Origin: Neotamlana sargassicola
Lineage (GTDB): Bacteria > Bacteroidota > Bacteroidia > Flavobacteriales > Flavobacteriaceae
Length of the DNA stretch: 64,000 nucleotides
Direction: 5' to 3'
Assembly: GCF_020523965.1 (NCBI RefSeq)
Contig: NZ_JAJAPX010000002.1
Location: forward strand, 248,001-312,000
The stretch's first letter is position 1; every line of letters begins with the position of its first letter. Under the pieces are notes generated by a model that saw only the letters and a list, made by a program, of their open reading frames with translations, was not told the origin of the DNA and searched no databases. The position numbers and the translations under genes were made by a program. Of this stretch, positions 1 to 64,000 are shown in pieces.

Positions 1-39
1 GGCTATGCAAAGCATCAAGATTTAAGTGATGATGATTAA
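1..39 (+). CDS. C-terminal end of an unidentified protein (partial)
   Basis: Frame 1 is open from the window edge and ends GYAKHQDLSDDD then TAA at 37-39. The acidic tail looks like the end of a real gene transcribed toward the convergent deformylase gene, but 12 residues are too few to identify a family. It could also be chance open frame. Confidence 0.35.
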   Translation, partial: GYAKHQDLSDDD

Positions 40-78
40 GCTTTTACTATAATTACCTCAATCTGTTTATTGATGTTT

Positions 79-711
79 TTATTGTTTTGTTTTAGAATCT
101 TTAATTTCTTTATTTAAGTGATCTAAGTAAAGAATGCCATTTAAATGATCGATTTCATGCTGAAAAATTACAGCTACAAAACCTTCAACAGTTTCAATTT
201 TGTGTTGCCCATTTAAAGCGTCGTATTCAATATCTATAATTTGTGAACTACTGTTTAAGGTTTCTTTTCTGTTAGGTATAGACAAGCAGCCTTCTGTAAC
301 CGTTTGTTTATCGGGAGAGTATTCTATTATTTTAGGGTTTAAATAAACTTCAAAAGGTGAATTTTCCTTATCTAATCGTTGTACCCAAATTATGTTTTTT
401 AAAACACCAACTTGCGGTGCAGCAATGCCAACTCCTAAAGAGGTACTGTCAGTAACTGTGGCATAAAGGCGTTTAACAAAAAGTTGTAAAGCTTCATTTT
501 TTGGTTCCGGATTAATGTAGCTACTTTTTTTTCGCAGAAGTAAAGAGTCGGTTTTATTAGTAATTTTATATACACGCATTGGCATGTTGCTTGTACCGGA
601 GTTAATAAGTTTTAATTCTTTGTTTGAAAAGGCATTTTTAACAGAACTTTTGGCTATGGAGCAGGATGATAGTATTAAAATTAAAAATATGGAGGCATAA
701 ACAGTTTTCAT
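79..711 (-). CDS. Peptide deformylase-like lipoprotein
   Basis: A 210-residue protein with all three peptide deformylase motifs: GVGIAAPQ (93-100), EGCLS (140-144, metal ligand C142) and HEIDH (185-189, two His ligands and the catalytic Glu). Deformylases remove the N-formyl group from nascent proteins in the cytosol. This one begins with a lipoprotein signal peptide (hydrophobic run then LSSC, lipidated Cys at 17), so it is predicted to be exported and membrane-anchored. I start it at the ATG at 711; an in-frame upstream ATG at 738 would put nine polar residues before the signal. The metal site looks intact, so it may be active, but its substrate outside the cytosol is unknown. It lies downstream of rodA on the same strand, 99 bases away, and may be transcribed separately. 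Confidence 0.85.
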   Translation of the reverse strand: MKTVYASIFLILILSSCSIAKSSVKNAFSNKELKLINSGTSNMPMRVYKITNKTDSLLLRKKSSYINPEPKNEALQLFVKRLYATVTDSTSLGVGIAAPQVGVLKNIIWVQRLDKENSPFEVYLNPKIIEYSPDKQTVTEGCLSIPNRKETLNSSSQIIDIEYDALNGQHKIETVEGFVAVIFQHEIDHLNGILYLDHLNKEIKDSKTKQ

Positions 712-810
712 AATTTTAGGGGAATTATAATTAAACAATGCTATAACTTAGAGTAGTTATGTATTTAGGTAATATGGTTAATTGCAAGTAAAATATTTAC
801 GTATTGCAGT

Positions 811-2088
811 TTACCATTCGTTTATTCTATTAGAATCTAATTTAATAAAAATAAACAATAAAATGGTAAAAGCCCAAAGCCCTGACCCACCATAACTAAA
901 CATAGGTAAAGGAATACCAATGGTTGGAATTAACCCCATAACCATGCCAATATTTACAAAAAAGTGAATAAAAATAATAGCAGCTACACTATAGCCATAA
1001 ACACGACTAAATTGCGATTTTTGTATTTCGGCAAGGTGTAAAATTCTAAGAAGTAATAATACAAAAGTAACCACTACAAAAGTACTGCCCAGAAAACCCC
1101 ATTCTTCACCCACGGTGCTAAAAATATAATCTGTGTGTTGTTCGGGAACAAATTTACCAGTAGTTCTTGTGCCTTCTAAAAAACCTTTTCCAGTAAATCC
1201 ACCAGAACTGATAGCTTTTTCAGATTCGTTAAGGTTATAGGCGAAGGTTTTTTTCATGGCTTCAAGTTTAGCAGGATCTTTTTCTAAACGTAGCCATAAA
1301 CTTATTCGGTCTTGTTGATGTGGTTGTAAAATACTCTGATAGAAAAATTTTACACCAAACGCTATTGAAATAGCGACTACAACTAAAAATACAGCTTGGT
1401 AAATTCGAATACGTTTTTTATTGAAGTAATAAACGCCAATTATAATTATAGTAGAAATAACAGATGTAATTATAAATCCAAACTTTAAAGATAAAATAGC
1501 TAAAATTAAAGCAGAAAATGCCGTTATTAAATACACTTTAGGTAGACCTTCGCGGAATAAAACATAAATAAACGCGCCATAAACAATGGTACTTCCTGTG
1601 TCGTTTTGAAGTAACACTAAAATTGCTGGAATACCAATAATGGCAAATGTACGTAACTGGTCTTTAAAGGTTTTTATATTAGTATTTAAGTCGCTTAAAT
1701 GTTTGGCAATAGCCAATGCGGTGGCGCTTTTAGCAAATTCGCTTGGTTGAATGGTGAAACTGCCTATACCATACCAGGAAGTAGCGCCATTTACATTTTT
1801 ACCGAAAATAAAAAGGCCAATTAAACTTAACATAGAAACGATGTAAATAATACTAGCAAACCGTTCGTAAAATTTAGCATCGATAGCTAAAACCAACACA
1901 ATAAGTATAAGGTTTAAAAAAATAAAAACAAGTTGTTTTCCATAAGGTTGGCTTAAATCGAAATAATCTATATCAGTACCAACATGTGAAGCTGATAGAA
2001 TATTGAGCCAACCAAAACCCACTAAAAGAAAGAAAAGAAAAATTGTAATCCAATCGAATTTAAAATGTCTGTTAGTATCTCTAACCAT
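811..2088 (-). CDS. rodA: Rod shape-determining protein RodA (SEDS glycosyltransferase)
   Basis: A 425-residue polytopic membrane protein of the SEDS family, the peptidoglycan polymerase of the elongasome. It has about ten membrane segments; a periplasmic loop around residues 250-330 contains the family sequence EQHTDYIFSTVGEEWGF, and a late segment has the GSGLWAF pattern near the C-terminus. It is the last gene of the mreB-mreC-mreD-mrdA-rodA run and its start codon overlaps the mrdA stop by one base, so it should be translationally coupled to its transpeptidase partner. Length is normal for RodA/FtsW; the mre/mrdA context selects RodA over FtsW. Confidence 0.96.
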   Translation of the reverse strand: MVRDTNRHFKFDWITIFLFFLLVGFGWLNILSASHVGTDIDYFDLSQPYGKQLVFIFLNLILIVLVLAIDAKFYERFASIIYIVSMLSLIGLFIFGKNVNGATSWYGIGSFTIQPSEFAKSATALAIAKHLSDLNTNIKTFKDQLRTFAIIGIPAILVLLQNDTGSTIVYGAFIYVLFREGLPKVYLITAFSALILAILSLKFGFIITSVISTIIIIGVYYFNKKRIRIYQAVFLVVVAISIAFGVKFFYQSILQPHQQDRISLWLRLEKDPAKLEAMKKTFAYNLNESEKAISSGGFTGKGFLEGTRTTGKFVPEQHTDYIFSTVGEEWGFLGSTFVVVTFVLLLLRILHLAEIQKSQFSRVYGYSVAAIIFIHFFVNIGMVMGLIPTIGIPLPMFSYGGSGLWAFTILLFIFIKLDSNRINEW

Positions 2089-4025
2089 TAATCTTCGGTG
2101 TTATTTAATAGGTTTAGCTTTTGTTTTAGTTGCCAATAGATTTTTTCATCTACGGTTTGCAAGGTCGTGTAGCCATTAATTTTAAAAGGTTCGCCAGAAT
2201 ATGGTTTGGCATATTCATCTTCAAGGGTGTGTCGAAGTAGCCAGTCTTCTAGATCGGTTCTAGTTATTTCGCCTTTAATATGTTTTTCAATCATTAAGCT
2301 TGCAACTTTACCCGCAAATCGACTTCCCCAATACCCATTTTCAACAAAAACAGCAATAGCAATTTTAGGGTTGTCTTTTGGTGCAAAAGCAACAAAAATA
2401 GAATGGTCTGTAAGTTGTGTTTTAACACTATCTATTATAGCAAAGTTTTCAACGGTACCTGTTTTTCCACAGATATCAATATCTTTTACTTGTAAAGAAG
2501 CAGCAGTACCTTTTTCGTAAACAGCAAGCATACCATCAATTACAGGTTCAAAATGTTCACGGTTTATGGTTGTAAACTTTGGTTTTGTAAAATTTTCAGG
2601 TAGCGTTTCATCTTCAATGTGTTTTATAATATGTGGCGTATAAAAGTAACCTCGATTTGCAATAGCTGCTGCCATATTAGCCAACTGAATAGGTGTTGTG
2701 GCGACCTCACCTTGACCAATAGCGTTAGATATAGTATAGGTTGAATAAAAGGTATTTGGATAAATGTGTTTGTAATAATCTCGATCTGGAATACGACCTT
2801 TTTGCCCAACATATAGGTCGTTATTTAAAAAGTTGCCAAGTCCGAAACTTTTAGCGTGTTTACTCCAAGTATCAATGCCTTGAGAGGCATTACCAGTTTT
2901 ATCTAATATTTTTCGGTAGGCTGTAGCAAAATAGGCGTTACAGGACCGTTGAATGCCCGTTACCATATTGTTTCTTGTACCGTAATTGCAATGGCATTTC
3001 ATAAAACGATTGCCATATTTGTAACCTTTGTAGCACGTTACGTGTTCGTTTTCGTCCATGACACCTTCTTGAAGTGCTATTAAAGCGTTCATTAATTTAA
3101 ATGGAGAACCAGGTTCATAAACACCTTGTAAGCTTCTATTAAACAATGGTTTTGCAATAGAATCGTTATATAACTTTGTGAAGTTTTTAGACCTATTTCT
3201 GCCCACTAAAATATTAGGATCGTAGGTAGGAGCAGCTACCATGGCCAGAATTTCACCTGTTTTAGGTTCTAAAGCAATAACACCACCGCGTTTGTTTTTC
3301 ATAAGTAATTCACCGTATGCCTGCAGTTGGGCATCAATGGTAATGGTAATGTCTTTTCCTTGCTCTGGAATAGTGTCAAATTTCCCATCTTTATATGGGC
3401 CAATGTTTCTGTTAAATCTATCTTTTTGGATGAATTTAATTCCTTTTGTACCTCTCAATATTTCTTCATAAGAAGCTTCAACACCTTGTTTACCAATTAA
3501 ATCTCCCATTCGGTAGTATGGGTTTTTGTTTATGGTGGCGTAATTTACTTCTCCAATATCACCTAAAACGTTTGCTCCAATAGTGGTTTGATAGTCACGA
3601 AGCGAGCGCTTTTGAATGTAAAACCCTTCAAACTTTCGCATTTTTTCTTGTAAAACAGCATAGTCTTCTTTTGACAATTGCGGAACAAATGGAGATGGTA
3701 GACGAGGTGAGTAGTTGTAAGCTTTATTGTATTTTCTATTAAAATCTTCTTTTGTAATTTTTAAAAGCTTACAAAATTCTGTAGTATCTAGTGGTTTAAC
3801 CTCACGAGGAATAATCATGACATCGTAGGTTGGTTGATTAGCGACTAGAAGTTTACCGTTGCGATCGTAAACGAAGCCACGTTTTGGGTAATCGTAAACT
3901 TTTCGAATGGCGTTGTCTTCAAACAAATTATTGGCATCGGTTTTGTAAATTTGAAGATAAAAGAGTCTAGAAATAAATAAGATACCAACAGTAATTACCG
4001 AAATAAAAAGTAATAATTGTCTCAT
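2088..4025 (-). CDS. mrdA: Penicillin-binding protein 2 (MrdA), elongasome transpeptidase
   Basis: A 645-residue class B penicillin-binding protein that cross-links peptidoglycan together with RodA during elongation. It has an N-terminal membrane anchor (about residues 4-25), a dimerisation domain, and a transpeptidase domain with the active-site SxxK (SPFK), the SxN motif (SCN) and KTGT. It overlaps mreD by four bases and rodA by one base, typical of tight translational coupling. The C-terminal tail past KTGT is about 100 residues, usual for PBP2. Confidence 0.96.
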   Translation of the reverse strand: MRQLLLFISVITVGILFISRLFYLQIYKTDANNLFEDNAIRKVYDYPKRGFVYDRNGKLLVANQPTYDVMIIPREVKPLDTTEFCKLLKITKEDFNRKYNKAYNYSPRLPSPFVPQLSKEDYAVLQEKMRKFEGFYIQKRSLRDYQTTIGANVLGDIGEVNYATINKNPYYRMGDLIGKQGVEASYEEILRGTKGIKFIQKDRFNRNIGPYKDGKFDTIPEQGKDITITIDAQLQAYGELLMKNKRGGVIALEPKTGEILAMVAAPTYDPNILVGRNRSKNFTKLYNDSIAKPLFNRSLQGVYEPGSPFKLMNALIALQEGVMDENEHVTCYKGYKYGNRFMKCHCNYGTRNNMVTGIQRSCNAYFATAYRKILDKTGNASQGIDTWSKHAKSFGLGNFLNNDLYVGQKGRIPDRDYYKHIYPNTFYSTYTISNAIGQGEVATTPIQLANMAAAIANRGYFYTPHIIKHIEDETLPENFTKPKFTTINREHFEPVIDGMLAVYEKGTAASLQVKDIDICGKTGTVENFAIIDSVKTQLTDHSIFVAFAPKDNPKIAIAVFVENGYWGSRFAGKVASLMIEKHIKGEITRTDLEDWLLRHTLEDEYAKPYSGEPFKINGYTTLQTVDEKIYWQLKQKLNLLNNTED

Positions 4026-4528
4026 CGTGTTTTTCTACTAAATACTATGGTTATTGATATGCTAATTAAAATAGTAAATATACTAGAGAATAACGCTTTT
4101 TGAAGGATTAAAATTATTTTACTAATGTTAAAAACTTCAAAACTAAACAGAATAACATGATGTATGGCCGTTAATAAGGTGAAGTACATGAGTTTTGAGC
4201 CAAAATCGACAGCATTAAATTTAACAGTTTGATGTTCGTAAATGGTTCCAAAAGCAAATTTTAAGATTACAGGGCGTGCGTAAGCGATACAAACTGAAGC
4301 ACCAGCATGAATGCCTCCTGTATCTAGAAATAAATCGATACTTAAACCTAGTAGAAAGCTTATAAAAATTAATATTATGCGATTATTTTTTACAGGAAAT
4401 AAGGCTATAAATAGAATATAAGGGTAAGGGTTAATGTATCCTAAAAAGTTAATATTATTGAATATTAACACTTGCGCAAGAACCAGCGTGAAAAAATGAA
4501 CAGTATAAATAGAGAATAAGTTATTCAT
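4022..4528 (-). CDS. mreD: Rod shape-determining protein MreD
   Basis: A 168-residue integral membrane protein with five or six hydrophobic segments and almost no soluble domain, as expected for MreD, which links MreC to the elongasome. Sequence identity across the family is low. The call rests on size, topology and position between mreC (8-base overlap) and mrdA (4-base overlap). The segment NNRIILIFISFLLGLSIDLFLD contains the Gly-Asp pattern often seen in MreD. Confidence 0.9.
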   Translation of the reverse strand: MNNLFSIYTVHFFTLVLAQVLIFNNINFLGYINPYPYILFIALFPVKNNRIILIFISFLLGLSIDLFLDTGGIHAGASVCIAYARPVILKFAFGTIYEHQTVKFNAVDFGSKLMYFTLLTAIHHVILFSFEVFNISKIILILQKALFSSIFTILISISITIVFSRKTR

Positions 4529-5333
4529 TTTCCAGATTAGTAATTTCTTGTTTATTTACGTTTTCTATAATGTAAACATGCTCTAAATTAGTCATGTCAT
4601 TAAATAGGTTTACTTCAATTTCATAATAATTTTCGGCAGCATCAAGTTGAAATGCTTTTATAACCCCAATGCCGATATTTTTCGGGAAAATGGATGATCG
4701 CCCGGAAGTAATAATGGTATCACCAATTTTTACTTTAGCCACTTTAGGAATATCGGTAAGTTGTACATTTTCCGGTGTATTTCCATTCCAAGATAATGTG
4801 CCAAAGTGGTTCGATTTTTTTAACTGCGCACTAATTTTACTCGTGGTGTTTAAAATGGATAAAACCGTAGCATAATTATTACTTGTTTTATCGATAATAC
4901 CAATAATTCCTTTTGATGAAATAACACCAAAATCTTGTTTTATACTATCGTTTTTACCTTTGTTAATGGTTAATATATTGTCTGCTAACGAGTAACTGTT
5001 TTTAATAACGTTTGCATTATAAAACTTGTATAATTTGTTAAACGCTGTTGAATCGATATAAGCAGAATCTGGAGAAATGCTGGCATTATTTAAAAGCGCT
5101 CGCAAGCGGCGGTTTTCTTCGGCAAGTATATAGTTTTGCGATTTTAAACTAAAGTAACTACTTATATTGTTTAACGAATTATAAACGCCACCGGTTAAAA
5201 AATTAGCCGAATTAATAAACTTACTTTTATGGTAAGAGTGCGATTGAATAGTAAAAACTAGCGATAAACAGAACAACAAAAAGAACAGCAAAAAGTTTTT
5301 GTTCCTAATTATGAAATTAATTATTTGTTGCAT
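4521..5333 (-). CDS. mreC: Rod shape-determining protein MreC
   Basis: A 270-residue protein with one N-terminal membrane segment (about 12-30), a short coiled coil near residues 65-90 (LAEENRRLRALL) and a periplasmic beta-rich domain containing the GIIGIIDKTSNNYATVLSIL and SGRSSIFPKNIGIGVI stretches typical of MreC. MreC scaffolds PBP2 in the periplasm. It follows mreB with a 25-base gap and overlaps mreD, so it is mid-operon. Confidence 0.95.
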   Translation of the reverse strand: MQQIINFIIRNKNFLLFFLLFCLSLVFTIQSHSYHKSKFINSANFLTGGVYNSLNNISSYFSLKSQNYILAEENRRLRALLNNASISPDSAYIDSTAFNKLYKFYNANVIKNSYSLADNILTINKGKNDSIKQDFGVISSKGIIGIIDKTSNNYATVLSILNTTSKISAQLKKSNHFGTLSWNGNTPENVQLTDIPKVAKVKIGDTIITSGRSSIFPKNIGIGVIKAFQLDAAENYYEIEVNLFNDMTNLEHVYIIENVNKQEITNLENE

Positions 5334-5358
5334 GAAATTACCAGCGTATTTTTCAGTT

Positions 5359-6387
5359 TTATTTAATCAATACACTTTTATATTTAGCTAAGTTTTTAAG
5401 CGTGATGCCCGTACCGCGAACAACAGCTCTTAAAGGGTCTTCTGCAATATAAACGGGTAAATCTGTTTTTTGTGATAAACGTTTATCTAAACCACGAAGC
5501 ATAGAACCTCCACCTGCTAAATAAATACCTGTATTATAAATATCGGCAGCTAATTCAGGAGGTGTTTGCCCTAAAGTTTCCATAACAGCATCTTCAATAC
5601 GAAGAATAGATTTATCGAGTGCTTTGGCAATTTCTCTGTATGAAATAGAAACCTGTTTTGGTTTTCCTGTTAATAAATCACGTCCTTGAACGCTCATGTC
5701 TTCTGGTGGAACTTCTAAGTCTTCGGTAGCTGCACCAATTTGAATTTTTATTTTTTCGGCTGTGCGTTCACCTACATAAAGGTTATGTTGTGTTCGCATG
5801 TAATACACAATATCGTTTGTAAAAACATCACCAGCAATTTTAACCGATTTGTCGCAAACAATACCTCCAAGGGCAAGAACTGCAATTTCTGTGGTACCGC
5901 CACCTATATCTACAACCATGTTTCCTTTTGGTTGCATAATATCTACGCCAATACCAATAGCAGCAGCCATAGGTTCATGAATTAGGTAAACTTCTTTACC
6001 GTTTACACGTTCGGCACTTTCTTTTACTGCACGCATTTCAACCTCGGTAATTCCAGAAGGAATACAAATTACCATTCGTAATGCAGGTGTAAAAAATTTC
6101 TTTTTTAATGCCGGTATGTTTTTAATAAACATACTTATCATTTGTTCCGAAGCATCAAAATCTGCGATTACACCATCTTTTAATGGGCGAATGGTTTTTA
6201 TGTTTTCATGGGTTTTTCCTTGCATTAAACTAGCTTCGTGACCAACAGCAATTATTTTGTTGTTTACTCTGTCGCGAGCTACAATGGAAGGTGAGTCTAC
6301 TACAACTTTGTCATTATGAATAATTAGTGTGTTAGCCGTACCTAAATCTATTGCAATTTCTTCAGTTAGGAAGTCAAAAAATCCCAT
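5359..6387 (-). CDS. mreB: Rod shape-determining protein MreB (bacterial actin)
   Basis: A 342-residue actin-fold ATPase that forms membrane-bound filaments directing lateral wall synthesis. Visible signatures are the N-terminal phosphate loop IDLGTANTLI, the second phosphate motif VVDIGGGTTEIAVL, and the adenosine-site AGGGSMLRGLD near the C-terminus. Length matches the family. It is the first gene of the shape operon, 145 bases after purH on the same strand, so it may be cotranscribed with purH or have its own promoter in that gap. Confidence 0.97.
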   Translation of the reverse strand: MGFFDFLTEEIAIDLGTANTLIIHNDKVVVDSPSIVARDRVNNKIIAVGHEASLMQGKTHENIKTIRPLKDGVIADFDASEQMISMFIKNIPALKKKFFTPALRMVICIPSGITEVEMRAVKESAERVNGKEVYLIHEPMAAAIGIGVDIMQPKGNMVVDIGGGTTEIAVLALGGIVCDKSVKIAGDVFTNDIVYYMRTQHNLYVGERTAEKIKIQIGAATEDLEVPPEDMSVQGRDLLTGKPKQVSISYREIAKALDKSILRIEDAVMETLGQTPPELAADIYNTGIYLAGGGSMLRGLDKRLSQKTDLPVYIAEDPLRAVVRGTGITLKNLAKYKSVLIK

Positions 6388-6532
6388 GCGTATTAAAAAA
6401 GTATTAAGGGTTTAAAAAACGAATTTCGTAAAAGTAATAAAAGTTAATAAATTAATTTGTTATAAATCTATTCAAAATTTATTAAACTCTTATACGCTTT
6501 TTGTCGATTTTTAGATGACTAAAGTTGAAAAT

Positions 6533-8065
6533 TTAGTGCTTAAAATGGCGTGTTCCCGTCATTACCATAGCTAAGTCGTTATCGTTACAATAATCGATGC
6601 TTAATTGGTCTTTAATAGAACCACCTGGTTGAATAACGGAAGAAATTCCTGCATTTTTAGCAATTTCTACACAATCTGGAAACGGGAAAAAGGCATCGCT
6701 TGCCATGGCAGCACCGTTTAAATCGAATTTAAAAGTGCCTGCTTTATGTATGGCTTGCTCTAAAGCATCAACACGACTGGTTTGTCCAGTTCCGCTTGCA
6801 CAAAGTTGTTTGTTTTTTGCTAAAACGATTGTATTCGATTTGGTGTGTTTACATATTTTTGAAGCGAATAATAAATCTTCAATCTGCGCATCTGTTGGCG
6901 CTAGGTTGGTTACGGTTTTTAAATCTTCAGCTTTATCGGTAATTTCATTTCTGTCTTGTACCAAAATACCATTTAAACAACTTCTTACGTTGGTTTTTGG
7001 CATGTCAACGTCGTGAATTTCTAATAAAATTCTGTTCTTTTTACCTTTTAATATTTCTAACGCTTCCGCGGAAAAAGACGGTGCGATAACCACTTCGCAA
7101 AATAGTTTGTGAATTTCTTCAGCTGTAGCTACATCAATTTCAGAATTACTAATTAATACACCTCCAAAAGCAGAAACTGGATCGCCAGCTAAAGCATCTA
7201 CATAAGCTTGGTGTAGGGTGTCGCGTTGAGCTAAACCACAAGCATTGTTGTGTTTTAAAATAGCAAAAGTTGGAGCTTCATTTTTAAATTCAAGCATTAA
7301 ATTCACTGCTGCATCAACGTCTAATAAATTGTTGTAGCTTAATTCTTTACCGTGAAGTTTAGTGAATAATTCATCAAAATTCCCAAAGAAAAATCCTTTC
7401 TGGTGTGGGTTTTCTCCGTAGCGTAATGTTTTGCCATTAGTTTCGCTAATTTTTAAAACGGTTTCTTCGTTATTCTGATTAAAATAATTAAAGATTGCCG
7501 AGTCGTAATGCGACGATACATTAAAAGCTTTTGCTGCAAAACGTTTTCTGTCTTCTTCGCTAACAGAACCGTTGTTTGCAGAAATTAATTCTAAAAATTC
7601 GGCATAATCATCAACCGAAGATACACAAATTACATCGGCATAATTTTTTGCTGCAGCGCGAATTAAAGAAATACCGCCTATATCTATTTTTTCAATAATA
7701 TCTTGGTTACTTGCTCCAGAAGCAACTGTTTTTTCAAACGGATATAAATCTACAATAACCACATCAATTTGCGGAATTTCGTATTCTGCTAATTCGGCAA
7801 CATCACCATCGTGGTTTTGTCGGTTTAAAATACCTCCAAAAACTTTTGGATGTAATGTTTTAACGCGTCCGCCAAGAATTGAAGGATACGAAGTAACATC
7901 TTCAACAGGAACAACGTTAATACCTAAATCGTTAATAAATTTTTCTGTACCACCTGTTGAGTAAATGGTTACACCTTGTTTGTCTAGTTCTTTAACAATT
8001 GGCTCTAATCCGTCTTTACTAAATACCGAAATTAGGGCTGATTTGATAGTTTTTTCGTTGCTCAT
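6533..8065 (-). CDS. purH: Bifunctional AICAR transformylase / IMP cyclohydrolase PurH
   Basis: A 510-residue enzyme for the last two steps of IMP synthesis. The N-terminal cyclohydrolase domain shows ALISVFSKDGL, IYSTGGT and the GGRVKTLHP segment. The C-terminal transformylase domain shows the LRYGENPHQKG motif, the catalytic-type KHNNACG segment and a PGGSIKDQ motif near the end. Full length and ungapped. Context with mreB is common in Bacteroidota. A good -7 element lies about 60 bases upstream. Confidence 0.97.
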   Translation of the reverse strand: MSNEKTIKSALISVFSKDGLEPIVKELDKQGVTIYSTGGTEKFINDLGINVVPVEDVTSYPSILGGRVKTLHPKVFGGILNRQNHDGDVAELAEYEIPQIDVVIVDLYPFEKTVASGASNQDIIEKIDIGGISLIRAAAKNYADVICVSSVDDYAEFLELISANNGSVSEEDRKRFAAKAFNVSSHYDSAIFNYFNQNNEETVLKISETNGKTLRYGENPHQKGFFFGNFDELFTKLHGKELSYNNLLDVDAAVNLMLEFKNEAPTFAILKHNNACGLAQRDTLHQAYVDALAGDPVSAFGGVLISNSEIDVATAEEIHKLFCEVVIAPSFSAEALEILKGKKNRILLEIHDVDMPKTNVRSCLNGILVQDRNEITDKAEDLKTVTNLAPTDAQIEDLLFASKICKHTKSNTIVLAKNKQLCASGTGQTSRVDALEQAIHKAGTFKFDLNGAAMASDAFFPFPDCVEIAKNAGISSVIQPGGSIKDQLSIDYCNDNDLAMVMTGTRHFKH

Positions 8066-8123
8066 TAGTGTTGTGTTGTTTAATGAAATTGCGTGTTATT
8101 TTGTTGTTTTTTGTAATAAAACG

Positions 8124-8131
8124 CAAAAGTA
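8124..8131 (-). promoter_or_regulatory. Candidate purH promoter -7 element
   Basis: Reading the minus strand, TACTTTTG matches the Bacteroidota -7 consensus TAnnTTTG and is followed by CG as in many flavobacterial promoters. A TTGG at 8154-8157 lies 22 bases upstream as a possible -33 element. The implied leader is about 50 bases. Confidence 0.45.
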
Positions 8132-8258
8132 CTCAAAATCATCAAATAAAAAACCAACGATTTACTTAAAATGAAGCGATTTCTTAACTAAAAATAGAAG
8201 TTATTAACAGAACAATTTAAAGGTTTATTTAAAATAAGTGGCTTCTTAGCTTTTTCGC

Positions 8259-8714
8259 CTAAAGTATTTCAGATACTTTCTCGCAAACAAACTCCAGAAA
8301 ACGTTCGTCTGCTTCGGTGAAAGGGTCTGGTGTGTTCGAGTCTATATCTATTTGTCCAATATTTTCACCATTAACAAAAATAGGAATCACTATTTCGGCT
8401 TTTACGGTTATGCTGCAGGCAATATAATTATCTTGAGCAGTAACATCTGGCACCACAAAATTTTCGTTGCTAACAGCAACTTGCCCGCAAATACCTTTAC
8501 CAAAAGGAATTATAGTATGGTCGGTAGGTGCGCCAACATAAGGACCTAGTTTAAGTTCGTTTTTATCTCCGTTTTTAAAGTAAAAACCCACCCAATTGTA
8601 ATAACTAACGTTTTCTTCTAGTAATTCGCAAATTTTTAGTAAACGTTCGTCTGTTGTTAAATTGGTGGCTGTTGTAATAGTTTCTATTTGTGGTTTTAAT
8701 GTTTCGAATAACAT
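8259..8714 (-). CDS. GAF-domain protein, free methionine-(R)-sulfoxide reductase-like
   Basis: A 151-residue single-GAF-domain protein. It matches the fRMsr type (E. coli YebR/MsrC class), which reduces free methionine-R-sulfoxide. The cysteines expected for that class are visible in GKGICGQVA and DNYIACSIT, followed by the KAEIVIPIF strand. The role is cytosolic repair of oxidised free methionine. It is divergent from xrtF, and TACTTTTG at 8741-8748 on this strand is a possible -7 element. The main doubt is substrate, because many short GAF proteins carry this annotation without tests. Confidence 0.8.
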   Translation of the reverse strand: MLFETLKPQIETITTATNLTTDERLLKICELLEENVSYYNWVGFYFKNGDKNELKLGPYVGAPTDHTIIPFGKGICGQVAVSNENFVVPDVTAQDNYIACSITVKAEIVIPIFVNGENIGQIDIDSNTPDPFTEADERFLEFVCEKVSEIL

Positions 8715-8791
8715 AACTAAAATTAATCTTGATTATCGAGCAAAAGTATTTAAAAAGCTGTAATTTCGGTTTTGGTTTAAGAAATATTTAA

Positions 8792-9340
8792 TTGAAAACA
8801 CTGTTTTTAAAATACAAAAGCGTCGTTAAATTTATAGTCACTTTTTTGGTGGTTTATGCGGTTTTGTCTTTTGCTTATAAGTTTTACTTACAGTTTAGCG
8901 ATGGTTCTAAATTTTATCCAGATTATATTACCAATTTGGTATCAAAACAAACGCAAACCATATTAAACGATTTAGGCTATGCTACCATTATGCAACCGCA
9001 TCCGCAAGAGCCTTCTATGAAACTTATTTTCAAAGGAAAGTATTTGGCAAGAATTGTAGAAGGTTGTAACTCTGTAAGCGTTATTATTTTATTTATGTCG
9101 TTTATAACAGCTTTTTCAGGGAGTTTTAAAAACACGTTTTTATATACGCTATTCGGGAGTGTTTTAATTTATATTGCAAACTTACTACGTATTGTTGTTT
9201 TAAGCATTGGATTGTATAAATATCCGGAACACGAGCATGTATTGCACACCGTTATTTTTCCTGCAATAATTTACGGTATGCTGTTTTTACTTTGGGTGTT
9301 TTGGGTAAATCGGTTTTCGAAATTTGAATCAAAAAAATGA
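8792..9340 (+). CDS. xrtF: Exosortase family protein XrtF
   Basis: A 182-residue membrane protein of the exosortase/archaeosortase superfamily, flavobacterial XrtF type. The Cys-Arg-His catalytic set is visible: C92 in VEGCNSVSV, R133 in NLLRI and H152 in LHTVIFP, each at the edge of a hydrophobic segment. Such transpeptidases cut sorting signals of exported proteins. The start is TTG at 8792; no ATG fits as well upstream. It overlaps the next gene by four bases (ATGA), which is the usual XrtF pairing. No obvious substrate with a sorting signal is encoded in this window. Confidence 0.9.
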   Translation: MKTLFLKYKSVVKFIVTFLVVYAVLSFAYKFYLQFSDGSKFYPDYITNLVSKQTQTILNDLGYATIMQPHPQEPSMKLIFKGKYLARIVEGCNSVSVIILFMSFITAFSGSFKNTFLYTLFGSVLIYIANLLRIVVLSIGLYKYPEHEHVLHTVIFPAIIYGMLFLLWVFWVNRFSKFESKK

Positions 9341-9777
9341 ATAAACTACTAGGTTACATAATTATTTCTGTACTATTTTTACTGTTGATTCTTGTCAGGT
9401 TTTTTGAGGATAATTTGTTCTACGATCCATATTTAACCTTTTTTCAAAACGATTATTTGTACATTGACAGTCCGCGGCGCGAAGTTGCTAAATTAGTACT
9501 AAATACTACGCTAAGATTTTTACTCAATACCACAATTTCTTTGGCTATAATCTATATGTTTTTTAAAGAAAAAAGTATTATTAAATTTTCAGGTGTAATT
9601 TATGGAGTAGCGTTTATAATTTTAATGATTTTCTATCTATATTTTGTGATAAACCCAAGACAAGAAGACTATTATTTGTTTTTCAATATTCGTAGGTTTT
9701 TAATACAGCCCATACTTTTATTATTGTTATTACCAGCGTTTTATTATCAGAAAAAGCAAAATTTAAATGTTAAGTAA
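9337..9777 (+). CDS. Exosortase F system-associated membrane protein
   Basis: A 146-residue protein with about four membrane segments, directly coupled to xrtF by a four-base overlap. It matches the small family found next to XrtF in flavobacteria. A conserved-looking loop (FEDNLFYDPYLTFFQNDY) follows the first membrane segment, with charged residues near the membrane face. Its biochemical role is unknown. The call depends strongly on the xrtF neighbour. Confidence 0.82.
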   Translation: MNKLLGYIIISVLFLLLILVRFFEDNLFYDPYLTFFQNDYLYIDSPRREVAKLVLNTTLRFLLNTTISLAIIYMFFKEKSIIKFSGVIYGVAFIILMIFYLYFVINPRQEDYYLFFNIRRFLIQPILLLLLLPAFYYQKKQNLNVK

Positions 9778-9824
9778 TTAATAAAGACCTTTTTAATTTC
9801 AGGCTTTTGTTTAATTTTGTATCA

Positions 9825-10226
9825 ATGATTAAAAAAGTATTTCATAAAATTTTTTCTAGCACCTTGGCGTTGCTCGTGTCACTATCTACGGTTTCATTTA
9901 CTGTTGAAAAGCACTATTGTGGCGATGTTCTGGTAGATGTTTCGATGTTTACCAGTGTTGAAAAATGTGCTATGGAAAACATGGAAGTGCTTTTAAAAAT
10001 GAATTGTTGTAAAGACGAAGTTAACGTTGTTAAAGGTCAAGACGAGTTAAAATTATCATCGATTGAAGATGTTAAGTTATCGCCAATTCAATTTGCAACA
10101 CTTTACGTTTATACCTATTTAAACTTATTTAAGGAAGTAGAAAAGCAACCTATTCCCTTTAATAATTATTCTCCGCCCAACTTGGTAGCCAATGTACAAG
10201 CGCTTCACCAAGTTTTCATCATTTGA
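9825..10226 (+). CDS. HYC_CC_PP family secreted protein
   Basis: A 133-residue protein with an N-terminal signal peptide (hydrophobic 9-25) and the three motifs that name this Bacteroidota family: HYC (30-32), CC (61-62) and PP (117-118). I use the ATG at 9825; the frame also extends to a TTG at 9807, which would add six residues ahead of the signal. The family function is not established. The vicinal cysteines and the HYC triplet suggest thiol-based metal binding, and the next three genes (HMA-MauE, TonB receptor, HMA) support a metal role. It starts 47 bases after the XrtF partner gene. Confidence 0.85.
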   Translation: MIKKVFHKIFSSTLALLVSLSTVSFTVEKHYCGDVLVDVSMFTSVEKCAMENMEVLLKMNCCKDEVNVVKGQDELKLSSIEDVKLSPIQFATLYVYTYLNLFKEVEKQPIPFNNYSPPNLVANVQALHQVFII

Positions 10227-10281
10227 TTTTTAAAAATTATAGATTGATATCTGGAATATTTAACGGATATCTCTTGTTTTT

Positions 10282-10294
10282 CGCTTTCGCGGAA
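10282..10294. repeat. Short dispersed hairpin repeat (copy 1), degenerate
   Basis: CGCTTTCGCGGAA sits in the 100-base gap between the HYC_CC_PP gene and the HMA-MauE gene. It is a partial copy of the palindrome seen whole at 13491-13508 and again at 16044-16062. Confidence 0.6.
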
Positions 10295-10327
10295 GATATT
10301 CCGAATTTATAAATCAAATAAAAAATC

Positions 10328-11047
10328 ATGACACATACATATACAGTTACAGGCATGACTTGTAATGGCTGTAAAGCATCTGTTGAAAAAGCATTACTTA
10401 GTTTAGCCGAAGTAGAAAAGGCTGAAGCTAACACTGAAAAAGCTGAAGTTGTTATAACAATGAAATCGCATGTTTCAATAGAAAAATTACAACAAGCATT
10501 ACCCGAAAAATATAAAATATCGCAACCTAATGTTTTTAATACATCAAGCACAAAAACTGAAGAAAAAAGCGATTGGAAGCAACTTTTTCCGTTGTTTTTA
10601 ATTTTTGGATATTTAATCATAGCAGCCACTTTACTAAATTCTAAACCGTGGAGTTTAAGTGGTTTTATGCTCGATTTTATGGGCTTGTTTTACATTGTTT
10701 TTAGCTTTTTTAAGCTGTTAGACTTAAAAGGTTTTCCAGAATCGTTTAAAATGTACGACCCGCTAGCCAAAGTTGTTCCGGTTTATGGTTGGGTGTATCC
10801 GTTTATAGAAGTGGCACTTGGGTTAATGTTTTTAATGCGTTTTAAAATTACCGTAGCTTTAATTTTAACTTTAATTATTCTGGGTATTACCACTATTGGT
10901 GTAACTAAAACATTACTCGATAAAAAAGCCATACAATGCGCGTGTTTGGGTACAGCTTTAAAATTACCCATGACTAAGGCGACTTTTATAGAGAATAGTA
11001 TCATGATTATTATGGCAATTGCCATGTTATTTCAATTAACACAGTAA
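10328..11047 (+). CDS. HMA domain fused to MauE/DoxX-like membrane protein
   Basis: A 239-residue fusion. Residues 1-70 are a heavy-metal-associated domain with the metal motif GMTCNGC (C12, C15). Residues 85-239 hold about four membrane segments of the MauE/DoxX redox-associated type, with a CAC triplet at 204-206 before the last segment. A plausible job is to pass a thiophilic metal or reducing equivalents across the inner membrane. It lies between a HYC_CC_PP protein and a TonB-dependent receptor. The metal is not decided by sequence; copper is the usual guess for GMTCxxC domains. Confidence 0.83.
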   Translation: MTHTYTVTGMTCNGCKASVEKALLSLAEVEKAEANTEKAEVVITMKSHVSIEKLQQALPEKYKISQPNVFNTSSTKTEEKSDWKQLFPLFLIFGYLIIAATLLNSKPWSLSGFMLDFMGLFYIVFSFFKLLDLKGFPESFKMYDPLAKVVPVYGWVYPFIEVALGLMFLMRFKITVALILTLIILGITTIGVTKTLLDKKAIQCACLGTALKLPMTKATFIENSIMIIMAIAMLFQLTQ

Positions 11048-11067
11048 AATACTAGTTACCTTTGCGT

Positions 11068-11196
11068 TAGGGATTGTAGCGGCATCCTTTTTTTGTCACT
11101 TCGAGTGTTTTACGAAGTATGAGTAAAATGTATCGAGAAGAGGCATAAAAAAGATATAGCGCAAAGCCCGACCCCGAAGTTTCGAGGGTAACGCCC
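11068..11196 (+). ncRNA. Structured flavobacterial intergenic element (Flavo-1-like), copy A
   Basis: Begins TTAGGGATTGTAGCGGCATCC and ends AAGATATAGCGCAAAGCCCG then ACCC...GGGT hairpin arms. The same beginning and end occur at 33977-34060, with a different middle. It resembles the conserved element found between genes across Flavobacteriaceae (I believe the one named Flavo-1 in RNA-motif surveys, but I could not check this). The middle here carries a second inverted repeat (CTTCGA near 11098, TCGAGAAG near 11133). It ends 12 bases before the receptor start codon, so it could act as a terminator, as a leader structure, or simply be a dispersed repeat. Confidence 0.6.
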
Positions 11197-11208
11197 AAAA
11201 ACAAATAC

Positions 11209-13458
11209 ATGAAACATTTAATATATTTATTGTTGCTTTGGCCTATGTTAAATGGAGCTCAGGATAAAATTTCTGGTACCATTTTCGAAGCGAACAACAA
11301 TAACCAAAATTTACCTTTAGCTGGTGCCAATGTGTACTGGTTAAATACAGAAATTGGTGCAGTTACTAACTTAGATGGTGAATTTAATTTACCTTACAGC
11401 ACCAATTATAAAAAATTAGTAGTTAGTTATGTTGGGTTTAAAACCGATACGTTAACTATTAACGAACTGAAACCTATTAAACATTGGTTGCAACCAAGCG
11501 ATAATTTAGATGAAGTTACCGTGACCTCGCGTAAGCAAGCTACAGCAAAATCGTTTTTAAGTGCAACTAATGTAATGACGGTGAGTAGCGACGAGCTGTT
11601 AAAAGCGGCGTGCTGTAATTTATCTGAAAGTTTTGAAACCAACCCGTCTATTGATGTGAATTTCGCCGATGCAGTTTCGGGTACCCGACAAATAAAAATG
11701 TTAGGGCTTACGAGTCCGTATATTTTAATTGCTACCGAAAATATTCCAACAGTTCGAGGGGCTTCGCAAGCTTTTGGGCTTAGTTTTATTCCTGGAACTT
11801 GGGTAGAGAGTATTCAAATTACCAAAGGAGCTGGTAGCGTGGTTAATGGTTTCGAGAGTATTGCTGGCCAAATAAATGCAGAATTGGTTAAGCCAACTAC
11901 TGATAATAAATTTTTTGTAAACTTTTACGGTGCTTCCAGCGAGCGTATGGAGCTTAATACACATTTTAACACCAATGTGAGCGAAAAATGGAGCACGGGT
12001 TTGTATTTACACGGTAATACGCATAATCAAAAACATGATGTTAATAACGATGGGTTTTTAGACATGCCCTTGTACAACCAAATTAATGTTATGAACCGCT
12101 GGCAATATACTAATCCCCAAAAAGGATTGGTGAGTTTTATTAATTTAAAGTTTTTAAATGATGAAAAACAAGCCGGACAAGTTGATTTTAATCCAGATAC
12201 CGATAAGCTTACTACCAATTATTGGGGTAGTGAAATTGATACCAAGCGTTACGAAATTTCAGCTAAATTAGGTTATGTGAATCCGCAGGTACCTTGGCAA
12301 AGTCTTGGTGTGCAAACGGCTTTTAGTGGGCACAAACAAGAATCGTATTACGGTTTAAATGTTTATGAAATAAACCATAACAGCTTGTATGCTAATGTTA
12401 TTTATAATTCTATAATTTCGGATTCTAGACATAAAATTAAAACAGGACTTAGTTACACTTACGACCATTATGATGAGGTTTTAGATGTAGATAATTTAAA
12501 CCCTAATTACGAACGTACAGAAAATTCGGTTGGTGCTTTTTTTGAATATAATTTCGATAATTTAGAAAAACTGAATTTAACCGCAGGTTTACGTGTAGAT
12601 CATCATAATTTATTAGGTACTTTTATTACACCACGGTTTCATGCACGATATACGCCTTGGGGTAAATCGGCATTTAGAGCATCGTTTAGTCGTGGTAAGC
12701 GCAGTGCTAATATTTTTGCCGAAAACCAAAGTGTTTTTGCAACATCTAGAAATATAAATGTGTTAAATAATTCGGGTGAAATTTATGGTTTAGATCCTGA
12801 AATTGCTTGGAATTACGGGGTGTCTTATCTGCAAGGTTTTAATCTTTTTGGAAGAAAAGCCGATGTAACTTTAGATTTTTATAGAACCGATTTTAAAAAC
12901 CAAGTGGTTGTAGATTATGAAAATCCGCAAGAAATTAATTTCTATAATTTAGATGGTGAAAGTTATGCTAATAGTTTTCAAGTAGAAATGAATTATAATG
13001 TGTTTAAAGGTTTTGACTTACGAACAGCATATAAATTTTATGACGTTAAAACTGATTATAGCTCAGGTAAATTAGAAAAACCATTAACTCCTAAGCACAG
13101 AGTTTTTGCGAATGTATCCTATGAAACACATTTAAAAGATGATGGTAAACAATGGAAATTTGATGCCACTTATAATTGGTTAGGCACACAGCGTTTTTCA
13201 TCAACAGGAATTAACCCGCCAGCCTTTCAGTTAGGCGATAGTACACCAACGGTAGCAACATTAAATGCACAAATAACAAGAGTGTTTTCTCCAAAGTTTG
13301 AAGTATATTTAGGAGGCGAAAATATAACTAATGTTAGGCAGGATAATCCGGTTTTAAGTGCAGACGATCCTTTTGGTTCGTATTTTGATACGACCTTTGT
13401 ATATGGTCCAATTTTTGGTAGTATGTATTATGCAGGATTGAGGTTTAAAGTATTGTAA
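11209..13458 (+). CDS. TonB-dependent outer-membrane receptor, probable metal uptake
   Basis: A 749-residue receptor: signal peptide (1-17), carboxypeptidase-like regulatory domain (about 20-95), plug from about 100 to 240 with DEVTVTSRK at its start, then a beta-barrel ending in the aromatic strand YYAGLRFKVL. It lacks the SusC length and has no SusD partner, so it is a small-ligand receptor. An unusual ACCNLSESFE segment (CC at 135-136) lies in the plug. HMA proteins on both sides suggest transport of a transition metal or metal complex. The ligand cannot be read from sequence. Confidence 0.87.
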   Translation: MKHLIYLLLLWPMLNGAQDKISGTIFEANNNNQNLPLAGANVYWLNTEIGAVTNLDGEFNLPYSTNYKKLVVSYVGFKTDTLTINELKPIKHWLQPSDNLDEVTVTSRKQATAKSFLSATNVMTVSSDELLKAACCNLSESFETNPSIDVNFADAVSGTRQIKMLGLTSPYILIATENIPTVRGASQAFGLSFIPGTWVESIQITKGAGSVVNGFESIAGQINAELVKPTTDNKFFVNFYGASSERMELNTHFNTNVSEKWSTGLYLHGNTHNQKHDVNNDGFLDMPLYNQINVMNRWQYTNPQKGLVSFINLKFLNDEKQAGQVDFNPDTDKLTTNYWGSEIDTKRYEISAKLGYVNPQVPWQSLGVQTAFSGHKQESYYGLNVYEINHNSLYANVIYNSIISDSRHKIKTGLSYTYDHYDEVLDVDNLNPNYERTENSVGAFFEYNFDNLEKLNLTAGLRVDHHNLLGTFITPRFHARYTPWGKSAFRASFSRGKRSANIFAENQSVFATSRNINVLNNSGEIYGLDPEIAWNYGVSYLQGFNLFGRKADVTLDFYRTDFKNQVVVDYENPQEINFYNLDGESYANSFQVEMNYNVFKGFDLRTAYKFYDVKTDYSSGKLEKPLTPKHRVFANVSYETHLKDDGKQWKFDATYNWLGTQRFSSTGINPPAFQLGDSTPTVATLNAQITRVFSPKFEVYLGGENITNVRQDNPVLSADDPFGSYFDTTFVYGPIFGSMYYAGLRFKVL

Positions 13459-13490
13459 AAAATAGATTTTAAAATAAATTAATAATAATA

Positions 13491-13508
13491 TTTCCGCTTT
13501 CGCGGAAA
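13491..13508. repeat. Short dispersed hairpin repeat (copy 2), perfect palindrome
   Basis: TTTCCGCTTTCGCGGAAA: a perfect seven-base stem with a TTTC loop, in the gap between the TonB receptor and the secreted HMA protein. Related copies are at 10282-10294 and 16044-16062. Confidence 0.65.
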
Positions 13509-13526
13509 TGAAAAAAGATAAATAAT

Positions 13527-13880
13527 ATGAAAAAAATAACAGTTATAGCCATTATGCTATTGGCCACGGTAACATTCGCACAAAGTAAAAACGAACAAGC
13601 TACCATTGAGGTAGATGGTGTGTGTATGATGTGCAAAAGCCGAATAGAAAAAGCTTGTTTAGCAACTAAAGGGGTAAAAAGTGCTAATTGGAATGTAGAA
13701 ACCCACGAATTAAAATTGTATTACAACGCACAAAAAACCAATTTAGATTCTATTAAAACCAAAATAGCTTCTGCTGGTCACGATACTAAAGATATTAAAG
13801 CTACCGAAGAGCAATATTTATCGGTTCACCCATGTTGTAGGTATCGCGATAATGCTGTAAAAGAAGAGCATAACGAATAA
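13527..13880 (+). CDS. Secreted heavy-metal-associated (HMA) domain protein
   Basis: A 117-residue protein with a signal peptide (1-18, cut after TFAQ) and one HMA domain (about 23-92). The metal motif is CMMC (33-36) in place of the usual GMTCxxC, with a further Cys at 44. A tail with HPCCRYRD (CC at 103-104) could be a second metal site. It is probably a periplasmic metallochaperone for the receptor-HMA-MauE system upstream. The cluster ends here; a 28-codon reading frame and two hairpins follow. Confidence 0.85.
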   Translation: MKKITVIAIMLLATVTFAQSKNEQATIEVDGVCMMCKSRIEKACLATKGVKSANWNVETHELKLYYNAQKTNLDSIKTKIASAGHDTKDIKATEEQYLSVHPCCRYRDNAVKEEHNE

Positions 13881-14034
13881 TAACTTTCGAGTTGATTTAA
13901 CATTTTTTTGTGGTTAATAAGAGTTTTTAACCGTAGAAAAATTTAGCGTAAATTTTAGTTAAATTTTTGCCAACGAAAATATCACGAATTCAACTTATAG
14001 CTACTTTTATATCGTTCTTTTAAAGAAGAAAATT

Positions 14035-14121
14035 ATGAAACAAGACAAAGCAAAAGGAAAAGCTATTTTACCAAAACAAGCGGTAAAAAAAGCTCCACAA
14101 GCTCCTGTTAAGAAGAAGTAG
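14035..14121 (+). CDS. Possible 28-residue Lys/Ala-rich basic peptide
   Basis: ATG at 14035 opens a 28-codon frame rich in Lys, Ala, Pro and Gln (start MKQDKAKGK, end APVKKK, stop TAG). A purine-rich stretch AAAGAAGAAAA precedes the start, and a clean terminator hairpin follows at 14174. The bias toward Lys looks protein-like. I recognise no family. It fills part of the 454-base gap between the HMA gene and groL; the rest (13881-14034) shows no gene. Confidence 0.45.
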   Translation: MKQDKAKGKAILPKQAVKKAPQAPVKKK

Positions 14122-14173
14122 TTTGTGTTTTGGGTTAATGTAATTAACCTTGGAATTTAGAAAAATTAATGAG

Positions 14174-14203
14174 AGGCCACTTTTTATAAGTGGCCTTTAT
14201 ATT
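14174..14203. terminator. Intrinsic terminator after the small basic peptide frame
   Basis: AGGCCAC at 14174-14180 pairs with GTGGCCT at 14190-14196, nine-base loop, then a T/A-rich tail. It closes the transcript of the metal cluster or the small peptide. Confidence 0.65.
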
Positions 14204-14207
14204 ATTA

Positions 14208-14241
14208 AAAAACGCTTCCCAAAAAATTGAGAAGCGTTTTT
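14208..14241. terminator. Bidirectional terminator between metal cluster and groEL
   Basis: AAAAACGCTTC (14208-14218) pairs with GAAGCGTTTTT (14231-14241). A-run on one side and T-run on the other make it usable in both directions, ending groEL from the right. The 93 bases from here to the groL stop hold nothing else I recognise. Confidence 0.7.
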
Positions 14242-14334
14242 TGTATTTAAATTTTTCGCTATGTTTTTCATACCGAATAAAAAGTAATATCTGCGTTTGA
14301 GTGAGCAAATACTTGTCTGCAGCGACTCCGCTGC

Positions 14335-16014
<1,680 letters not shown>

Positions 16015-16043
16015 TTATGTTAATGTAATTTAGTTTTATAGGT

Positions 16044-16062
16044 GTTTCGCTTTCGCGGAAAC
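16044..16062. repeat. Short dispersed hairpin repeat (copy 3), one bulge
   Basis: GTTTCGCTTTCGCGGAAAC, the same palindrome as 13491-13508 with one unpaired G and flanking compensated G/C. It lies directly downstream of the groS stop within the groESL transcript. Confidence 0.6.
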
Positions 16063-16076
16063 AGAAAAAGTTACAA

Positions 16077-16352
16077 TTAAACTATTGCAAGTATATCGCT
16101 CTCACGCATAATTAAATAGTCGGTACCTTCAAGTTTTAACTCTGTTCCTGCATATTTGCCATATAAAACAGTGTCGCCAACTTTTACGGTAATAGGTTCG
16201 TCTTTAGTGCCAGGTCCGGCAGCAACAACAGTTCCTTTTTGTGGTTTTTCTTTAGCGTTATCTGGAATAATAATTCCTGAAGCCGTTTTAGTTTCAGCTG
16301 CAGCTGGTTCTATAAGAACACGGTCTGCTAATGGTTTAATGTTTAATGACAT
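16077..16352 (-). CDS. groS: Co-chaperonin GroES (10 kDa)
   Basis: A 91-residue lid protein for GroEL. It begins with [13 protein letters not shown], has the mobile loop [18 protein letters not shown], and contains [14 protein letters not shown], all standard. It is the first gene of groESL. No CIRCE repeat is visible; instead a candidate sigma-54 promoter lies about 50 bases upstream. Confidence 0.97.
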
Positions 16353-16400
16353 TGTGATATATTTTAAATTTTAAAATTAATATTTACGGTATAGGTTTAA

Positions 16401-16415
16401 GCTAAAAATGTGCCA
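16401..16415 (-). promoter_or_regulatory. Candidate sigma-54 (-24/-12) promoter for groESL
   Basis: On the minus strand, TGGCAC, five bases, then TAGC reproduces the GG-N10-GC spacing of sigma-54 promoters (one mismatch in the -12 TTGC). Start of transcription would fall near 16390, about 38 bases before groS. A sigma-54 activator gene lies 2 kb away on the same strand. Confidence 0.5.
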
Positions 16416-16426
16416 TAGCTAGGGAA

Positions 16427-16441
16427 CTGACAAACTTTCAG
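16427..16441 (-). promoter_or_regulatory. Possible activator-binding inverted repeat upstream of groES
   Basis: CTGACAAACTTTCAG (CTGA, seven bases, TCAG) sits just upstream of the candidate -24 element. A looser copy of the left part, CTGCCGAAAC, follows at about 16447. This is a place where an activator could bind, but it is not proven by sequence. Confidence 0.35.
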
Positions 16442-16470
16442 AAAGCCTGCCGAAACTGGTACAAACAAAA

Positions 16471-16500
16471 AATGCCAACTGGAAAAGTTGGCATTTTTTA
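16471..16500 (-). terminator. Intrinsic terminator downstream of secG
   Basis: AATGCCAACT (16471-16480) pairs with AGTTGGCATT (16486-16495), a ten-base stem with a five-base loop. The strand-appropriate T-rich tail after the minus-strand stem is TTTTTTGTTTG. It separates secG from the groES promoter. Confidence 0.75.
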
Positions 16501-16517
16501 ATGTGTTTTGTTTAATT

Positions 16518-16868
16518 TTATTCTTCAGTTTCACTTGCAGCATCATTTGTTGCTGCTGGAGCTGCTGGTGTAGGAAGTGGTTGCTCGATAGTTTCTCCAG
16601 CCTCTAAAGCTTTAGATTCTAAACTACCAGAACTTCTGTTTACAGCTACATTCGATAGTAAAATTAATGCTAAAAGTATGGTTGCTAATGTCCATGTACT
16701 TTTATCTAAAAAGTCGGTTGTTTTTTTAACGCCTCCTAATTGTTGTGTACCACCGCCACCAAACGACGACGATAAACCACCACCTTTAGGATTTTGTACC
16801 ATAATTACAACGATAAGTAAAAATGCTACTACTATTATTAAGGCTAAAAATATTGTAAACGTACTCAT
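16518..16868 (-). CDS. secG: Preprotein translocase subunit SecG
   Basis: A 116-residue inner-membrane component of the SecYEG channel. Two membrane segments (about 4-22 and 58-75) flank the conserved loop VQNPKGGGLSSSFGGGG. The C-terminal tail is rich in Ala, Glu and Pro, common in Bacteroidota versions. It follows the TPR-like gene with a six-base gap, so both are in one operon with lptE. Confidence 0.95.
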   Translation of the reverse strand: MSTFTIFLALIIVVAFLLIVVIMVQNPKGGGLSSSFGGGGTQQLGGVKKTTDFLDKSTWTLATILLALILLSNVAVNRSSGSLESKALEAGETIEQPLPTPAAPAATNDAASETEE

Positions 16869-16874
16869 TATGTT

Positions 16875-17837
16875 TTATTTATTTTGATCTCTTAATTGTT
16901 CTACTGCTTTAATTTGGTCTGCAAAGAAACCACTTTTTTCTGGATATTTCAAACTTAAAATTTTATAAGATTGAATGGCCTTTTTATAATTTTTTTGTTC
17001 TACATAAATACGCGCCAAAGTTTCTGTCATTAAAGCTTCGGGTTGTATCATTTGTTCTTTGGCTAAATTTCCTTTTTGTGTCGTGTCTTTTACAGGACTT
17101 ATTTTTGGGCTTTGCTGAATAAACTTATCAATTAAATCGAACTTTTTTTGCTTTTCTAAGTCTTCCTCTGGTTCGTTATTATTAGGTTCTGGTGTTGCCA
17201 GTTTTGCAATTTTGGGTTGTTCGGTTGTGTTTTCGCGTTCTATGGGTTTAAAATGCGATATTTTTAACCATTCGTTGAACGAATGCTTTTCGGCTTTGTT
17301 AAATTGAAAAGGTTTTCCTAGGTTTAACAGGGCTTCAGGAGATTTATTAGCGTCGGAATTACTAATTAAAGTGGCTGCTTCAATCGCTTTTTTTTTATCA
17401 GAATGAGTTTCTGGAGCTTTTTTAATTTCTTTAGGTTGAAACAAATTCGGGTCTAAAGCACCATCGGTTTCTTCAATTTGCTTGTGTAAATTATCATCGA
17501 TTAATGTGCTTCTGTTAACCGAAATATCTTCAGCATCAACAGCTATATCTTTTAACTGTGTTGTATTTTGTTTGATGAATTCTGAAATTTCATTCTGAAT
17601 AAATGCTTCGGAAGTGATATAATCGAATAGTATACTTCTATCGGTAGTAAAAGCCGCTGTAGTTTTTAACTCTTGATTGTAATCGAAACTGTTTTGATCT
17701 TTCAACCCTTTTAAATAAACTGCGCGGGCCGGTTGAAAATAAGGGAATTCCGAAATAATTGATTTTACGGCATTGGCTTGCTCGGAAGTTAGTGCTTCCG
17801 GATGTTGCAGGATATATGTAAAATCGGTTTTATTCAT
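16875..17837 (-). CDS. Bacteroidota-conserved protein with C-terminal TPR-like segment
   Basis: A 320-residue soluble protein conserved next to secG in this phylum. It has an N-terminal helical part (residues 1-85, with SEFPYFQPARAVYLKGLK), a polar, low-complexity middle, and a C-terminal pair of helices ending ARIYVEQKNYKKAIQSYKIL, which is a TPR-like repeat. I begin at the ATG at 17837; the frame extends four residues further. The function is unknown; the neighbourhood (lptE, secG) suggests an envelope or secretion role. Confidence 0.75.
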   Translation of the reverse strand: MNKTDFTYILQHPEALTSEQANAVKSIISEFPYFQPARAVYLKGLKDQNSFDYNQELKTTAAFTTDRSILFDYITSEAFIQNEISEFIKQNTTQLKDIAVDAEDISVNRSTLIDDNLHKQIEETDGALDPNLFQPKEIKKAPETHSDKKKAIEAATLISNSDANKSPEALLNLGKPFQFNKAEKHSFNEWLKISHFKPIERENTTEQPKIAKLATPEPNNNEPEEDLEKQKKFDLIDKFIQQSPKISPVKDTTQKGNLAKEQMIQPEALMTETLARIYVEQKNYKKAIQSYKILSLKYPEKSGFFADQIKAVEQLRDQNK

Positions 17838-17883
17838 TTGATGCACCAAATTTATTTAATTTATTTAAGATTGTAATAAAATC

Positions 17884-18393
17884 TTACCATTTGGCTAATG
17901 TGGCGTTAATAATATCTTGGGTTAAACGATCGAAAATTTCTTCGTGAGCTGTTGTTTTTAAGGTTCCTGTTAATTGTGCAGTAGCTGCATAATCGTAGAA
18001 AAATGTAAAGGTTTGTTCAACATCGTCTTCTTCGTTATTGGTGTTAAAAAACCGAACTCTAACACTTATGTTAAGCCTGTTTTGTGCTGCGGTGTTCGAT
18101 GAGGTAGAGGTGGTTGGGGAAATACGATAATCGGTAATTTCGCCTTCAAAAATTAAATCGCCATTATTGTTTACCAAGGTATAATTGGTTTGGTCTTGAA
18201 CTAAGTTTTCTAATGCTAATTTAAAATCACGAGTTAAACCTGGTTCTATAAGTAAGGCTGTATTTTCAAAGCTATTTACTTGAAAGGTGTCTGCTTCAAT
18301 TGAACTAGGCTGTGTAAAGCCGTATTGTATTTTGCAGCTATTTAATGTTGAAATTAAAAGGCTAAATAAGATGATGTGTTTTATGCGTTTCAT
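17884..18393 (-). CDS. lptE: LptE-like outer-membrane lipoprotein
   Basis: A 169-residue lipoprotein (lipobox LNSC near residue 20) with the LptE fold pattern: a beta-rich domain including LIFEGEITDYRISP and a C-terminal amphipathic helix (EEIFDRLTQDIINATLAKW). LptE forms the plug of the LptD lipopolysaccharide exporter. The start is the ATG at 18393, five residues inside the longest frame. It lies 17 bases after the sigma-54 regulator gene, and this order (regulator, lptE, TPR protein, secG) is conserved in Bacteroidota as far as I recall. Confidence 0.85.
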   Translation of the reverse strand: MKRIKHIILFSLLISTLNSCKIQYGFTQPSSIEADTFQVNSFENTALLIEPGLTRDFKLALENLVQDQTNYTLVNNNGDLIFEGEITDYRISPTTSTSSNTAAQNRLNISVRVRFFNTNNEEDDVEQTFTFFYDYAATAQLTGTLKTTAHEEIFDRLTQDIINATLAKW

Positions 18394-18410
18394 GTAAACT
18401 AAACTCAAAA

Positions 18411-19679
18411 TTATAAATCGTATTGTTTAATCTTTCGGTATAATGTGCGTTCGCTAATACCAAGTTCGGCTGCAGCCAGTTTGCGTTTTCCGCTGTGACG
18501 TTCTAACGACTTTTTAATTAATTCAAGTTCTTTGTCTTGTAAAGATAAAGTTTCTTCTTCCTCAATTTCTTCGGCAAAATGATATTTATCGTTAACGGCT
18601 TCTTCAATAATTGGGGTTGAAGTGTGTTCTGGAATGCTTAAAAAGGTATTGTCGTTGCTGTGTTCTTCAAATTCTATATCGTCGTCTGTGTCGTTACCGT
18701 ATATTTTTTGAATTAAGCTTTCGTTGTTTTTTTCGACATCTTTAGTATTACCATTTTTCATGAGTTCCATGGTAAGTTTTTTAAGGTCGTTGAGATCGCT
18801 TTTCATATCGAAAAGCACCTTGTAAAGTATTTCACGCTCGCTACTAAAGTCGCTTTCTGCTTTTGTTTGTTTTATAACTGCAGGTAAATTGTTTCCAGTT
18901 GTTGGTAAATAGTTGCGCAGAGTTTCGGCAGAAACGGTTCGGTTTTGTTCTAATACAGAAAGTTGTTCGGCAATGTTTCGTAATTGGCGAATGTTTCCGC
19001 TCCAGTGATATTTTACAAGTAATTGAACAGCGTTTTCAGAAAGTTTTACCGTTGGCATTTTATACTTTAATGCAAAGTCGCTAGCAAATTTTCTGAATAA
19101 TAAATGGATGTCTTCTTGTCGCTCGCGCAATGGCGGAAGATTAATATCTACAGTGCTTAAACGATAAAATAAGTCTTCTCGAAATTTTTCTTTTTGTATA
19201 GCTTCAAACATATTTACGTTTGTAGCCGCAACAATACGTACGTTAGTTTTTTGTACTTTGCTAGAGCCTACTTTTAAAAACTCGCCATTTTCTAAAACAC
19301 GAAGTAGGCGTACTTGTGTTGTTAGAGGTAATTCTCCAACTTCATCTAAAAAAATGGTTCCACCATCGGCCTCTTCAAAATAGCCACTACGTGTTTGAGT
19401 TGCTCCTGTAAATGCGCCTTTTTCGTGACCAAAAAGTTCGCTGTCTATTGTGCCTTCTGGTATAGCACCACAGTTAACAGCTATATATTTGTTGTGTTTG
19501 CGGTGCGATAATTGGTGTATTATTTTAGGAATACTTTCTTTACCAACCCCGCTTTCGCCAGTTACTAAAACCGATATATCTGTTGGTGCAACTTGTATAG
19601 CTTTTTCTATGGCACGGTTTAGTGCTGGCGTATTACCAATTATACCAAAACGTTGTTTTATTGCTTGAACAGATTCCAT
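18411..19679 (-). CDS. Sigma-54-dependent transcriptional activator (no receiver domain)
   Basis: A 422-residue AAA+ activator that remodels sigma-54 RNA polymerase. It has the Walker A GESGVGKE (41-48), the sigma-54 contact loop GAFTGA (88-93), and a FLDEVGEL Walker B segment. A Fis-type helix-turn-helix ends the protein (LAAAELGISERTLYRKIKQY region). There is no N-terminal receiver or sensor domain, so activity must be controlled otherwise, perhaps through the acidic linker (about 300-390). I start at the ATG at 19679 rather than the TTG at 19694. Likely in one operon with miaB. It is a natural candidate to drive the sigma-54-like site upstream of groES. Confidence 0.93.
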   Translation of the reverse strand: MESVQAIKQRFGIIGNTPALNRAIEKAIQVAPTDISVLVTGESGVGKESIPKIIHQLSHRKHNKYIAVNCGAIPEGTIDSELFGHEKGAFTGATQTRSGYFEEADGGTIFLDEVGELPLTTQVRLLRVLENGEFLKVGSSKVQKTNVRIVAATNVNMFEAIQKEKFREDLFYRLSTVDINLPPLRERQEDIHLLFRKFASDFALKYKMPTVKLSENAVQLLVKYHWSGNIRQLRNIAEQLSVLEQNRTVSAETLRNYLPTTGNNLPAVIKQTKAESDFSSEREILYKVLFDMKSDLNDLKKLTMELMKNGNTKDVEKNNESLIQKIYGNDTDDDIEFEEHSNDNTFLSIPEHTSTPIIEEAVNDKYHFAEEIEEEETLSLQDKELELIKKSLERHSGKRKLAAAELGISERTLYRKIKQYDL

Positions 19680-19738
19680 TTTTTCTATATTCAAAAGTCA
19701 AGATTTAAAGTAATCAAGACTTCAAATTTTATTTAATA

Positions 19739-21187
19739 TTAATTATTTTCTGAATAGCCCACAGCTTCTCCAATTAAGGTAGCACTAGTGCAGCTATTAA
19801 TTTTTACGTTTACAAAATCGCCTTCTTTATAATGTTCCTTAGGGAATACAGCTACTAAGTTTTCTGATGTTCTTCCAGACCATTCGGCATCCGATTTTTT
19901 TGATGATTTTTCAATTAAAACCTCTACAACTTTGCCAACGTTACTTTTCATTACGTCTTCGCTTAAATCGCGCTGTAGTTGCACAATTTCTGCTAATCTG
20001 CGTTTTTTTACAGCTTCCGGAATATCATCTTCTAGTTTTCTTTCGGCTAAAGTTCCAGGGCGTTCAGAATAAGCAAACATGTAACCGTAACTGTATTTTA
20101 CGTATCGCATAAGCGAAAGTGTGTCTTGGTGATCTTCTTCTGTTTCGGTTGGGAAACCAGAAATCATATCTTGACTTATACCGCAATCTGGAATTAAACG
20201 ACGAATGTTGTCAATAATATCAAAATATTCTTCGCGCGTGTGCAAGCGGTTCATGGCTTTTAAAATGCGATTGCTTCCACTTTGTACCGGTAAGTGAATG
20301 TAATTGCAAATGTTTTTATGCTTTGCCATGGTTTCAATAACATCTATAGTAAAATCTTGTGGGTTAGATGTTGAGAAACGAAAACGCATTTTAGGTTGTG
20401 CTATGGCACACATATCTAATAATTTGGCAAAATTAACTGCAGTAGCTTTTTGTATATCGCTGGCTTTATCAAAGTCTTTTTTAAGTCCGCCGCCGTACCA
20501 TAAATAACTATCAACATTTTGGCCAAGAAGTGTAACTTCCTTGTAACCTTTATTAGCTAAGTCGTTAATTTCTTCAATAATACTTTGAGGGTCTCTACTG
20601 CGTTCACGACCACGAGTAAATGGCACAACACAAAATGTACACATATTATCGCAACCACGTGTAATAGATACAAAAGCAGTAATACCATTGCTGTTTAATC
20701 GAACAGGAGAAATATCGCCATAGGTTTCTTCTTTTGATAAGATAACGTTAATAGCATCTCTACCTTCATCAACTTCAGCTAAAAGGTTGGGTAAATCTTT
20801 GTAAGCATCGGGGCCAACCACTAAATCTACAATTTTTTCTTCTTCAAGAAATTTACTTTTAAGGCGTTCGGCCATACAACCTAAAACTCCAACTTTCATT
20901 TTAGGGTTGTGGTTACTTTTTATGGCGTTGTATTTTTCTAACCGTTTTCTAACGGTTTGTTCGGCTTTATCGCGAATAGAGCAGGTATTAACTAAAACCA
21001 AATCGGCTTCTTCAATGGTTTGTGTCGTGTTAAAACCTTGTTCAGATAGTATTGAAGCAACAATTTCACTGTCGCTAAAATTCATGGCACAACCATAGCT
21101 CTCAATAAAAAGTTTGCGTTTATTGCCTTCTTTTTGCTCAAGAATTAATGATTCTCCTTGTTTATTTTCGTCTATTGTCTTTTCCAT
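19739..21187 (-). CDS. miaB: tRNA-2-methylthio-N6-dimethylallyladenosine synthase MiaB
   Basis: A 482-residue radical-SAM methylthiotransferase that modifies A37 of tRNAs reading UNN codons. The N-terminal domain holds the auxiliary cluster cysteines C33 (YGCAMN), C69 ([11 protein letters not shown]) and C104 (GCMAER). The radical-SAM motif is CDNMCTFC (C179, C183, C186), followed by [10 protein letters not shown]. The C-terminus is a TRAM domain. These signatures, in particular RGRERSR, favour MiaB over RimO. A 59-base gap leads to the regulator gene. Confidence 0.96.
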
Positions 21188-21220
21188 AATTATTTGAAAT
21201 ATTTCATTTCAACAAGCATG

Positions 21221-21254
21221 CAAAGATATAATTTATTTATGGTTTGGTGACAAA
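21221..21254 (-). promoter_or_regulatory. Candidate promoter for miaB operon
   Basis: Minus strand: TTTG at 21251-21254, then 22 bases, then TATCTTTG at 21221-21228, a good match to the Bacteroidota promoter. Transcription would begin about 25 bases before the miaB start. Confidence 0.5.
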
Positions 21255-21400
21255 TTGGCAGTTAATTTTTCTTTTAAAGTATTTTAAAAATATTGTAGGT
21301 AAACACGCAACCATTTTAGGTTTTATTTATCTATGAAATATAGTGAGTGTTTAGTTAATAGAGAGTAAAAGAGCTTTTTTGCTTATTCAAAAAAATAAAA

Positions 21401-21850
21401 ATGAAGAATAATTTAAAAATAACAATTTGGGTAATTACAGTTTTGTTGAGTTTAACAAATATGACCTGTGATGATAATATAAATGATGATGTCTCTGAGA
21501 ATTGCGATAAAACTGTTGTGCTTGATGCGGAAATGTACGCGAATTTAGAAACTGATTTTTTTACCATATCAAATGTTAACATTATAGATGATTGCCTTAG
21601 TTTTAGTTTTAGCGCATCTGGGTGTAGTGGCGATTCTTGGGAGTTTAATTTAGTTGATTCTGAAGTTATTGCAGAATCGTCGCCTGAACAACGTTATTTA
21701 AAAATACAGCTAATAAATAATGAAGCTTGTCTTGCTGTTTTTACAAAGCAAGTAAGTTTTAGTTTAAAACCATTGCAAATTAATAACTCCCAAAAAGAGT
21801 TAATTTTAAACATAGAAGGCTTAGATGATACCTTAACTTACAAATATTAA
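21401..21850 (+). CDS. Hypothetical lipoprotein
   Basis: A 149-residue protein with a lipoprotein signal (hydrophobic 6-20, NMTC lipobox) and an Asp/Asn-rich start to the mature part. The rest is beta-rich and includes a possible disulfide-forming Cys pair (DDCLSFSFSASGCSGDSWEF). I do not recognise the family. It is followed by a terminator and a second lipoprotein gene on the same strand. Confidence 0.75.
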   Translation: MKNNLKITIWVITVLLSLTNMTCDDNINDDVSENCDKTVVLDAEMYANLETDFFTISNVNIIDDCLSFSFSASGCSGDSWEFNLVDSEVIAESSPEQRYLKIQLINNEACLAVFTKQVSFSLKPLQINNSQKELILNIEGLDDTLTYKY

Positions 21851-21867
21851 TTCTTTTAAAAATAACG

Positions 21868-21893
21868 GAATAGCTCGAGGCTTATTCTTTTTT
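21868..21893 (+). terminator. Terminator after hypothetical lipoprotein
   Basis: GAATAGC and GCTTATTC form a stem with one bulged T around TCGAG, followed by a CTTTTTT run. Confidence 0.55.
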
Positions 21894-21922
21894 GTATCTT
21901 TAAAATAAAAACCAATTACACT

Positions 21923-23149
21923 ATGAAAACTAAATTTATAGGTTTAATTCTCACACTTTGTTTTGCATTTTCATGCGATAAAAAAGACGATTTTGAAATA
22001 GTTCAAGTCGCTACGCCATTAGTAATGAGTAAAGCCGATTTTAGGAGTTCGGTTGAAGTTTCTGCTCCACAAACTATACAAGAAGTTGGGAAAATTTATG
22101 CTTATCAAGATTTTATTTTTATTGGGGATGTTGAAGGTATTCATGTTATCGATAATACAAACCCGGAAACACCAGTTACAATAAAGTTTATAAAAATTCC
22201 TGGAAACGAAGATATTTCGGTAAAAGACGATTATTTATACGCCGATAGTGCTACAGATTTGTTAGTTTTTGATATTTCTAATATTAGCGATGAGGTAAAA
22301 TTAATAGAAAGGTTAGAAGATGTATTTAGTGTGTACGATTACCACATGCCTATCGAAGCAGATGAGGCTGATTATAGTAGATTTAATTACGAAGATGAGA
22401 TTATTGTAGGTTGGACTGTAACTGCAGAACGAAGAAAAAAACGTGACGACGAACGATTTGTAGATTTTATTGTAGATGTGGCGGCAATTGAATCTACGAC
22501 AGGAACTGGAGGTTCTTTGGCGCGTTTTCAAATTGTAGATAATTATTTATATACCGTTGGTTCTTACGAAATGGCAATTTTTAATATTTCTAATTTATCA
22601 GAACCCGTTTTAGCTAATACGCAATATGCTGGCTGGAATATTGAAACCATGTTTCAAGCCGATAATTATTTGTATTTGGGAAGCACAAATGGTATGTATA
22701 TTTATAATTTAAATAATCCGGCAACGCCAGAATATGTCTCAGAGTTTATACATTGGGAAGGTTGCGATCCTGTAGTTGTAGATGGAGACTATGCTTATTT
22801 AACTTTACGTGGAGGTAATGCTTGCGGACAATTAGAAAGTGTTTTAGAAGTAATTGATGTTAGTGACAAAACCAATCCAACCTTGGCATCGCGCTACACT
22901 TTAGAGAACCCTTACGGTTTAGGGATTAAAGGAGATATGCTTTTTGTTTGCGATGGCACCGCTGGACTAAAATTAATTAATAAAGAAAATCCGTTAGATT
23001 TAAGTATGATAAAAGATTACGACGACATACAGTTGAAAGATATAATCCCGTTGCAAAATTCTTTATTAATGATTGGAGGGAATGTATTACATCAATACGA
23101 ATACCTTGAAAATGACATAAAACCAATAAGTTCTTACAGTTTAAATTAA
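21923..23149 (+). CDS. LVIVD-repeat beta-propeller lipoprotein
   Basis: A 408-residue lipoprotein (lipobox AFSC, Cys at 18) built from about seven repeats of a 40-45-residue unit with the pattern ...IHVIDNTNPETPV..., LVFDISNISDE, MAIFNISNLSEPV, MYIYNLNNPATPE, LEVIDVSDKTNPT, LKLINKENPLD. This is the LVIVD type, which folds as a propeller on the cell surface. Its role is unknown; such proteins may bind partners or be exposed by type IX-secreting bacteria. Confidence 0.85.
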   Translation: MKTKFIGLILTLCFAFSCDKKDDFEIVQVATPLVMSKADFRSSVEVSAPQTIQEVGKIYAYQDFIFIGDVEGIHVIDNTNPETPVTIKFIKIPGNEDISVKDDYLYADSATDLLVFDISNISDEVKLIERLEDVFSVYDYHMPIEADEADYSRFNYEDEIIVGWTVTAERRKKRDDERFVDFIVDVAAIESTTGTGGSLARFQIVDNYLYTVGSYEMAIFNISNLSEPVLANTQYAGWNIETMFQADNYLYLGSTNGMYIYNLNNPATPEYVSEFIHWEGCDPVVVDGDYAYLTLRGGNACGQLESVLEVIDVSDKTNPTLASRYTLENPYGLGIKGDMLFVCDGTAGLKLINKENPLDLSMIKDYDDIQLKDIIPLQNSLLMIGGNVLHQYEYLENDIKPISSYSLN

Positions 23150-23174
23150 TTTCGTAATTAATTCAATATTAAAG

Positions 23175-23199
23175 CCCTGCCATTCGGTAGGGTTTTTTA
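23175..23199 (+). terminator. Terminator after LVIVD lipoprotein
   Basis: CCCTGCC (23175-23181) pairs with GGTAGGG (23186-23192) with one G-T wobble and an ATTC loop, then TTTTTT. Confidence 0.75.
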
Positions 23200-23258
23200 T
23201 TTATGATATTCATAAAAAAACGATTACATTTAAAAAATAAAACCTTCAAACCATATTT

Positions 23259-24035
23259 ATGAATACCGTAAATAATATTTCAAAACACATAAAAGAAGCC
23301 AGATTACTCGATTTTGGCGATATTTTTAACAAATCAATTGAACTTTTTAAAAAAACTTGGGTGCAAGGGTTGTTACTTCAGGTGTTTTCTTTAATTGTTA
23401 TGCTGCCAATAATCCTTATGTTTTATGTGCCATTTATTGGTATGATAATGGAGCAGCAGCGAAGTGGTTATGCAGATCCAGAAGCTATGGATAACTTTTT
23501 TGGAAGCATGTCTGTGTTGTATATTATCGTTGTAGGATTGGGTGTTATTGTTTTAGGTGTTATTACAACGGCATTAAATGCTGCGTTTTATCGAATTATG
23601 AAAAAAATAGATTATGGCGAATCTGTTTTTACGCAAGATTTTTTCTATTTCGTAAAAGGAAAATATCTAGCAAAAGTATTTATATTAATGCTCATTGCTG
23701 TATTAATATTGGTGCCATCAGCTTTACTGTGTTATTTGCCTTTGTTTTATTTTGCAGTGCCTGTTATGTTTGTTTTTACCATTTTTGCTTTTAATGAAGA
23801 TTTATCGGTTGGAGAAATACTTTCGTTAGCTTTTAAATTAGGAAATAAAAAGTGGGGTATAACATTAGGTTTGTTAATTATGTCTTATATCGGTATTACC
23901 ATTGCAACTTTTATAACCTGTGGTATTGGTGGTATTTTTGTGCAATCGTTTTTGTTTCATCCCATATATATAATTTACAAAGAAGTAGTTGGTTTTGATC
24001 AAACTAGTGCAATCGACGAAATAGGAACAATTTAA
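23259..24035 (+). CDS. Polytopic membrane protein of unknown function
   Basis: A 258-residue protein with an N-terminal amphipathic stretch (LLDFGDIFNKSIELFKKTW) and about five or six membrane segments. The start resembles proteins of the glycerophosphoryl-diester-phosphodiesterase membrane-domain or DUF975 type, which share the F-x-E-LFKK-x-W pattern. No catalytic residues are evident. It stands alone between two terminators. Confidence 0.7.
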   Translation: MNTVNNISKHIKEARLLDFGDIFNKSIELFKKTWVQGLLLQVFSLIVMLPIILMFYVPFIGMIMEQQRSGYADPEAMDNFFGSMSVLYIIVVGLGVIVLGVITTALNAAFYRIMKKIDYGESVFTQDFFYFVKGKYLAKVFILMLIAVLILVPSALLCYLPLFYFAVPVMFVFTIFAFNEDLSVGEILSLAFKLGNKKWGITLGLLIMSYIGITIATFITCGIGGIFVQSFLFHPIYIIYKEVVGFDQTSAIDEIGTI

Positions 24036-24063
24036 AATTAAATAATTTACTTAAAAAATTAAC

Positions 24064-24097
24064 AGCCTGTGTTTAAGATGTTAAATACAGGCTATTT
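24064..24097 (+). terminator. Terminator after membrane protein
   Basis: AGCCTGTGTTTA (24064-24075) pairs with TAAATACAGGCT (24082-24093) with one wobble, then ATTTTG. Confidence 0.65.
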
Positions 24098-24154
24098 TGC
24101 TTTAAATTATTTAATGAAAGACCATAAAATTAGGATGTTAAATTTTTTTTAGCA

Positions 24155-24162
24155 TAAATTTG
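24155..24162 (+). promoter_or_regulatory. Candidate topA -7 element
   Basis: TAAATTTG matches TAnnTTTG and ends 18 bases before the topA ATG. No clear -33 TTTG at the usual distance, so the call is tentative. Confidence 0.4.
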
Positions 24163-24180
24163 TAGCTCAAAACACGAAGT

Positions 24181-26664
24181 ATGGCGAAGAATTTAGTGAT
24201 AGTTGAGTCACCAGCAAAAGCAAAAACCATTGAAAAATTTCTTGGTAAAGATTTTAAAGTAGAATCTAGTTTTGGGCATATTGCCGATTTACCAAGTAAA
24301 GAATTAGGGGTAGATGTTGAAGGTGATTTTAATCCCAAATACGAAGTTTCTAAAGATAAAAAAGCAGTTGTTAAAAAACTTAAAGACTTAGCAAAAAAAG
24401 CCGAAATGGTTTGGTTAGCAAGTGATGAGGATCGCGAGGGAGAAGCTATTGCGTGGCATTTAGCCGAAACGCTTAAGCTTGATAAAGAGAAAACTAAACG
24501 TATTGTATTTCATGAAATTACAAAAACAGCCATATTAAAAGCTATTGAAAACCCAAGAGGAATAGATTATGATTTGGTTGATGCACAACAAGCACGTCGT
24601 GTTTTAGATAGAATTGTAGGTTACGAGCTTTCGCCAGTATTATGGAGAAAAGTAAAAGGCGGTTTATCTGCAGGTCGTGTACAATCGGTTTCTGTGCGAT
24701 TAATTGTTGAGAAGGAACGTGAAATTGCAGATTTTAAACCTGAAGCCTCATACAGAATTGATGCTGAATTTTCAAATGAAGACGGACAAACATTTAAAGC
24801 AAAGCTTCCTAAGAATTTTAAAACTAAAAAAGAAGCTCTAGCGTTTTTAGAAAAAAATGCTGCTGCAAACTTTAAAGTAGCCGATTTAACAAAAAAACCA
24901 GCAAAAAAATCACCAGCAGCACCATTTACAACATCAACTTTACAGCAGGAAGCATCACGTAAACTATATTTTTCGGTAAGTAAAACCATGACGATGGCAC
25001 AACGTCTATACGAAGCGGGTTTAATTACTTACATGAGAACCGATAGTGTAAATTTATCTGACGAGGCAAGAAAAGGTGCCGAGGCCGAAATTAAAAAAGC
25101 CTATGGCGACGAATATAGCAATCCTAGAAATTATGTAGGCAAAGCAAAAGGGGCACAAGAAGCTCACGAAGCTATTCGTCCAACAAACTTTGCAACGCAC
25201 AGTGTAAATATAGATAGAGATCAAGCAAGGCTTTACGATTTAATATGGAAACGAGCTATAGCATCGCAAATGAGTGAAGCTAATTTAGAGCGTACCAACG
25301 TAAAAATTGAAGCCGACACACATGAAGAAACATTTACAGCAAATGGTGAGGTTATTACTTTCGATGGTTTCTTAAAAGTATATTTAGAAGGAACCGATGA
25401 TGAAGATACCGAGCAAGATGGCATGTTGCCAGCAATGAAGGTTAATGAAACTTTATTAAATAGCTACATTACCGCAACCGAGCGTTATACGCGTCCGCCA
25501 GCACGATATACTGAAGCCTCTTTAGTTAAAAAGTTGGAAGAATTAGGTATTGGTCGTCCGTCTACATACGCGCCAACAATATCAACTATTCAAAACAGAA
25601 ATTATATTGAAAAAGGTACTATTGATGGTGTAGAGCGTGAATATTCACAATTAACACTTCAAGAAGGAAATATAAAAGATGTAACCTTAACCGAAAAAGT
25701 AGGTTCAGATAAAGGAAAATTAGTGCCAACCGATATTGGAATGATTGTAACCGATTTCCTAGTTAATCATTTCGATGCTATTCTCGATTATAATTTTACA
25801 GCGAAAGTTGAAGAAGATTTTGATGATATTGCTGAAGGAAAAGAGGATTGGCAAAAAATGATGAAATCGTTTTATAAAGATTTTCATCCAGTTGTTGAAG
25901 ATGTAAAAGAAAACGCCGATAGAGAATCTGGTGAGCGTATTTTAGGGAAAGATCCTAAAACCGGAAAGCAAGTAAGTGTGCGTTTAGGTAAATTTGGACC
26001 AATGGTGCAAATAGGTACGGTTGATGATGAAGAAAAACCACAATTTGCAAGCCTAAGTCCAGACCAACAATTAAATACCATAACCTATGAAGAGGCGATG
26101 GATTTATTTCAACTTCCAAAAAATTTAGGTGAGTTTGAAGGCGAAACGGTTGAAGTAAATAATGGTCGTTTCGGGCCATACGTGAAATTTGGAAAAGCTT
26201 ATGTGTCGTTGCCTAAAGGAACAGATCCGTTAAGCGTTGAATTAGATGATGCTATTGTTTTAATAAAAGAAAAGCAAAAAGCTGATGCGCCAATTTATCA
26301 TTATCAAGATTTGCCAGTACAAAAAGGAAAAGGGCGTTTTGGGCCATATATTAAATGGAACAACATGTTTATTAACGTAAACAAAAAATACGATTGGGAT
26401 AATTTGTCCGATGATGATATTGTAACCCTTATCGAAGATAAAATTCAAAAAGAAAAAGATAAACTTATTCATTCTTGGGAAGATGGCGCTATTCGTGTTG
26501 AAAAAGCACGTTGGGGAAGGCATAATGTAATTCAAGGAAAAACTAAAGTAGAGTTAGCAAAAACCGTTGATGTAAGCGAAATGACTTTAGAGGAAGCAAA
26601 AGCTATTATTGAAGCTAATGCTCCAAAGAAAAAAACAAGAAAAAAAGCAACCAAAAAGAAGTAG
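24181..26664 (+). CDS. topA: DNA topoisomerase I
   Basis: An 827-residue type IA topoisomerase that relaxes negative supercoils. The N-terminal Toprim domain shows LVIVESPAKAKTIEKFLG and the acidic cluster ASDEDREGEAIAWHL; the active-site tyrosine is in GLITYMRTDSVNLS. The C-terminal third has repeated GRFGPY/LGKFGPM segments, the zinc-free topoisomerase C-terminal repeats usual in Bacteroidota, and ends in a Lys-rich tail. Full length. Confidence 0.97.
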   Translation: MAKNLVIVESPAKAKTIEKFLGKDFKVESSFGHIADLPSKELGVDVEGDFNPKYEVSKDKKAVVKKLKDLAKKAEMVWLASDEDREGEAIAWHLAETLKLDKEKTKRIVFHEITKTAILKAIENPRGIDYDLVDAQQARRVLDRIVGYELSPVLWRKVKGGLSAGRVQSVSVRLIVEKEREIADFKPEASYRIDAEFSNEDGQTFKAKLPKNFKTKKEALAFLEKNAAANFKVADLTKKPAKKSPAAPFTTSTLQQEASRKLYFSVSKTMTMAQRLYEAGLITYMRTDSVNLSDEARKGAEAEIKKAYGDEYSNPRNYVGKAKGAQEAHEAIRPTNFATHSVNIDRDQARLYDLIWKRAIASQMSEANLERTNVKIEADTHEETFTANGEVITFDGFLKVYLEGTDDEDTEQDGMLPAMKVNETLLNSYITATERYTRPPARYTEASLVKKLEELGIGRPSTYAPTISTIQNRNYIEKGTIDGVEREYSQLTLQEGNIKDVTLTEKVGSDKGKLVPTDIGMIVTDFLVNHFDAILDYNFTAKVEEDFDDIAEGKEDWQKMMKSFYKDFHPVVEDVKENADRESGERILGKDPKTGKQVSVRLGKFGPMVQIGTVDDEEKPQFASLSPDQQLNTITYEEAMDLFQLPKNLGEFEGETVEVNNGRFGPYVKFGKAYVSLPKGTDPLSVELDDAIVLIKEKQKADAPIYHYQDLPVQKGKGRFGPYIKWNNMFINVNKKYDWDNLSDDDIVTLIEDKIQKEKDKLIHSWEDGAIRVEKARWGRHNVIQGKTKVELAKTVDVSEMTLEEAKAIIEANAPKKKTRKKATKKK

Positions 26665-26799
26665 CTTAGGTTTTTGTTGCACTATTTTTAGTGGTTTATG
26701 TAATTCGTGTATTTTTTTTCAATAATCTATAAGAAAATTCATTTATTCTTTTAATATTTGTGATAATCAAGATGTAAAAAATAATCACTTATATTTTTA

Positions 26800-27966
26800 A
26801 TGGATTTTAGTTTTTTATCCCCAGTACCAGATGCTGTTCTAGCTCATAACGAGTTACTTTCGGAGCAGGCTTTAGGCAAAAAAATTAAAATTCACTCAGC
26901 TCAAAACGGCGTACCAAATTTAGAAGGCGTAAAAGTGGCTATTCTAGGTGTTTTAGAAAATCGCAACGATATTAATTATATTGGAGAGTCTTTTCAGTTA
27001 AACGAAATCCGTAAAGCATTTTACAGTTTATTTCCAGGTAGTTGGCAAGTATCAATTGCCGATTTAGGTGATATTAATATAGGTGAGAGTGTAAGCGATA
27101 CTTATTTTGCGCTTAAAGAATCTGTAATTACCTTAATTAAAGCAAACGTAATTCCTGTTATTTTAGGAGGTTCGCAAGATTTAACATATGCTAATTACCG
27201 TGCTTACGACGATTTGTTGCCTATGGTTAATGTTGTAAACGTAGATGCTAAGTTTAATTTAGGTGATTCTAGCAAGCCAATAAAAAACAACAGTTTTGTG
27301 GGGAAAATTATTCTAGATAAACCCTACAATTTGTTTAATTACACTACGGTGGGTTATCAAACTTATTTTAATCCACAAGAGGAGATAGATTTAATGGAGA
27401 GTTTGTATTTTGAATATTATCGACTTGGTGAAATTTCAAATAACATAACTCTGGCAGAACCAGTTATGCGAGACGCTAATATTGTTTCGGTAGATATGTC
27501 TTCAATAAAAAGTTCCGATGTAAGTTTAAAGCAAAAATATTCTCCTAACGGATTCGATGGAAAAGAAATTTGTGCCATTACCCGTTATGCAGGCATAAGT
27601 AATAAAGTAAGTTCCTTTGGAATTTATGAGTATAAACCTTCAAAGGACGACGAAGTTACTTCCATGCTAATAGCGCAAATGATTTGGTATTTTGTCGAGG
27701 GTGTAAATTACCGTGTAAACGACGACGATTTTTCCAACGAAAATAATTTCCAAAAATTTATAACTTTAACAGAGTCAGAGGAATTAGTGTTTTATAAAAG
27801 TAATAAAACAGGTAGATGGTGGATAGAAATTCCTTTTTTGGCAAATGTTAATAATAAATTAAAAAGACACACGTTATTACCATGCATGCATCAAGATTAT
27901 GTCGATGCGTGTAATAATAAAGTGCCAGAACGCTGGTATAAAGCAATACAAAAGAATAGCGTATAG
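26800..27966 (+). CDS. Arginase/formimidoylglutamase-fold protein with degenerate metal site
   Basis: A 388-residue member of the ureohydrolase fold, usually labelled formimidoylglutamase. The manganese motifs are eroded: GGDH is GGSQ (123-126), DAHxD is DAKFN (149-153) and SxDxD is SVDMS (230-234), so four of the six usual ligands are lost. It is unlikely to hydrolyse guanidino compounds. In flavobacteria a protein of this type sits just before gldK, as here (155 bases away), which hints at a structural or regulatory tie to gliding or type IX secretion. That link is inference. Confidence 0.82.
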   Translation: MDFSFLSPVPDAVLAHNELLSEQALGKKIKIHSAQNGVPNLEGVKVAILGVLENRNDINYIGESFQLNEIRKAFYSLFPGSWQVSIADLGDINIGESVSDTYFALKESVITLIKANVIPVILGGSQDLTYANYRAYDDLLPMVNVVNVDAKFNLGDSSKPIKNNSFVGKIILDKPYNLFNYTTVGYQTYFNPQEEIDLMESLYFEYYRLGEISNNITLAEPVMRDANIVSVDMSSIKSSDVSLKQKYSPNGFDGKEICAITRYAGISNKVSSFGIYEYKPSKDDEVTSMLIAQMIWYFVEGVNYRVNDDDFSNENNFQKFITLTESEELVFYKSNKTGRWWIEIPFLANVNNKLKRHTLLPCMHQDYVDACNNKVPERWYKAIQKNSV

Positions 27967-28047
27967 CGGGCAAAACAGCCTAAGCGCTTATTTAATCGGT
28001 AAAATGTAAATTTTATACGATGAAACGTAAATTTTTTAGATAAAAAG

Positions 28048-28078
28048 TTGCTTTTTAAAAAATATATAAATATGTTTA
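28048..28078 (+). promoter_or_regulatory. Candidate promoter of the gldKLMN operon
   Basis: TTG at 28048-28050, 20 bases, then TATGTTTA at 28071-28078, one mismatch from the -7 consensus TAnnTTTG. It would give a leader of about 38 bases before gldK. Confidence 0.45.
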
Positions 28079-28121
28079 CGCTCTCAAATAAGAAGCTAAA
28101 ATAATTAACCTCGAGTTTTCT

Positions 28122-29480
28122 ATGGATATGAAGAAGTTTATTTTATTAACCGCAGTAATAACAATGCTAGTAAGTTGTGGCTCTAATGATAGAGGCGAGC
28201 TAGTTGGTGTTAAAGGAAAAAAATGGCATCCTGAAAAGCCATACGGAATGGAACTAATTCCTGGAGGCGCATTTATTATGGGTAAAGCAGACGACGATCT
28301 TGCTGGTGTTCATGACGCCCCTTCAAAAACTGTAACTGTTAGAGCCTTCTATATGGATGCAACAGAAATTACAAATAGCGAGTATCGCCAATTTGTGAAC
28401 TGGGTAAGAGATTCAATTCTTAGATATAAACTGGCAGTGCTAGCAGACGAGGTAGGTAAATTACCAGAAGATGGCGGTATTGGTGAATTTGCATTTAAAG
28501 ATGCCGATACAGCAAATATGTCTGTTTACGAAAAATATATGTTCGAAAATTATACCGGTTTAGGACCAACTGGTTTCGAGGGTAGAAAAATTAACCGAGA
28601 TATAGATTTAATTTTTGATACCACAGATTATCCAGATGAATATTATGCCGAGGTTATGGATACGATGTATTTACCTTTAGAAGAATCTTACAACGGGCAA
28701 CGTACTTGGGATGTTAAGAAATTTAAATTCCAATACAGTTATATGGATATTCAAGAAGCTGCAAGAAAGCGAGGTATAAAACGTAAAGAAGCAATCAAGA
28801 AAGAAGAGATCGAAATTTATCCAGATACTACAGTTTGGATTAGAGATTTTGCCTATTCTTATAATGAGCCAATGCACAACGATTATTTCTGGCACGATGC
28901 CTATGGTGAATATCCAGTGGTTGGTGTTACTTGGATGCAAGCTAAAGCTTTTTGTGAATGGCGTACAATTAATAAAAATGCATATCAAAAATCTAAAAAA
29001 GGAGCAGCGTTTGTAAATTCTTTTAGATTACCTTCTGAAGCAGAGTGGGAATATGCTGCACGAGGTGGTTTGCAAGCAGCAACTTATCCTTGGGGAGGGC
29101 CTTATACAAAAAGCGACAGAGGTTGTTTTATGGCAAACTTTAAGCCTGTAAGAGGCGATTATGCTGCCGACCAAGCATTGTATACGGTTGAGGCTAAGTC
29201 GTACGAACCAAATGATTATAATTTGTATAATATGGCTGGTAACGTATCAGAATGGATCAATGCATCTTACGATGCTGCAGCGTACCAATATACGTCAACA
29301 ATTAACCCAAGTGTAAACGATAAAAACAATAAACGTAAAATTGTTAGAGGTGGTTCATGGAAAGACGTGGCTTACTTTTTACAAGTTAGTTCGCGAGATT
29401 ACGAATACCAAGACTCTGCAAGAAGCTACATTGGCTTTAGAACTGTTCAAGATTATATGGGGACAAACGTAACACAGTAA
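28122..29480 (+). CDS. gldK: Gliding motility / type IX secretion lipoprotein GldK
   Basis: A 452-residue lipoprotein (MKKFILL...LVSC) with a formylglycine-generating-enzyme/sulfatase-modifying-factor fold: PGGAFIMG near the start, RLPSEAEWEYAARGG, NMAGNVSEWI, VRGGSWKD and GFRTVQ. GldK (PorK) forms the periplasmic ring of the type IX secretion system with GldN. An ATG at 28128 is an alternative start two codons in. Genes gldL, gldM and gldN follow in the standard order. Confidence 0.96.
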   Translation: MDMKKFILLTAVITMLVSCGSNDRGELVGVKGKKWHPEKPYGMELIPGGAFIMGKADDDLAGVHDAPSKTVTVRAFYMDATEITNSEYRQFVNWVRDSILRYKLAVLADEVGKLPEDGGIGEFAFKDADTANMSVYEKYMFENYTGLGPTGFEGRKINRDIDLIFDTTDYPDEYYAEVMDTMYLPLEESYNGQRTWDVKKFKFQYSYMDIQEAARKRGIKRKEAIKKEEIEIYPDTTVWIRDFAYSYNEPMHNDYFWHDAYGEYPVVGVTWMQAKAFCEWRTINKNAYQKSKKGAAFVNSFRLPSEAEWEYAARGGLQAATYPWGGPYTKSDRGCFMANFKPVRGDYAADQALYTVEAKSYEPNDYNLYNMAGNVSEWINASYDAAAYQYTSTINPSVNDKNNKRKIVRGGSWKDVAYFLQVSSRDYEYQDSARSYIGFRTVQDYMGTNVTQ

Positions 29481-29576
29481 CGGTTCAATATTGAAAGTTT
29501 TTTAATCAATTCAATAATTATAAATAACTATTAACCTACTAAGTATTAACCTACTTAAACATTAAAATCGAAAATT

Positions 29577-30212
29577 ATGGCAAAGTCAAAAGCAAGCAAA
29601 AAGTTCATGAATATGGCTTACGGATTAGGAGCAGCAGTTGTAATCCTGGGTGCATTATTCAAAATTACTCATATCGAGTTTGGCCCTTTAACCGGTAACG
29701 TACTTTTAACTATTGGTCTAGTGTCAGAAGCAATTATCTTTGCTTTATCGGCATTCGAACCAGTTGATGATGAATTAGATTGGTCTTTGGTTTACCCAGA
29801 ATTAGCTGGTGGTGAAAAAGCTGTAAGAGAAAACAGTGATGCCGAAGGAATCTTATCTAAAAAACTAGATAGTCTTTTAAAAGAAGCTAAAATTGATGGT
29901 GAATTAATTGCTAGCCTTGGAGATAGTATTAAAAACTTTGAAGGAGCAGCCAGAAACATGGGTTCTACTGTAGATTCTGTTGCAGCAACTAAAAAATACG
30001 GTGAGGAATTATCTTTAGCTGCAGCCCAAATGGAATCGTTAAACAGCCTTTACAAAGTACAATTAGAGAGCATTAACAAGCAAGCTGCTATTAACGAGGA
30101 GTCTGTTGAGAATGCTGCTAAAGTTAAAGAGCAAATGCAGTCGTTGGCATCTAACTTATCATCGTTAAACGGTGTTTATGGAGGTATGCTTTCTGCTATG
30201 AACAAAAGTTAA
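29577..30212 (+). CDS. gldL: Type IX secretion / gliding motor protein GldL
   Basis: A 211-residue inner-membrane protein with two membrane helices (about 12-30 and 40-60) in the sequence GAAVVILGALFKITHIEF then VLLTIGLVSEAIIFALSAFEP. The Glu in the second helix is part of the proton path of the rotary motor. The C-terminal half is cytoplasmic and helical. It pairs with GldM to power secretion and gliding. Confidence 0.96.
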   Translation: MAKSKASKKFMNMAYGLGAAVVILGALFKITHIEFGPLTGNVLLTIGLVSEAIIFALSAFEPVDDELDWSLVYPELAGGEKAVRENSDAEGILSKKLDSLLKEAKIDGELIASLGDSIKNFEGAARNMGSTVDSVAATKKYGEELSLAAAQMESLNSLYKVQLESINKQAAINEESVENAAKVKEQMQSLASNLSSLNGVYGGMLSAMNKS

Positions 30213-30273
30213 TTAGAAGGTTAATTTTTAATCCCAAATCACATAATTAATTAACCAAAAAACCTAATTTAAA

Positions 30274-31848
30274 ATGGCAGGAGGAAATTTAACCCCAAGA
30301 CAGAAAATGATTAATTTGATGTATTTAATCTTCATTGCGATGTTAGCATTAAATATGTCTAAAGAAGTACTGTCAGCTTTCGGATTGATGAACGAAAAGT
30401 TGGTAGAATCAAACGAAGCAACCGAAGCCAGAAATGCGAGCTTTGTTGCTAGTTTAGAGCAAAAGGCTTCAGAACAACCAGATAAATATTTGCCTTTAAA
30501 GGCTAAAGCCGATCAAATTGATAAGCTTGCTCATGAATTTGATGGTTTTCTTACAGATTTAAAAAGTAAGATGGTAGCTACTGTTGATAATCCTAAGGAT
30601 TACGAAGTAATGGATAAAGGCGATTACTTAGATGAGCATTTATTTAAAGGTGATAAGCTTACAGAAGAAGGAAAAGAATTTTTAGATCATATGAATTCCT
30701 TCAGAGAAGGTGTTGTAGAGGTTTTAAAATCTGAACCAGGTATGGAATCGGTTGTTAAAGAAGTGGAAAAAAAGTTTAATACCGACGATGTAACAAATAG
30801 AGATGGTATTGAAATTGATTGGTTAGATTACCACTACAAAGGTTTTCCACTTGTAGCATCTTTAACTAAAATGACACAGCTACAGGCTGATATTAAAACT
30901 ACTGAAAGCGAAGTGTTATCTGGTATGTTACAAGGTACATTAGCAAGCGAGGTTTCTATGACGAACTATACCACTTTAATGGAAACTTCAAAATCGGCTT
31001 ACTTTAACGGTGAGCAGTTCGATGGACAAATTGTATTAGGACGTAAGGATGCTTCTACAAAACCAAATAGAGTTGAATTAACTTTAGATGGTAGAGCATT
31101 GAGCGAAAACCAATATGCCATAGAAGATGGTAAAGTAAAATTAAAAATAGGAACCGGTAGTGTTGGAGAACACAAAATTGAAGGTAAGCTTATTTTTGGT
31201 GAAGGTGGAGAGGAAATTGAAGTTCCTGTAAATTCGTCATTCGCTACCGTAGCAAAGCCTAATGCTGCTACCATTTCTGCAGATAAAATGAATGTAGTTT
31301 ACCGTGGTGTTAAAAACCCAATGACTATATCTTTTGCAGGTGTTCCAGCAAATAAAGTATCTGTAAATGCACCTGGATTATCATCGGTTGGTAACGGAAA
31401 GTATATTATGGATGTTACTAAAGTAAAAGGACGTGAAGTTACTATTAACGTAAACGGTGTTTTACCAGATGGTTCTAAAGTAAGTGATAATGCTACGTTT
31501 AGAATTAAAAACATACCAAAACCAACAGGAACATTAATTGGTAAGCCTGGTAATACAGGTAGTTTAAAATTACCAAGACGTAATGTAGAAATTGGAGTTG
31601 TTGGTGCTTTGTTAGAGGATTTCGATTTCGATTTACCAATAGAAGTAAAGTCTTTTAGTGTAAAAGTTCCAGGACAACCAACGGTAACTGTATCAGGTCA
31701 AAAATTTAATGCGGCTGCAAAATCTGCTCTTAAAAAAGCAAAGCGTGGTGATGTAGTTCAAATCCTTGATATTAAGGCAAGAATTAAAGGTAACTCAACT
31801 TATATTTTACCTCCGGTATCATCGGTTGCTGTTGAATTAACCAATTAA
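30274..31848 (+). CDS. gldM: Type IX secretion / gliding motor protein GldM
   Basis: A 524-residue protein with one N-terminal membrane helix (about 14-34, LMYLIFIAMLALNMSKEVL) that sits in the GldL ring, and a long periplasmic part of four domains, the last three Ig-like, reaching the GldKN ring. The start MAGGNLTPRQKMINLMYL is the family hallmark. Length as expected. Confidence 0.96.
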   Translation: MAGGNLTPRQKMINLMYLIFIAMLALNMSKEVLSAFGLMNEKLVESNEATEARNASFVASLEQKASEQPDKYLPLKAKADQIDKLAHEFDGFLTDLKSKMVATVDNPKDYEVMDKGDYLDEHLFKGDKLTEEGKEFLDHMNSFREGVVEVLKSEPGMESVVKEVEKKFNTDDVTNRDGIEIDWLDYHYKGFPLVASLTKMTQLQADIKTTESEVLSGMLQGTLASEVSMTNYTTLMETSKSAYFNGEQFDGQIVLGRKDASTKPNRVELTLDGRALSENQYAIEDGKVKLKIGTGSVGEHKIEGKLIFGEGGEEIEVPVNSSFATVAKPNAATISADKMNVVYRGVKNPMTISFAGVPANKVSVNAPGLSSVGNGKYIMDVTKVKGREVTINVNGVLPDGSKVSDNATFRIKNIPKPTGTLIGKPGNTGSLKLPRRNVEIGVVGALLEDFDFDLPIEVKSFSVKVPGQPTVTVSGQKFNAAAKSALKKAKRGDVVQILDIKARIKGNSTYILPPVSSVAVELTN

Positions 31849-31892
31849 TTTATTTTTAATACCATTTTTCAGAAATAAAATTTAATAATAAT

Positions 31893-32828
31893 ATGAATTT
31901 AAAGAAAATAAATTTTAGTATCCTAGTAACGTTAATAACTGTATCTTCTTCTTTTGCACAGTTTAATTTACTAAATGCTAAATCGCCAGAAGAAATTGGG
32001 CTTAAAACAGAAGAGCAAATTTCTTTAGATAACGACAAACCGTTGGAATATGGTTATGTTGGAGATCGTGACATATTATTTGGAAAAATGGTATGGGAAA
32101 GAGTTGATTTAAATCAAAGAGCAAATTTCCCACTGCTATATCCTATTGATGAGAATATTATGACTGCCGATAGAAAGTCTTTATTTACAGTATTAATTGA
32201 GGCTATTCAAAACGGAGACATAAAAACGGTTTATGCCGATTCTTACTTTAAAGAAGAGCGTTCTATGAATCAAATAGACGATGTTTTAAACTTCTCGTCT
32301 GTAACAGAAGAAGGTACTAACTATTTAAACGATATGGGGTATTCAATGGAGGATTACGAACAAGATCCTTCTATTTTACCAGAGATGTATAAAATAGTTG
32401 AAACTATTACAGCTGCCGATATTCAGGAGTATATGATTAAGGGATTCTGGTATTTTGATAAGCGTCAAGCCGAAATGAAATATAGAATATTAGCGATTGC
32501 ACCTGCGGCACCAGAAGCGCGTTTTAAAAACTCTGATGATGAAATAAACAAAAAACCAATTCCTTTGTTTTGGGTGTTTTACCCATCGGCTAGAGAGGTT
32601 TTGCATAAAGCAAAAGCATTTAATAACGAAAATAGTTCAATGCCTTTCTCTTTCGATCATATCTTAAATGCAAGACGTTTTCACGGATATATTTACAGAG
32701 AACAAAATGTTCAAGGTGATCGTGCTATTCACGAGTATGTAGCAGAAGATGCTTTAATGCAATTACTAGAATCTGAAAGGATTAAAGATAAGATTAGAGA
32801 TTTCGAATTAGATATGTGGACATACTAG
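31893..32828 (+). CDS. gldN: Type IX secretion / gliding protein GldN
   Basis: A 311-residue periplasmic protein with a signal peptide (MNLKKINFSILVTLITVSSS, cut after SFAQ). It matches GldN/PorN by length, position and segments such as YGYVGDRDILFGKMVWERVDL and ILAIAPAAPEA. It binds GldK to form the trans-envelope ring. It is the last gene of the operon and a strong terminator follows. Confidence 0.95.
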   Translation: MNLKKINFSILVTLITVSSSFAQFNLLNAKSPEEIGLKTEEQISLDNDKPLEYGYVGDRDILFGKMVWERVDLNQRANFPLLYPIDENIMTADRKSLFTVLIEAIQNGDIKTVYADSYFKEERSMNQIDDVLNFSSVTEEGTNYLNDMGYSMEDYEQDPSILPEMYKIVETITAADIQEYMIKGFWYFDKRQAEMKYRILAIAPAAPEARFKNSDDEINKKPIPLFWVFYPSAREVLHKAKAFNNENSSMPFSFDHILNARRFHGYIYREQNVQGDRAIHEYVAEDALMQLLESERIKDKIRDFELDMWTY

Positions 32829-32849
32829 TTCAAAATTTATGATAGATTA

Positions 32850-32876
32850 ACGCCCGCTAAAAGCGGGCGTTTTTGT
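32850..32876 (+). terminator. Terminator of the gldKLMN operon
   Basis: ACGCCCGCT (32850-32858) and AGCGGGCGT (32862-32870), nine pairs with a three-base loop, then TTTTTG. Confidence 0.9.
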
Positions 32877-32926
32877 TTTTTGTAATTGTTTAACACAAAA
32901 ATTTATTTTCTATATATCTTCGCAGT

Positions 32927-33979
32927 GTGAAGCAAGTAGATTATATAATAGTAGGTTTAGGTATTGCGGGAGTTAGTTTTTGCGAACAATTAAGAGCGAA
33001 TAACAAGTCCTTTTTAGTTTTCGACAATAACTCACAGAAGTCATCGGTAGTGGCAGGAGGATTGTATAATCCTGTTGTGCTTCGAAGGTTTACATCGGTT
33101 TGGAAAAGTAAGGAGCAACTCGATTTAGCTTTACCAATGTACGCTGCTATTGAAAAAAGATTACATATTAAGTTAGATTATAAATTACCAGTATACAGAA
33201 AATTTGCATCGACAGAAGAACAGAACAATTGGTTTACAGCTTCAGATAAGCCTTTATTAGCTCCATTTTTATCTACAAATCTTGTTAAGAATACTAATCA
33301 ACAACTAAACGCACCTTTCGGGTTTGGAGAAGTATTACATTCTGGTAAAATAGATGTAAAAACACTAATAGAACGTTATAAAACTGATTTAATTAATAAA
33401 AAACAGTTTTTTGATGAAGCATTTGATTACGACTCAATTGCTTTTAGCGACGGCGCTTTAAATTATAAAAATATAAGTGTAAAACACATAGTTTTTGCCG
33501 AAGGTTACGGCTTAAAACAAAATCCTTTTTTTAAAAATTTACCGTTAGTGGGAACTAAAGGAGAGCTTATTACAATTTATGCACCAGAAATAAATATAGA
33601 TTTTGTTTTAAAATCTGGAGTGTTTTTAATTCCATTAGGAGCGGATTTATATACGGTTGGTGCAACTTATGAGTGGAAAGACACTACCTATAAGGTAACA
33701 GAGAAAGCCAAAACAGAATTAATAGGTAAGTTAAAAAAACTTATTAATTGCGATTTTAAAGTGGTAAATCAAGTGGCAGGAATGAGACCTACAGTTATTG
33801 ATAGAAGGCCGTTAGTAGGAACACACCAAAAACATAAAAACATACACGTTTTAAATGGTTTAGGTACTCGTGGTGTTATGATTGGACCTTACGCAGCGCA
33901 ACAATTGTATAATTCAATTGAAAATAATACAACTTTAAACTCAGAAATTAATATCGACAGATTCTTAAATATGGATTAG
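32927..33979 (+). CDS. FAD-dependent oxidoreductase (DAO family)
   Basis: A 350-residue flavoprotein with an N-terminal Rossmann motif (VDYIIVGLGIAGVSF) and a C-terminal FAD-binding segment (GMRPTVIDRRPLVG and LGTRGVMIGPYAAQ). This is the D-amino-acid-oxidase/glycine-oxidase fold; the substrate is not predictable. The start is GTG at 32927. TATCTTCG at 32915-32922 is a -7-like element so close that the transcript may be nearly leaderless. It lies between the gld terminator and the repeated intergenic element. Confidence 0.82.
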   Translation: MKQVDYIIVGLGIAGVSFCEQLRANNKSFLVFDNNSQKSSVVAGGLYNPVVLRRFTSVWKSKEQLDLALPMYAAIEKRLHIKLDYKLPVYRKFASTEEQNNWFTASDKPLLAPFLSTNLVKNTNQQLNAPFGFGEVLHSGKIDVKTLIERYKTDLINKKQFFDEAFDYDSIAFSDGALNYKNISVKHIVFAEGYGLKQNPFFKNLPLVGTKGELITIYAPEINIDFVLKSGVFLIPLGADLYTVGATYEWKDTTYKVTEKAKTELIGKLKKLINCDFKVVNQVAGMRPTVIDRRPLVGTHQKHKNIHVLNGLGTRGVMIGPYAAQQLYNSIENNTTLNSEINIDRFLNMD

Positions 33980-34060
33980 GGATAGTAACGGCATCCTTTT
34001 TTGAAGTATGAGAAAAAGATATAGTGGATAGCCCGACCCCAATTTGTTGGGGTAATCTCC
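33977..34060 (+). ncRNA. Structured flavobacterial intergenic element (Flavo-1-like), copy B
   Basis: Starts TTAGGGATAGTAACGGCATCC and ends AAGATATAGTGGATAGCCCG then ACCCC/GGGGT hairpin. It shares both ends with 11068-11196 but has a shorter middle. The first bases overlap the stop codon of the oxidoreductase gene. It lies in the gap between converging genes and could work as a terminator for both. Confidence 0.6.
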
Positions 34061-34063
34061 AAA

Positions 34064-34447
34064 TTATTTTTTCACTAAATTTTTATCGAAATGCATAAAA
34101 AGGTTAATCCAAATATTTCTAGACAGCCTTAAAATAATGGGCATAAAAACTATTAAGGTGGCTACTATTGCAATAAAAACGCTTATTAAGCTCGCATTAA
34201 ACACAAAAAACGAAATAACAAAAGCTGCTACTGCGAAAGCAATTCCAACGCCATAACTAACATACATAGAGCCATAAAAAAACGAGGGCTCAATTTTATA
34301 TTTTGTTCCACAATTCGAACATTTGTCCTGCATGTTTAAAGCTTCGCTTAAAATATATGGGTTTTTGTTAACATACATAGATTCGTGGTGGCATTTTGGG
34401 CAAGTGCCGGTAAAAATGCTATATAGTTTAGAGCCTTTTTTAAACAT
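34064..34447 (-). CDS. DUF983 family membrane protein
   Basis: A 127-residue protein with an N-terminal zinc-ribbon (CPKC at 16-19, CSNC at 43-46) and two membrane segments, the DUF983 pattern. The function is unknown. It is convergent with the FAD oxidoreductase gene and divergent from the ABC-F gene, with an 87-base promoter region shared with the latter. Confidence 0.88.
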   Translation of the reverse strand: MFKKGSKLYSIFTGTCPKCHHESMYVNKNPYILSEALNMQDKCSNCGTKYKIEPSFFYGSMYVSYGVGIAFAVAAFVISFFVFNASLISVFIAIVATLIVFMPIILRLSRNIWINLFMHFDKNLVKK

Positions 34448-34534
34448 AATATTTGTGTATTTTTGCTATCAAAATTAAGTAGTACAAAGTTACTTTTTTA
34501 AAAATAAACCCACTGTAATAAAAGTTACATTTCT

Positions 34535-36445
34535 ATGATGAATATTCATAACTTATCGATTTCCTTTCAAGGCGAATACCTTTTTGAGGATATAACATTT
34601 AAACTTGGAAATGGCGACCGCATTGGGCTTATTGGTAAAAATGGAGCAGGTAAATCTACTATGTTAAAAATTTTATCGAAAGAGTTAGAGCCAGACACAG
34701 GGCAAATTGCTGCTGATAAAGATTTACAAATTGGCTTTTTAAAACAGGATATAGATTTTGTTTTAGGAAGAACAGTGCTGGAAGAATCGTATGAAGCTTT
34801 TACCGAAATAAAGGAATTAGAAGCTAAAATGGATGAAGTTAACAATCAATTAGCCGAACGTACCGATTACGAAAGCGAAGCCTACAACCAGTTAATGATA
34901 GATATTAACGAGTTGCAGCATCAATACGAAATTGCTGGTGGTTATAATTATCAAGGCGATACCGAAAAAATATTACAAGGTTTAGGTTTTAAACGTGATG
35001 ATTTTAACAAACTAACCGATACCTTTTCTGGTGGTTGGCGTATGCGTATTGAGTTGGCTAAACTATTATTGCAAAATAATGATATTCTGCTACTGGATGA
35101 GCCTACAAACCACTTGGATATTGAATCTATTATTTGGTTAGAAGGTTTTTTAAAAGGCTACACTGGTGCTGTGGTAATTGTATCGCACGATAAAATGTTT
35201 TTAGATAATGTAACTAACCGAAGTATTGAAATTTCTTTAGGAAGAATTTACGATTACCCAAAACCATATTCACAATATTTAGTGTTGCGTAAAGAGTTGC
35301 GCGAACAGCAGTTGGCATCTCAAAAAAATCAGCAAAAACAAATTGAGCAAACCGAGAAATTAATCGAGAAGTTCCGCGCTAAAGCATCGAAAGCAACCAT
35401 GGCGCAATCGTTAATTAAAAAATTAGATAAAATTGAACGTATTGAGGTTGATGAAGATGATAATAGTGTAATGACACTTAATTTTCCAGTTTCAATAACA
35501 CCTGGTAAAGTGGTGGTTGAAGCCGAAGCGGTTTCGAAAAACTATGGGGATAAAAAGGTTTTAACCGAAGTAGATTTACTTATCGAGCGCGATAGTAAAA
35601 CGGCTTTTGTTGGGCAAAACGGACAAGGAAAATCAACCTTAGCGAAAATTATAGTTGGTGAGTTAAAACACAACGGAAATTTAAAACTGGGCCATAATGT
35701 GCAGATAGGTTATTTTGCTCAAAACCAAGCGGAATATTTAGATGGTAATAAAACCGTTTTAGATATTATGATTGATGCTGCCAACGAAACCAACCGTAGC
35801 AAAGTTAGAGATATTTTAGGATCGTTTTTATTTAGAGGGGACGAGGTAGAAAAGTATGTACGCGTGCTTTCTGGAGGTGAGCGTAACCGTTTAGCTTTAG
35901 CTAAATTAATGCTACAGCCTTTTAATGTTTTGGTGATGGATGAGCCTACAAACCACCTTGATATAAAGTCTAAAAACGTATTAAAAGATGCCTTAAGTCG
36001 TTTTGAAGGTACTTTAATTTTAGTATCGCACGACCGTGATTTTCTTCAAGGTTTAACAAATAGTGTTTATGAGTTTAAAGACCATAAATTAAAAGAATAT
36101 TTGGGCGATATCGATTTTTATTTAGAACAACGAAACGTTGAAAACTTGCGAGAAGTGGAAAAACGTACGGTTGTTAAAGAAACTCCTAAGGAAAAGAAAA
36201 GTAGAAGCTACGAAGAACAGAAAAAACTAAAGTCGCTAAATAATAAATTAAGTAATGTTGAAGCTAAAATTAGTGAGCTTGAAAAGAAAATAAAAGCTAT
36301 TGATACTGAATTAGAGGTTAATTACGAAGAGGTTACATCGAAGCCTAGTTTTTTTGATGATTACCAAAAATTAAAATCTAACCTTAGTGATAATATGGAG
36401 AAGTGGGAAGCATTGCAATTCGAAATAGAGGCTTTAGAAGACTAA
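34535..36445 (+). CDS. ABC-F family ATPase (ribosome-associated type)
   Basis: A 636-residue soluble protein with two ABC ATPase domains: Walker A GKNGAGKS and GQNGQGKS, signatures FSGGWRMR and LSGGERNR, and the LLDEPTNHLD and VMDEPTNHLD Walker B motifs. An ABC-F linker lies between them (residues about 245-320) and a C-terminal coiled coil (about 550-636), as in Uup/YdiF. Such proteins act on the ribosome, not as transporters. Start at 34535 or the adjacent ATG at 34538. Confidence 0.93.
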   Translation: MMNIHNLSISFQGEYLFEDITFKLGNGDRIGLIGKNGAGKSTMLKILSKELEPDTGQIAADKDLQIGFLKQDIDFVLGRTVLEESYEAFTEIKELEAKMDEVNNQLAERTDYESEAYNQLMIDINELQHQYEIAGGYNYQGDTEKILQGLGFKRDDFNKLTDTFSGGWRMRIELAKLLLQNNDILLLDEPTNHLDIESIIWLEGFLKGYTGAVVIVSHDKMFLDNVTNRSIEISLGRIYDYPKPYSQYLVLRKELREQQLASQKNQQKQIEQTEKLIEKFRAKASKATMAQSLIKKLDKIERIEVDEDDNSVMTLNFPVSITPGKVVVEAEAVSKNYGDKKVLTEVDLLIERDSKTAFVGQNGQGKSTLAKIIVGELKHNGNLKLGHNVQIGYFAQNQAEYLDGNKTVLDIMIDAANETNRSKVRDILGSFLFRGDEVEKYVRVLSGGERNRLALAKLMLQPFNVLVMDEPTNHLDIKSKNVLKDALSRFEGTLILVSHDRDFLQGLTNSVYEFKDHKLKEYLGDIDFYLEQRNVENLREVEKRTVVKETPKEKKSRSYEEQKKLKSLNNKLSNVEAKISELEKKIKAIDTELEVNYEEVTSKPSFFDDYQKLKSNLSDNMEKWEALQFEIEALED

Positions 36446-36522
36446 CTTTTAAGTTTTTTTTAAGATAAAGGCATTAAACTATAAGGTAGTTTTGCAGTCA
36501 TATACCATCAAACTACCAATCA

Positions 36523-37647
36523 ATGCGAAAAATTATACTTGCCGGAATAGGGATAGTATTAATTGTTGTTTCCATTTTAGGAGCTAAAACAATTATAGCT
36601 AATAAGCACAAACCCAAACCAGTAAAAGAAAAAGTTGTAAAAACAGTAATTACAGATACGGTTTTAAATAGCGATGTTAAAATTGTTGTTCCAGCCAACG
36701 GAAGTCTTACAGCAAAACAACGTTTAGAAATTTATACCGAAGTACAAGGTATTTTTAAAACAGGCAATAAATTATTTAAACCAGGACAAGAGTATAAAGC
36801 TGGAGAGCCTTTAATTAGAATTGATGCTTCAGAATATTACGCGAGTGTGCAATCGGCAAAAAGTGAATTGTATAATAGTATTGCGGCAATCATGCCCGAT
36901 TTACGTTTAGATTTCCCTGATGTTTTTCAAAAGTGGCAAAATTACTTAAGCGGTTTCGATTTAAGTAAAACAACACCTAAGTTACCCGAAATGACTTCCG
37001 ATAAGGAAAACTATTTCATTACAGGTCGCGGCATTGTTACTAGTTATTATAGCGTTAAGAATTTAGAACAGCGCTTGGCAAAATATACTATTTCGGCTCC
37101 TTTTACAGGAATTTTAACCGAGGCTTTAGTTACCGAAGGATCTTTAATACGCAGTGGCCAAAAATTAGGAGAATTTATAAATCCATCAGTTTACGAAATG
37201 GAAGTGGCCATAAGTAAAACCTACGCATCGTTATTAAAAGTAGGTGAATCTGTGGTTTTAAATGATTTAGATAATACCGAAACATATACCGGAAAAATTT
37301 CTAGAATAAATGGTAGTATTGATGCTACAACACAAACTATAACCGCTTATATCGAAGTTAAGGATAGTGCATTAAAAGAAGGTATGTACTTGGAAGCTAA
37401 ACTAGATGCAAAAACCGAAACTAATGCCTATGAGATGGACAGGAATTTATTACAGGATGGCGACCAAGTTTTTGTAGTAAAAAATAATGTTTTAGAGCTT
37501 ATAAACGTAACGCCAGTATATTTCTCTGATGCGAAGGTGGTAATAAAAGGTATTCCAAATAATACGGTGGTACTTAAAAAATCTGTGCCAGGGGCTTATT
37601 CAGGTATGCGCGTAAAGTATGCTAAATCTTTAGATACGGTTGAGTAA
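36523..37647 (+). CDS. RND efflux periplasmic adaptor (HlyD/MFP family)
   Basis: A 374-residue membrane-fusion protein with an N-terminal anchor (3-23), a lipoyl/barrel-sandwich segment split by a short helical hairpin (residues 85-185), and beta-barrel and membrane-proximal domains. The sequence SAPFTGILTEALVTEGSLIRSGQKLG is the second lipoyl half. It shares one base with the following transporter gene and forms the middle part of the tripartite pump. TAGTTTTG at 36487-36494 is a possible -7 box. Confidence 0.9.
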   Translation: MRKIILAGIGIVLIVVSILGAKTIIANKHKPKPVKEKVVKTVITDTVLNSDVKIVVPANGSLTAKQRLEIYTEVQGIFKTGNKLFKPGQEYKAGEPLIRIDASEYYASVQSAKSELYNSIAAIMPDLRLDFPDVFQKWQNYLSGFDLSKTTPKLPEMTSDKENYFITGRGIVTSYYSVKNLEQRLAKYTISAPFTGILTEALVTEGSLIRSGQKLGEFINPSVYEMEVAISKTYASLLKVGESVVLNDLDNTETYTGKISRINGSIDATTQTITAYIEVKDSALKEGMYLEAKLDAKTETNAYEMDRNLLQDGDQVFVVKNNVLELINVTPVYFSDAKVVIKGIPNNTVVLKKSVPGAYSGMRVKYAKSLDTVE

Positions 37648-40600
37648 TGAAAAAAATAATTCAATATTTTATTCGTTACCATGTTGCTGTAAATGTATTT
37701 ATACTAGCATTTATTGTTTTTGGTATTTTTGGTGTTTTAGCTTTAAAATCGTCGTTTTTTCCGCTTTCCGAATCTAAAATAATTAACATTGCCATTACTT
37801 ATCCTGGGGCTTCGCCTTTAGAGATTGAAGAGGGAATTGTACTTCAAATTGAAGATAATTTAAAAGGTTTAAGAGGTATAGATCGTGTTACTTCGGTTTC
37901 AAAAGAAGATAGTGGAACTATAACTGTTGAAATTGAAAAAGGCGAAAATATCGATTTTATGCTGCTGGAAGTTAAAAATGCAGTAGATCGTGTACCATCT
38001 TTCCCAACAGGCATGGAACCTTTGGTAGTGTCGAAACAAGAAGCCGTAAGAGAAACCATAAACTTCGCCATAAATGGTAAAAACATACCACTTGCTACTT
38101 TAAAACTCTTATCAAGGCAAGTTGAAACCGATTTAAGGGCTATTGATGGTATTTCGCAATTAGAAATTTCAGGTTTTCCAGACGAAGAAATTGAGATTGC
38201 TGTTAACGAAACACAGCTTTTAGCGTATAATATAACATTTTCTGAAGTTGCAAATGCGGTAAGTAAGGCTAATATTTTGGTTACCGGTGGAAATGTAAAA
38301 ACAGAGGCCGAAGAATTTTTAATTCGTGCAAATAACAAAAATTATTACGGTCGTGAGCTTTCTAATATTGTTGTAAAAGCGTCTGCCGATGGAAAAATAG
38401 TGAGATTAAAAGATGTGGCTATTATTCGCGATCGATTTTCGGAAACTCCAAACACCACCTATTTTAATCAGGATTTAGCGGTTAATATTTCTATAACAAG
38501 TACCAATAGCGAAGATTTAATTTCATCGGCTACAAAAGTTAAAGAGTATATTGAAGCTTACAACCAAAAATACGATAATGTAAGAATAGATGTTGTTAGC
38601 GATCGTTCAGTACCATTAAAACAACGTACAATGCTATTGGTTGAAAATGCATGGCAAGGTATTTTGTTAGTGTTAATATTTTTGTCGTTATTTTTAAACA
38701 CAAGGCTGGCGCTTTGGGTAGCCTTTGGTTTACCTATTTCGTTTTTAGGGATGTTTATTTTTGCGGCCCAATTCGATGTAACTATAAATGTACTGTCCCT
38801 ATTCGGGATGATTATCGTTATTGGTATTTTGGTAGACGATGGTATTGTAATTGCCGAAAATATTTATCAGCATTACGAAAAAGGTAAAAGTCCAGTTCAA
38901 GCGGCAATAGATGGTACTTTAGAGGTTATTCCTCCAGTAGTTTCAGCTATTATTACCACGCTTTTAGCATTTTCGTTGTTTTTCTTTTTAGATAGTAGAA
39001 TAGGCGAAAATTTCGCTGAAGTTTCGGTAGTTGTAATTTTAACTTTAGTGGTTTCGTTAGTAGAAGCTTTAATTATTTTGCCTGCGCATTTGGCACATTC
39101 AAAAGCGTTAAAACCACCAGTTGAAGATAAAAATCCCTCAAAATTAAAACAATTCTTTTCTATAATGCGTGGCATTAATAAAATGGGAGATAGAATAATG
39201 ACGTATTTGCGAGTGCGCGTTTATTCACCTGTTTTAGGTTTTGTACTTCAATACAAAATGTTGGCTTTAGGCATTTTTGTTGGCTTATTAATTATTACAA
39301 TAGGCGCTTTAAAAGGAAGTGTAATTGGAGTAACATTATTTCCAAGGGTTGCGAGCGATACGGTAACAGTTGAGTTGGTTATGCCCACTGGTACTAACGA
39401 GAAAATCACCGACTCGATTATTACAATGATTGAAGAAAAGAGTTTTATTGTAAATCAACAATTAACCGATAAATATTTAAAAGGAACAAATAAAGAACTT
39501 TTTGAAAACACTATTGTTAATATTACGAGTAGCTCTAGTGCAACTTTGCGTATAAATTTGTTGCCTGGTGAAGAACGGCCAGACGAAATAAAATCGTTTT
39601 TAGTAACTAATAAGTTAGAAGAGCTTGTTGGACCTGTAATTGGAACCGAACGATTAATTTATGGTTCGGGAGGGAATTTTGGAGGTAACCCAATTTCTGT
39701 TTCTTTATTAAGTAATAATATTGAAGAACTTAAAGCTTCGAAAGAAGCGTTGAAATCGTATTTAAAATCGAACCCATTATTAAAAGATATTGGAGATAAC
39801 GATCCTGCCGGTATAAAAGAAATTCGTTTAGAGCTTAAAGAAAGTGCCTACTTATTAGGCTTAGATCTGCAAACCGTAATGGCGCAAGTGCGTTCTGGTT
39901 TTTTTGGGAACCAAGCACAGCGTTTTCAGCGAGGGCAAGACGAAATTAAAGTTTGGGTGCGCTACGATCGTACAAACCGCAGTTCTATAAACGATTTAGA
40001 CCAAATGCGAATTGTAACACCAAGTGGCGAGCGTGTTACCCTTAAAGATATCGCAACTTATTCCATTGCTCGTGGTGAAGTTGCTATTAACCATTTAGAA
40101 GGTGTGCGAGAAATACAGGTGTATGCCGATTTAAAAGACCCAGGAACAAGCGCCACCGATATAATTGATGATATTAAAACAAGCTTTATCCCAGAATTGC
40201 AATCAAAATATCCAACAATTAATGCATCATACGAAGGACAAAACAGAGAGGCAACCAAACTTATGAAGTCCTTAAAAATTGCGGGACCAATTATATTATT
40301 GCTTATTTACATTACCATAGCATTTACTTTTAGAAGTTATTCACAACCTTTTTTGTTGTTACTTCTAATTCCGTTTAGTTTAACAGCAGTAGCTTGGGGG
40401 CATTGGTTATTAGGGTTTCAAGTAAATATTTTGTCGCTTTTGGGTATTATAGCCTTAATAGGAATTATGGTTAACGACGGATTGGTGTTAATTGGTAAGT
40501 TTAATGCCAATTTAAAAGAAGGTATGAACTTCGATTTAGCACTATCTGAGGCAGGAAAATCTAGGTTTAGAGCTATATTTTTAACATCATTAACAACTAT

Positions 40601-40844
40601 GGCTGGTTTGGCGCCATTGTTACTTGAAAAAAGTAGACAAGCCCAATTTTTAAAACCTATGGCCATCGCCATATCATTTGGTATAGGTTATGCTACTGTT
40701 TTAACATTATTAGTGTTACCGCTGTTTTTATCGTTTAGTAACAGTATAAAAAAGAATGCAAAGTGGTTATATACAGGAGATAATGTAACTAAAGAAGAAG
40801 TAGAACGCGCTATAAAAGAGCAAAATGAAGCCCATGAACACTAA
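37647..40844 (+). CDS. RND family efflux transporter (inner-membrane pump)
   Basis: A 1065-residue proton-driven pump with twelve membrane helices and two large periplasmic loops, after residues 30 and 560. The TM4 charge motif (GILVDDGIVIAENI) and the TM10-12 counterpart (GIMVNDGLVLIGKF) are present; the second has one Asp in place of two. This resembles the AcrB/MmpL-like pumps often annotated multidrug. Substrate unknown. It overlaps the adaptor by one base and tolC by about 20 bases. Confidence 0.92.
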   Translation: MKKIIQYFIRYHVAVNVFILAFIVFGIFGVLALKSSFFPLSESKIINIAITYPGASPLEIEEGIVLQIEDNLKGLRGIDRVTSVSKEDSGTITVEIEKGENIDFMLLEVKNAVDRVPSFPTGMEPLVVSKQEAVRETINFAINGKNIPLATLKLLSRQVETDLRAIDGISQLEISGFPDEEIEIAVNETQLLAYNITFSEVANAVSKANILVTGGNVKTEAEEFLIRANNKNYYGRELSNIVVKASADGKIVRLKDVAIIRDRFSETPNTTYFNQDLAVNISITSTNSEDLISSATKVKEYIEAYNQKYDNVRIDVVSDRSVPLKQRTMLLVENAWQGILLVLIFLSLFLNTRLALWVAFGLPISFLGMFIFAAQFDVTINVLSLFGMIIVIGILVDDGIVIAENIYQHYEKGKSPVQAAIDGTLEVIPPVVSAIITTLLAFSLFFFLDSRIGENFAEVSVVVILTLVVSLVEALIILPAHLAHSKALKPPVEDKNPSKLKQFFSIMRGINKMGDRIMTYLRVRVYSPVLGFVLQYKMLALGIFVGLLIITIGALKGSVIGVTLFPRVASDTVTVELVMPTGTNEKITDSIITMIEEKSFIVNQQLTDKYLKGTNKELFENTIVNITSSSSATLRINLLPGEERPDEIKSFLVTNKLEELVGPVIGTERLIYGSGGNFGGNPISVSLLSNNIEELKASKEALKSYLKSNPLLKDIGDNDPAGIKEIRLELKESAYLLGLDLQTVMAQVRSGFFGNQAQRFQRGQDEIKVWVRYDRTNRSSINDLDQMRIVTPSGERVTLKDIATYSIARGEVAINHLEGVREIQVYADLKDPGTSATDIIDDIKTSFIPELQSKYPTINASYEGQNREATKLMKSLKIAGPIILLLIYITIAFTFRSYSQPFLLLLLIPFSLTAVAWGHWLLGFQVNILSLLGIIALIGIMVNDGLVLIGKFNANLKEGMNFDLALSEAGKSRFRAIFLTSLTTMAGLAPLLLEKSRQAQFLKPMAIAISFGIGYATVLTLLVLPLFLSFSNSIKKNAKWLYTGDNVTKEEVERAIKEQNEAHEH

Positions 40845-42147
40845 GTTTTTATATATTTTATTATTGTTTTGCCCAATTTTAAAGGCTCAAGAGTTATTAA
40901 CGCCAAGTAAGGCCGTTAGCTTAGCTTTAGAAAATAATTATGGAATAAAGGTGGCTAACAGTAACTTAGAAATTGCAAAAAATAATGCCGATATTTTAAA
41001 TTCAGGTTACTTGCCAACCCTTACAGGCGTTGCAGGAGGTTCCATAAACAAGCAAAATTCCGAAGGTCAATTAGCTAGTGGAGAAGTTAGGGTAGCTAAC
41101 GGTGCCGAAACTAGAAATTACAATGCCTCTGTAAATTTAAATTATACTTTGTTTGATGGTTTAGGGCGCATGTACGATTATAAACAGTTAAAACAAACAC
41201 GTGATTTAACCGAATTGCAAGCCCGCGAAACTATAGAAAATACCATAATTCAATTGTTTGCTGTTTACTATAGTGTTGCCGAGTTAGAAGAAAACACCAA
41301 TGCGATTAAAGAAACCCTGCAAATATCTAAAGAAAGGTTAGTTCGAGCTCAATATCAGTTTGATTATGGGCAATCTACAAAGTTAGAAGTATTAAATGCC
41401 GAAGTAGATATAAATAACGACAGTATTAGTGTTATGAATTCGAATCAAGAATTAATAAACTTTAAGCGCGATTTAAATCTAGTTTTAGGGAATAGCATTA
41501 CCGAAAATTTTAATGTAGATACCACCATTAATTTTAACCAGTTGTTAAATAAAGACGAATTATTTAATAAAGCAAAAACCTATAATAATAGCTTGTTACA
41601 ATTAAATAAAAGTATTGAAATTAATAAGTTAACTGTAAAATCTGAAACATCGGCCTATTTACCAACCATTGGTTTAACAGGTAGTTACGGTTGGAATGAA
41701 ACTACAAATAATAGTCCGTTGGCTTTTGTGCTTCAAAATACGAATACTGGTGTATCTGGCGGAATTAATTTAACATGGAATTTATTTGATGGTGGTAGCA
41801 CCATAACAAGTGTAAAGAATGCCAAAATTAATCTTGATATTCAAAATATTCAAAAAGAAGAATTGCTTGTAACTTTAGAGCGGGATTTTAACAACGCTTG
41901 GGACGATTATCAAAACAAGCTAAATATTTATCATTTGCAAGAAGCTAATATTGCGACTTCGCAAAATAACTTCCATAGAACTCAGGAAAAATTTAAACTT
42001 GGGCAAGCAACGTCTATAGAGTTTAGGCAGGCGCAAATAAATTTATTAAACGCAGAGTTAACGAGAAACAGTGCCAAGTACGATGCCAAAATAGCCGAAC
42101 TCCAATTGTTGCAATTAAGTGGTGAAATATTGAATGTTAACTTCTAA
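40825..42147 (+). CDS. TolC family outer-membrane efflux channel
   Basis: A 440-residue TolC-like protein with a signal peptide and two similar halves of long helices and beta-strands (for example ALENNYGIKVANSNLEIAKNNADI, then AKINLDIQNIQKEELLVTLERDFNNAWDDY). The frame starts at 40825 inside the pump gene; the ATG at 40834 (MNTKFLYILLLF) fits the signal peptide better. It completes the three-gene efflux operon. Confidence 0.92.
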   Translation: MKPMNTKFLYILLLFCPILKAQELLTPSKAVSLALENNYGIKVANSNLEIAKNNADILNSGYLPTLTGVAGGSINKQNSEGQLASGEVRVANGAETRNYNASVNLNYTLFDGLGRMYDYKQLKQTRDLTELQARETIENTIIQLFAVYYSVAELEENTNAIKETLQISKERLVRAQYQFDYGQSTKLEVLNAEVDINNDSISVMNSNQELINFKRDLNLVLGNSITENFNVDTTINFNQLLNKDELFNKAKTYNNSLLQLNKSIEINKLTVKSETSAYLPTIGLTGSYGWNETTNNSPLAFVLQNTNTGVSGGINLTWNLFDGGSTITSVKNAKINLDIQNIQKEELLVTLERDFNNAWDDYQNKLNIYHLQEANIATSQNNFHRTQEKFKLGQATSIEFRQAQINLLNAELTRNSAKYDAKIAELQLLQLSGEILNVNF

Positions 42148-42302
42148 AAACCAGCGAAATACTCGTTAAAATACAGTTTATCTTAAAAATATGTATTTCA
42201 ACGATGTTAAAATGTTAAAATTTAGTGGTGTTTGTCGGAAATATTAACAATTAATCGAGGTCTCTTGTATCTTCGTAGTGTGTTAATCCAAATCTAACAT
42301 CT

Positions 42303-43127
42303 ATGAAAACTTTAAATTTAACTTTCGCCTTTATTTTTGCAACCTTTTATTCGTTTGCAAATGTATCAACTTCAGAAAAAGAAGCTTTATTAGCTATTTA
42401 CAATGCAACCAATGGTTCACAATGGAACGTGACTTGGGATTTAAATGCATCTGTTTCCAACTGGTACGGTGTAACTATTGAAAACGATAAAGTGGTAGAA
42501 TTAAATTTACAGTTTAACAATTTAGAAGGTGAGTTGCCAAATGAAATTGGAAGTTTGGTTAATCTTAAAAAAATCAATCTTGGTTTTAATAAAATTTCAG
42601 GAACTATTCCTAGTTCAATTCAAAATTTAGAAGAATTAGTTAATTTAGAATTGTTTATGAATAGATTTGAAGGTGAAATTCCAGTAGAGTTAGGGAGTTT
42701 AACTAAGTTAGAATCGTTAAAGTTATACAGTAACCAATTAACAGGCGAAATACCATTAAGTTTAATGGATTTAGTTAATTTGAAAGAATTGTTATTAGGT
42801 AGTAACTTTTTAACTGGAGAAATACCTTTAGAAATTAGTGCGCTAGAGAAATTACAAAAGTTAAGTTTAATGGATAACCAAATGTATGGTGAAATTCCAG
42901 TTGAATTAGCACAACTAAAAGATTTAGAAGAGTTACTATTATCTACAAACCAGTTTACCGGTGATATGCCAATGGAGTTTTTAAGTCACCAAAAGTTAAA
43001 CACAGTAATGGTAAGTGATAATAATTTAAATGAAGAATACGTTACAATATCGGGTAAAAACCCGCCTGCATTAGGTGTTTTACAAATAGAGAACGCAACG
43101 GCAACAATGGATATTGAAAAAGAATAA
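42303..43127 (+). CDS. Secreted leucine-rich-repeat protein (plant-type LRRs)
   Basis: A 274-residue protein with a signal peptide (to about residue 19) and an N-terminal capping region like that of plant LRR proteins (EKEALLAIYNATNGSQWNVTWDL). Eight tandem 24-residue repeats follow with pattern LxxLxLxxNxLxGxIPxxLxxLxx. The GxIP pattern is the plant-type subclass. There is no type IX C-terminal domain. It is likely a surface or periplasmic binding protein; the partner is unknown. TATCTTCG at 42268-42275 may be its -7 element. Confidence 0.88.
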   Translation: MKTLNLTFAFIFATFYSFANVSTSEKEALLAIYNATNGSQWNVTWDLNASVSNWYGVTIENDKVVELNLQFNNLEGELPNEIGSLVNLKKINLGFNKISGTIPSSIQNLEELVNLELFMNRFEGEIPVELGSLTKLESLKLYSNQLTGEIPLSLMDLVNLKELLLGSNFLTGEIPLEISALEKLQKLSLMDNQMYGEIPVELAQLKDLEELLLSTNQFTGDMPMEFLSHQKLNTVMVSDNNLNEEYVTISGKNPPALGVLQIENATATMDIEKE

Positions 43128-43151
43128 TTTAAAAGTATTTTATGGTAAAGG

Positions 43152-43185
43152 TAGTCATCAATTTTTTTGATGACTATTTTTTTTA
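43152..43185 (+). terminator. Terminator after LRR protein gene
   Basis: TAGTCATCA (43152-43160) pairs with TGATGACTA (43168-43176), a nine-base stem with a seven-base loop, then TTTTTTTTA. It shows that the next gene starts after it (43196) rather than at the ATG at 43142. Confidence 0.85.
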
Positions 43186-43195
43186 CCTTTATTTA

Positions 43196-43378
43196 ATGTT
43201 GGAACAATTTTTTACATGTCCTTATTGCTGGGAAACTATATCTATGTTATTAGATACTTCTGTTTCGCGGCAAACCTATATTGAAGATTGTGAAGTTTGC
43301 TGTAACCCAATACAAATCGAAACTAATTTTTTTAATAAGGAACTTATAGATTTTCAAGCATCTAGCATAGAGCAGTAA
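43196..43378 (+). CDS. CPXCG motif-containing small cysteine-rich protein
   Basis: A 60-residue protein with a CPYC motif (residues 8-11) and a later CEVCC stretch, the CPXCG family's zinc-ribbon-like pair. I begin at the ATG at 43196 because the in-frame 43142 start lies before a terminator hairpin. The function is not known. It stands between the LRR gene and the tRNA gene on the same strand. Confidence 0.85.
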   Translation: MLEQFFTCPYCWETISMLLDTSVSRQTYIEDCEVCCNPIQIETNFFNKELIDFQASSIEQ

Positions 43379-43397
43379 TATTTTTTTAAATTTATTA

Positions 43398-43427
43398 TTG
43401 TAGAATGTAAAAAGGATTGTATATTTG
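43398..43427 (+). promoter_or_regulatory. Promoter for the initiator tRNA
   Basis: TTG (43398-43400), exactly 19 bases, then TATATTTG (43420-43427): a near-perfect match to the Bacteroidota consensus. Transcription should begin near 43433, about 70 bases upstream of the mature tRNA. Confidence 0.75.
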
Positions 43428-43500
43428 CAGTCCGAAACAATTTGGTCGGCATTATGAACCGAAAGTTAGAAGCTAAGAAAAGTTGTTAAAGGATTTATAT

Positions 43501-43573
<73 letters not shown>

Positions 43574-43581
43574 CTACTTTA

Positions 43582-43611
43582 AGGAGATTCAGAAATGAGT
43601 CTCCTTTTTTT
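43582..43611 (+). terminator. Terminator after tRNA-fMet
   Basis: AGGAGA (43582-43587) pairs with TCTCCT (43600-43605), then TTTTTT. The following 43612-43810 shows no gene; it is A/T-rich. Confidence 0.8.
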
Positions 43612-43810
43612 ATGGGTTTAGTTTTTTAATACCATAATTTATTAATTTTCTCGTTGCTACAAATTAATAGCTTCGCTTAAGCTATCAAATCAATACATAC
43701 CCAATAAAATGTAGTATTCAATAGTCCTCAAAAACCTACATTTCATTTATTTCATACAGTTTATAATTCGCATTATTTTATATTTAACTAGGTTAAATAA
43801 ATTATTTCAT

Positions 43811-43840
43811 TATATTTGGTACACCAAATTGGCGCACCAA
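43811..43840 (+). promoter_or_regulatory. PL7 promoter -7 box with two tandem GntR-type operators
   Basis: TATATTTG at 43811-43818 is a -7 element. Two boxes, TTGGTACACCAA (43816-43827) and TTGGCGCACCAA (43829-43840), begin 13 bases apart and overlap the -7 element. The same geometry occurs before susC. They fit binding by the FadR-subfamily regulator encoded at 54350. No convincing -33 TTTG is seen here. Confidence 0.75.
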
Positions 43841-43905
43841 TTTTATTTTAAATAAAAGTCTATTAAGGGTGTTGCTTATATCAACTAATAATTAAATGAG
43901 AAACA

Positions 43906-44970
43906 ATGAGTTATAGTGTTTTTTTTAAGTCTTTAAAATTAAGTGTTTTCCTTAGTTTGCTAATTTGTTTTTCTAGTTGTAAGGATTCCGAAAGAAAGGT
44001 TCAACTAAAGTTAAAGGAAAAGAATGCTCATAAAGCCATATATCCAAGCGACGTTATTCCTTTTATGGATAAATGGAAAATTCTGCTTGGTGATGGTACT
44101 AAATCCGATTCATTAATTGGTTATGCCAAAAGCGATTTTTTTTATGTTGAAAAAGATGGAGAGACCAATTGGGTGGTTTATAAAACACCAAATTCAGGTA
44201 TAACATCCAGAACTTCAAGTAATACCAGAACCGAACTTGGTGAAAAAAGACATTGGATTCCAGAAACGGGCGGGAAGTTAACAGGAACTTTAAAGGTTAT
44301 GCATGTCTCTACATCTGGAGATGCGCGAGTAGCGGCTTCATACTCTGTTGTTGTTGGGCAAATTCATAGCGATGAAGGTCATGAAAACGAACCGTTAAAA
44401 ATATTTTACAAAAAATTTCCAGGGCATACAAAAGGGTCGGTATTCTGGAATTACGAAATTAATACAGCAGGAGATAATGCGAAGCGTTGGGATTTTTCTA
44501 CTGCTGTTTGGGGTAACGATATGTCTGTGGTTGGTAAAACTGCAGACACCTACCCGGACGAGCCAGAAGATGGTATTGCACTTGGTGAAACCTTTAGTTA
44601 CGAAGTAAATGTGCACCAAGGTATTATGTATTTAACTTTTACAAGCGAAGGCCATGAAACCGTTAAGTTTACAAAGAATTTACTAAAATCGGATTTTGCA
44701 ACTAAAGCAGATATTCCAGAACAAATTTTAAACTTATATGCGCCTATTGAACGCGATGGCATTGAGCGCGATTCGGCTTACGCAGGAGAAATTCAATATT
44801 TTAAACAAGGCGCTTACAACCAAACCAACGGAAAAGACCCAGAGAAAAATATAGTTTGGAGTACAGGCTCAGAAACATATGGCGGCGATATTGCAAAACA
44901 ATATGAAAACGGTTGTTATGCCGAAGTTTGGTTTAGCAATGCCACCGTTGGCCCAAGTGAAGCACCATAA
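43906..44970 (+). CDS. Alginate lyase, polysaccharide lyase family 7, lipoprotein
   Basis: A 354-residue lipoprotein (lipobox FSSC, Cys 25) with a PL7 beta-jelly-roll domain. The three PL7 catalytic-site motifs are visible: RTELGE (108-113), QIH (152-154) and YFKQGAYNQ (298-306), giving the Arg, Gln, His and Tyr of the active site. QIH in place of QVH is often linked with preference for guluronate-containing blocks. It likely cuts surface-bound alginate to oligomers. First gene of the alginate locus, under tandem operators. Confidence 0.92.
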   Translation: MSYSVFFKSLKLSVFLSLLICFSSCKDSERKVQLKLKEKNAHKAIYPSDVIPFMDKWKILLGDGTKSDSLIGYAKSDFFYVEKDGETNWVVYKTPNSGITSRTSSNTRTELGEKRHWIPETGGKLTGTLKVMHVSTSGDARVAASYSVVVGQIHSDEGHENEPLKIFYKKFPGHTKGSVFWNYEINTAGDNAKRWDFSTAVWGNDMSVVGKTADTYPDEPEDGIALGETFSYEVNVHQGIMYLTFTSEGHETVKFTKNLLKSDFATKADIPEQILNLYAPIERDGIERDSAYAGEIQYFKQGAYNQTNGKDPEKNIVWSTGSETYGGDIAKQYENGCYAEVWFSNATVGPSEAP

Positions 44971-44981
44971 TTAACATAGGT

Positions 44982-45467
44982 ATGAATACTGTATTTTATG
45001 TTATGGGTGTGTCTGGTTCTGGAAAAAGTACCGTAGGTAAGCTATTAGCAGAATCTTTAGAAATACCATTTTTTGATGGTGACGATTTTCATCCGAAGGA
45101 AAATATAGAAAAAATGAGCAGCGGTATTCCTTTAAATGATGATGACAGACAAGGCTGGCTATTAACGTTAAATGATTTAGCTAAAAAGGAGTTAAAACAA
45201 AATAGTTGTGTTATTGTTTGTTCGGCTTTAAAAGAAAAATATAGAGAATTGTTAAGTACAACTATTGAAGCTCATGTTAAATGGATTCATTTGGTTGGTT
45301 CATACAATCAAATTTTAGATAGAATGAATAAGCGCGAAAATCATTTTATGTCATCAAGCATGCTTCAGTCGCAATTCGATACATTAGAAGCGCCCGAACG
45401 AGCCATAAATGTGGATATCAATTTAAACCCAAACGACATCATAAAACATATTATAAAACAAATTTGA
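44982..45467 (+). CDS. Gluconokinase-family small-molecule kinase
   Basis: A 161-residue P-loop kinase (GVSGSGKS, 9-16) with the GntK-type sequences FFDGDDFHP and LKEKYRELL. GntK phosphorylates D-gluconate to 6-phosphogluconate. Its place 11 bases after the PL7 gene is unexpected: alginate loci usually carry a ribokinase-fold 2-keto-3-deoxygluconate kinase. It may serve uronate products by another route or phosphorylate a related sugar acid. Substrate is inferred only. Confidence 0.85.
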   Translation: MNTVFYVMGVSGSGKSTVGKLLAESLEIPFFDGDDFHPKENIEKMSSGIPLNDDDRQGWLLTLNDLAKKELKQNSCVIVCSALKEKYRELLSTTIEAHVKWIHLVGSYNQILDRMNKRENHFMSSSMLQSQFDTLEAPERAINVDINLNPNDIIKHIIKQI

Positions 45468-45553
45468 ATTTAAAATTAAGCAATCTTATATAAGTCACCA
45501 CCTTATGTCTGCTTAAAGTTCAAAAAATAACCAACAAACTAAATAAGTATAAC

Positions 45554-46831
45554 ATGTCTGAAACTGTTCAAAAAAAATCACTTTTAAAAAAAATAATAGC
45601 CCTGGTACTAAGTTTTGGTCCGGGTATTTTTGCAATAGGTTATACTATTGGAACCGGAAGTGTAACATCGATGATAGTAGCCGGAAGTAAGTACAATATG
45701 CAATTACTTTGGGTGTTATTACTAAGTTGTTTGTTTTCTGGGGTTTTAATGTTTGTATATGGTAATTATGCTTTAATAACAGGCGAAACGGCTCTTTATG
45801 GTTTTAAAAAGCATTTAAAGTACGGAAAAGCTTTAGCGATATTAATTATTGTAGGCATTACATTTGGGCAATGGAATTCCTTAATGGGTATTTTAGGAAT
45901 TTCTTCCAATATTATTTACGAAATATTAGCTATAAATTATCAAGGTTTAGAAGGCTTAAAATACGAAACCGTTTTAGTTACCGCTATTGTAATTATTGTT
46001 GTTTTCTATTTACTAATGTTAGTTGGTAAGTACACGTTTTTCGAAAAAATACTAGTCATTTTTGTTACTTTAATGGGGCTTTCGTTTGTATTGTCCTTGT
46101 GTTTAGTGCAACCTTTACCACTTGATGTTGTTAAAGGCTTAATCCCTTCAATTCCTAATGTACCCGACGGTAAAATGTTGGTGGCGGCTTTTGTTGGAAC
46201 AACTATGGCAGCGGCTACATTTTTATCTAGACCTTTATTTGTTAAAGGAAAAGGGTGGACAATTAGTAATTTAAAAGATCAGAAAAAAGATTCTATTACT
46301 GCAGCTATTTTAATATTTGTAATTAGTGGCACTATTATGGCAGTAGCTGCAGGCGCACTATTTTATCAAGGTAAAGAAGTAAATCATGTTTTAGATATGG
46401 CAAATACTTTAGAGCCTGTTGCTGGTAAATGGGCGGTAACTATTTTCTTTTTTGGCGCCTTAAGTGCAGGTTTGTCATCTATTTTTCCATGTTTGTTAAT
46501 TGCTCCTTTATTAATAGCCGATTATCAATCCGGCGAGCTCGATACCAACTCTAAGCAATTCAGGATAATTACAGCAATTGCTTGCTTGGTAGCTTTAATT
46601 GGTCCTGCTTTTGGAGCAAACCCTATCGAAATTCAAATTCTATCACAGGTGTTTAATGTGTTTATATTGCCATTGGTGGTATTAGGCATTATTCTAATGG
46701 TAAATAATAAAAAAATAATGAAAGAATATAAAACATCGTTAGCCATAAATATTGGTTTATTTGCAGCCTTGTTTTTTTCATGCCTAGTGTCGTATACAGG
46801 TGTGGTAGGAATTATGACTAAATATTTTTAA
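45554..46831 (+). CDS. Nramp-family-like transporter lacking the metal signature
   Basis: A 425-residue membrane protein with about eleven helices. The first helix has FGPGIFAIGYTIGTGSVTSM, clearly Nramp-like, but the metal motif DPGN is replaced by IGTGS (32-36), and the later MPH motif of helix 6 is replaced in VGTTMAAATF (214-223). It therefore probably does not carry divalent metals. In an alginate locus a plausible job is the uptake of an organic acid such as an unsaturated uronate or KDG, or a cation-coupled step, in place of an MFS transporter. This is inference; the fold assignment is firmer than the substrate. Confidence 0.78.
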   Translation: MSETVQKKSLLKKIIALVLSFGPGIFAIGYTIGTGSVTSMIVAGSKYNMQLLWVLLLSCLFSGVLMFVYGNYALITGETALYGFKKHLKYGKALAILIIVGITFGQWNSLMGILGISSNIIYEILAINYQGLEGLKYETVLVTAIVIIVVFYLLMLVGKYTFFEKILVIFVTLMGLSFVLSLCLVQPLPLDVVKGLIPSIPNVPDGKMLVAAFVGTTMAAATFLSRPLFVKGKGWTISNLKDQKKDSITAAILIFVISGTIMAVAAGALFYQGKEVNHVLDMANTLEPVAGKWAVTIFFFGALSAGLSSIFPCLLIAPLLIADYQSGELDTNSKQFRIITAIACLVALIGPAFGANPIEIQILSQVFNVFILPLVVLGIILMVNNKKIMKEYKTSLAINIGLFAALFFSCLVSYTGVVGIMTKYF

Positions 46832-46841
46832 AAAAACTTAA

Positions 46842-49187
46842 ATGAAAACTAAACTTAAATTTTCTTTTTTAGCTCTTGCTTTAATCGTCCTTATTTCCTG
46901 TAATAAAAAGGATGAAAATAGTAGTTCAAATGATGTGTTGGTAAACGATTTATCGGAGTTTAACAATGCCGTAAAACAAGCAAAACCAGGAGATGTTATA
47001 ACATTAGCTAATGGTGTTTGGAAAGATGCAGAACTAGTATTTGAAGGTAGAGGAACCAAAGACAAACCGATTACGTTAACCGTTGAAACTAAAGGAGAAG
47101 TTACCTTAGAAGGCAATTCAAACTTACAACTTGCAGGCGAATATTTAATTGTAGATGGCTTGGTGTTTAAAAACGGATATACACCAACAAATGCTGTAAT
47201 TTCTTTTAGAAAAAGCCGAGAGGAAATGGCAAACAATAGCAGATTAACCAATTGTGTTATCGATAATTATAATAATCCAGAACGTCAAGTGCAAGATTAT
47301 TGGATTACTATTTATGGTAAAAATAATCGAATAGACCATAACCATATTGTCGGTAAGAAAAACTTAGGGGTAACTATGATTGTTGGTTTAGATACCAAGG
47401 AGAGCAGAGCCAATCATCATAAAATAGATCATAATTATTTTGGCCCAAGACCAACTTACGGGAATAATGGTGGAGAAACTTTAAGAATAGGAACAAGTCA
47501 TCATGCTTTAGAGAACTCGAATACACTAGTAGAATCTAATTATTTTGATAGAACCAATGGCGAGCATGAAATTATTTCGAATAAAGCTTGCCAAAACACA
47601 TTTAAATACAACACATTTTTTGAGTGTACAGGAACCTTAACCATGCGTCATGGAAACGAAACCTTAGTAGATGGCAATGTATTTATTGGTAACGGAAAAC
47701 CAAGCACAGGTGGAGTTCGTGTAATAAACGAAACACAAACGGTAATAAATAACTATCATATTGGCTTAACAGGCTACCGCTTTAGAGGCGCTTTTGTAAT
47801 GATGAATGGTGTGCCTAATTCGCCACCAAATCGTTATGTTCCGGTAATCAATTCCAAAGTTAATAATAACACATTTATAAACTGCGACCACATTCAATTA
47901 TGTGCAGGTAGCGATGCCGAACGAAGTACAGCTCCAAAGACGTCCGAAATTTCTAATAATGTGTTTTATCATGAATCTAAGTCCGATTTGTTTACCGTTT
48001 ACGATGATATTAGTGGAATAACATTTAAAGATAACATTTTAGGAAATAATTTAAAACCACTTTTAAAAGATGGATTTACAAATGCCGAAATTAAATTAGT
48101 AAAAAACGATCAAGGGTTTTTAATACCAACATCCAATGCGATAAAGCCTATTTCAATTAGTCCAAAAATTGCAACAAAAGAAAATACTGGCGTTTCGTGG
48201 TATTCAAAAGATGATGAGGCTGTTGCGTTAAATTCGGGAAGTATAATTAAAGTCAACCCCGGAATTAATACCTTATACGATATTGTTAAAACATCGAAAG
48301 CGGGTGATATTATTGAGCTAGAAGAAGACGGAGAGTATTTAATAACTAAAGCGGTTACAGTAAATCATCCGTTAACTTTTAAAACAATAGGAGAGAAAAA
48401 GGCAACTATTTTATTTGAACGTATGATGGCTTTCGAAATACAAAATGGAGGAAGTTTAGAATTAGAAAACGTGTCGTTCGACGGATCAAAATCACCCGAC
48501 TATGCAGGTAATTCGGTAATAAGTACCAGTAAAAACTCCATGATAGAAAATTACAAGCTTTTTATAAATAATTGTGAGTTTAAAGATATGGTTGTAAACC
48601 ACTCTTTTGATGTGCTTCGTGTTTCAAAAGGCACATTTGCCGATACAATAAGCATTCAAAATTCAACATTTAAAAATATTTCAGGTCATATCGCTGCTTT
48701 AGATAAAGAAACTGATGATATTGGTGCATATAACGTAGAGTATTTTATAATGAAAAATAATGTTGTAACAGATTTGCAAGGGGCTGCTTTAAGGTTGTAT
48801 AGAGGTGGTAAAGACGAAAGTACTTTTGGCCCATTTTTGGAGGTAGACCATAATGTTTTTAATAATGTAGGTTTTGGTAAAAAGAATAAATATGATGCCG
48901 CCATGTCACTTTATGGTGTGCAAGTAAATACTATTGAAAACAATATTTTTAATAATACTAAGGCTTTAAATATGCATTTAGTGGTTGGAGAACCCATAGT
49001 AAATGTTGTTAATAATAACTTCTATAAATCTGATAATATAATTGTCACAGGCGATCAAAAATATAACGTTAAAAATAGCTGGAATTATAATCCTGAATTT
49101 AATAAAAACAGTTTTCAGCTTAACGAAAATTCGCCGTTAATAGGAAAGGCGACAGATGGCTCCAACTTGGGAGTTTTAAAAAATTGA
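46842..49187 (+). CDS. Polysaccharide lyase family 6 (alginate lyase / chondroitinase B type)
   Basis: A 781-residue lipoprotein (lipobox LISC, Cys 20). Residues 30-400 form a right-handed parallel beta-helix of PL6 type with the Lys-Arg catalytic pair in SNKAC (K248) and MRHG (R269). A second beta-helix region (about 450-780) follows, as in two-domain PL6 enzymes. PL6 enzymes act on alginate, often poly-MG or oligomers. It follows the transporter by ten bases and precedes a strong terminator. Confidence 0.92.
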   Translation: MKTKLKFSFLALALIVLISCNKKDENSSSNDVLVNDLSEFNNAVKQAKPGDVITLANGVWKDAELVFEGRGTKDKPITLTVETKGEVTLEGNSNLQLAGEYLIVDGLVFKNGYTPTNAVISFRKSREEMANNSRLTNCVIDNYNNPERQVQDYWITIYGKNNRIDHNHIVGKKNLGVTMIVGLDTKESRANHHKIDHNYFGPRPTYGNNGGETLRIGTSHHALENSNTLVESNYFDRTNGEHEIISNKACQNTFKYNTFFECTGTLTMRHGNETLVDGNVFIGNGKPSTGGVRVINETQTVINNYHIGLTGYRFRGAFVMMNGVPNSPPNRYVPVINSKVNNNTFINCDHIQLCAGSDAERSTAPKTSEISNNVFYHESKSDLFTVYDDISGITFKDNILGNNLKPLLKDGFTNAEIKLVKNDQGFLIPTSNAIKPISISPKIATKENTGVSWYSKDDEAVALNSGSIIKVNPGINTLYDIVKTSKAGDIIELEEDGEYLITKAVTVNHPLTFKTIGEKKATILFERMMAFEIQNGGSLELENVSFDGSKSPDYAGNSVISTSKNSMIENYKLFINNCEFKDMVVNHSFDVLRVSKGTFADTISIQNSTFKNISGHIAALDKETDDIGAYNVEYFIMKNNVVTDLQGAALRLYRGGKDESTFGPFLEVDHNVFNNVGFGKKNKYDAAMSLYGVQVNTIENNIFNNTKALNMHLVVGEPIVNVVNNNFYKSDNIIVTGDQKYNVKNSWNYNPEFNKNSFQLNENSPLIGKATDGSNLGVLKN

Positions 49188-49219
49188 TAATATAAGTTTA
49201 GTTTAATATTGGTTTTAAT

Positions 49220-49256
49220 CCTAGGGGTTTATTTTTTGTAAATCTCTAGGGTTTTT
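49220..49256 (+). terminator. Terminator ending the PL7-kinase-transporter-PL6 operon
   Basis: CCTAGGGGTTTA (49220-49231) pairs with TAAATCTCTAGG (49239-49250), twelve pairs including two wobbles, then GTTTTTG. It separates this operon from the susC promoter. Confidence 0.85.
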
Positions 49257-49321
49257 GATTTATACGGGTTAATTAATTGATTTTTAGTTTTTTATAAAAG
49301 TTAAAAATTTCATAAAAAAAT

Positions 49322-49387
49322 TTTGAAGCTATATTTTAAAATCATATATTTGGTGCACCAATTTGGTGTGCCAGTTTGGTGTACCAA
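49322..49387 (+). promoter_or_regulatory. susC promoter with three tandem GntR-type operators
   Basis: TTTG (49322-49325), 19 bases, TATATTTG (49345-49352) is an ideal Bacteroidota promoter. Three boxes start 13 bases apart: TTGGTGCACCAA (49350, perfect palindrome), TTGGTGTGCCAG (49363) and TTGGTGTACCAA (49376). The first overlaps the -7 element and the others lie over the start of transcription, so occupancy should block initiation. Confidence 0.82.
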
Positions 49388-49623
49388 ATAAATTAAAACT
49401 AAAAACTAAATTAAAGTAAGATATTATGAAAAAAAACTGCACCTGAAGAATTCACTTATAAGCCCAATTTTTTTGGCTAAGTGTAATTTGAATTACCTTC
49501 TATTTTTTTGTGTTAAAAATAAAATATCAGACTCCTAAAAATAATTGCGAGTTCAATAGATTTTAATTTGAATTAACAAACAAGAACAATTTAAAAATTA
49601 CTAATAACTAAATAAATCATTAA
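49388..49623 (+). other. Long susC leader with mini-ORF and hairpin
   Basis: About 240 bases separate the operators from the susC start. They hold a seven-codon frame (49426-49446, ATG then eight A residues, MKKNCT, stop TGA), followed by a hairpin with stem CACTT...AGCC/GGCT...AAGTG (49453-49483). The rest is A/T-rich with no gene. It might be a regulatory leader or the remnant of a frame; neither is settled by sequence. Confidence 0.4.
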
Positions 49624-52600
49624 ATGAATTTGAAAATGAAATTAAGCTTATGGCTAATTTTGGTATTTAATATATCAATATTTGCGCAAGTCGGATATCA
49701 AATATCCGGAGTGGTAATAGACGAAGCGGGAATGCCAATTCCTGGAGTGAATGTTATAGTTGCAAACACCACAACTGGTACAGCAACCGATTTTGATGGT
49801 CAGTTTCAACTGGCGGTGTCGAACGGAGACGTTTTAAAGTTTTCTTATATAGGTTACATTAGTCAAAGTGTTAACGTAACTGGGCAAAAATCAATTGAAG
49901 TAACATTAAAAGAAGATGCCAGTACTTTAGACGAAGTAGTGGTTGTAGGTTATGGAGCTCGTAAAAAATCACATTTAACAGGAGCTATTGCAAAAGTTGG
50001 TGGAGACGAGGTAGCGGCGGTACAGGCTGCTCGTGTAGACGATGCTTTAGCAGGTAAGTTACCAGGGGTTTTAATTCAAAACCAAAGTGGTGAACCAGGA
50101 GCCGATCCTAAAATTCAAATTAGAGCTGCTTCTTCAGTATCTGGAGATTCTAGTCCTTTAATTGTGGTAGATGGTTTTCCTATTTCAGGAAGTTTAGCAA
50201 CAGTAAACCCTAACGACATTCAAAGTATGGAAGTGCTTAAAGATGCTGCTTCTGCTGCTATTTATGGGTCGCGTGGTGCAAATGGGGTTATTTTAATTAC
50301 TACTAAAAAAGGTAAAGCAGGTAAAACAACTTTTAGTTATAATGCCTACACAAGTTTTTCTAGTAAGTATCGCGATAATTTATTATTAACTTCTGGTGAA
50401 TGGGCAGATATTATAGATACGAATATTGCAAACGGAACGTTCGATGTTTCTGAAGTGGAACAAGATGTACCTGGTTTAATAGATTATAGAATTAATGCTT
50501 ATAGAAATTCTCCAGATGTTGTTGCTGTTGAAGATTGGTTATTTCAAAACGGACATACGCAAAGTCATGATTTTAGCATGAGTGGTGGTACTGAAAATGT
50601 GAATTTTTTCGCATCAATGGGGTATCAAAACACCGAAGGTATTGTGCAAACGCAAGGGTTTGAAAAATTAAATGCAAGACTTAATGTTGATGCTAAATTA
50701 GGTGATAAGTTTAAAGCGGGTTTAAGCTTTAATGGTTTTACTTCAGATAGAGATATAGTTGCTCACGATATGAGAGATTTAATGAGGGCTTACAGTATTT
50801 CTCCAATTTATCATACAGAAGAATCTATAGCATTTGTACAACAATTAGATGCACAAGCAACTGCTTTAGGGTTAAATAGACAATGGTTTAGTGATGGTGA
50901 CGATTATACGACTGTTACTGATCCAACAACTTTCGATGCTGGTGCCCGAGGAACTTTGGGGCTAGAGCCATCGAGTATATTCGATTTACAACCAGGAGAT
51001 TTTGCACACGATTGGCATTATGGTAGACGTGGTAATGGTATTGGTGGTTCTGGTGATGCTGGTCCTGCAGCAAAACTAGATAATGCAAAGCAATGGCAAA
51101 AAACCTATTATGCGAACATTAGTTCATATATCCAATACGAAATATTAGAAGGTTTAACCCTTAAAACCGTATTAGGTGGAGATTTAAACGATACTCAAGA
51201 TTATTACTACCAAGGTGTAATTGCAGATTCAAGAGAACGTTTAAACCAAACTGATTTAGACCAAACCGATTTAAAACGTTTTTCATACTTAAGTGAAACT
51301 ACTTTAAGTTATGCAAAAGTATTTGGTAAGCACGATGTTTCTGCTGTGGCAGGTTTCGAATTTCAAAATACTTATTTTAAAGGAACTTCTTTAAACGCTA
51401 CAAACGTGCCATTTGGAGATATCATAAACTACAATTTATTAGCTCCAGAAGATATTACAGTAACCGAAAGAGACGAAACTAGAACCAGACGCAGTGTTTT
51501 TGGTAGAGTTAACTATGCTTACGATAACCGCTACTTAGCTTCTGTTTCTGTAAGACGAGATGGCGATTCAAGATTTGGTGTTAACAAACGTTTCGAAACA
51601 TTTCCAGCACTTTCTGTAGGTTGGAACGTTCATAACGAAGCGTTTTGGGGAGACGATTTTGCAATGAGCTTATTAAAATTAAGATTTAGTACAGGTTCTT
51701 TAGGTACTACGTCATTCTTAGGGTCTTACGATTCTTTAAGTTTATTATCAGACACCAGCACTACAGTATTTGGTACGGCTTATTTATTACCAGATAATGT
51801 AGCTAATCCAGATTTAACATGGCAAACTAATACAGAAACTAACTATGGTATCGATTTAGGTTTTGTTAACAATAGATTTCGTTTAAGTGTAGATTACTAT
51901 ACTTCAGATATTGAAGATATGCTAATTAACCAAAGTGTTTCAGAAGTTTTAGGAACACCTTCAATTGTATTAAACACAGGAGATGTAAGAAGTTCGGGTG
52001 TAGAATTTGAAGCATCTGCAAGTATTGTAAATACTCAAGATTTCTCATGGAGTGTATCTGGAAACTTATCTACTGTTAATACAGAAATTACAGATTTAGG
52101 AGGTTTAGAGAGTTTACCGGATCAAATTTACGGACAAAGTGGTAGAGGGCCAGTATTTAGAAACTATGTAGGTGGAGAAATTGGTGAAATGTGGGGTCTA
52201 GAAACTATCGGCGAAGTAGAAATGGAACATGTTTACGACCCTACAGCTAATATAGGAATTACTAGTGGCGAATATTATGTTGTAGATCAAGATGGCGATG
52301 GTGATATCGATTCTGATGATTATGTTAAAATTGGTCAAAATACACCAGATTTTTACTGGGGTTTCAACACGAATTTAAGATATAAAAACTTTGATTTAGC
52401 AATGCAATTCCAAGGAGCTCAAGGTGGTGATGTTTATAACATCGATCCATTATATTATAACTCTCAATGGGGTGGAAGACTACGAGCAAGTTTTGATGCA
52501 GATAATGATGGTATTGCCGATCATAACGGACAATTTTATGACAGAGCTCGTGACCAAACAGATGCTTTAGTTCAAGATGCGTCGTATATTGCACTTCGTA

Positions 52601-52842
52601 ATATTACCTTAGGGTATACCATTAACTCGCAATTAATGAGTAAAATTGGTGCTAGTTCGGCTAGAGTTTATGCCGCTGCAACGAACCTTTTATATATCAT
52701 GGCAGATAATTATACATCATATAACCCAGAGGGTATTAATATGAGTGGTAGTGATTACGCAGGACCAACAACTTCGGGAACTCAAGTAGGAGAAAGCCCA
52801 GTAGTAAGAAGTTTTACACTTGGTTTAAACCTTAATTTTTAA
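49624..52842 (+). CDS. susC: SusC-type TonB-dependent oligosaccharide receptor, alginate locus
   Basis: A 1072-residue outer-membrane importer: signal peptide to about residue 22, carboxypeptidase-like domain (25-110), then DEVVVVGYGARKK and plug, and a barrel ending SFTLGLNLNF. Sequence runs such as GVILITTKKGKAGK and AASAAIYGSRGANG are SusC-family hallmarks. It lacks an N-terminal STN domain, consistent with regulation by the cytosolic GntR protein rather than ECF sigma factors. The start may be at 49624 or the ATG at 49636. Confidence 0.94.
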   Translation: MNLKMKLSLWLILVFNISIFAQVGYQISGVVIDEAGMPIPGVNVIVANTTTGTATDFDGQFQLAVSNGDVLKFSYIGYISQSVNVTGQKSIEVTLKEDASTLDEVVVVGYGARKKSHLTGAIAKVGGDEVAAVQAARVDDALAGKLPGVLIQNQSGEPGADPKIQIRAASSVSGDSSPLIVVDGFPISGSLATVNPNDIQSMEVLKDAASAAIYGSRGANGVILITTKKGKAGKTTFSYNAYTSFSSKYRDNLLLTSGEWADIIDTNIANGTFDVSEVEQDVPGLIDYRINAYRNSPDVVAVEDWLFQNGHTQSHDFSMSGGTENVNFFASMGYQNTEGIVQTQGFEKLNARLNVDAKLGDKFKAGLSFNGFTSDRDIVAHDMRDLMRAYSISPIYHTEESIAFVQQLDAQATALGLNRQWFSDGDDYTTVTDPTTFDAGARGTLGLEPSSIFDLQPGDFAHDWHYGRRGNGIGGSGDAGPAAKLDNAKQWQKTYYANISSYIQYEILEGLTLKTVLGGDLNDTQDYYYQGVIADSRERLNQTDLDQTDLKRFSYLSETTLSYAKVFGKHDVSAVAGFEFQNTYFKGTSLNATNVPFGDIINYNLLAPEDITVTERDETRTRRSVFGRVNYAYDNRYLASVSVRRDGDSRFGVNKRFETFPALSVGWNVHNEAFWGDDFAMSLLKLRFSTGSLGTTSFLGSYDSLSLLSDTSTTVFGTAYLLPDNVANPDLTWQTNTETNYGIDLGFVNNRFRLSVDYYTSDIEDMLINQSVSEVLGTPSIVLNTGDVRSSGVEFEASASIVNTQDFSWSVSGNLSTVNTEITDLGGLESLPDQIYGQSGRGPVFRNYVGGEIGEMWGLETIGEVEMEHVYDPTANIGITSGEYYVVDQDGDGDIDSDDYVKIGQNTPDFYWGFNTNLRYKNFDLAMQFQGAQGGDVYNIDPLYYNSQWGGRLRASFDADNDGIADHNGQFYDRARDQTDALVQDASYIALRNITLGYTINSQLMSKIGASSARVYAAATNLLYIMADNYTSYNPEGINMSGSDYAGPTTSGTQVGESPVVRSFTLGLNLNF

Positions 52843-52852
52843 TTAAAAAAAA

Positions 52853-54172
52853 ATGAAAAGAATATATATCATATTATTAGCATCGCTAGTACTTACTACA
52901 GCGTGCAACAACGATTTGGACCAGTTTCCAGATAATATTGCAAGTTCCGACTCTTTAACTAATTTTGAAAGTGTTTTATACGCTGCATATTTTTATCAAT
53001 TAGGAGGAGCAACACCAATGGCGGTAATGGGCGATTTTAGAGCAGATAATGCCTTAATGCAAGAGGCTCCTTATACAGACTTCGATGAGTATAACTCGAG
53101 TTTAGTGTCAATGGAAGATCAATTTTTTGGTCCTTTTTATACAGCAATGTATAAGTCTATTTTAAGTGCAAATATTGTTATTGAAAACTCAGAAGATAGT
53201 TCTGATATTGCAGAAGCTAAGTTTTTACGCGCCTTATCTTATTTTAAATTGGTTCGTGTATTTGGTGGTGTAACTATAAATTTGTCTGATGCTCCAAGTA
53301 CAACAGATACCTCTATTTTAGAAAGAGCTTCATCAGCCGATGTTTATGCTCAAGTAGTTGCAGATTTAATGGATGCTATTGCTGGTTTAGACAATTCTGA
53401 AATTTCAACCGGGCGTGCATCGCAACTTGCAGCACAAGCTTTATTAGGAAAAGTGTATGTGCAAATGGGAGAATTTGGTAGTGCAGAAACCTATTTAGCG
53501 GCAGCAGTAAATGCAGCATCTGGAGCTGGAATAAGTTTACAAGCAAGTTTCTCTGATATTTTTGGTTCTGCCAACGATTTAAATTCTGAAATAATTTTTG
53601 CTTCTCAAGTATCTAGTTCTATAGCAGATGAATACACGTTTGCTTCAGAGTTTACCGATTGGTATTCTGGTGGCGATACGAAATCGCAACAACCGTTAGA
53701 TTCAGATTTAGCAGATGCTTTCGACGCTGCTGGAGACACAACCAGAAAAGATTTAACCATCGATGGAGCAACTTGTATTAAGTACGGGGGTGCCGATCCA
53801 GATCAAGATTGGATAGAATTAAGATTAGCAGATGTAATCTTGTTATACGCAGAAACTTTAAATGAAAATAATAATGCTTCAGGTGCACAATCTGCAACTA
53901 TTTTAGCATTGTTAGATGATATTAGAACACGTGCCGGATTAGCCAGTTTAGTGGGTACGGCAACCTCACAAGATGACGTAAGAGATGCTATTTTAAACGA
54001 AAGACGTTTAGAGTTAGCTTTCGAAGGTCAACGTTGGTTCGATTTGGTAAGAACAGGAACAGTTAACGAAGAAATGGGAGAAACAATTAGTAGCGATTAT
54101 TATCTATTCCCTTTACCTGTTTCAGAAATAAATTCAACAAACGGGGTAATAACTCAAAATTCGGGTTATTAG
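52853..54172 (+). CDS. susD: SusD-type surface glycan-binding lipoprotein, alginate locus
   Basis: A 439-residue lipoprotein (lipobox TTAC near residue 18) with SusD/RagB features: EAKFLRALSYFKLVRVFGGV in the N-terminal half, a TPR-like scaffold, and the C-terminal ILNERRLELAFEGQRWFDLVRTG segment. It caps the SusC barrel and delivers alginate oligomers. The stop of susC is ten bases upstream. It is slightly shorter than many SusD proteins, as in other alginate loci. Confidence 0.93.
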   Translation: MKRIYIILLASLVLTTACNNDLDQFPDNIASSDSLTNFESVLYAAYFYQLGGATPMAVMGDFRADNALMQEAPYTDFDEYNSSLVSMEDQFFGPFYTAMYKSILSANIVIENSEDSSDIAEAKFLRALSYFKLVRVFGGVTINLSDAPSTTDTSILERASSADVYAQVVADLMDAIAGLDNSEISTGRASQLAAQALLGKVYVQMGEFGSAETYLAAAVNAASGAGISLQASFSDIFGSANDLNSEIIFASQVSSSIADEYTFASEFTDWYSGGDTKSQQPLDSDLADAFDAAGDTTRKDLTIDGATCIKYGGADPDQDWIELRLADVILLYAETLNENNNASGAQSATILALLDDIRTRAGLASLVGTATSQDDVRDAILNERRLELAFEGQRWFDLVRTGTVNEEMGETISSDYYLFPLPVSEINSTNGVITQNSGY

Positions 54173-54227
54173 ACTTGAAAATTTAGCTTGATTTATTTTA
54201 GAATATCGAGTTAGTTTAGTTTTTATT

Positions 54228-54270
54228 GGCTAGCCAGCATTGTTATTGTGGTTTTTGTTGGTTAGCCTTT
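54228..54270 (+). terminator. Weak terminator-like hairpin after susD
   Basis: GGCTAGCCA (54228-54236) can pair with TGGTTAGCC (54259-54267) with one wobble across a 22-base loop, then TTT. The long loop makes it uncertain. Confidence 0.35.
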
Positions 54271-54321
54271 AAATTTAGCTTTGAATTCCATTAGAATTTG
54301 AATAGTTTTACTTAATTTTAA

Positions 54322-54333
54322 CTGGTGTACCAA
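54322..54333 (+). promoter_or_regulatory. Single GntR-type operator before its regulator gene
   Basis: CTGGTGTACCAA differs from the susC box by one base. It lies 17 bases before the regulator's start codon; a half-match TTGTGTTCCAA ends at the start codon. It suggests autoregulation. Confidence 0.65.
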
Positions 54334-54349
54334 TTTTATTTGTGTTCCA

Positions 54350-55075
54350 ATGAATTTAGAGATTATATCTAAAAATGAAAATCAAGAGATAACGAGTAGA
54401 GTAAATAAAATTATTGCTCAAATTAGTGATTTAATAAGTCAGAAACATTTACAGCCAGGAGATAAACTTCCAGCTGAAAGAATTTTGGCAGAAAAATTTG
54501 AAGTAAGTAGAAGGTCTTTACGAGTTGCGATTTTAAAATTAGAATCTTACGGAATTTTGGTTTCCATGCCTCAAAGTGGCACTTTTATAGCTAATATTGG
54601 TTCTATTGCTATGCAAGGAATGATTGAAGATATTTTAAGTTTGGGTCTTCCAGATTTTAAATCTTTAGTCGAAACAAGAATTTTGTTAGAACTTAAGGCA
54701 GTTAGGTTAGCGGCATTAAGACGAACTGATGATGATTTAGCAAGAATAAAAGAAGCTTTAGATGCTCATGAAACAAAATTGCGATCTGGTGAAGATGCCG
54801 TTCAAGAAGATTTATTATTTCATTTAGCTATTGCAAAAGCAAGTGGCAATGTTACCATGAATAAAATTATGATTGGTATAACACCTCAAATAATTGTTGA
54901 TTTTAAAAAGTATCATAAAGATTATGACTCACTAGACGAGTTAAGAATTATAGAACATGCTGAGATTTATGAGGCTATAAAAGAAAAAAATCCGCAACTA
55001 GCTAAAGATAAAATGAAAAAACATTTTGCAATGTTATATAAATATTGTTACGATATTGCCGAGGATGTATTTTAA
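54350..55075 (+). CDS. GntR family, FadR-subfamily transcriptional regulator of alginate use
   Basis: A 241-residue regulator with an N-terminal winged helix (LQPGDKLPAERILAEKFEVS, 37-56) and a C-terminal FCD ligand domain (HLAIAKASGN then FAMLYKYC at the end). FadR-type regulators bind TNGTNNNACNA-like palindromes, close to the TTGGT-NN-ACCAA boxes found here. It corresponds in type and context to AusR, a GntR repressor of alginate genes in Zobellia. Ligand is likely an alginate breakdown product. It precedes the SDR gene by 37 bases. Confidence 0.9.
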   Translation: MNLEIISKNENQEITSRVNKIIAQISDLISQKHLQPGDKLPAERILAEKFEVSRRSLRVAILKLESYGILVSMPQSGTFIANIGSIAMQGMIEDILSLGLPDFKSLVETRILLELKAVRLAALRRTDDDLARIKEALDAHETKLRSGEDAVQEDLLFHLAIAKASGNVTMNKIMIGITPQIIVDFKKYHKDYDSLDELRIIEHAEIYEAIKEKNPQLAKDKMKKHFAMLYKYCYDIAEDVF

Positions 55076-55112
55076 AATAAAAAGTAAAACAATTCAATTT
55101 ATAAAATAAGAA

Positions 55113-55868
55113 ATGGGAAAATTAGATGGTAAAGTAGCTGTAGTAACTGGTGGAGCAAGAGATATAGGTCGCTCTATTTGTGTGAAATTAGCACAAGAAG
55201 GCGCCAAAGTAGTTGTAAACTATTTAAACAGCGAAAAAGATAGAGATACAACTTTAGAGGCTATTAAGGCTGTTGGAGGCGAAGCTATTGCAGTTTATGG
55301 CGACGTAACTAAACAAGCAGATATCGATGATATGGTTGCTAAAACTAAAGCTGCTTTTGGCGATAAAGTGGATATTTTAGTAAATAATGCTGGTGGTTTG
55401 TTTGGTAGAAGAACAGCCGAAGAATTAGATGAAGATTTTTATAACCTTGTAATGGGAGTTAATTTTAAAGGAACTGTTTTTGTTACTCAAGCTTTTAAAG
55501 CTTTAATGAGCGAAGGTGCATCAATAGTAAATTTAGCTTCACAAGCAGGTCGCGATGGCGGTGGTGGAGGTTCGGTGTTATATGCTGCATCAAAAGGTGC
55601 GATTATGACATTAACTCGTAACTGGGCTAAAGAGTTCGGGCCACAAGGTATTCGTATAAACGCAGTTTGCCCTGGGTTAATTGGAACAAAATTTCACGAC
55701 GATTTTACACAAGATGAAGTTAGGGTAAAAGTGGCTGGTGCAACACCGCTTAGAAGAGAGGGACAGCCAAATGAAGTTGCCGATTTGGTGGCTTATTTAG
55801 CTAGTGATGAAGCATCATTTCTTACAGGAAATAATGTAGATATTAATGGTGGTTTAGCATTTAGTTAA
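55113..55868 (+). CDS. Short-chain dehydrogenase, probable DEH reductase of alginate catabolism
   Basis: A 251-residue SDR with NAD(P)-binding TGGARDIG (12-19), NNAG (91-94) and the catalytic Ser143, Tyr157 and Lys161 (YAASK). In alginate loci this family reduces 4-deoxy-L-erythro-5-hexoseulose uronate (DEH) to 2-keto-3-deoxygluconate. The context (lyases, SusCD, AusR-like regulator) supports that substrate, but sequence alone gives only the SDR fold. It closes the alginate locus and is followed by a strong terminator. Confidence 0.86.
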   Translation: MGKLDGKVAVVTGGARDIGRSICVKLAQEGAKVVVNYLNSEKDRDTTLEAIKAVGGEAIAVYGDVTKQADIDDMVAKTKAAFGDKVDILVNNAGGLFGRRTAEELDEDFYNLVMGVNFKGTVFVTQAFKALMSEGASIVNLASQAGRDGGGGGSVLYAASKGAIMTLTRNWAKEFGPQGIRINAVCPGLIGTKFHDDFTQDEVRVKVAGATPLRREGQPNEVADLVAYLASDEASFLTGNNVDINGGLAFS

Positions 55869-55886
55869 TTTCTGTAATTATCTTTT

Positions 55887-55924
55887 TTAAAAGCCCGATA
55901 AGTATTTATAGCTTATCGGGCTTT
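55887..55924. terminator. Bidirectional terminator between SDR and galK
   Basis: AAAAGCCCGATAAG pairs with CTTATCGGGCTTTT, stem 11-14 pairs around a nine-base loop, with A- and T-runs on both flanks. Confidence 0.9.
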
Positions 55925-55945
55925 TTAATTTTATAGGTATAGACG

Positions 55946-57094
55946 CTATGCCAATAAGTGCGTGCCGTTCGATAGCTCTACAAAATATACAGAACATGAT
56001 TTTTTAAATGTATCTTCATATTTTTTGGAAGTGTTGGTTAAAAAAGAGTCACATTTATCTTTATCAATTAAGTTTATGGTACAACCGCCAAAGCCGCCTC
56101 CCATCATTCTAGCACCAATTACAACATTGCTAGCTTTAGCTTCATTAACTAAGAAATCTAGTTCGTTGCAGCTAACTTGATATTGTTTAGATAGCCCTTC
56201 ATGCGATTTATACATAAGTGCACCAAGTAATTTTAAATCGTTGTTTTGCATAGCTAAAGAAGCTCGTTGAGCACGACCATTTTCCTGAATTACATATAAT
56301 GCTTTTTGATAGTTTTCTTCAGATAAATTAGATTTAATAGTATTTAAATTATGTTCTGAAGCATCTCGTAAAGCACTAATTTTTAATTGTTTTGCAACGT
56401 CTTCACAAACGGTGCGTCGGTCGTTATATGCACTGTCAGACAAGCTATGTTTTACATTAGTATTTATTAAAACTAACTGATAATTGTTAAAATCGATTTT
56501 AAAAGGTCTGGCATTAATAGATCGGCAATCTAGCAGTAAAGCATAGTCTTTTTTACCAAACATACTGGCGTATTGATCCATGATGCCGCATTTTACACCA
56601 ACGTAGTTGTGTTCTGCTTTTTGAGAAATAAAAATCATTTCTTCCTTTGTAAGCCCAAGATCAAATAGGTTGTTTAAACCAAAAACAACACTGTTCTCAA
56701 GTGCTGCCGACGATGACATACCAGCGCCAGCAGGAATATCCCCTTTAAATATAAGGTTGAAATTTCCAATTACTTTATTTAGTTTTAATAATTCAGCTAC
56801 AACGCCTAAAACGTAATTTTCCCAGCTTCCTTCTTTTAATGGACTAATATTGCCTATTTCAAACTCTATTTTTGTGTTTTTATCTAAGGCAATAGCTGTA
56901 CAAAAATTGTTGTTTGTTTTATTTATTGCAGCATAAATACCCTTGTTTACAGCACCAGGAAAGACAAAACCTTCATTATAATCGGTATGTTCGCCGATTA
57001 TATTTATTCTGCCAGGAGAAAAAATTAAAACAGGTTCTTGATTAAACGTTTTATTAAATTCTTGATTTACGTGGTTAATTATGGCATTGTTCAT
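55946..57094 (-). CDS. galK: Galactokinase GalK
   Basis: A 382-residue GHMP kinase that makes galactose-1-phosphate. The galactokinase signature GRINIIGEHTDYNEGFVFP, the ATP motif PAGAGMSSSAALE and the C-terminal MMGGGFGGCTI are all present. It follows galM with a 13-base gap. The Leloir partners galT and galE are not in this window. Confidence 0.96.
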   Translation of the reverse strand: MNNAIINHVNQEFNKTFNQEPVLIFSPGRINIIGEHTDYNEGFVFPGAVNKGIYAAINKTNNNFCTAIALDKNTKIEFEIGNISPLKEGSWENYVLGVVAELLKLNKVIGNFNLIFKGDIPAGAGMSSSAALENSVVFGLNNLFDLGLTKEEMIFISQKAEHNYVGVKCGIMDQYASMFGKKDYALLLDCRSINARPFKIDFNNYQLVLINTNVKHSLSDSAYNDRRTVCEDVAKQLKISALRDASEHNLNTIKSNLSEENYQKALYVIQENGRAQRASLAMQNNDLKLLGALMYKSHEGLSKQYQVSCNELDFLVNEAKASNVVIGARMMGGGFGGCTINLIDKDKCDSFLTNTSKKYEDTFKKSCSVYFVELSNGTHLLA

Positions 57095-57107
57095 TTTAAA
57101 AAATAAA

Positions 57108-57989
57108 TTAGTCGATGGTGATAGTCCATGTTATTTGTTCGCTTTGGTCTGGGCCTAAAAGTTGTAAACCTATTTGGTTATTAAAACTGTTAGAAACGCC
57201 TGTGGTAGGCTCAATAGCAATAGTATTAGGTGCAGGTGGTGTATAAATTTGTAAAAAATTTTGTTTAGCATTGCTGTTAAATTGTAGTTTGTAGGCGGGT
57301 GTTTTAAATACAATTTCATCGGAATTTAAAATCCAACAATCATCTAAGGTTTTATTTTTAATTTTAAAATCGGTTTCAGGAGCAGGTTTTACTCCAGAGG
57401 TTATGTTGCGATCGTCTAGTTCAATTTTTTCTAAACTGTTAAACGAAATATTACTTTGGTATAAATTTTCACTTGAAAAATAAGGATGCCAACCTAAAGT
57501 AAACGGAAAAGTGTTGTTGCTGGTATTTTTAATAATTACGTTTAAACTTACTGTTGTTCTTGTAAAAGTATAGGTAATAGTAATATTATAAGTATATGGA
57601 AAAGCTGGGTGTTTTTCCATTTCGGAATAAAGAAGTACAATATGAGCTTCGTTTTCTGAGGCCTTTGTACTTACGATATTAAAGGTTTTATTAAAAACTA
57701 ATCCGTGTAATGCATTATTATTTTTGGGTTCGTTAATGTCGAATTTATATATTTTACCTTCAAATTTATATTCGCCGTCTTTAATTCGGTTTGCAAACGG
57801 AAATAAAATTGATGAAGCGTAGGTGTTCTCATATTTAAGTGGAGCTAAATCCTTTATAATTTGGTTTGCGTTTAAGGTGCATTCTTGTAAACTTGCACCA
57901 TCGTTTAAATTTATTTTAGCAAATAGTTTTTTATTAGAATGTGCTATTTCTAATATATTTAGAGTTTTATTATGAGAAATTTGAAACAT
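57108..57989 (-). CDS. galM: Aldose 1-epimerase (galactose mutarotase)
   Basis: A 293-residue galactose-mutarotase-fold protein. The catalytic His lies in LHGLVFN, a second His in GWHPYF, and the catalytic Glu in IAIEPTTGVSNSFN. It interconverts beta- and alpha-galactose before GalK. It shares its start base with the stop of the GntR regulator gene, so these genes form one operon. Confidence 0.9.
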   Translation of the reverse strand: MFQISHNKTLNILEIAHSNKKLFAKINLNDGASLQECTLNANQIIKDLAPLKYENTYASSILFPFANRIKDGEYKFEGKIYKFDINEPKNNNALHGLVFNKTFNIVSTKASENEAHIVLLYSEMEKHPAFPYTYNITITYTFTRTTVSLNVIIKNTSNNTFPFTLGWHPYFSSENLYQSNISFNSLEKIELDDRNITSGVKPAPETDFKIKNKTLDDCWILNSDEIVFKTPAYKLQFNSNAKQNFLQIYTPPAPNTIAIEPTTGVSNSFNNQIGLQLLGPDQSEQITWTITID

Positions 57990-58981
57990 TATAAAGAGCT
58001 TCTTAAAATTAGTTGATTTGGGTTTTCTATTTGATTTTGCTCCTTATTTAAAATCATTTCGGCTAAACGTTTGCCCATTTCATTAAAATCTGTAGATATT
58101 GTAGTTATTCCGCCTTCTACGAGCTCTTTTAATAAGGTGTCGTTATATGAAATGATGCCAACATCTTTAGCAAGTGAGAGGTTGTTGGATTTTAATTTTT
58201 TTAAAATTCGCAGTAAATTTTTATCGTCGGGAATGATGTATAGTTCGCCTTTTTCAGGCGTTTTTTCTAGCAAGGTGGTTTCAATTGAATAATTAAAATC
58301 GTGTGCTTCACAAAAATTAATGAAACCATTAATCATACCTTCCGGTTGTTTAGATTTGGTGTTTACTAAAATAAAATGGTTGTATTTTAAAAGAAGTGTT
58401 TTAGTTTCATTTAAATTATTAAAAATCGCTTTTTCAAAATTTTGATAGATAGATGGGTAGCTGGACAAATCTTCGTGAAGTTGATCGAGTATATAAACTT
58501 TGTCGCTCGGTAAGTTTTTTATTTCTTTATTCGAGTTTTTGAAATTTGCTGGCATGATTACATAATAGTTGTAATCACCTTTGTTATCTTTTATTAATTT
58601 TTTAAAAATTGATCGGTTAAAATGATGAAAATAGATCTCAACTTCAATACTATCTTCAAGATGTTTTAAAAAAGAATTGTATAAATCTTCTTTAAATGAA
58701 TTAAGCTCATCAAACAACAAAAATATTTTTTGAGTTACAGTAACTTGATCGCTAGAAACATAATACCCTTTACCAACAACAGATTGTATAATGCCTCTAT
58801 TTTTTAATTCGTTAAAGGCCATTAAAACGGTATCTCGAGATAGCTTGTTGTCGTTTTTAATTTGATTTATTGAGGGTATTTGGTCGCCTTTTTTTAGATC
58901 GCCCGAAACTATTAATGCTTCAATAGTATTAATAATTTGTTTGTATTTGGGTGTCCCTATTTTCTTTTTAATTTTAATCAT
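57989..58981 (-). CDS. GntR regulator with periplasmic-binding-protein-like sugar sensor
   Basis: A 330-residue regulator with an N-terminal GntR winged helix (TPKYKQIINTIEALIVSGDLKKGDQIPSI region) and a C-terminal LacI/PBP-like effector domain. I start at the ATG at 58981 (MIKIKKKIG); the frame extends 14 residues further upstream without family support. Effector is likely galactose or an oligosaccharide, from the galM-galK context. A palindrome lies about 40 bases upstream. Confidence 0.88.
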   Translation of the reverse strand: MIKIKKKIGTPKYKQIINTIEALIVSGDLKKGDQIPSINQIKNDNKLSRDTVLMAFNELKNRGIIQSVVGKGYYVSSDQVTVTQKIFLLFDELNSFKEDLYNSFLKHLEDSIEVEIYFHHFNRSIFKKLIKDNKGDYNYYVIMPANFKNSNKEIKNLPSDKVYILDQLHEDLSSYPSIYQNFEKAIFNNLNETKTLLLKYNHFILVNTKSKQPEGMINGFINFCEAHDFNYSIETTLLEKTPEKGELYIIPDDKNLLRILKKLKSNNLSLAKDVGIISYNDTLLKELVEGGITTISTDFNEMGKRLAEMILNKEQNQIENPNQLILRSSL

Positions 58982-59019
58982 AGTGCAGGTTGCAAATCTA
59001 TAAAATATTTTCAAATCAA

Positions 59020-59041
59020 CCAACTAGTTGGTACTGGTTGG
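59020..59041. promoter_or_regulatory. Candidate operator of the gal-locus GntR regulator
   Basis: CCAACTAGTTGG (59020-59031) is a perfect palindrome, and ACTGGTTGG (59033-59041) repeats its right part after ten bases. It lies between the regulator and the divergent ECF sigma gene and overlaps the -33 element of the rightward promoter. Confidence 0.65.
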
Positions 59042-59067
59042 ATTTTTAAATTTATTTACTATATTTG
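59038..59067 (+). promoter_or_regulatory. Candidate promoter for the ECF sigma operon
   Basis: TTG (59038-59040), 19 bases, then TATATTTG (59060-59067), an excellent match. The leader to the start at 59190 is about 117 bases and holds no gene. Confidence 0.65.
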
Positions 59068-59189
59068 CATTACTAATGTTTTTAACAAAAATTTAAGTAT
59101 TCTAATTTATTAGCGGTAATTTTTGTTATTATTTAATTTAAATATTCTTAAAAATATAAAATTCTAAAAATAAAGGCGTTTGGGTTTTA

Positions 59190-59720
59190 ATGATTTTAAC
59201 CGATAAAAATATTGTTTCAAGATTAAAAAAAGGCGACTTTGCAGCCTACAAAGTAATGTTCGAGAAGTACTATAAGCCATTATGTGTTTATGCTTTTAAG
59301 TATACAGATTCTTATGCTTTGTCTGAAGATATTGTGCAAGACTTTTTCGTTAAATTTTGGGATGATAAACTGTATTTAAAATTAAATAAAAAAATTGGAC
59401 CTTACTTGTACACTTCAGTAAAAAATAATGCTTTACAAGTTTTAAAAAAACAAAGAAAATTTCACTTTCACGATATAGAAAATGAGGTCGATAAATTAAT
59501 CACGGTTGAAAATTTTGAAGTAAATAGTCTTGTTTCAGAATACGATAAACTTCATAAAGAGGTAGAGGCTTTGCCTTTAAAATGCCGAGAGGTGTTTAAA
59601 GCTATTGTTTTAGATAACCAAAAATATAAAGATGTTGCTTTAAAAATGGGTGTAACTGTAAATACGGTAAAAACCCAGCATTCAAGGGCATTAAAGCAGC
59701 TTAGAAACTCACTAGGCTAA
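59190..59720 (+). CDS. ECF (FecI-type) RNA polymerase sigma factor
   Basis: A 176-residue sigma-70 family protein with only regions 2 and 4: ALSEDIVQDFFVKFW in region 2 and the C-terminal HTH (KDVALKMGVTVNTVKTQHSRALKQLR). Together with the FecR gene and the STN-containing SusC gene downstream, it forms a cell-surface signalling unit: glycan binding to SusC is passed by FecR to release the sigma factor. Start ATG at 59190. Confidence 0.93.
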   Translation: MILTDKNIVSRLKKGDFAAYKVMFEKYYKPLCVYAFKYTDSYALSEDIVQDFFVKFWDDKLYLKLNKKIGPYLYTSVKNNALQVLKKQRKFHFHDIENEVDKLITVENFEVNSLVSEYDKLHKEVEALPLKCREVFKAIVLDNQKYKDVALKMGVTVNTVKTQHSRALKQLRNSLG

Positions 59721-59827
59721 ATCAAAATAAACTTTTTTTAAAAAAAGTTTAAATTCTTGTCACCCATTTTCACTGTTTAGTAATTATATTAATATAAAAT
59801 AGTTTTAAGTTAATATAGTATAGTTTC

Positions 59828-61027
59828 GTGCAAGAGTTTCCTCCACATATTTTTAAGTTAGTTACATCTTATATTAATAATAGTATTAGTAATAGAGAAT
59901 TTGATGAATTAACGAAATGGATTAATCATAGTCCAGAAAATAGGCAGCTTTTTAAAGACTATTTATACCTGTACAAAAAATCCCGAAGTTTAAAATTTGC
60001 AGAATCGCTCGATACAGATAAGGCTTGGAGTAAAACTATCGAAAAATTACAAACGCCAAACGCTTTAAAAATTGAACAAGAAACAAAGCATAAAATAACG
60101 AAATCGGGCTTTAAATTTCTTCAAATTTTAAAATATGCTTCAATTTTGGTGGTGTTTATCACGACTGGTTTTTATGTTTATAATAATAATTTTAGTTCGC
60201 AACCCGATACTGTAAAAGAATTAAATCAAATTACGCTTCAATTAGAAAATGGAGATATTCAAGTGCTTACAGACGTAAAGGATGAGCACTTATTAAATTC
60301 TAAAGGTGAAATAGTAGGTGAGCAAAAAGGGAATAAGTTAACCTATTCTAAAATAAAAAATCAACAGGAGTTAATTTATAATACGCTAACCATACCGTAT
60401 GGTAAACATTTCGAGATTTCTTTATCCGATGGAACAAAAGTTTATTTAAATGCTGGCTCATCATTAAAATACCCGGTTAACTTTATAAATGGAAGCGAAC
60501 GAAAAGTGTTTTTAACTGGAGAAGCTTATTTTGATGTAGAGAAAGATGCTAAACATCCGTTTATAGTAAATTCAGGAGAAATGAATGTTAGAGTTTTGGG
60601 TACAGAATTTAATTTATCATCGTACCCTGAAGATAAAAACATAAAAACCGTATTGGTAGAAGGAGCAGTAAGTGTTTATAATGCAGAAGATGCTTACACG
60701 TCAAGTTCATCTACTAAATTAAGTCCAGGTTTTAAAGCTTCATTTAATAAAGGGAGTAAAACGGTTTCGGTAAAAAAAGCCGATTTAGATATGGAAACCG
60801 CTTGGGTAAAAGGAAGAATAATTTTTAGAAAAACCTTGTTTAGCGACATTATAAAAAAATTGGAACGACAGTATAATGTCTCTATCGAAAATAATAATCT
60901 CGAAATTGGTAATCAGCGATTTGCAGCGTCGTTCGATAACGAAACTATTGAAGAAGTTTTAGAGTCGTTTAATACTAACTTTAATATTGATTATACCATA
61001 AAAGAAAATAAAATAATAATCCATTAA
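59828..61027 (+). CDS. FecR-type anti-sigma factor
   Basis: A 399-residue protein with a cytosolic N-terminal part, one membrane segment (about 100-118, SILVVFITTGFYVY), a FecR domain (LSDGTKVYLNAGSSLKYP, FDVEKDAKHPFIV, VRVLGTEFNLSSYPEDKNIKTVLVEG) and a C-terminal secretin-like segment. The start is GTG at 59828; the preceding TAGTTTCG touches the start codon. It binds the neighbouring sigma factor and senses the receptor. Confidence 0.92.
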   Translation: MQEFPPHIFKLVTSYINNSISNREFDELTKWINHSPENRQLFKDYLYLYKKSRSLKFAESLDTDKAWSKTIEKLQTPNALKIEQETKHKITKSGFKFLQILKYASILVVFITTGFYVYNNNFSSQPDTVKELNQITLQLENGDIQVLTDVKDEHLLNSKGEIVGEQKGNKLTYSKIKNQQELIYNTLTIPYGKHFEISLSDGTKVYLNAGSSLKYPVNFINGSERKVFLTGEAYFDVEKDAKHPFIVNSGEMNVRVLGTEFNLSSYPEDKNIKTVLVEGAVSVYNAEDAYTSSSSTKLSPGFKASFNKGSKTVSVKKADLDMETAWVKGRIIFRKTLFSDIIKKLERQYNVSIENNNLEIGNQRFAASFDNETIEEVLESFNTNFNIDYTIKENKIIIH

Positions 61028-61202
61028 AATTTTAATTGCCTATGATGTAATTAACTGAAAATTAATTTCAAATAATAATAACTATCTCCTTGGAATGCGC
61101 GAGTGTAGTCCAAAAAAAAAACGGAAGATACTACCAATATCTCCCGAATTTTAAGCGTGTAGTTATTAAAGTAATTAACCACACTAAACCGACAACTAAA
61201 TT

Positions 61203-64000
61203 ATGAAAAAAGTATTTAAGCATAAAAGGCTTTGCCCTTTTGTGTTAAAAATTGATTTAAAAATGAAACTTACCGTACTTCTTGTATTTGTTACTTTGTT
61301 TCAACTTCAAGCTAAAGAAACATACGGGCAAAAAACTAAGATTTCCTTAAACTTAACCCAGGTAAGTATTGAGCAGGTATTTAATGAAATTGAAAAACAA
61401 ACAGAATTTAAGTTTTTATATAATTATAATGACACAAATTATGATAAAACAATTTCTATTAAAGCAAAAAAAGAACAGGTTGACGCTATTTTAAAGCGCA
61501 TTTTAGTAGGAACAAACGTTACCTTTAAAGTTCTGGGAAAACAAATTATTTTAAAAAAGGCCGACAGCAATTCCTTGGGGGCTTTAAAAAATACTAAAGC
61601 TAGAGCAAGCTCCTCGACTAATGTTGTTCAAGATATCACCATTTCGGGTACTATTGTAGACGAAGGAGGTTTGCCATTACCCGGCGTAAATATTATTGTT
61701 GAGGGTACAACTACAGGAACACAATCCGATTTTGATGGAGAATACGCCCTAAAAGCAAAAAAAGGTGCTGTTTTGGTGTTTTCTTATGTTGGTTACAAGT
61801 CTCAAAAAGTAACGGTAGGGAATTCCAGTACTATTAATATCACCTTGATAGAAGAAGCCGGTGTTTTAGATGAGGTTGTTGTAATTGGGTACGGTACACA
61901 GAAAAAAGTAAATTTAACTTCTGCCGTTCAAATGGTAGATATGAAAGATTTGGAAAATAGGCCTGTTAAATCGTTAACAGAAATGCTAACAGCATCAGTA
62001 CCTGGGCTAAATGTAACAATAAATTCTGGTGCACCTAATGCAGAACCGAGCTTAAATATTCGTGGGTTTACAGGTATTAATGCTTCAGCAGCTCCATTAG
62101 TATTGATTGATGGGGTGCCGCAGGACATTAGATTTGTTAACCCTAACGATGTAGAAAGCATATCGGTGTTAAAAGATGCAGCAGCTTCGGCCATTTATGG
62201 GTCTCGTGCACCAAATGGGGTAATATTAATTACTACAAAATCTGGTAAAAAAGGTCAAGGCATGCAAGTTAATTTCAGTACAACTTTAATTACAAGTTCT
62301 CCTATAGGACTACCAGATCCTCAAGACAGTAATTTGGATGCCATACATAGAAATAATAGAAGATATAATTCGCAACAGGCGCCACTATTTACCGATGAGG
62401 CTATAGAACGCATGAGGCAGTATATAGCAGGTGAAATAACCACTACAAATATTATTTTGCCTAACGGAAAATACGGAAGTGTTTACGAATATAATGCCAA
62501 TAACAATCATTACGAGACGGGTTTTAGGCAAAACGTATTTAATAGACAAAACAATTTAAGTCTTAGTGGGGGAAGTGAAAAAACCACCTATTTTGCAAGT
62601 CTAGGAGCAATAAATAATCAGGGAGTATACAATGGACCCAACGATTGGTTAAAAAGATATTCCTCTTTAATTAAAGTAAACACAGATGTTACAGATTGGC
62701 TCAGCATAGGAGCGAGTTCAAAATATGGTAGGCAGATAGTGAATAGACCAAATATTTGGAATCAAGGGCAAAATGATGGTTCTGTGTTTAATTTGTTAGG
62801 GTTTATTGGGAGCTTACCGGATTATGACGATAATGGATCTCCTAACGAGTTTTCTATTGTACCTAATTTAAACGGGCTTTCGGGTGGCGTACATAACACT
62901 ATAGACGATTTATGGCTAACAGGTCAGTTTACTTTAAAACCTGTTAAGGGGCTTAGCATAAAAGGCGATTATAGCTGGAATGTAAATAATCAGCTTACTA
63001 CAGATACAGAAACTGTTTTTGGAAGCTATGATGCCGATGGAACACCAAAAAATAGTAGACGTAGCCCACCTGTCGATAAAATAGAAAAGACCGCTAGAAA
63101 CCAAACTTATCATAACTTAAATTTAGTTGCTACATATAAACTGAATTTAAAAAATCACGATTTTACTGCATTGGCAGGATATAACGAGGAGTTATTTAAA
63201 AACAATACGCTTTCAGCAGGTAACTCTTTGTTTTATACACAAACCACACAATCTATAAGTACCACCTATGGAGATAGTCCATTTGCCGATGATACTATTT
63301 ATGCATGGGCAACCAGAGGGTACTTTGGACGATTAACCTATAATTATAAAGAAAAATATTTACTCGATTTTAACGCCCGTTACGATGCGTCATCAAAGTA
63401 TTCACCAGAAACTCGTTGGGCATTTTTTCCATCCGTATCAGCAGGGTATAATATAGCGAAAGAAAATTTTTGGCCATTAAAAGATGCGGTAAGTATGTTT
63501 AAGATAAAAGGTTCTTGGGGTAAGTTGGGTAATAATTCTGCTGGAGGTAATTATACGTATTTGCCAACTTTGGGGACTAATAGTCAAACACCAGTACTGC
63601 TAGATGGTGGTAAATTACCATACGTTACTATGCCTGGTATTTTGTCTTCCGATCTTACTTGGACAAAACCCAGAACAATAGGTTTTGGTTTAGAAATAGC
63701 TGCGTTTAATAATAGGTTTACATTAGAATACGATTGGTATCAAAAAACGATTTATGATCAAATTGGTATAGCAGAGCAATATTCGGAAGTGCTAGGAACT
63801 AATCCTCCTAATAGAAACAATGCAGTTTCTGAGACACGTGGTTGGGAATTTAGTACAACATGGAGAGATAGAGCATTTAATATTAAAGAATCTCCACTTA
63901 ACTACAGTATACGCGCAGGAATTTCAGATTATATAGGTTATGTGGTTAAATATGAAGGAAGCGATTCTGGTTTAAGAAACCAATGGACACCAGGACAGGT
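61203..64000 (+). CDS. susC: SusC-type TonB-dependent receptor with STN signalling domain (partial, truncated by window end)
   Basis: ATG at 61203 and open for 932 codons to the edge. It has a signal peptide (to about residue 42), an STN domain (KISLNLTQVSIEQVFNEIEK region, residues 47-115), a carboxypeptidase-like domain (ISGTIVDEGGLPLPGVNIIV), then DEVVVIGYGTQKK and plug (AAASAIYGSRAPNG), and most of the barrel. The STN domain is the feature that links such receptors to FecR. The C-terminus and any SusD partner lie outside the window. Confidence 0.92.
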   Translation, partial: MKKVFKHKRLCPFVLKIDLKMKLTVLLVFVTLFQLQAKETYGQKTKISLNLTQVSIEQVFNEIEKQTEFKFLYNYNDTNYDKTISIKAKKEQVDAILKRILVGTNVTFKVLGKQIILKKADSNSLGALKNTKARASSSTNVVQDITISGTIVDEGGLPLPGVNIIVEGTTTGTQSDFDGEYALKAKKGAVLVFSYVGYKSQKVTVGNSSTINITLIEEAGVLDEVVVIGYGTQKKVNLTSAVQMVDMKDLENRPVKSLTEMLTASVPGLNVTINSGAPNAEPSLNIRGFTGINASAAPLVLIDGVPQDIRFVNPNDVESISVLKDAAASAIYGSRAPNGVILITTKSGKKGQGMQVNFSTTLITSSPIGLPDPQDSNLDAIHRNNRRYNSQQAPLFTDEAIERMRQYIAGEITTTNIILPNGKYGSVYEYNANNNHYETGFRQNVFNRQNNLSLSGGSEKTTYFASLGAINNQGVYNGPNDWLKRYSSLIKVNTDVTDWLSIGASSKYGRQIVNRPNIWNQGQNDGSVFNLLGFIGSLPDYDDNGSPNEFSIVPNLNGLSGGVHNTIDDLWLTGQFTLKPVKGLSIKGDYSWNVNNQLTTDTETVFGSYDADGTPKNSRRSPPVDKIEKTARNQTYHNLNLVATYKLNLKNHDFTALAGYNEELFKNNTLSAGNSLFYTQTTQSISTTYGDSPFADDTIYAWATRGYFGRLTYNYKEKYLLDFNARYDASSKYSPETRWAFFPSVSAGYNIAKENFWPLKDAVSMFKIKGSWGKLGNNSAGGNYTYLPTLGTNSQTPVLLDGGKLPYVTMPGILSSDLTWTKPRTIGFGLEIAAFNNRFTLEYDWYQKTIYDQIGIAEQYSEVLGTNPPNRNNAVSETRGWEFSTTWRDRAFNIKESPLNYSIRAGISDYIGYVVKYEGSDSGLRNQWTPGQ

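Follow-up and report, generated by a model that had tools for sequence, protein, structure and literature searches.

A GTGS-type Nramp relative in an alginate locus of Neotamlana sargassicola as a candidate sugar-acid importer

Nramp-family proteins are generally taken as metal carriers, and the binding motif of canonical members is DxxN-AxxM. Nramp types with other metals are reported to retain the aspartate of transmembrane helix 1 (TM1), NRAT with DxxN-AxxT and NRMT with DxxG-TxxA/T (PMC8806188), and a Mg riboswitch is described as not universal among NRMTs (PMC4072509). Genetic evidence for organic uptake was reported in 2026 for C. glutamicum, which needs PxpT to grow on 5-oxoproline; the authors of that work could not exclude metals (PMC13274462). 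The related YcsG has been renamed MntG for Mn import: its overexpression raised cell Mn, and an mntH mntA ycsG triple mutant was reported to be obtainable only with an extra ycsG copy (PMC10448178). MumT, which shares less than 25% identity with reported Nramps, is described from a urea operon, and its deletion lowered Mn (PMC5050338). Cellier's “orphan” Nramp outgroup is a paraphyletic set of PF01566 proteins with a divergent metal site (PMC10606218), and such proteins have been described as connecting the family with carriers whose substrates are not metals (PMC4072509). In drawings of Alteromonas alginolytic systems, an Nramp gene is labelled “metal-ion transporter” (PMC6431674).

The window analysed here (the whole stretch of 64,000 nucleotides, positions 248,001 to 312,000 of contig NZ_JAJAPX010000002.1, assembly GCF_020523965.1) comes from Neotamlana sargassicola, a member of the Flavobacteriaceae. 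It contains an Nramp-related transporter gene of GTGS type at 45554..46831 on the forward strand, with an ATG start and an ORF of 425 aa. The protein matches PF01566 Nramp with 219 bits (E 1.2e-64; cut-off 29.8) and near-complete profile coverage, and it passes the NCBIfam model Nramp_1, which bears the name “Nramp family divalent metal transporter”, with 87.9 bits versus a cut-off of 50. It is the one Nramp above the PF01566 cut-off in its genome, where two weaker matches lie below the cut-off. Its top sequence match in PDB is NRMT (7qia, E 1.1e-18). A LeuT-type (5+5 inverted-repeat) fold is predicted from PF01566 membership, and a hydropathy count gave 17 overlapping segments. It shares PF01566 and a divergent metal site with the “orphan” outgroup, as far as the published description allows comparison.

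The gene lies in an alginate locus whose genes are all on the forward strand. The run begins with a PL7 alginate lyase (43906..44970; PF08787, 178 bits), followed after 11 bp by a gluconokinase of GntK/IdnK type (44982..45467; TIGR01313, 179.6 bits versus a cut-off of 113.75), which is the only TIGR01313 match in the genome. After the transporter come a PL6-type lyase (46842..49187; Pfam chondroitinase B, PF14592, 394 bits), a SusC-like TonB-dependent receptor (49624..52842; PF07715 plug and PF13715), SusD (52853..54172; PF07980, 104.5 bits), a regulator of GntR-FCD type (54350..55075; PF07729 and PF00392) and an SDR oxidoreductase (55113..55868; PF13561, 204.6 bits), presumably a DEH or sugar-acid reductase. 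A preliminary description, made from the sequence alone, had placed the transporter gene between a sugar-acid kinase and a PL6 lyase with gaps of 86 and 10 bases; both gaps are confirmed, and the kinase can now be named GntK. No pxpABC genes were found at the window locus. A tRNA gene (43501-43573, Rfam) lies directly upstream of the locus and is a possible insertion site of a glycan island.

For comparison, close loci were collected from 17 relatives among 149 family genomes (own genome included), the best 80 of 564 relatives and the window; after removal of 7 sequence duplicates from these 98, 91 distinct close loci remained. They were kept by likeness and are mostly from Flavobacteriaceae, so they are not independent. 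E. coli MntH had a match in 96 of 198 Bacteroidota genomes; the best 20 matches served as controls, and both DPGN and MPH were read in 19 of the 20, the remaining one (L226) giving no such ORF. An alignment of 149 proteins was built from 90 close rows, 25 rows of a group B, an E. coli relative, L198, 20 canonical rows (19 from Bacteroidota and E. coli MntH), 8 of PxpT, 3 of a GPGSLT type and 1 NRMT. The close rows, which include those from the best 80 of 564 relatives, are the window protein and all other distinct close loci except L097, whose called ORF of 324 aa was dropped. Canonical MntH controls of Bacteroidota (L225, L227, L228 and others) are 620-643 aa long in 16 of 19 cases, and the one scanned, from L227, has a C-terminal universal stress protein domain.

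In this alignment D34-P35-G36-N37 of E. coli MntH face G33-T34-G35-S36 of the window protein, whose TM1 reads GPGIFAIGYTIGTGSVTSM, so that GTGS (codons 33-36, 45650..45661, forward strand) takes the place of DPGN. TM6 reads GTTMAAATFLSRP; within it, in codons 215-226 (GTTMAAATFLSR; 46196..46231, forward strand), M209-P210-H211 of MntH are replaced by A219-A220-A221, and His216 by Arg226. G33, S36, A219 and A221 occur in 90 of 90 close rows in place of D34, N37, M209 and H211, and the same rows all have Ile for E112 and Leu for D109 (TM3) and Phe for R327 (TM9), with the neighbouring R328 position staying basic (R or K), so that most charges of the proton path are gone along with the metal-site side chains. 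The canonical rows keep D34, N37, M209, H211, E112 and D109 in 20 of 20 cases and R327 in 19. The preliminary description had DPGN changed to IGTGS and the MPH missing; the loss of both motifs holds throughout the close rows, and the exact four residues at the DPGN position are GTGS. Since GTGS is fixed in all 90 aligned close sequences, the window included, the replacement is not a chance event. Some polar residues of the canonical proteins are still present in the window protein, namely Gln365 (Q353 of E. coli MntH and, by our own mapping, Q378 of DraNramp), Asp246 and Glu164.

Arg226 is a further mark of these proteins. All 90 close rows and all 25 group B rows have it, as do the E. coli relative and L198, whereas it is missing from the canonical (0 of 20), PxpT (0 of 8), GPGSLT (0 of 3) and NRMT (0 of 1) rows. 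Its counterpart in DraNramp, His237, is reported as an inner-gate residue (PMC10185341), and therefore Arg226, which may matter for the substrate, need not contact it.

A tree of 65 rows, drawn without B. subtilis or C. glutamicum sequences, places the GTGS proteins (40 rows, including those of E. coli and L198) on one supported side (100/100). The other supported groups are PxpT (100/99), GPGSLT (100/100) and the canonical Nramps (100/100). NRMT sits on a very long branch outside the GTGS clade, where its placement is unsure, and long joins were flagged by the tree program, including the stem between the GPGSLT and GTGS rows. Support for the alginate group itself is lower (91/74); adjoining it are L185, which is a PL7-PL6 locus, and then L183 and L186. 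Membership of the window protein in a clade marked by GTGS and Arg226, apart from canonical Nramp and PxpT/YcsG, is thus supported at the sequence level, in line with the Nramp-derived group proposed earlier for this motif. Part of group B was sorted by GTGS and one of three search patterns contains it, which brings in some circularity; in a motif-free search, however, GTGS was present in all 10 relatives read at 34-41% identity, and GPGT or GPGS in all 9 read at 25-32% identity.

A role in metal import has to be weighed against these results. The protein might still bring in Mg, Mn or Ca as a cofactor for the kinases and lyases of the locus, a part already suggested for MumT and YcsG in the operons they belong to; this reading draws on its PF01566 membership and its Nramp_1 score, and on the fact that alginate binds calcium. 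YcsG and MumT, which are divergent Nramps in organic-catabolism operons, are moreover reported to raise cell Mn (PMC10448178, PMC5050338), which leaves a metal role some probability. Like the window protein, the PxpT/YcsG type has lost the TM1 aspartate and belongs to an organic-acid operon, and therefore loss of this aspartate alone does not exclude Mn. The two types differ in that the PxpT-type rows of Bacteroidota have GPGTVT and His instead of GTGS and Arg and form a separate supported clade; PxpABC gene clusters, named by NCBIfam on one representative each, occur in 7 of 7 PxpT-type loci. Against metal import, asparagine, methionine and histidine have gone from the close rows together with the TM1 aspartate. 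The magnesium transporter EleNRMT, although the TxxA half of its motif is matched by Thr216 and Ala219, retains aspartate in TM1 and glutamate in TM3, two positions occupied by Gly and Ile in the close rows, and the window protein reads GxxS-TxxA instead of DxxG-TxxA/T.

The surroundings argue in the same direction. No M-box or Mn riboswitch was found by Rfam within 42000-56000 at E up to 1. Around the 19 readable controls, GntK, 6PGD, KdgK, KDPG aldolase and PL6, PL7 or PL17 were found in none within five genes on either side, and SusC-like genes were near 4, an SDR near 1 and a MocA-type gene near 1. Five control-adjacent genes of about 217 aa, picked by size, are repressors of DtxR/MntR type. 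With these five and one from the own genome as blastp queries, MntR-type repressors were found in 7 of 20 control loci (one each) and in 0 of 91 close loci, so a predominance of metal-regulated operons, which the preliminary description had named in advance as evidence against its reading, is not what the survey found. The own genome also has other metal-uptake genes; away from the locus it encodes a metal-binding protein of ZnuA type and a repressor of DtxR/MntR type. The window clade differs from canonical Nramp/MntH (SLC11), with which it shares full-length PF01566, in lacking DPGN, MPH, the TM3 acids and one TM9 arginine and in standing in a context of sugar-acid catabolism with no MntR nearby. 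Continued import of a divalent metal is accordingly judged unlikely, and the motif loss, the clade and the neighbourhoods make an organic substrate, the reading the preliminary description had preferred, the probable one.

Gene labels in the neighbourhoods were assigned by Pfam and NCBIfam on representatives and, for all other loci, by blastp to those at 1e-10, and some of the loci are short contigs. In 56 of the 91 close loci (best 80 of 564 relatives included), GntK and/or 6PGD lies directly upstream of the transporter on the same strand: 47 have a GntK-6PGD fusion, 4 (the window among them) GntK alone, and 5 a separate 6PGD, with GntK one gene earlier in 4 of these 5 and the fifth, L136, being a contig of 4.6 kb. 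The other 35, from the same selection, have neither gene directly upstream. In 20 further close loci the three genes upstream include one for KdgK, KDPG aldolase or PFK, and the arrangement is frequently MFS-SDR-KdgK-(PFK)-KDPG aldolase-Nramp, as in Zobellia, Maribacter and Eudoraea. A PL6, PL7 or PL17 lyase is in view in 67 of the 91 (again with the best 80 of 564). Altogether, 84 of the 91 show at least one of two features, an upstream gene for a sugar-acid kinase, aldolase or PFK and a visible alginate lyase gene, and 7 have neither (L038, L044, L130, L137, L141, L145 and L149). The kinase pairing proposed earlier is thus borne out, with GntK, KdgK and, once in the wider clade, DgoK as partners. 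The fusion is about 628 aa long (L034:7433-9325, on which its domains were identified by Pfam, and 46 other distinct loci) and is common in alginate loci of marine Flavobacteriaceae; a brief literature search found no paper on it.

IdnT, DgoT and ExuT occupy operon slots beside sugar-acid kinase or catabolic genes. GntP, IdnT, DgoT and ExuT belong to families unrelated to Nramp, and the Nramp relatives stand in the same slot beside GntK, DgoK-KDPG aldolase or UxaC-UxuA, which suggests a similar role. From sequence and gene context, we somewhat favour the reading that the window protein is an importer of a gluconate-like six-carbon sugar acid on an Nramp scaffold and no longer handles metals. 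The narrower proposal of gluconate or another plain aldonate as the substrate is tentative, gluconate being preferred for the group with the GntK pairing. In such a scheme, the inner-membrane importer of LeuT type would bring in a six-carbon sugar acid, the likeliest being gluconate or a close aldonate, the neighbouring GntK would phosphorylate it, and in many relatives the 6-phosphogluconate dehydrogenase (6PGD) fused to the kinase would convert the product to ribulose 5-phosphate, forming NADPH. We infer transport itself, and likewise its direction, substrate and driving ion.

The presence of GntP was recorded in 18 related genomes with a close transporter, and in 9 of them GntK adjoins the transporter gene. 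Seven of the 9 paired genomes lack GntP, while all 9 non-paired genomes possess it, in favour of the gluconate-like reading (Fisher p 0.002, without kinship correction and with the test chosen after the loci had been seen). At L040, a non-paired locus, a weak relative of GntK (33%) lies further upstream. The window genome is one of the two exceptions, which counts against that reading, and its GntP lies beside GH3 and a gluconolactonase-like gene.

Uronates or KDG, the substrates named in the preliminary description, fit the same data less well. The transporter could act alongside the MFS protein in the import of KDG, DEH or a further alginate monomer, with a second affinity or anomer, as the frequency of lyases at the close loci might indicate, together with the 20 loci where, in place of GntK, a gene for KdgK, KDPG aldolase or PFK stands shortly before the transporter. 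However, a homologue of the alginate-operon MFS is found in 17 of the 18 genomes (best-match identity 43-100%, with a query taken from one of these genomes), so the transporter is not required as a sole importer. The commonest partner is the gluconokinase, usually fused to 6PGD, and the named activities of this pair do not use KDG; at three loci (L097, L107 and L110) the transporter accompanies GntK-6PGD and no lyase was seen nearby. Import of an alginate monomer is for these reasons improbable, and the candidate that the transporter replaces an absent alginate-monomer importer was rejected on the MFS count. In the own genome, the MFS gene lies in a PL6-SusC-SusD-MFS-SDR-KdgK run at a contig end. 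No KDPG aldolase (PF01081) was found in the own genome assembly, an absence that was given no weight: KdgK is cut off at the ends of contigs C10 and C21, so that an assembly gap may hide the aldolase gene. Two KdgK genes are cut in this way, one that follows UxuA-UxaC and another that belongs to the core alginate operon, and the contig ends share 127 identical bases.

Sugar acids and uronates bind divalent cations, and a carrier of a metal-sugar-acid complex, like the Mg-citrate carriers, would reconcile the Mn reports for divergent Nramps with their organic-operon context. The old metal site, however, keeps no acidic or sulfur ligand, and we regard such a carrier as very improbable compared with import of the sugar acid itself.

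The locus was said earlier to lie under alginate operators, and GntR-type palindromes are indeed present. Allowing at most one mismatch, the palindrome TTGGTNNACCAA has 9 matches in the window versus 2.9 expected, and 0 of 100 shuffles were as high. Five of the nine precede locus genes and a sixth (44928) lies inside PL7. Upstream of PL7-GntK-Nramp-PL6 there are two (43816..43840), TTGGTACACCAA at 43816, which is exact, and TTGGCGCACCAA at 43829 with 1 mismatch; two exact ones, at 49350 and 49376, stand upstream of SusC (49350..49387), and one with a single mismatch (54322..54333) is upstream of the GntR-FCD gene. The copies at 43816, 49350 and 49376 are the only exact ones in the window. The GntR protein is the presumed binder. 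As palindromes stand before PL7, SusC and the regulator, the regulon they mark most likely includes the transporter. In the close loci (best 80 of 564 relatives included), 152 occurrences were counted in 60 of 91, versus 1.6 expected by first-order resampling; the 20 control loci have 2 versus 0.6 expected, 24 group B loci 2 versus 0.2, and 7 PxpT loci 0. The palindrome is found in 57 of the 67 close loci with a lyase in view, which would also suit import of an alginate monomer, and in 3 of the 24 without; it therefore follows the alginate genes and not the transporter, and was rejected as a mark of the latter.

Beyond the alginate group, 28 further GTGS loci (L052-L061, L183, L184, L186-L198 and L274-L276) were read with six genes on either side. 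NagA- or NagB-type genes lie near the transporter in 15 of the 28 and an MPI-cupin gene in 3 (L058, where it is also beside GntP, L060 and L275). In L183, from the sister group, the transporter adjoins DgoK, a KDPG-type aldolase and an SMP-30 lactonase; in L059, which is more distant, it lies between UxaC-SDR and UxuA, L197 has UxaC, and L057 a 2-hydroxyacid dehydrogenase. None of these partner genes was seen in L061, L184, L186, L198, L274 and L276, though L186 has an enolase-superfamily gene. In L189, GH20, GH2 and an SSF symporter stand in the same run. UxaC-SDR-Nramp-UxuA was considered as a recurrent uronate arrangement and rejected, being found at one locus (L059), with the nearest relative found, L274 (71%), lacking it. 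Because wider relatives have NagA/NagB, MPI or no such genes, the substrate of the clade is not one compound.

A near-identical DNA copy of the E. coli GTGS relative was found by DNA match in 546 of 5,426 E. coli genomes. In E. coli SK1144 the gene is flanked on one side by a CoA transferase/enoyl-CoA hydratase pair and on the other by an FAD oxidoreductase, and a LacI-type gene is present. The observation is thus more general than the preliminary description knew. For the clade as a whole, the chances seem evenly balanced that the GTGS/Arg226 proteins are importers of sugars or sugar acids without a metal site, occupying GntP, DgoT or ExuT slots in Bacteroidota glycan loci and the slot of some organic-acid carrier in about one tenth of E. 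coli genomes. A limited literature search found no paper describing the clade as organic carriers, and annotation pipelines name the members examined metal transporters. If the clade moves sugar acids, such annotations would be wrong in marine Bacteroidota and E. coli, and the alginate regulon would gain an unrecognised importer with its own kinase-dehydrogenase fusion. The earlier phrase “new substrate class” was an overstatement, because 5-oxoproline use had been reported to need the Nramp-family PxpT/YcsG (PMC13274462). Should the clade indeed move sugar acids, the dispute over YcsG (5-oxoproline or Mn) would gain a second case, in which the old site has no acidic or sulfur ligand, and the scaffold would offer a direct test of how metal and organic-solute carriers of LeuT type interconvert.

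A further Nramp-related type has GPGSLT in TM1 and Gln at the place of Arg226 (L052:8046-9296, L056:17977-19200 and L199:9183-10487). In all three loci it is followed by two genes of about 340 and 355 aa, and the second of them in L052 has a weak DHDPS match below the cut-off. In E. coli, the GTGS gene is part of an accessory chromosomal operon between dnaB and qorA (L203:2317-9304, NZ_AP018784.2), which consists of a LacI-type regulator, CoA transferase, enoyl-CoA hydratase, the GTGS-type Nramp relative and an FAD oxidoreductase. This GTGS gene is also present in L201:10001-11244 (CP054241.1), where it lacks an annotation and is broken into two frames; this record is labelled an E. coli plasmid, but with its 834 kb and its dnaB, alr and tyrB it resembles a piece of chromosome.
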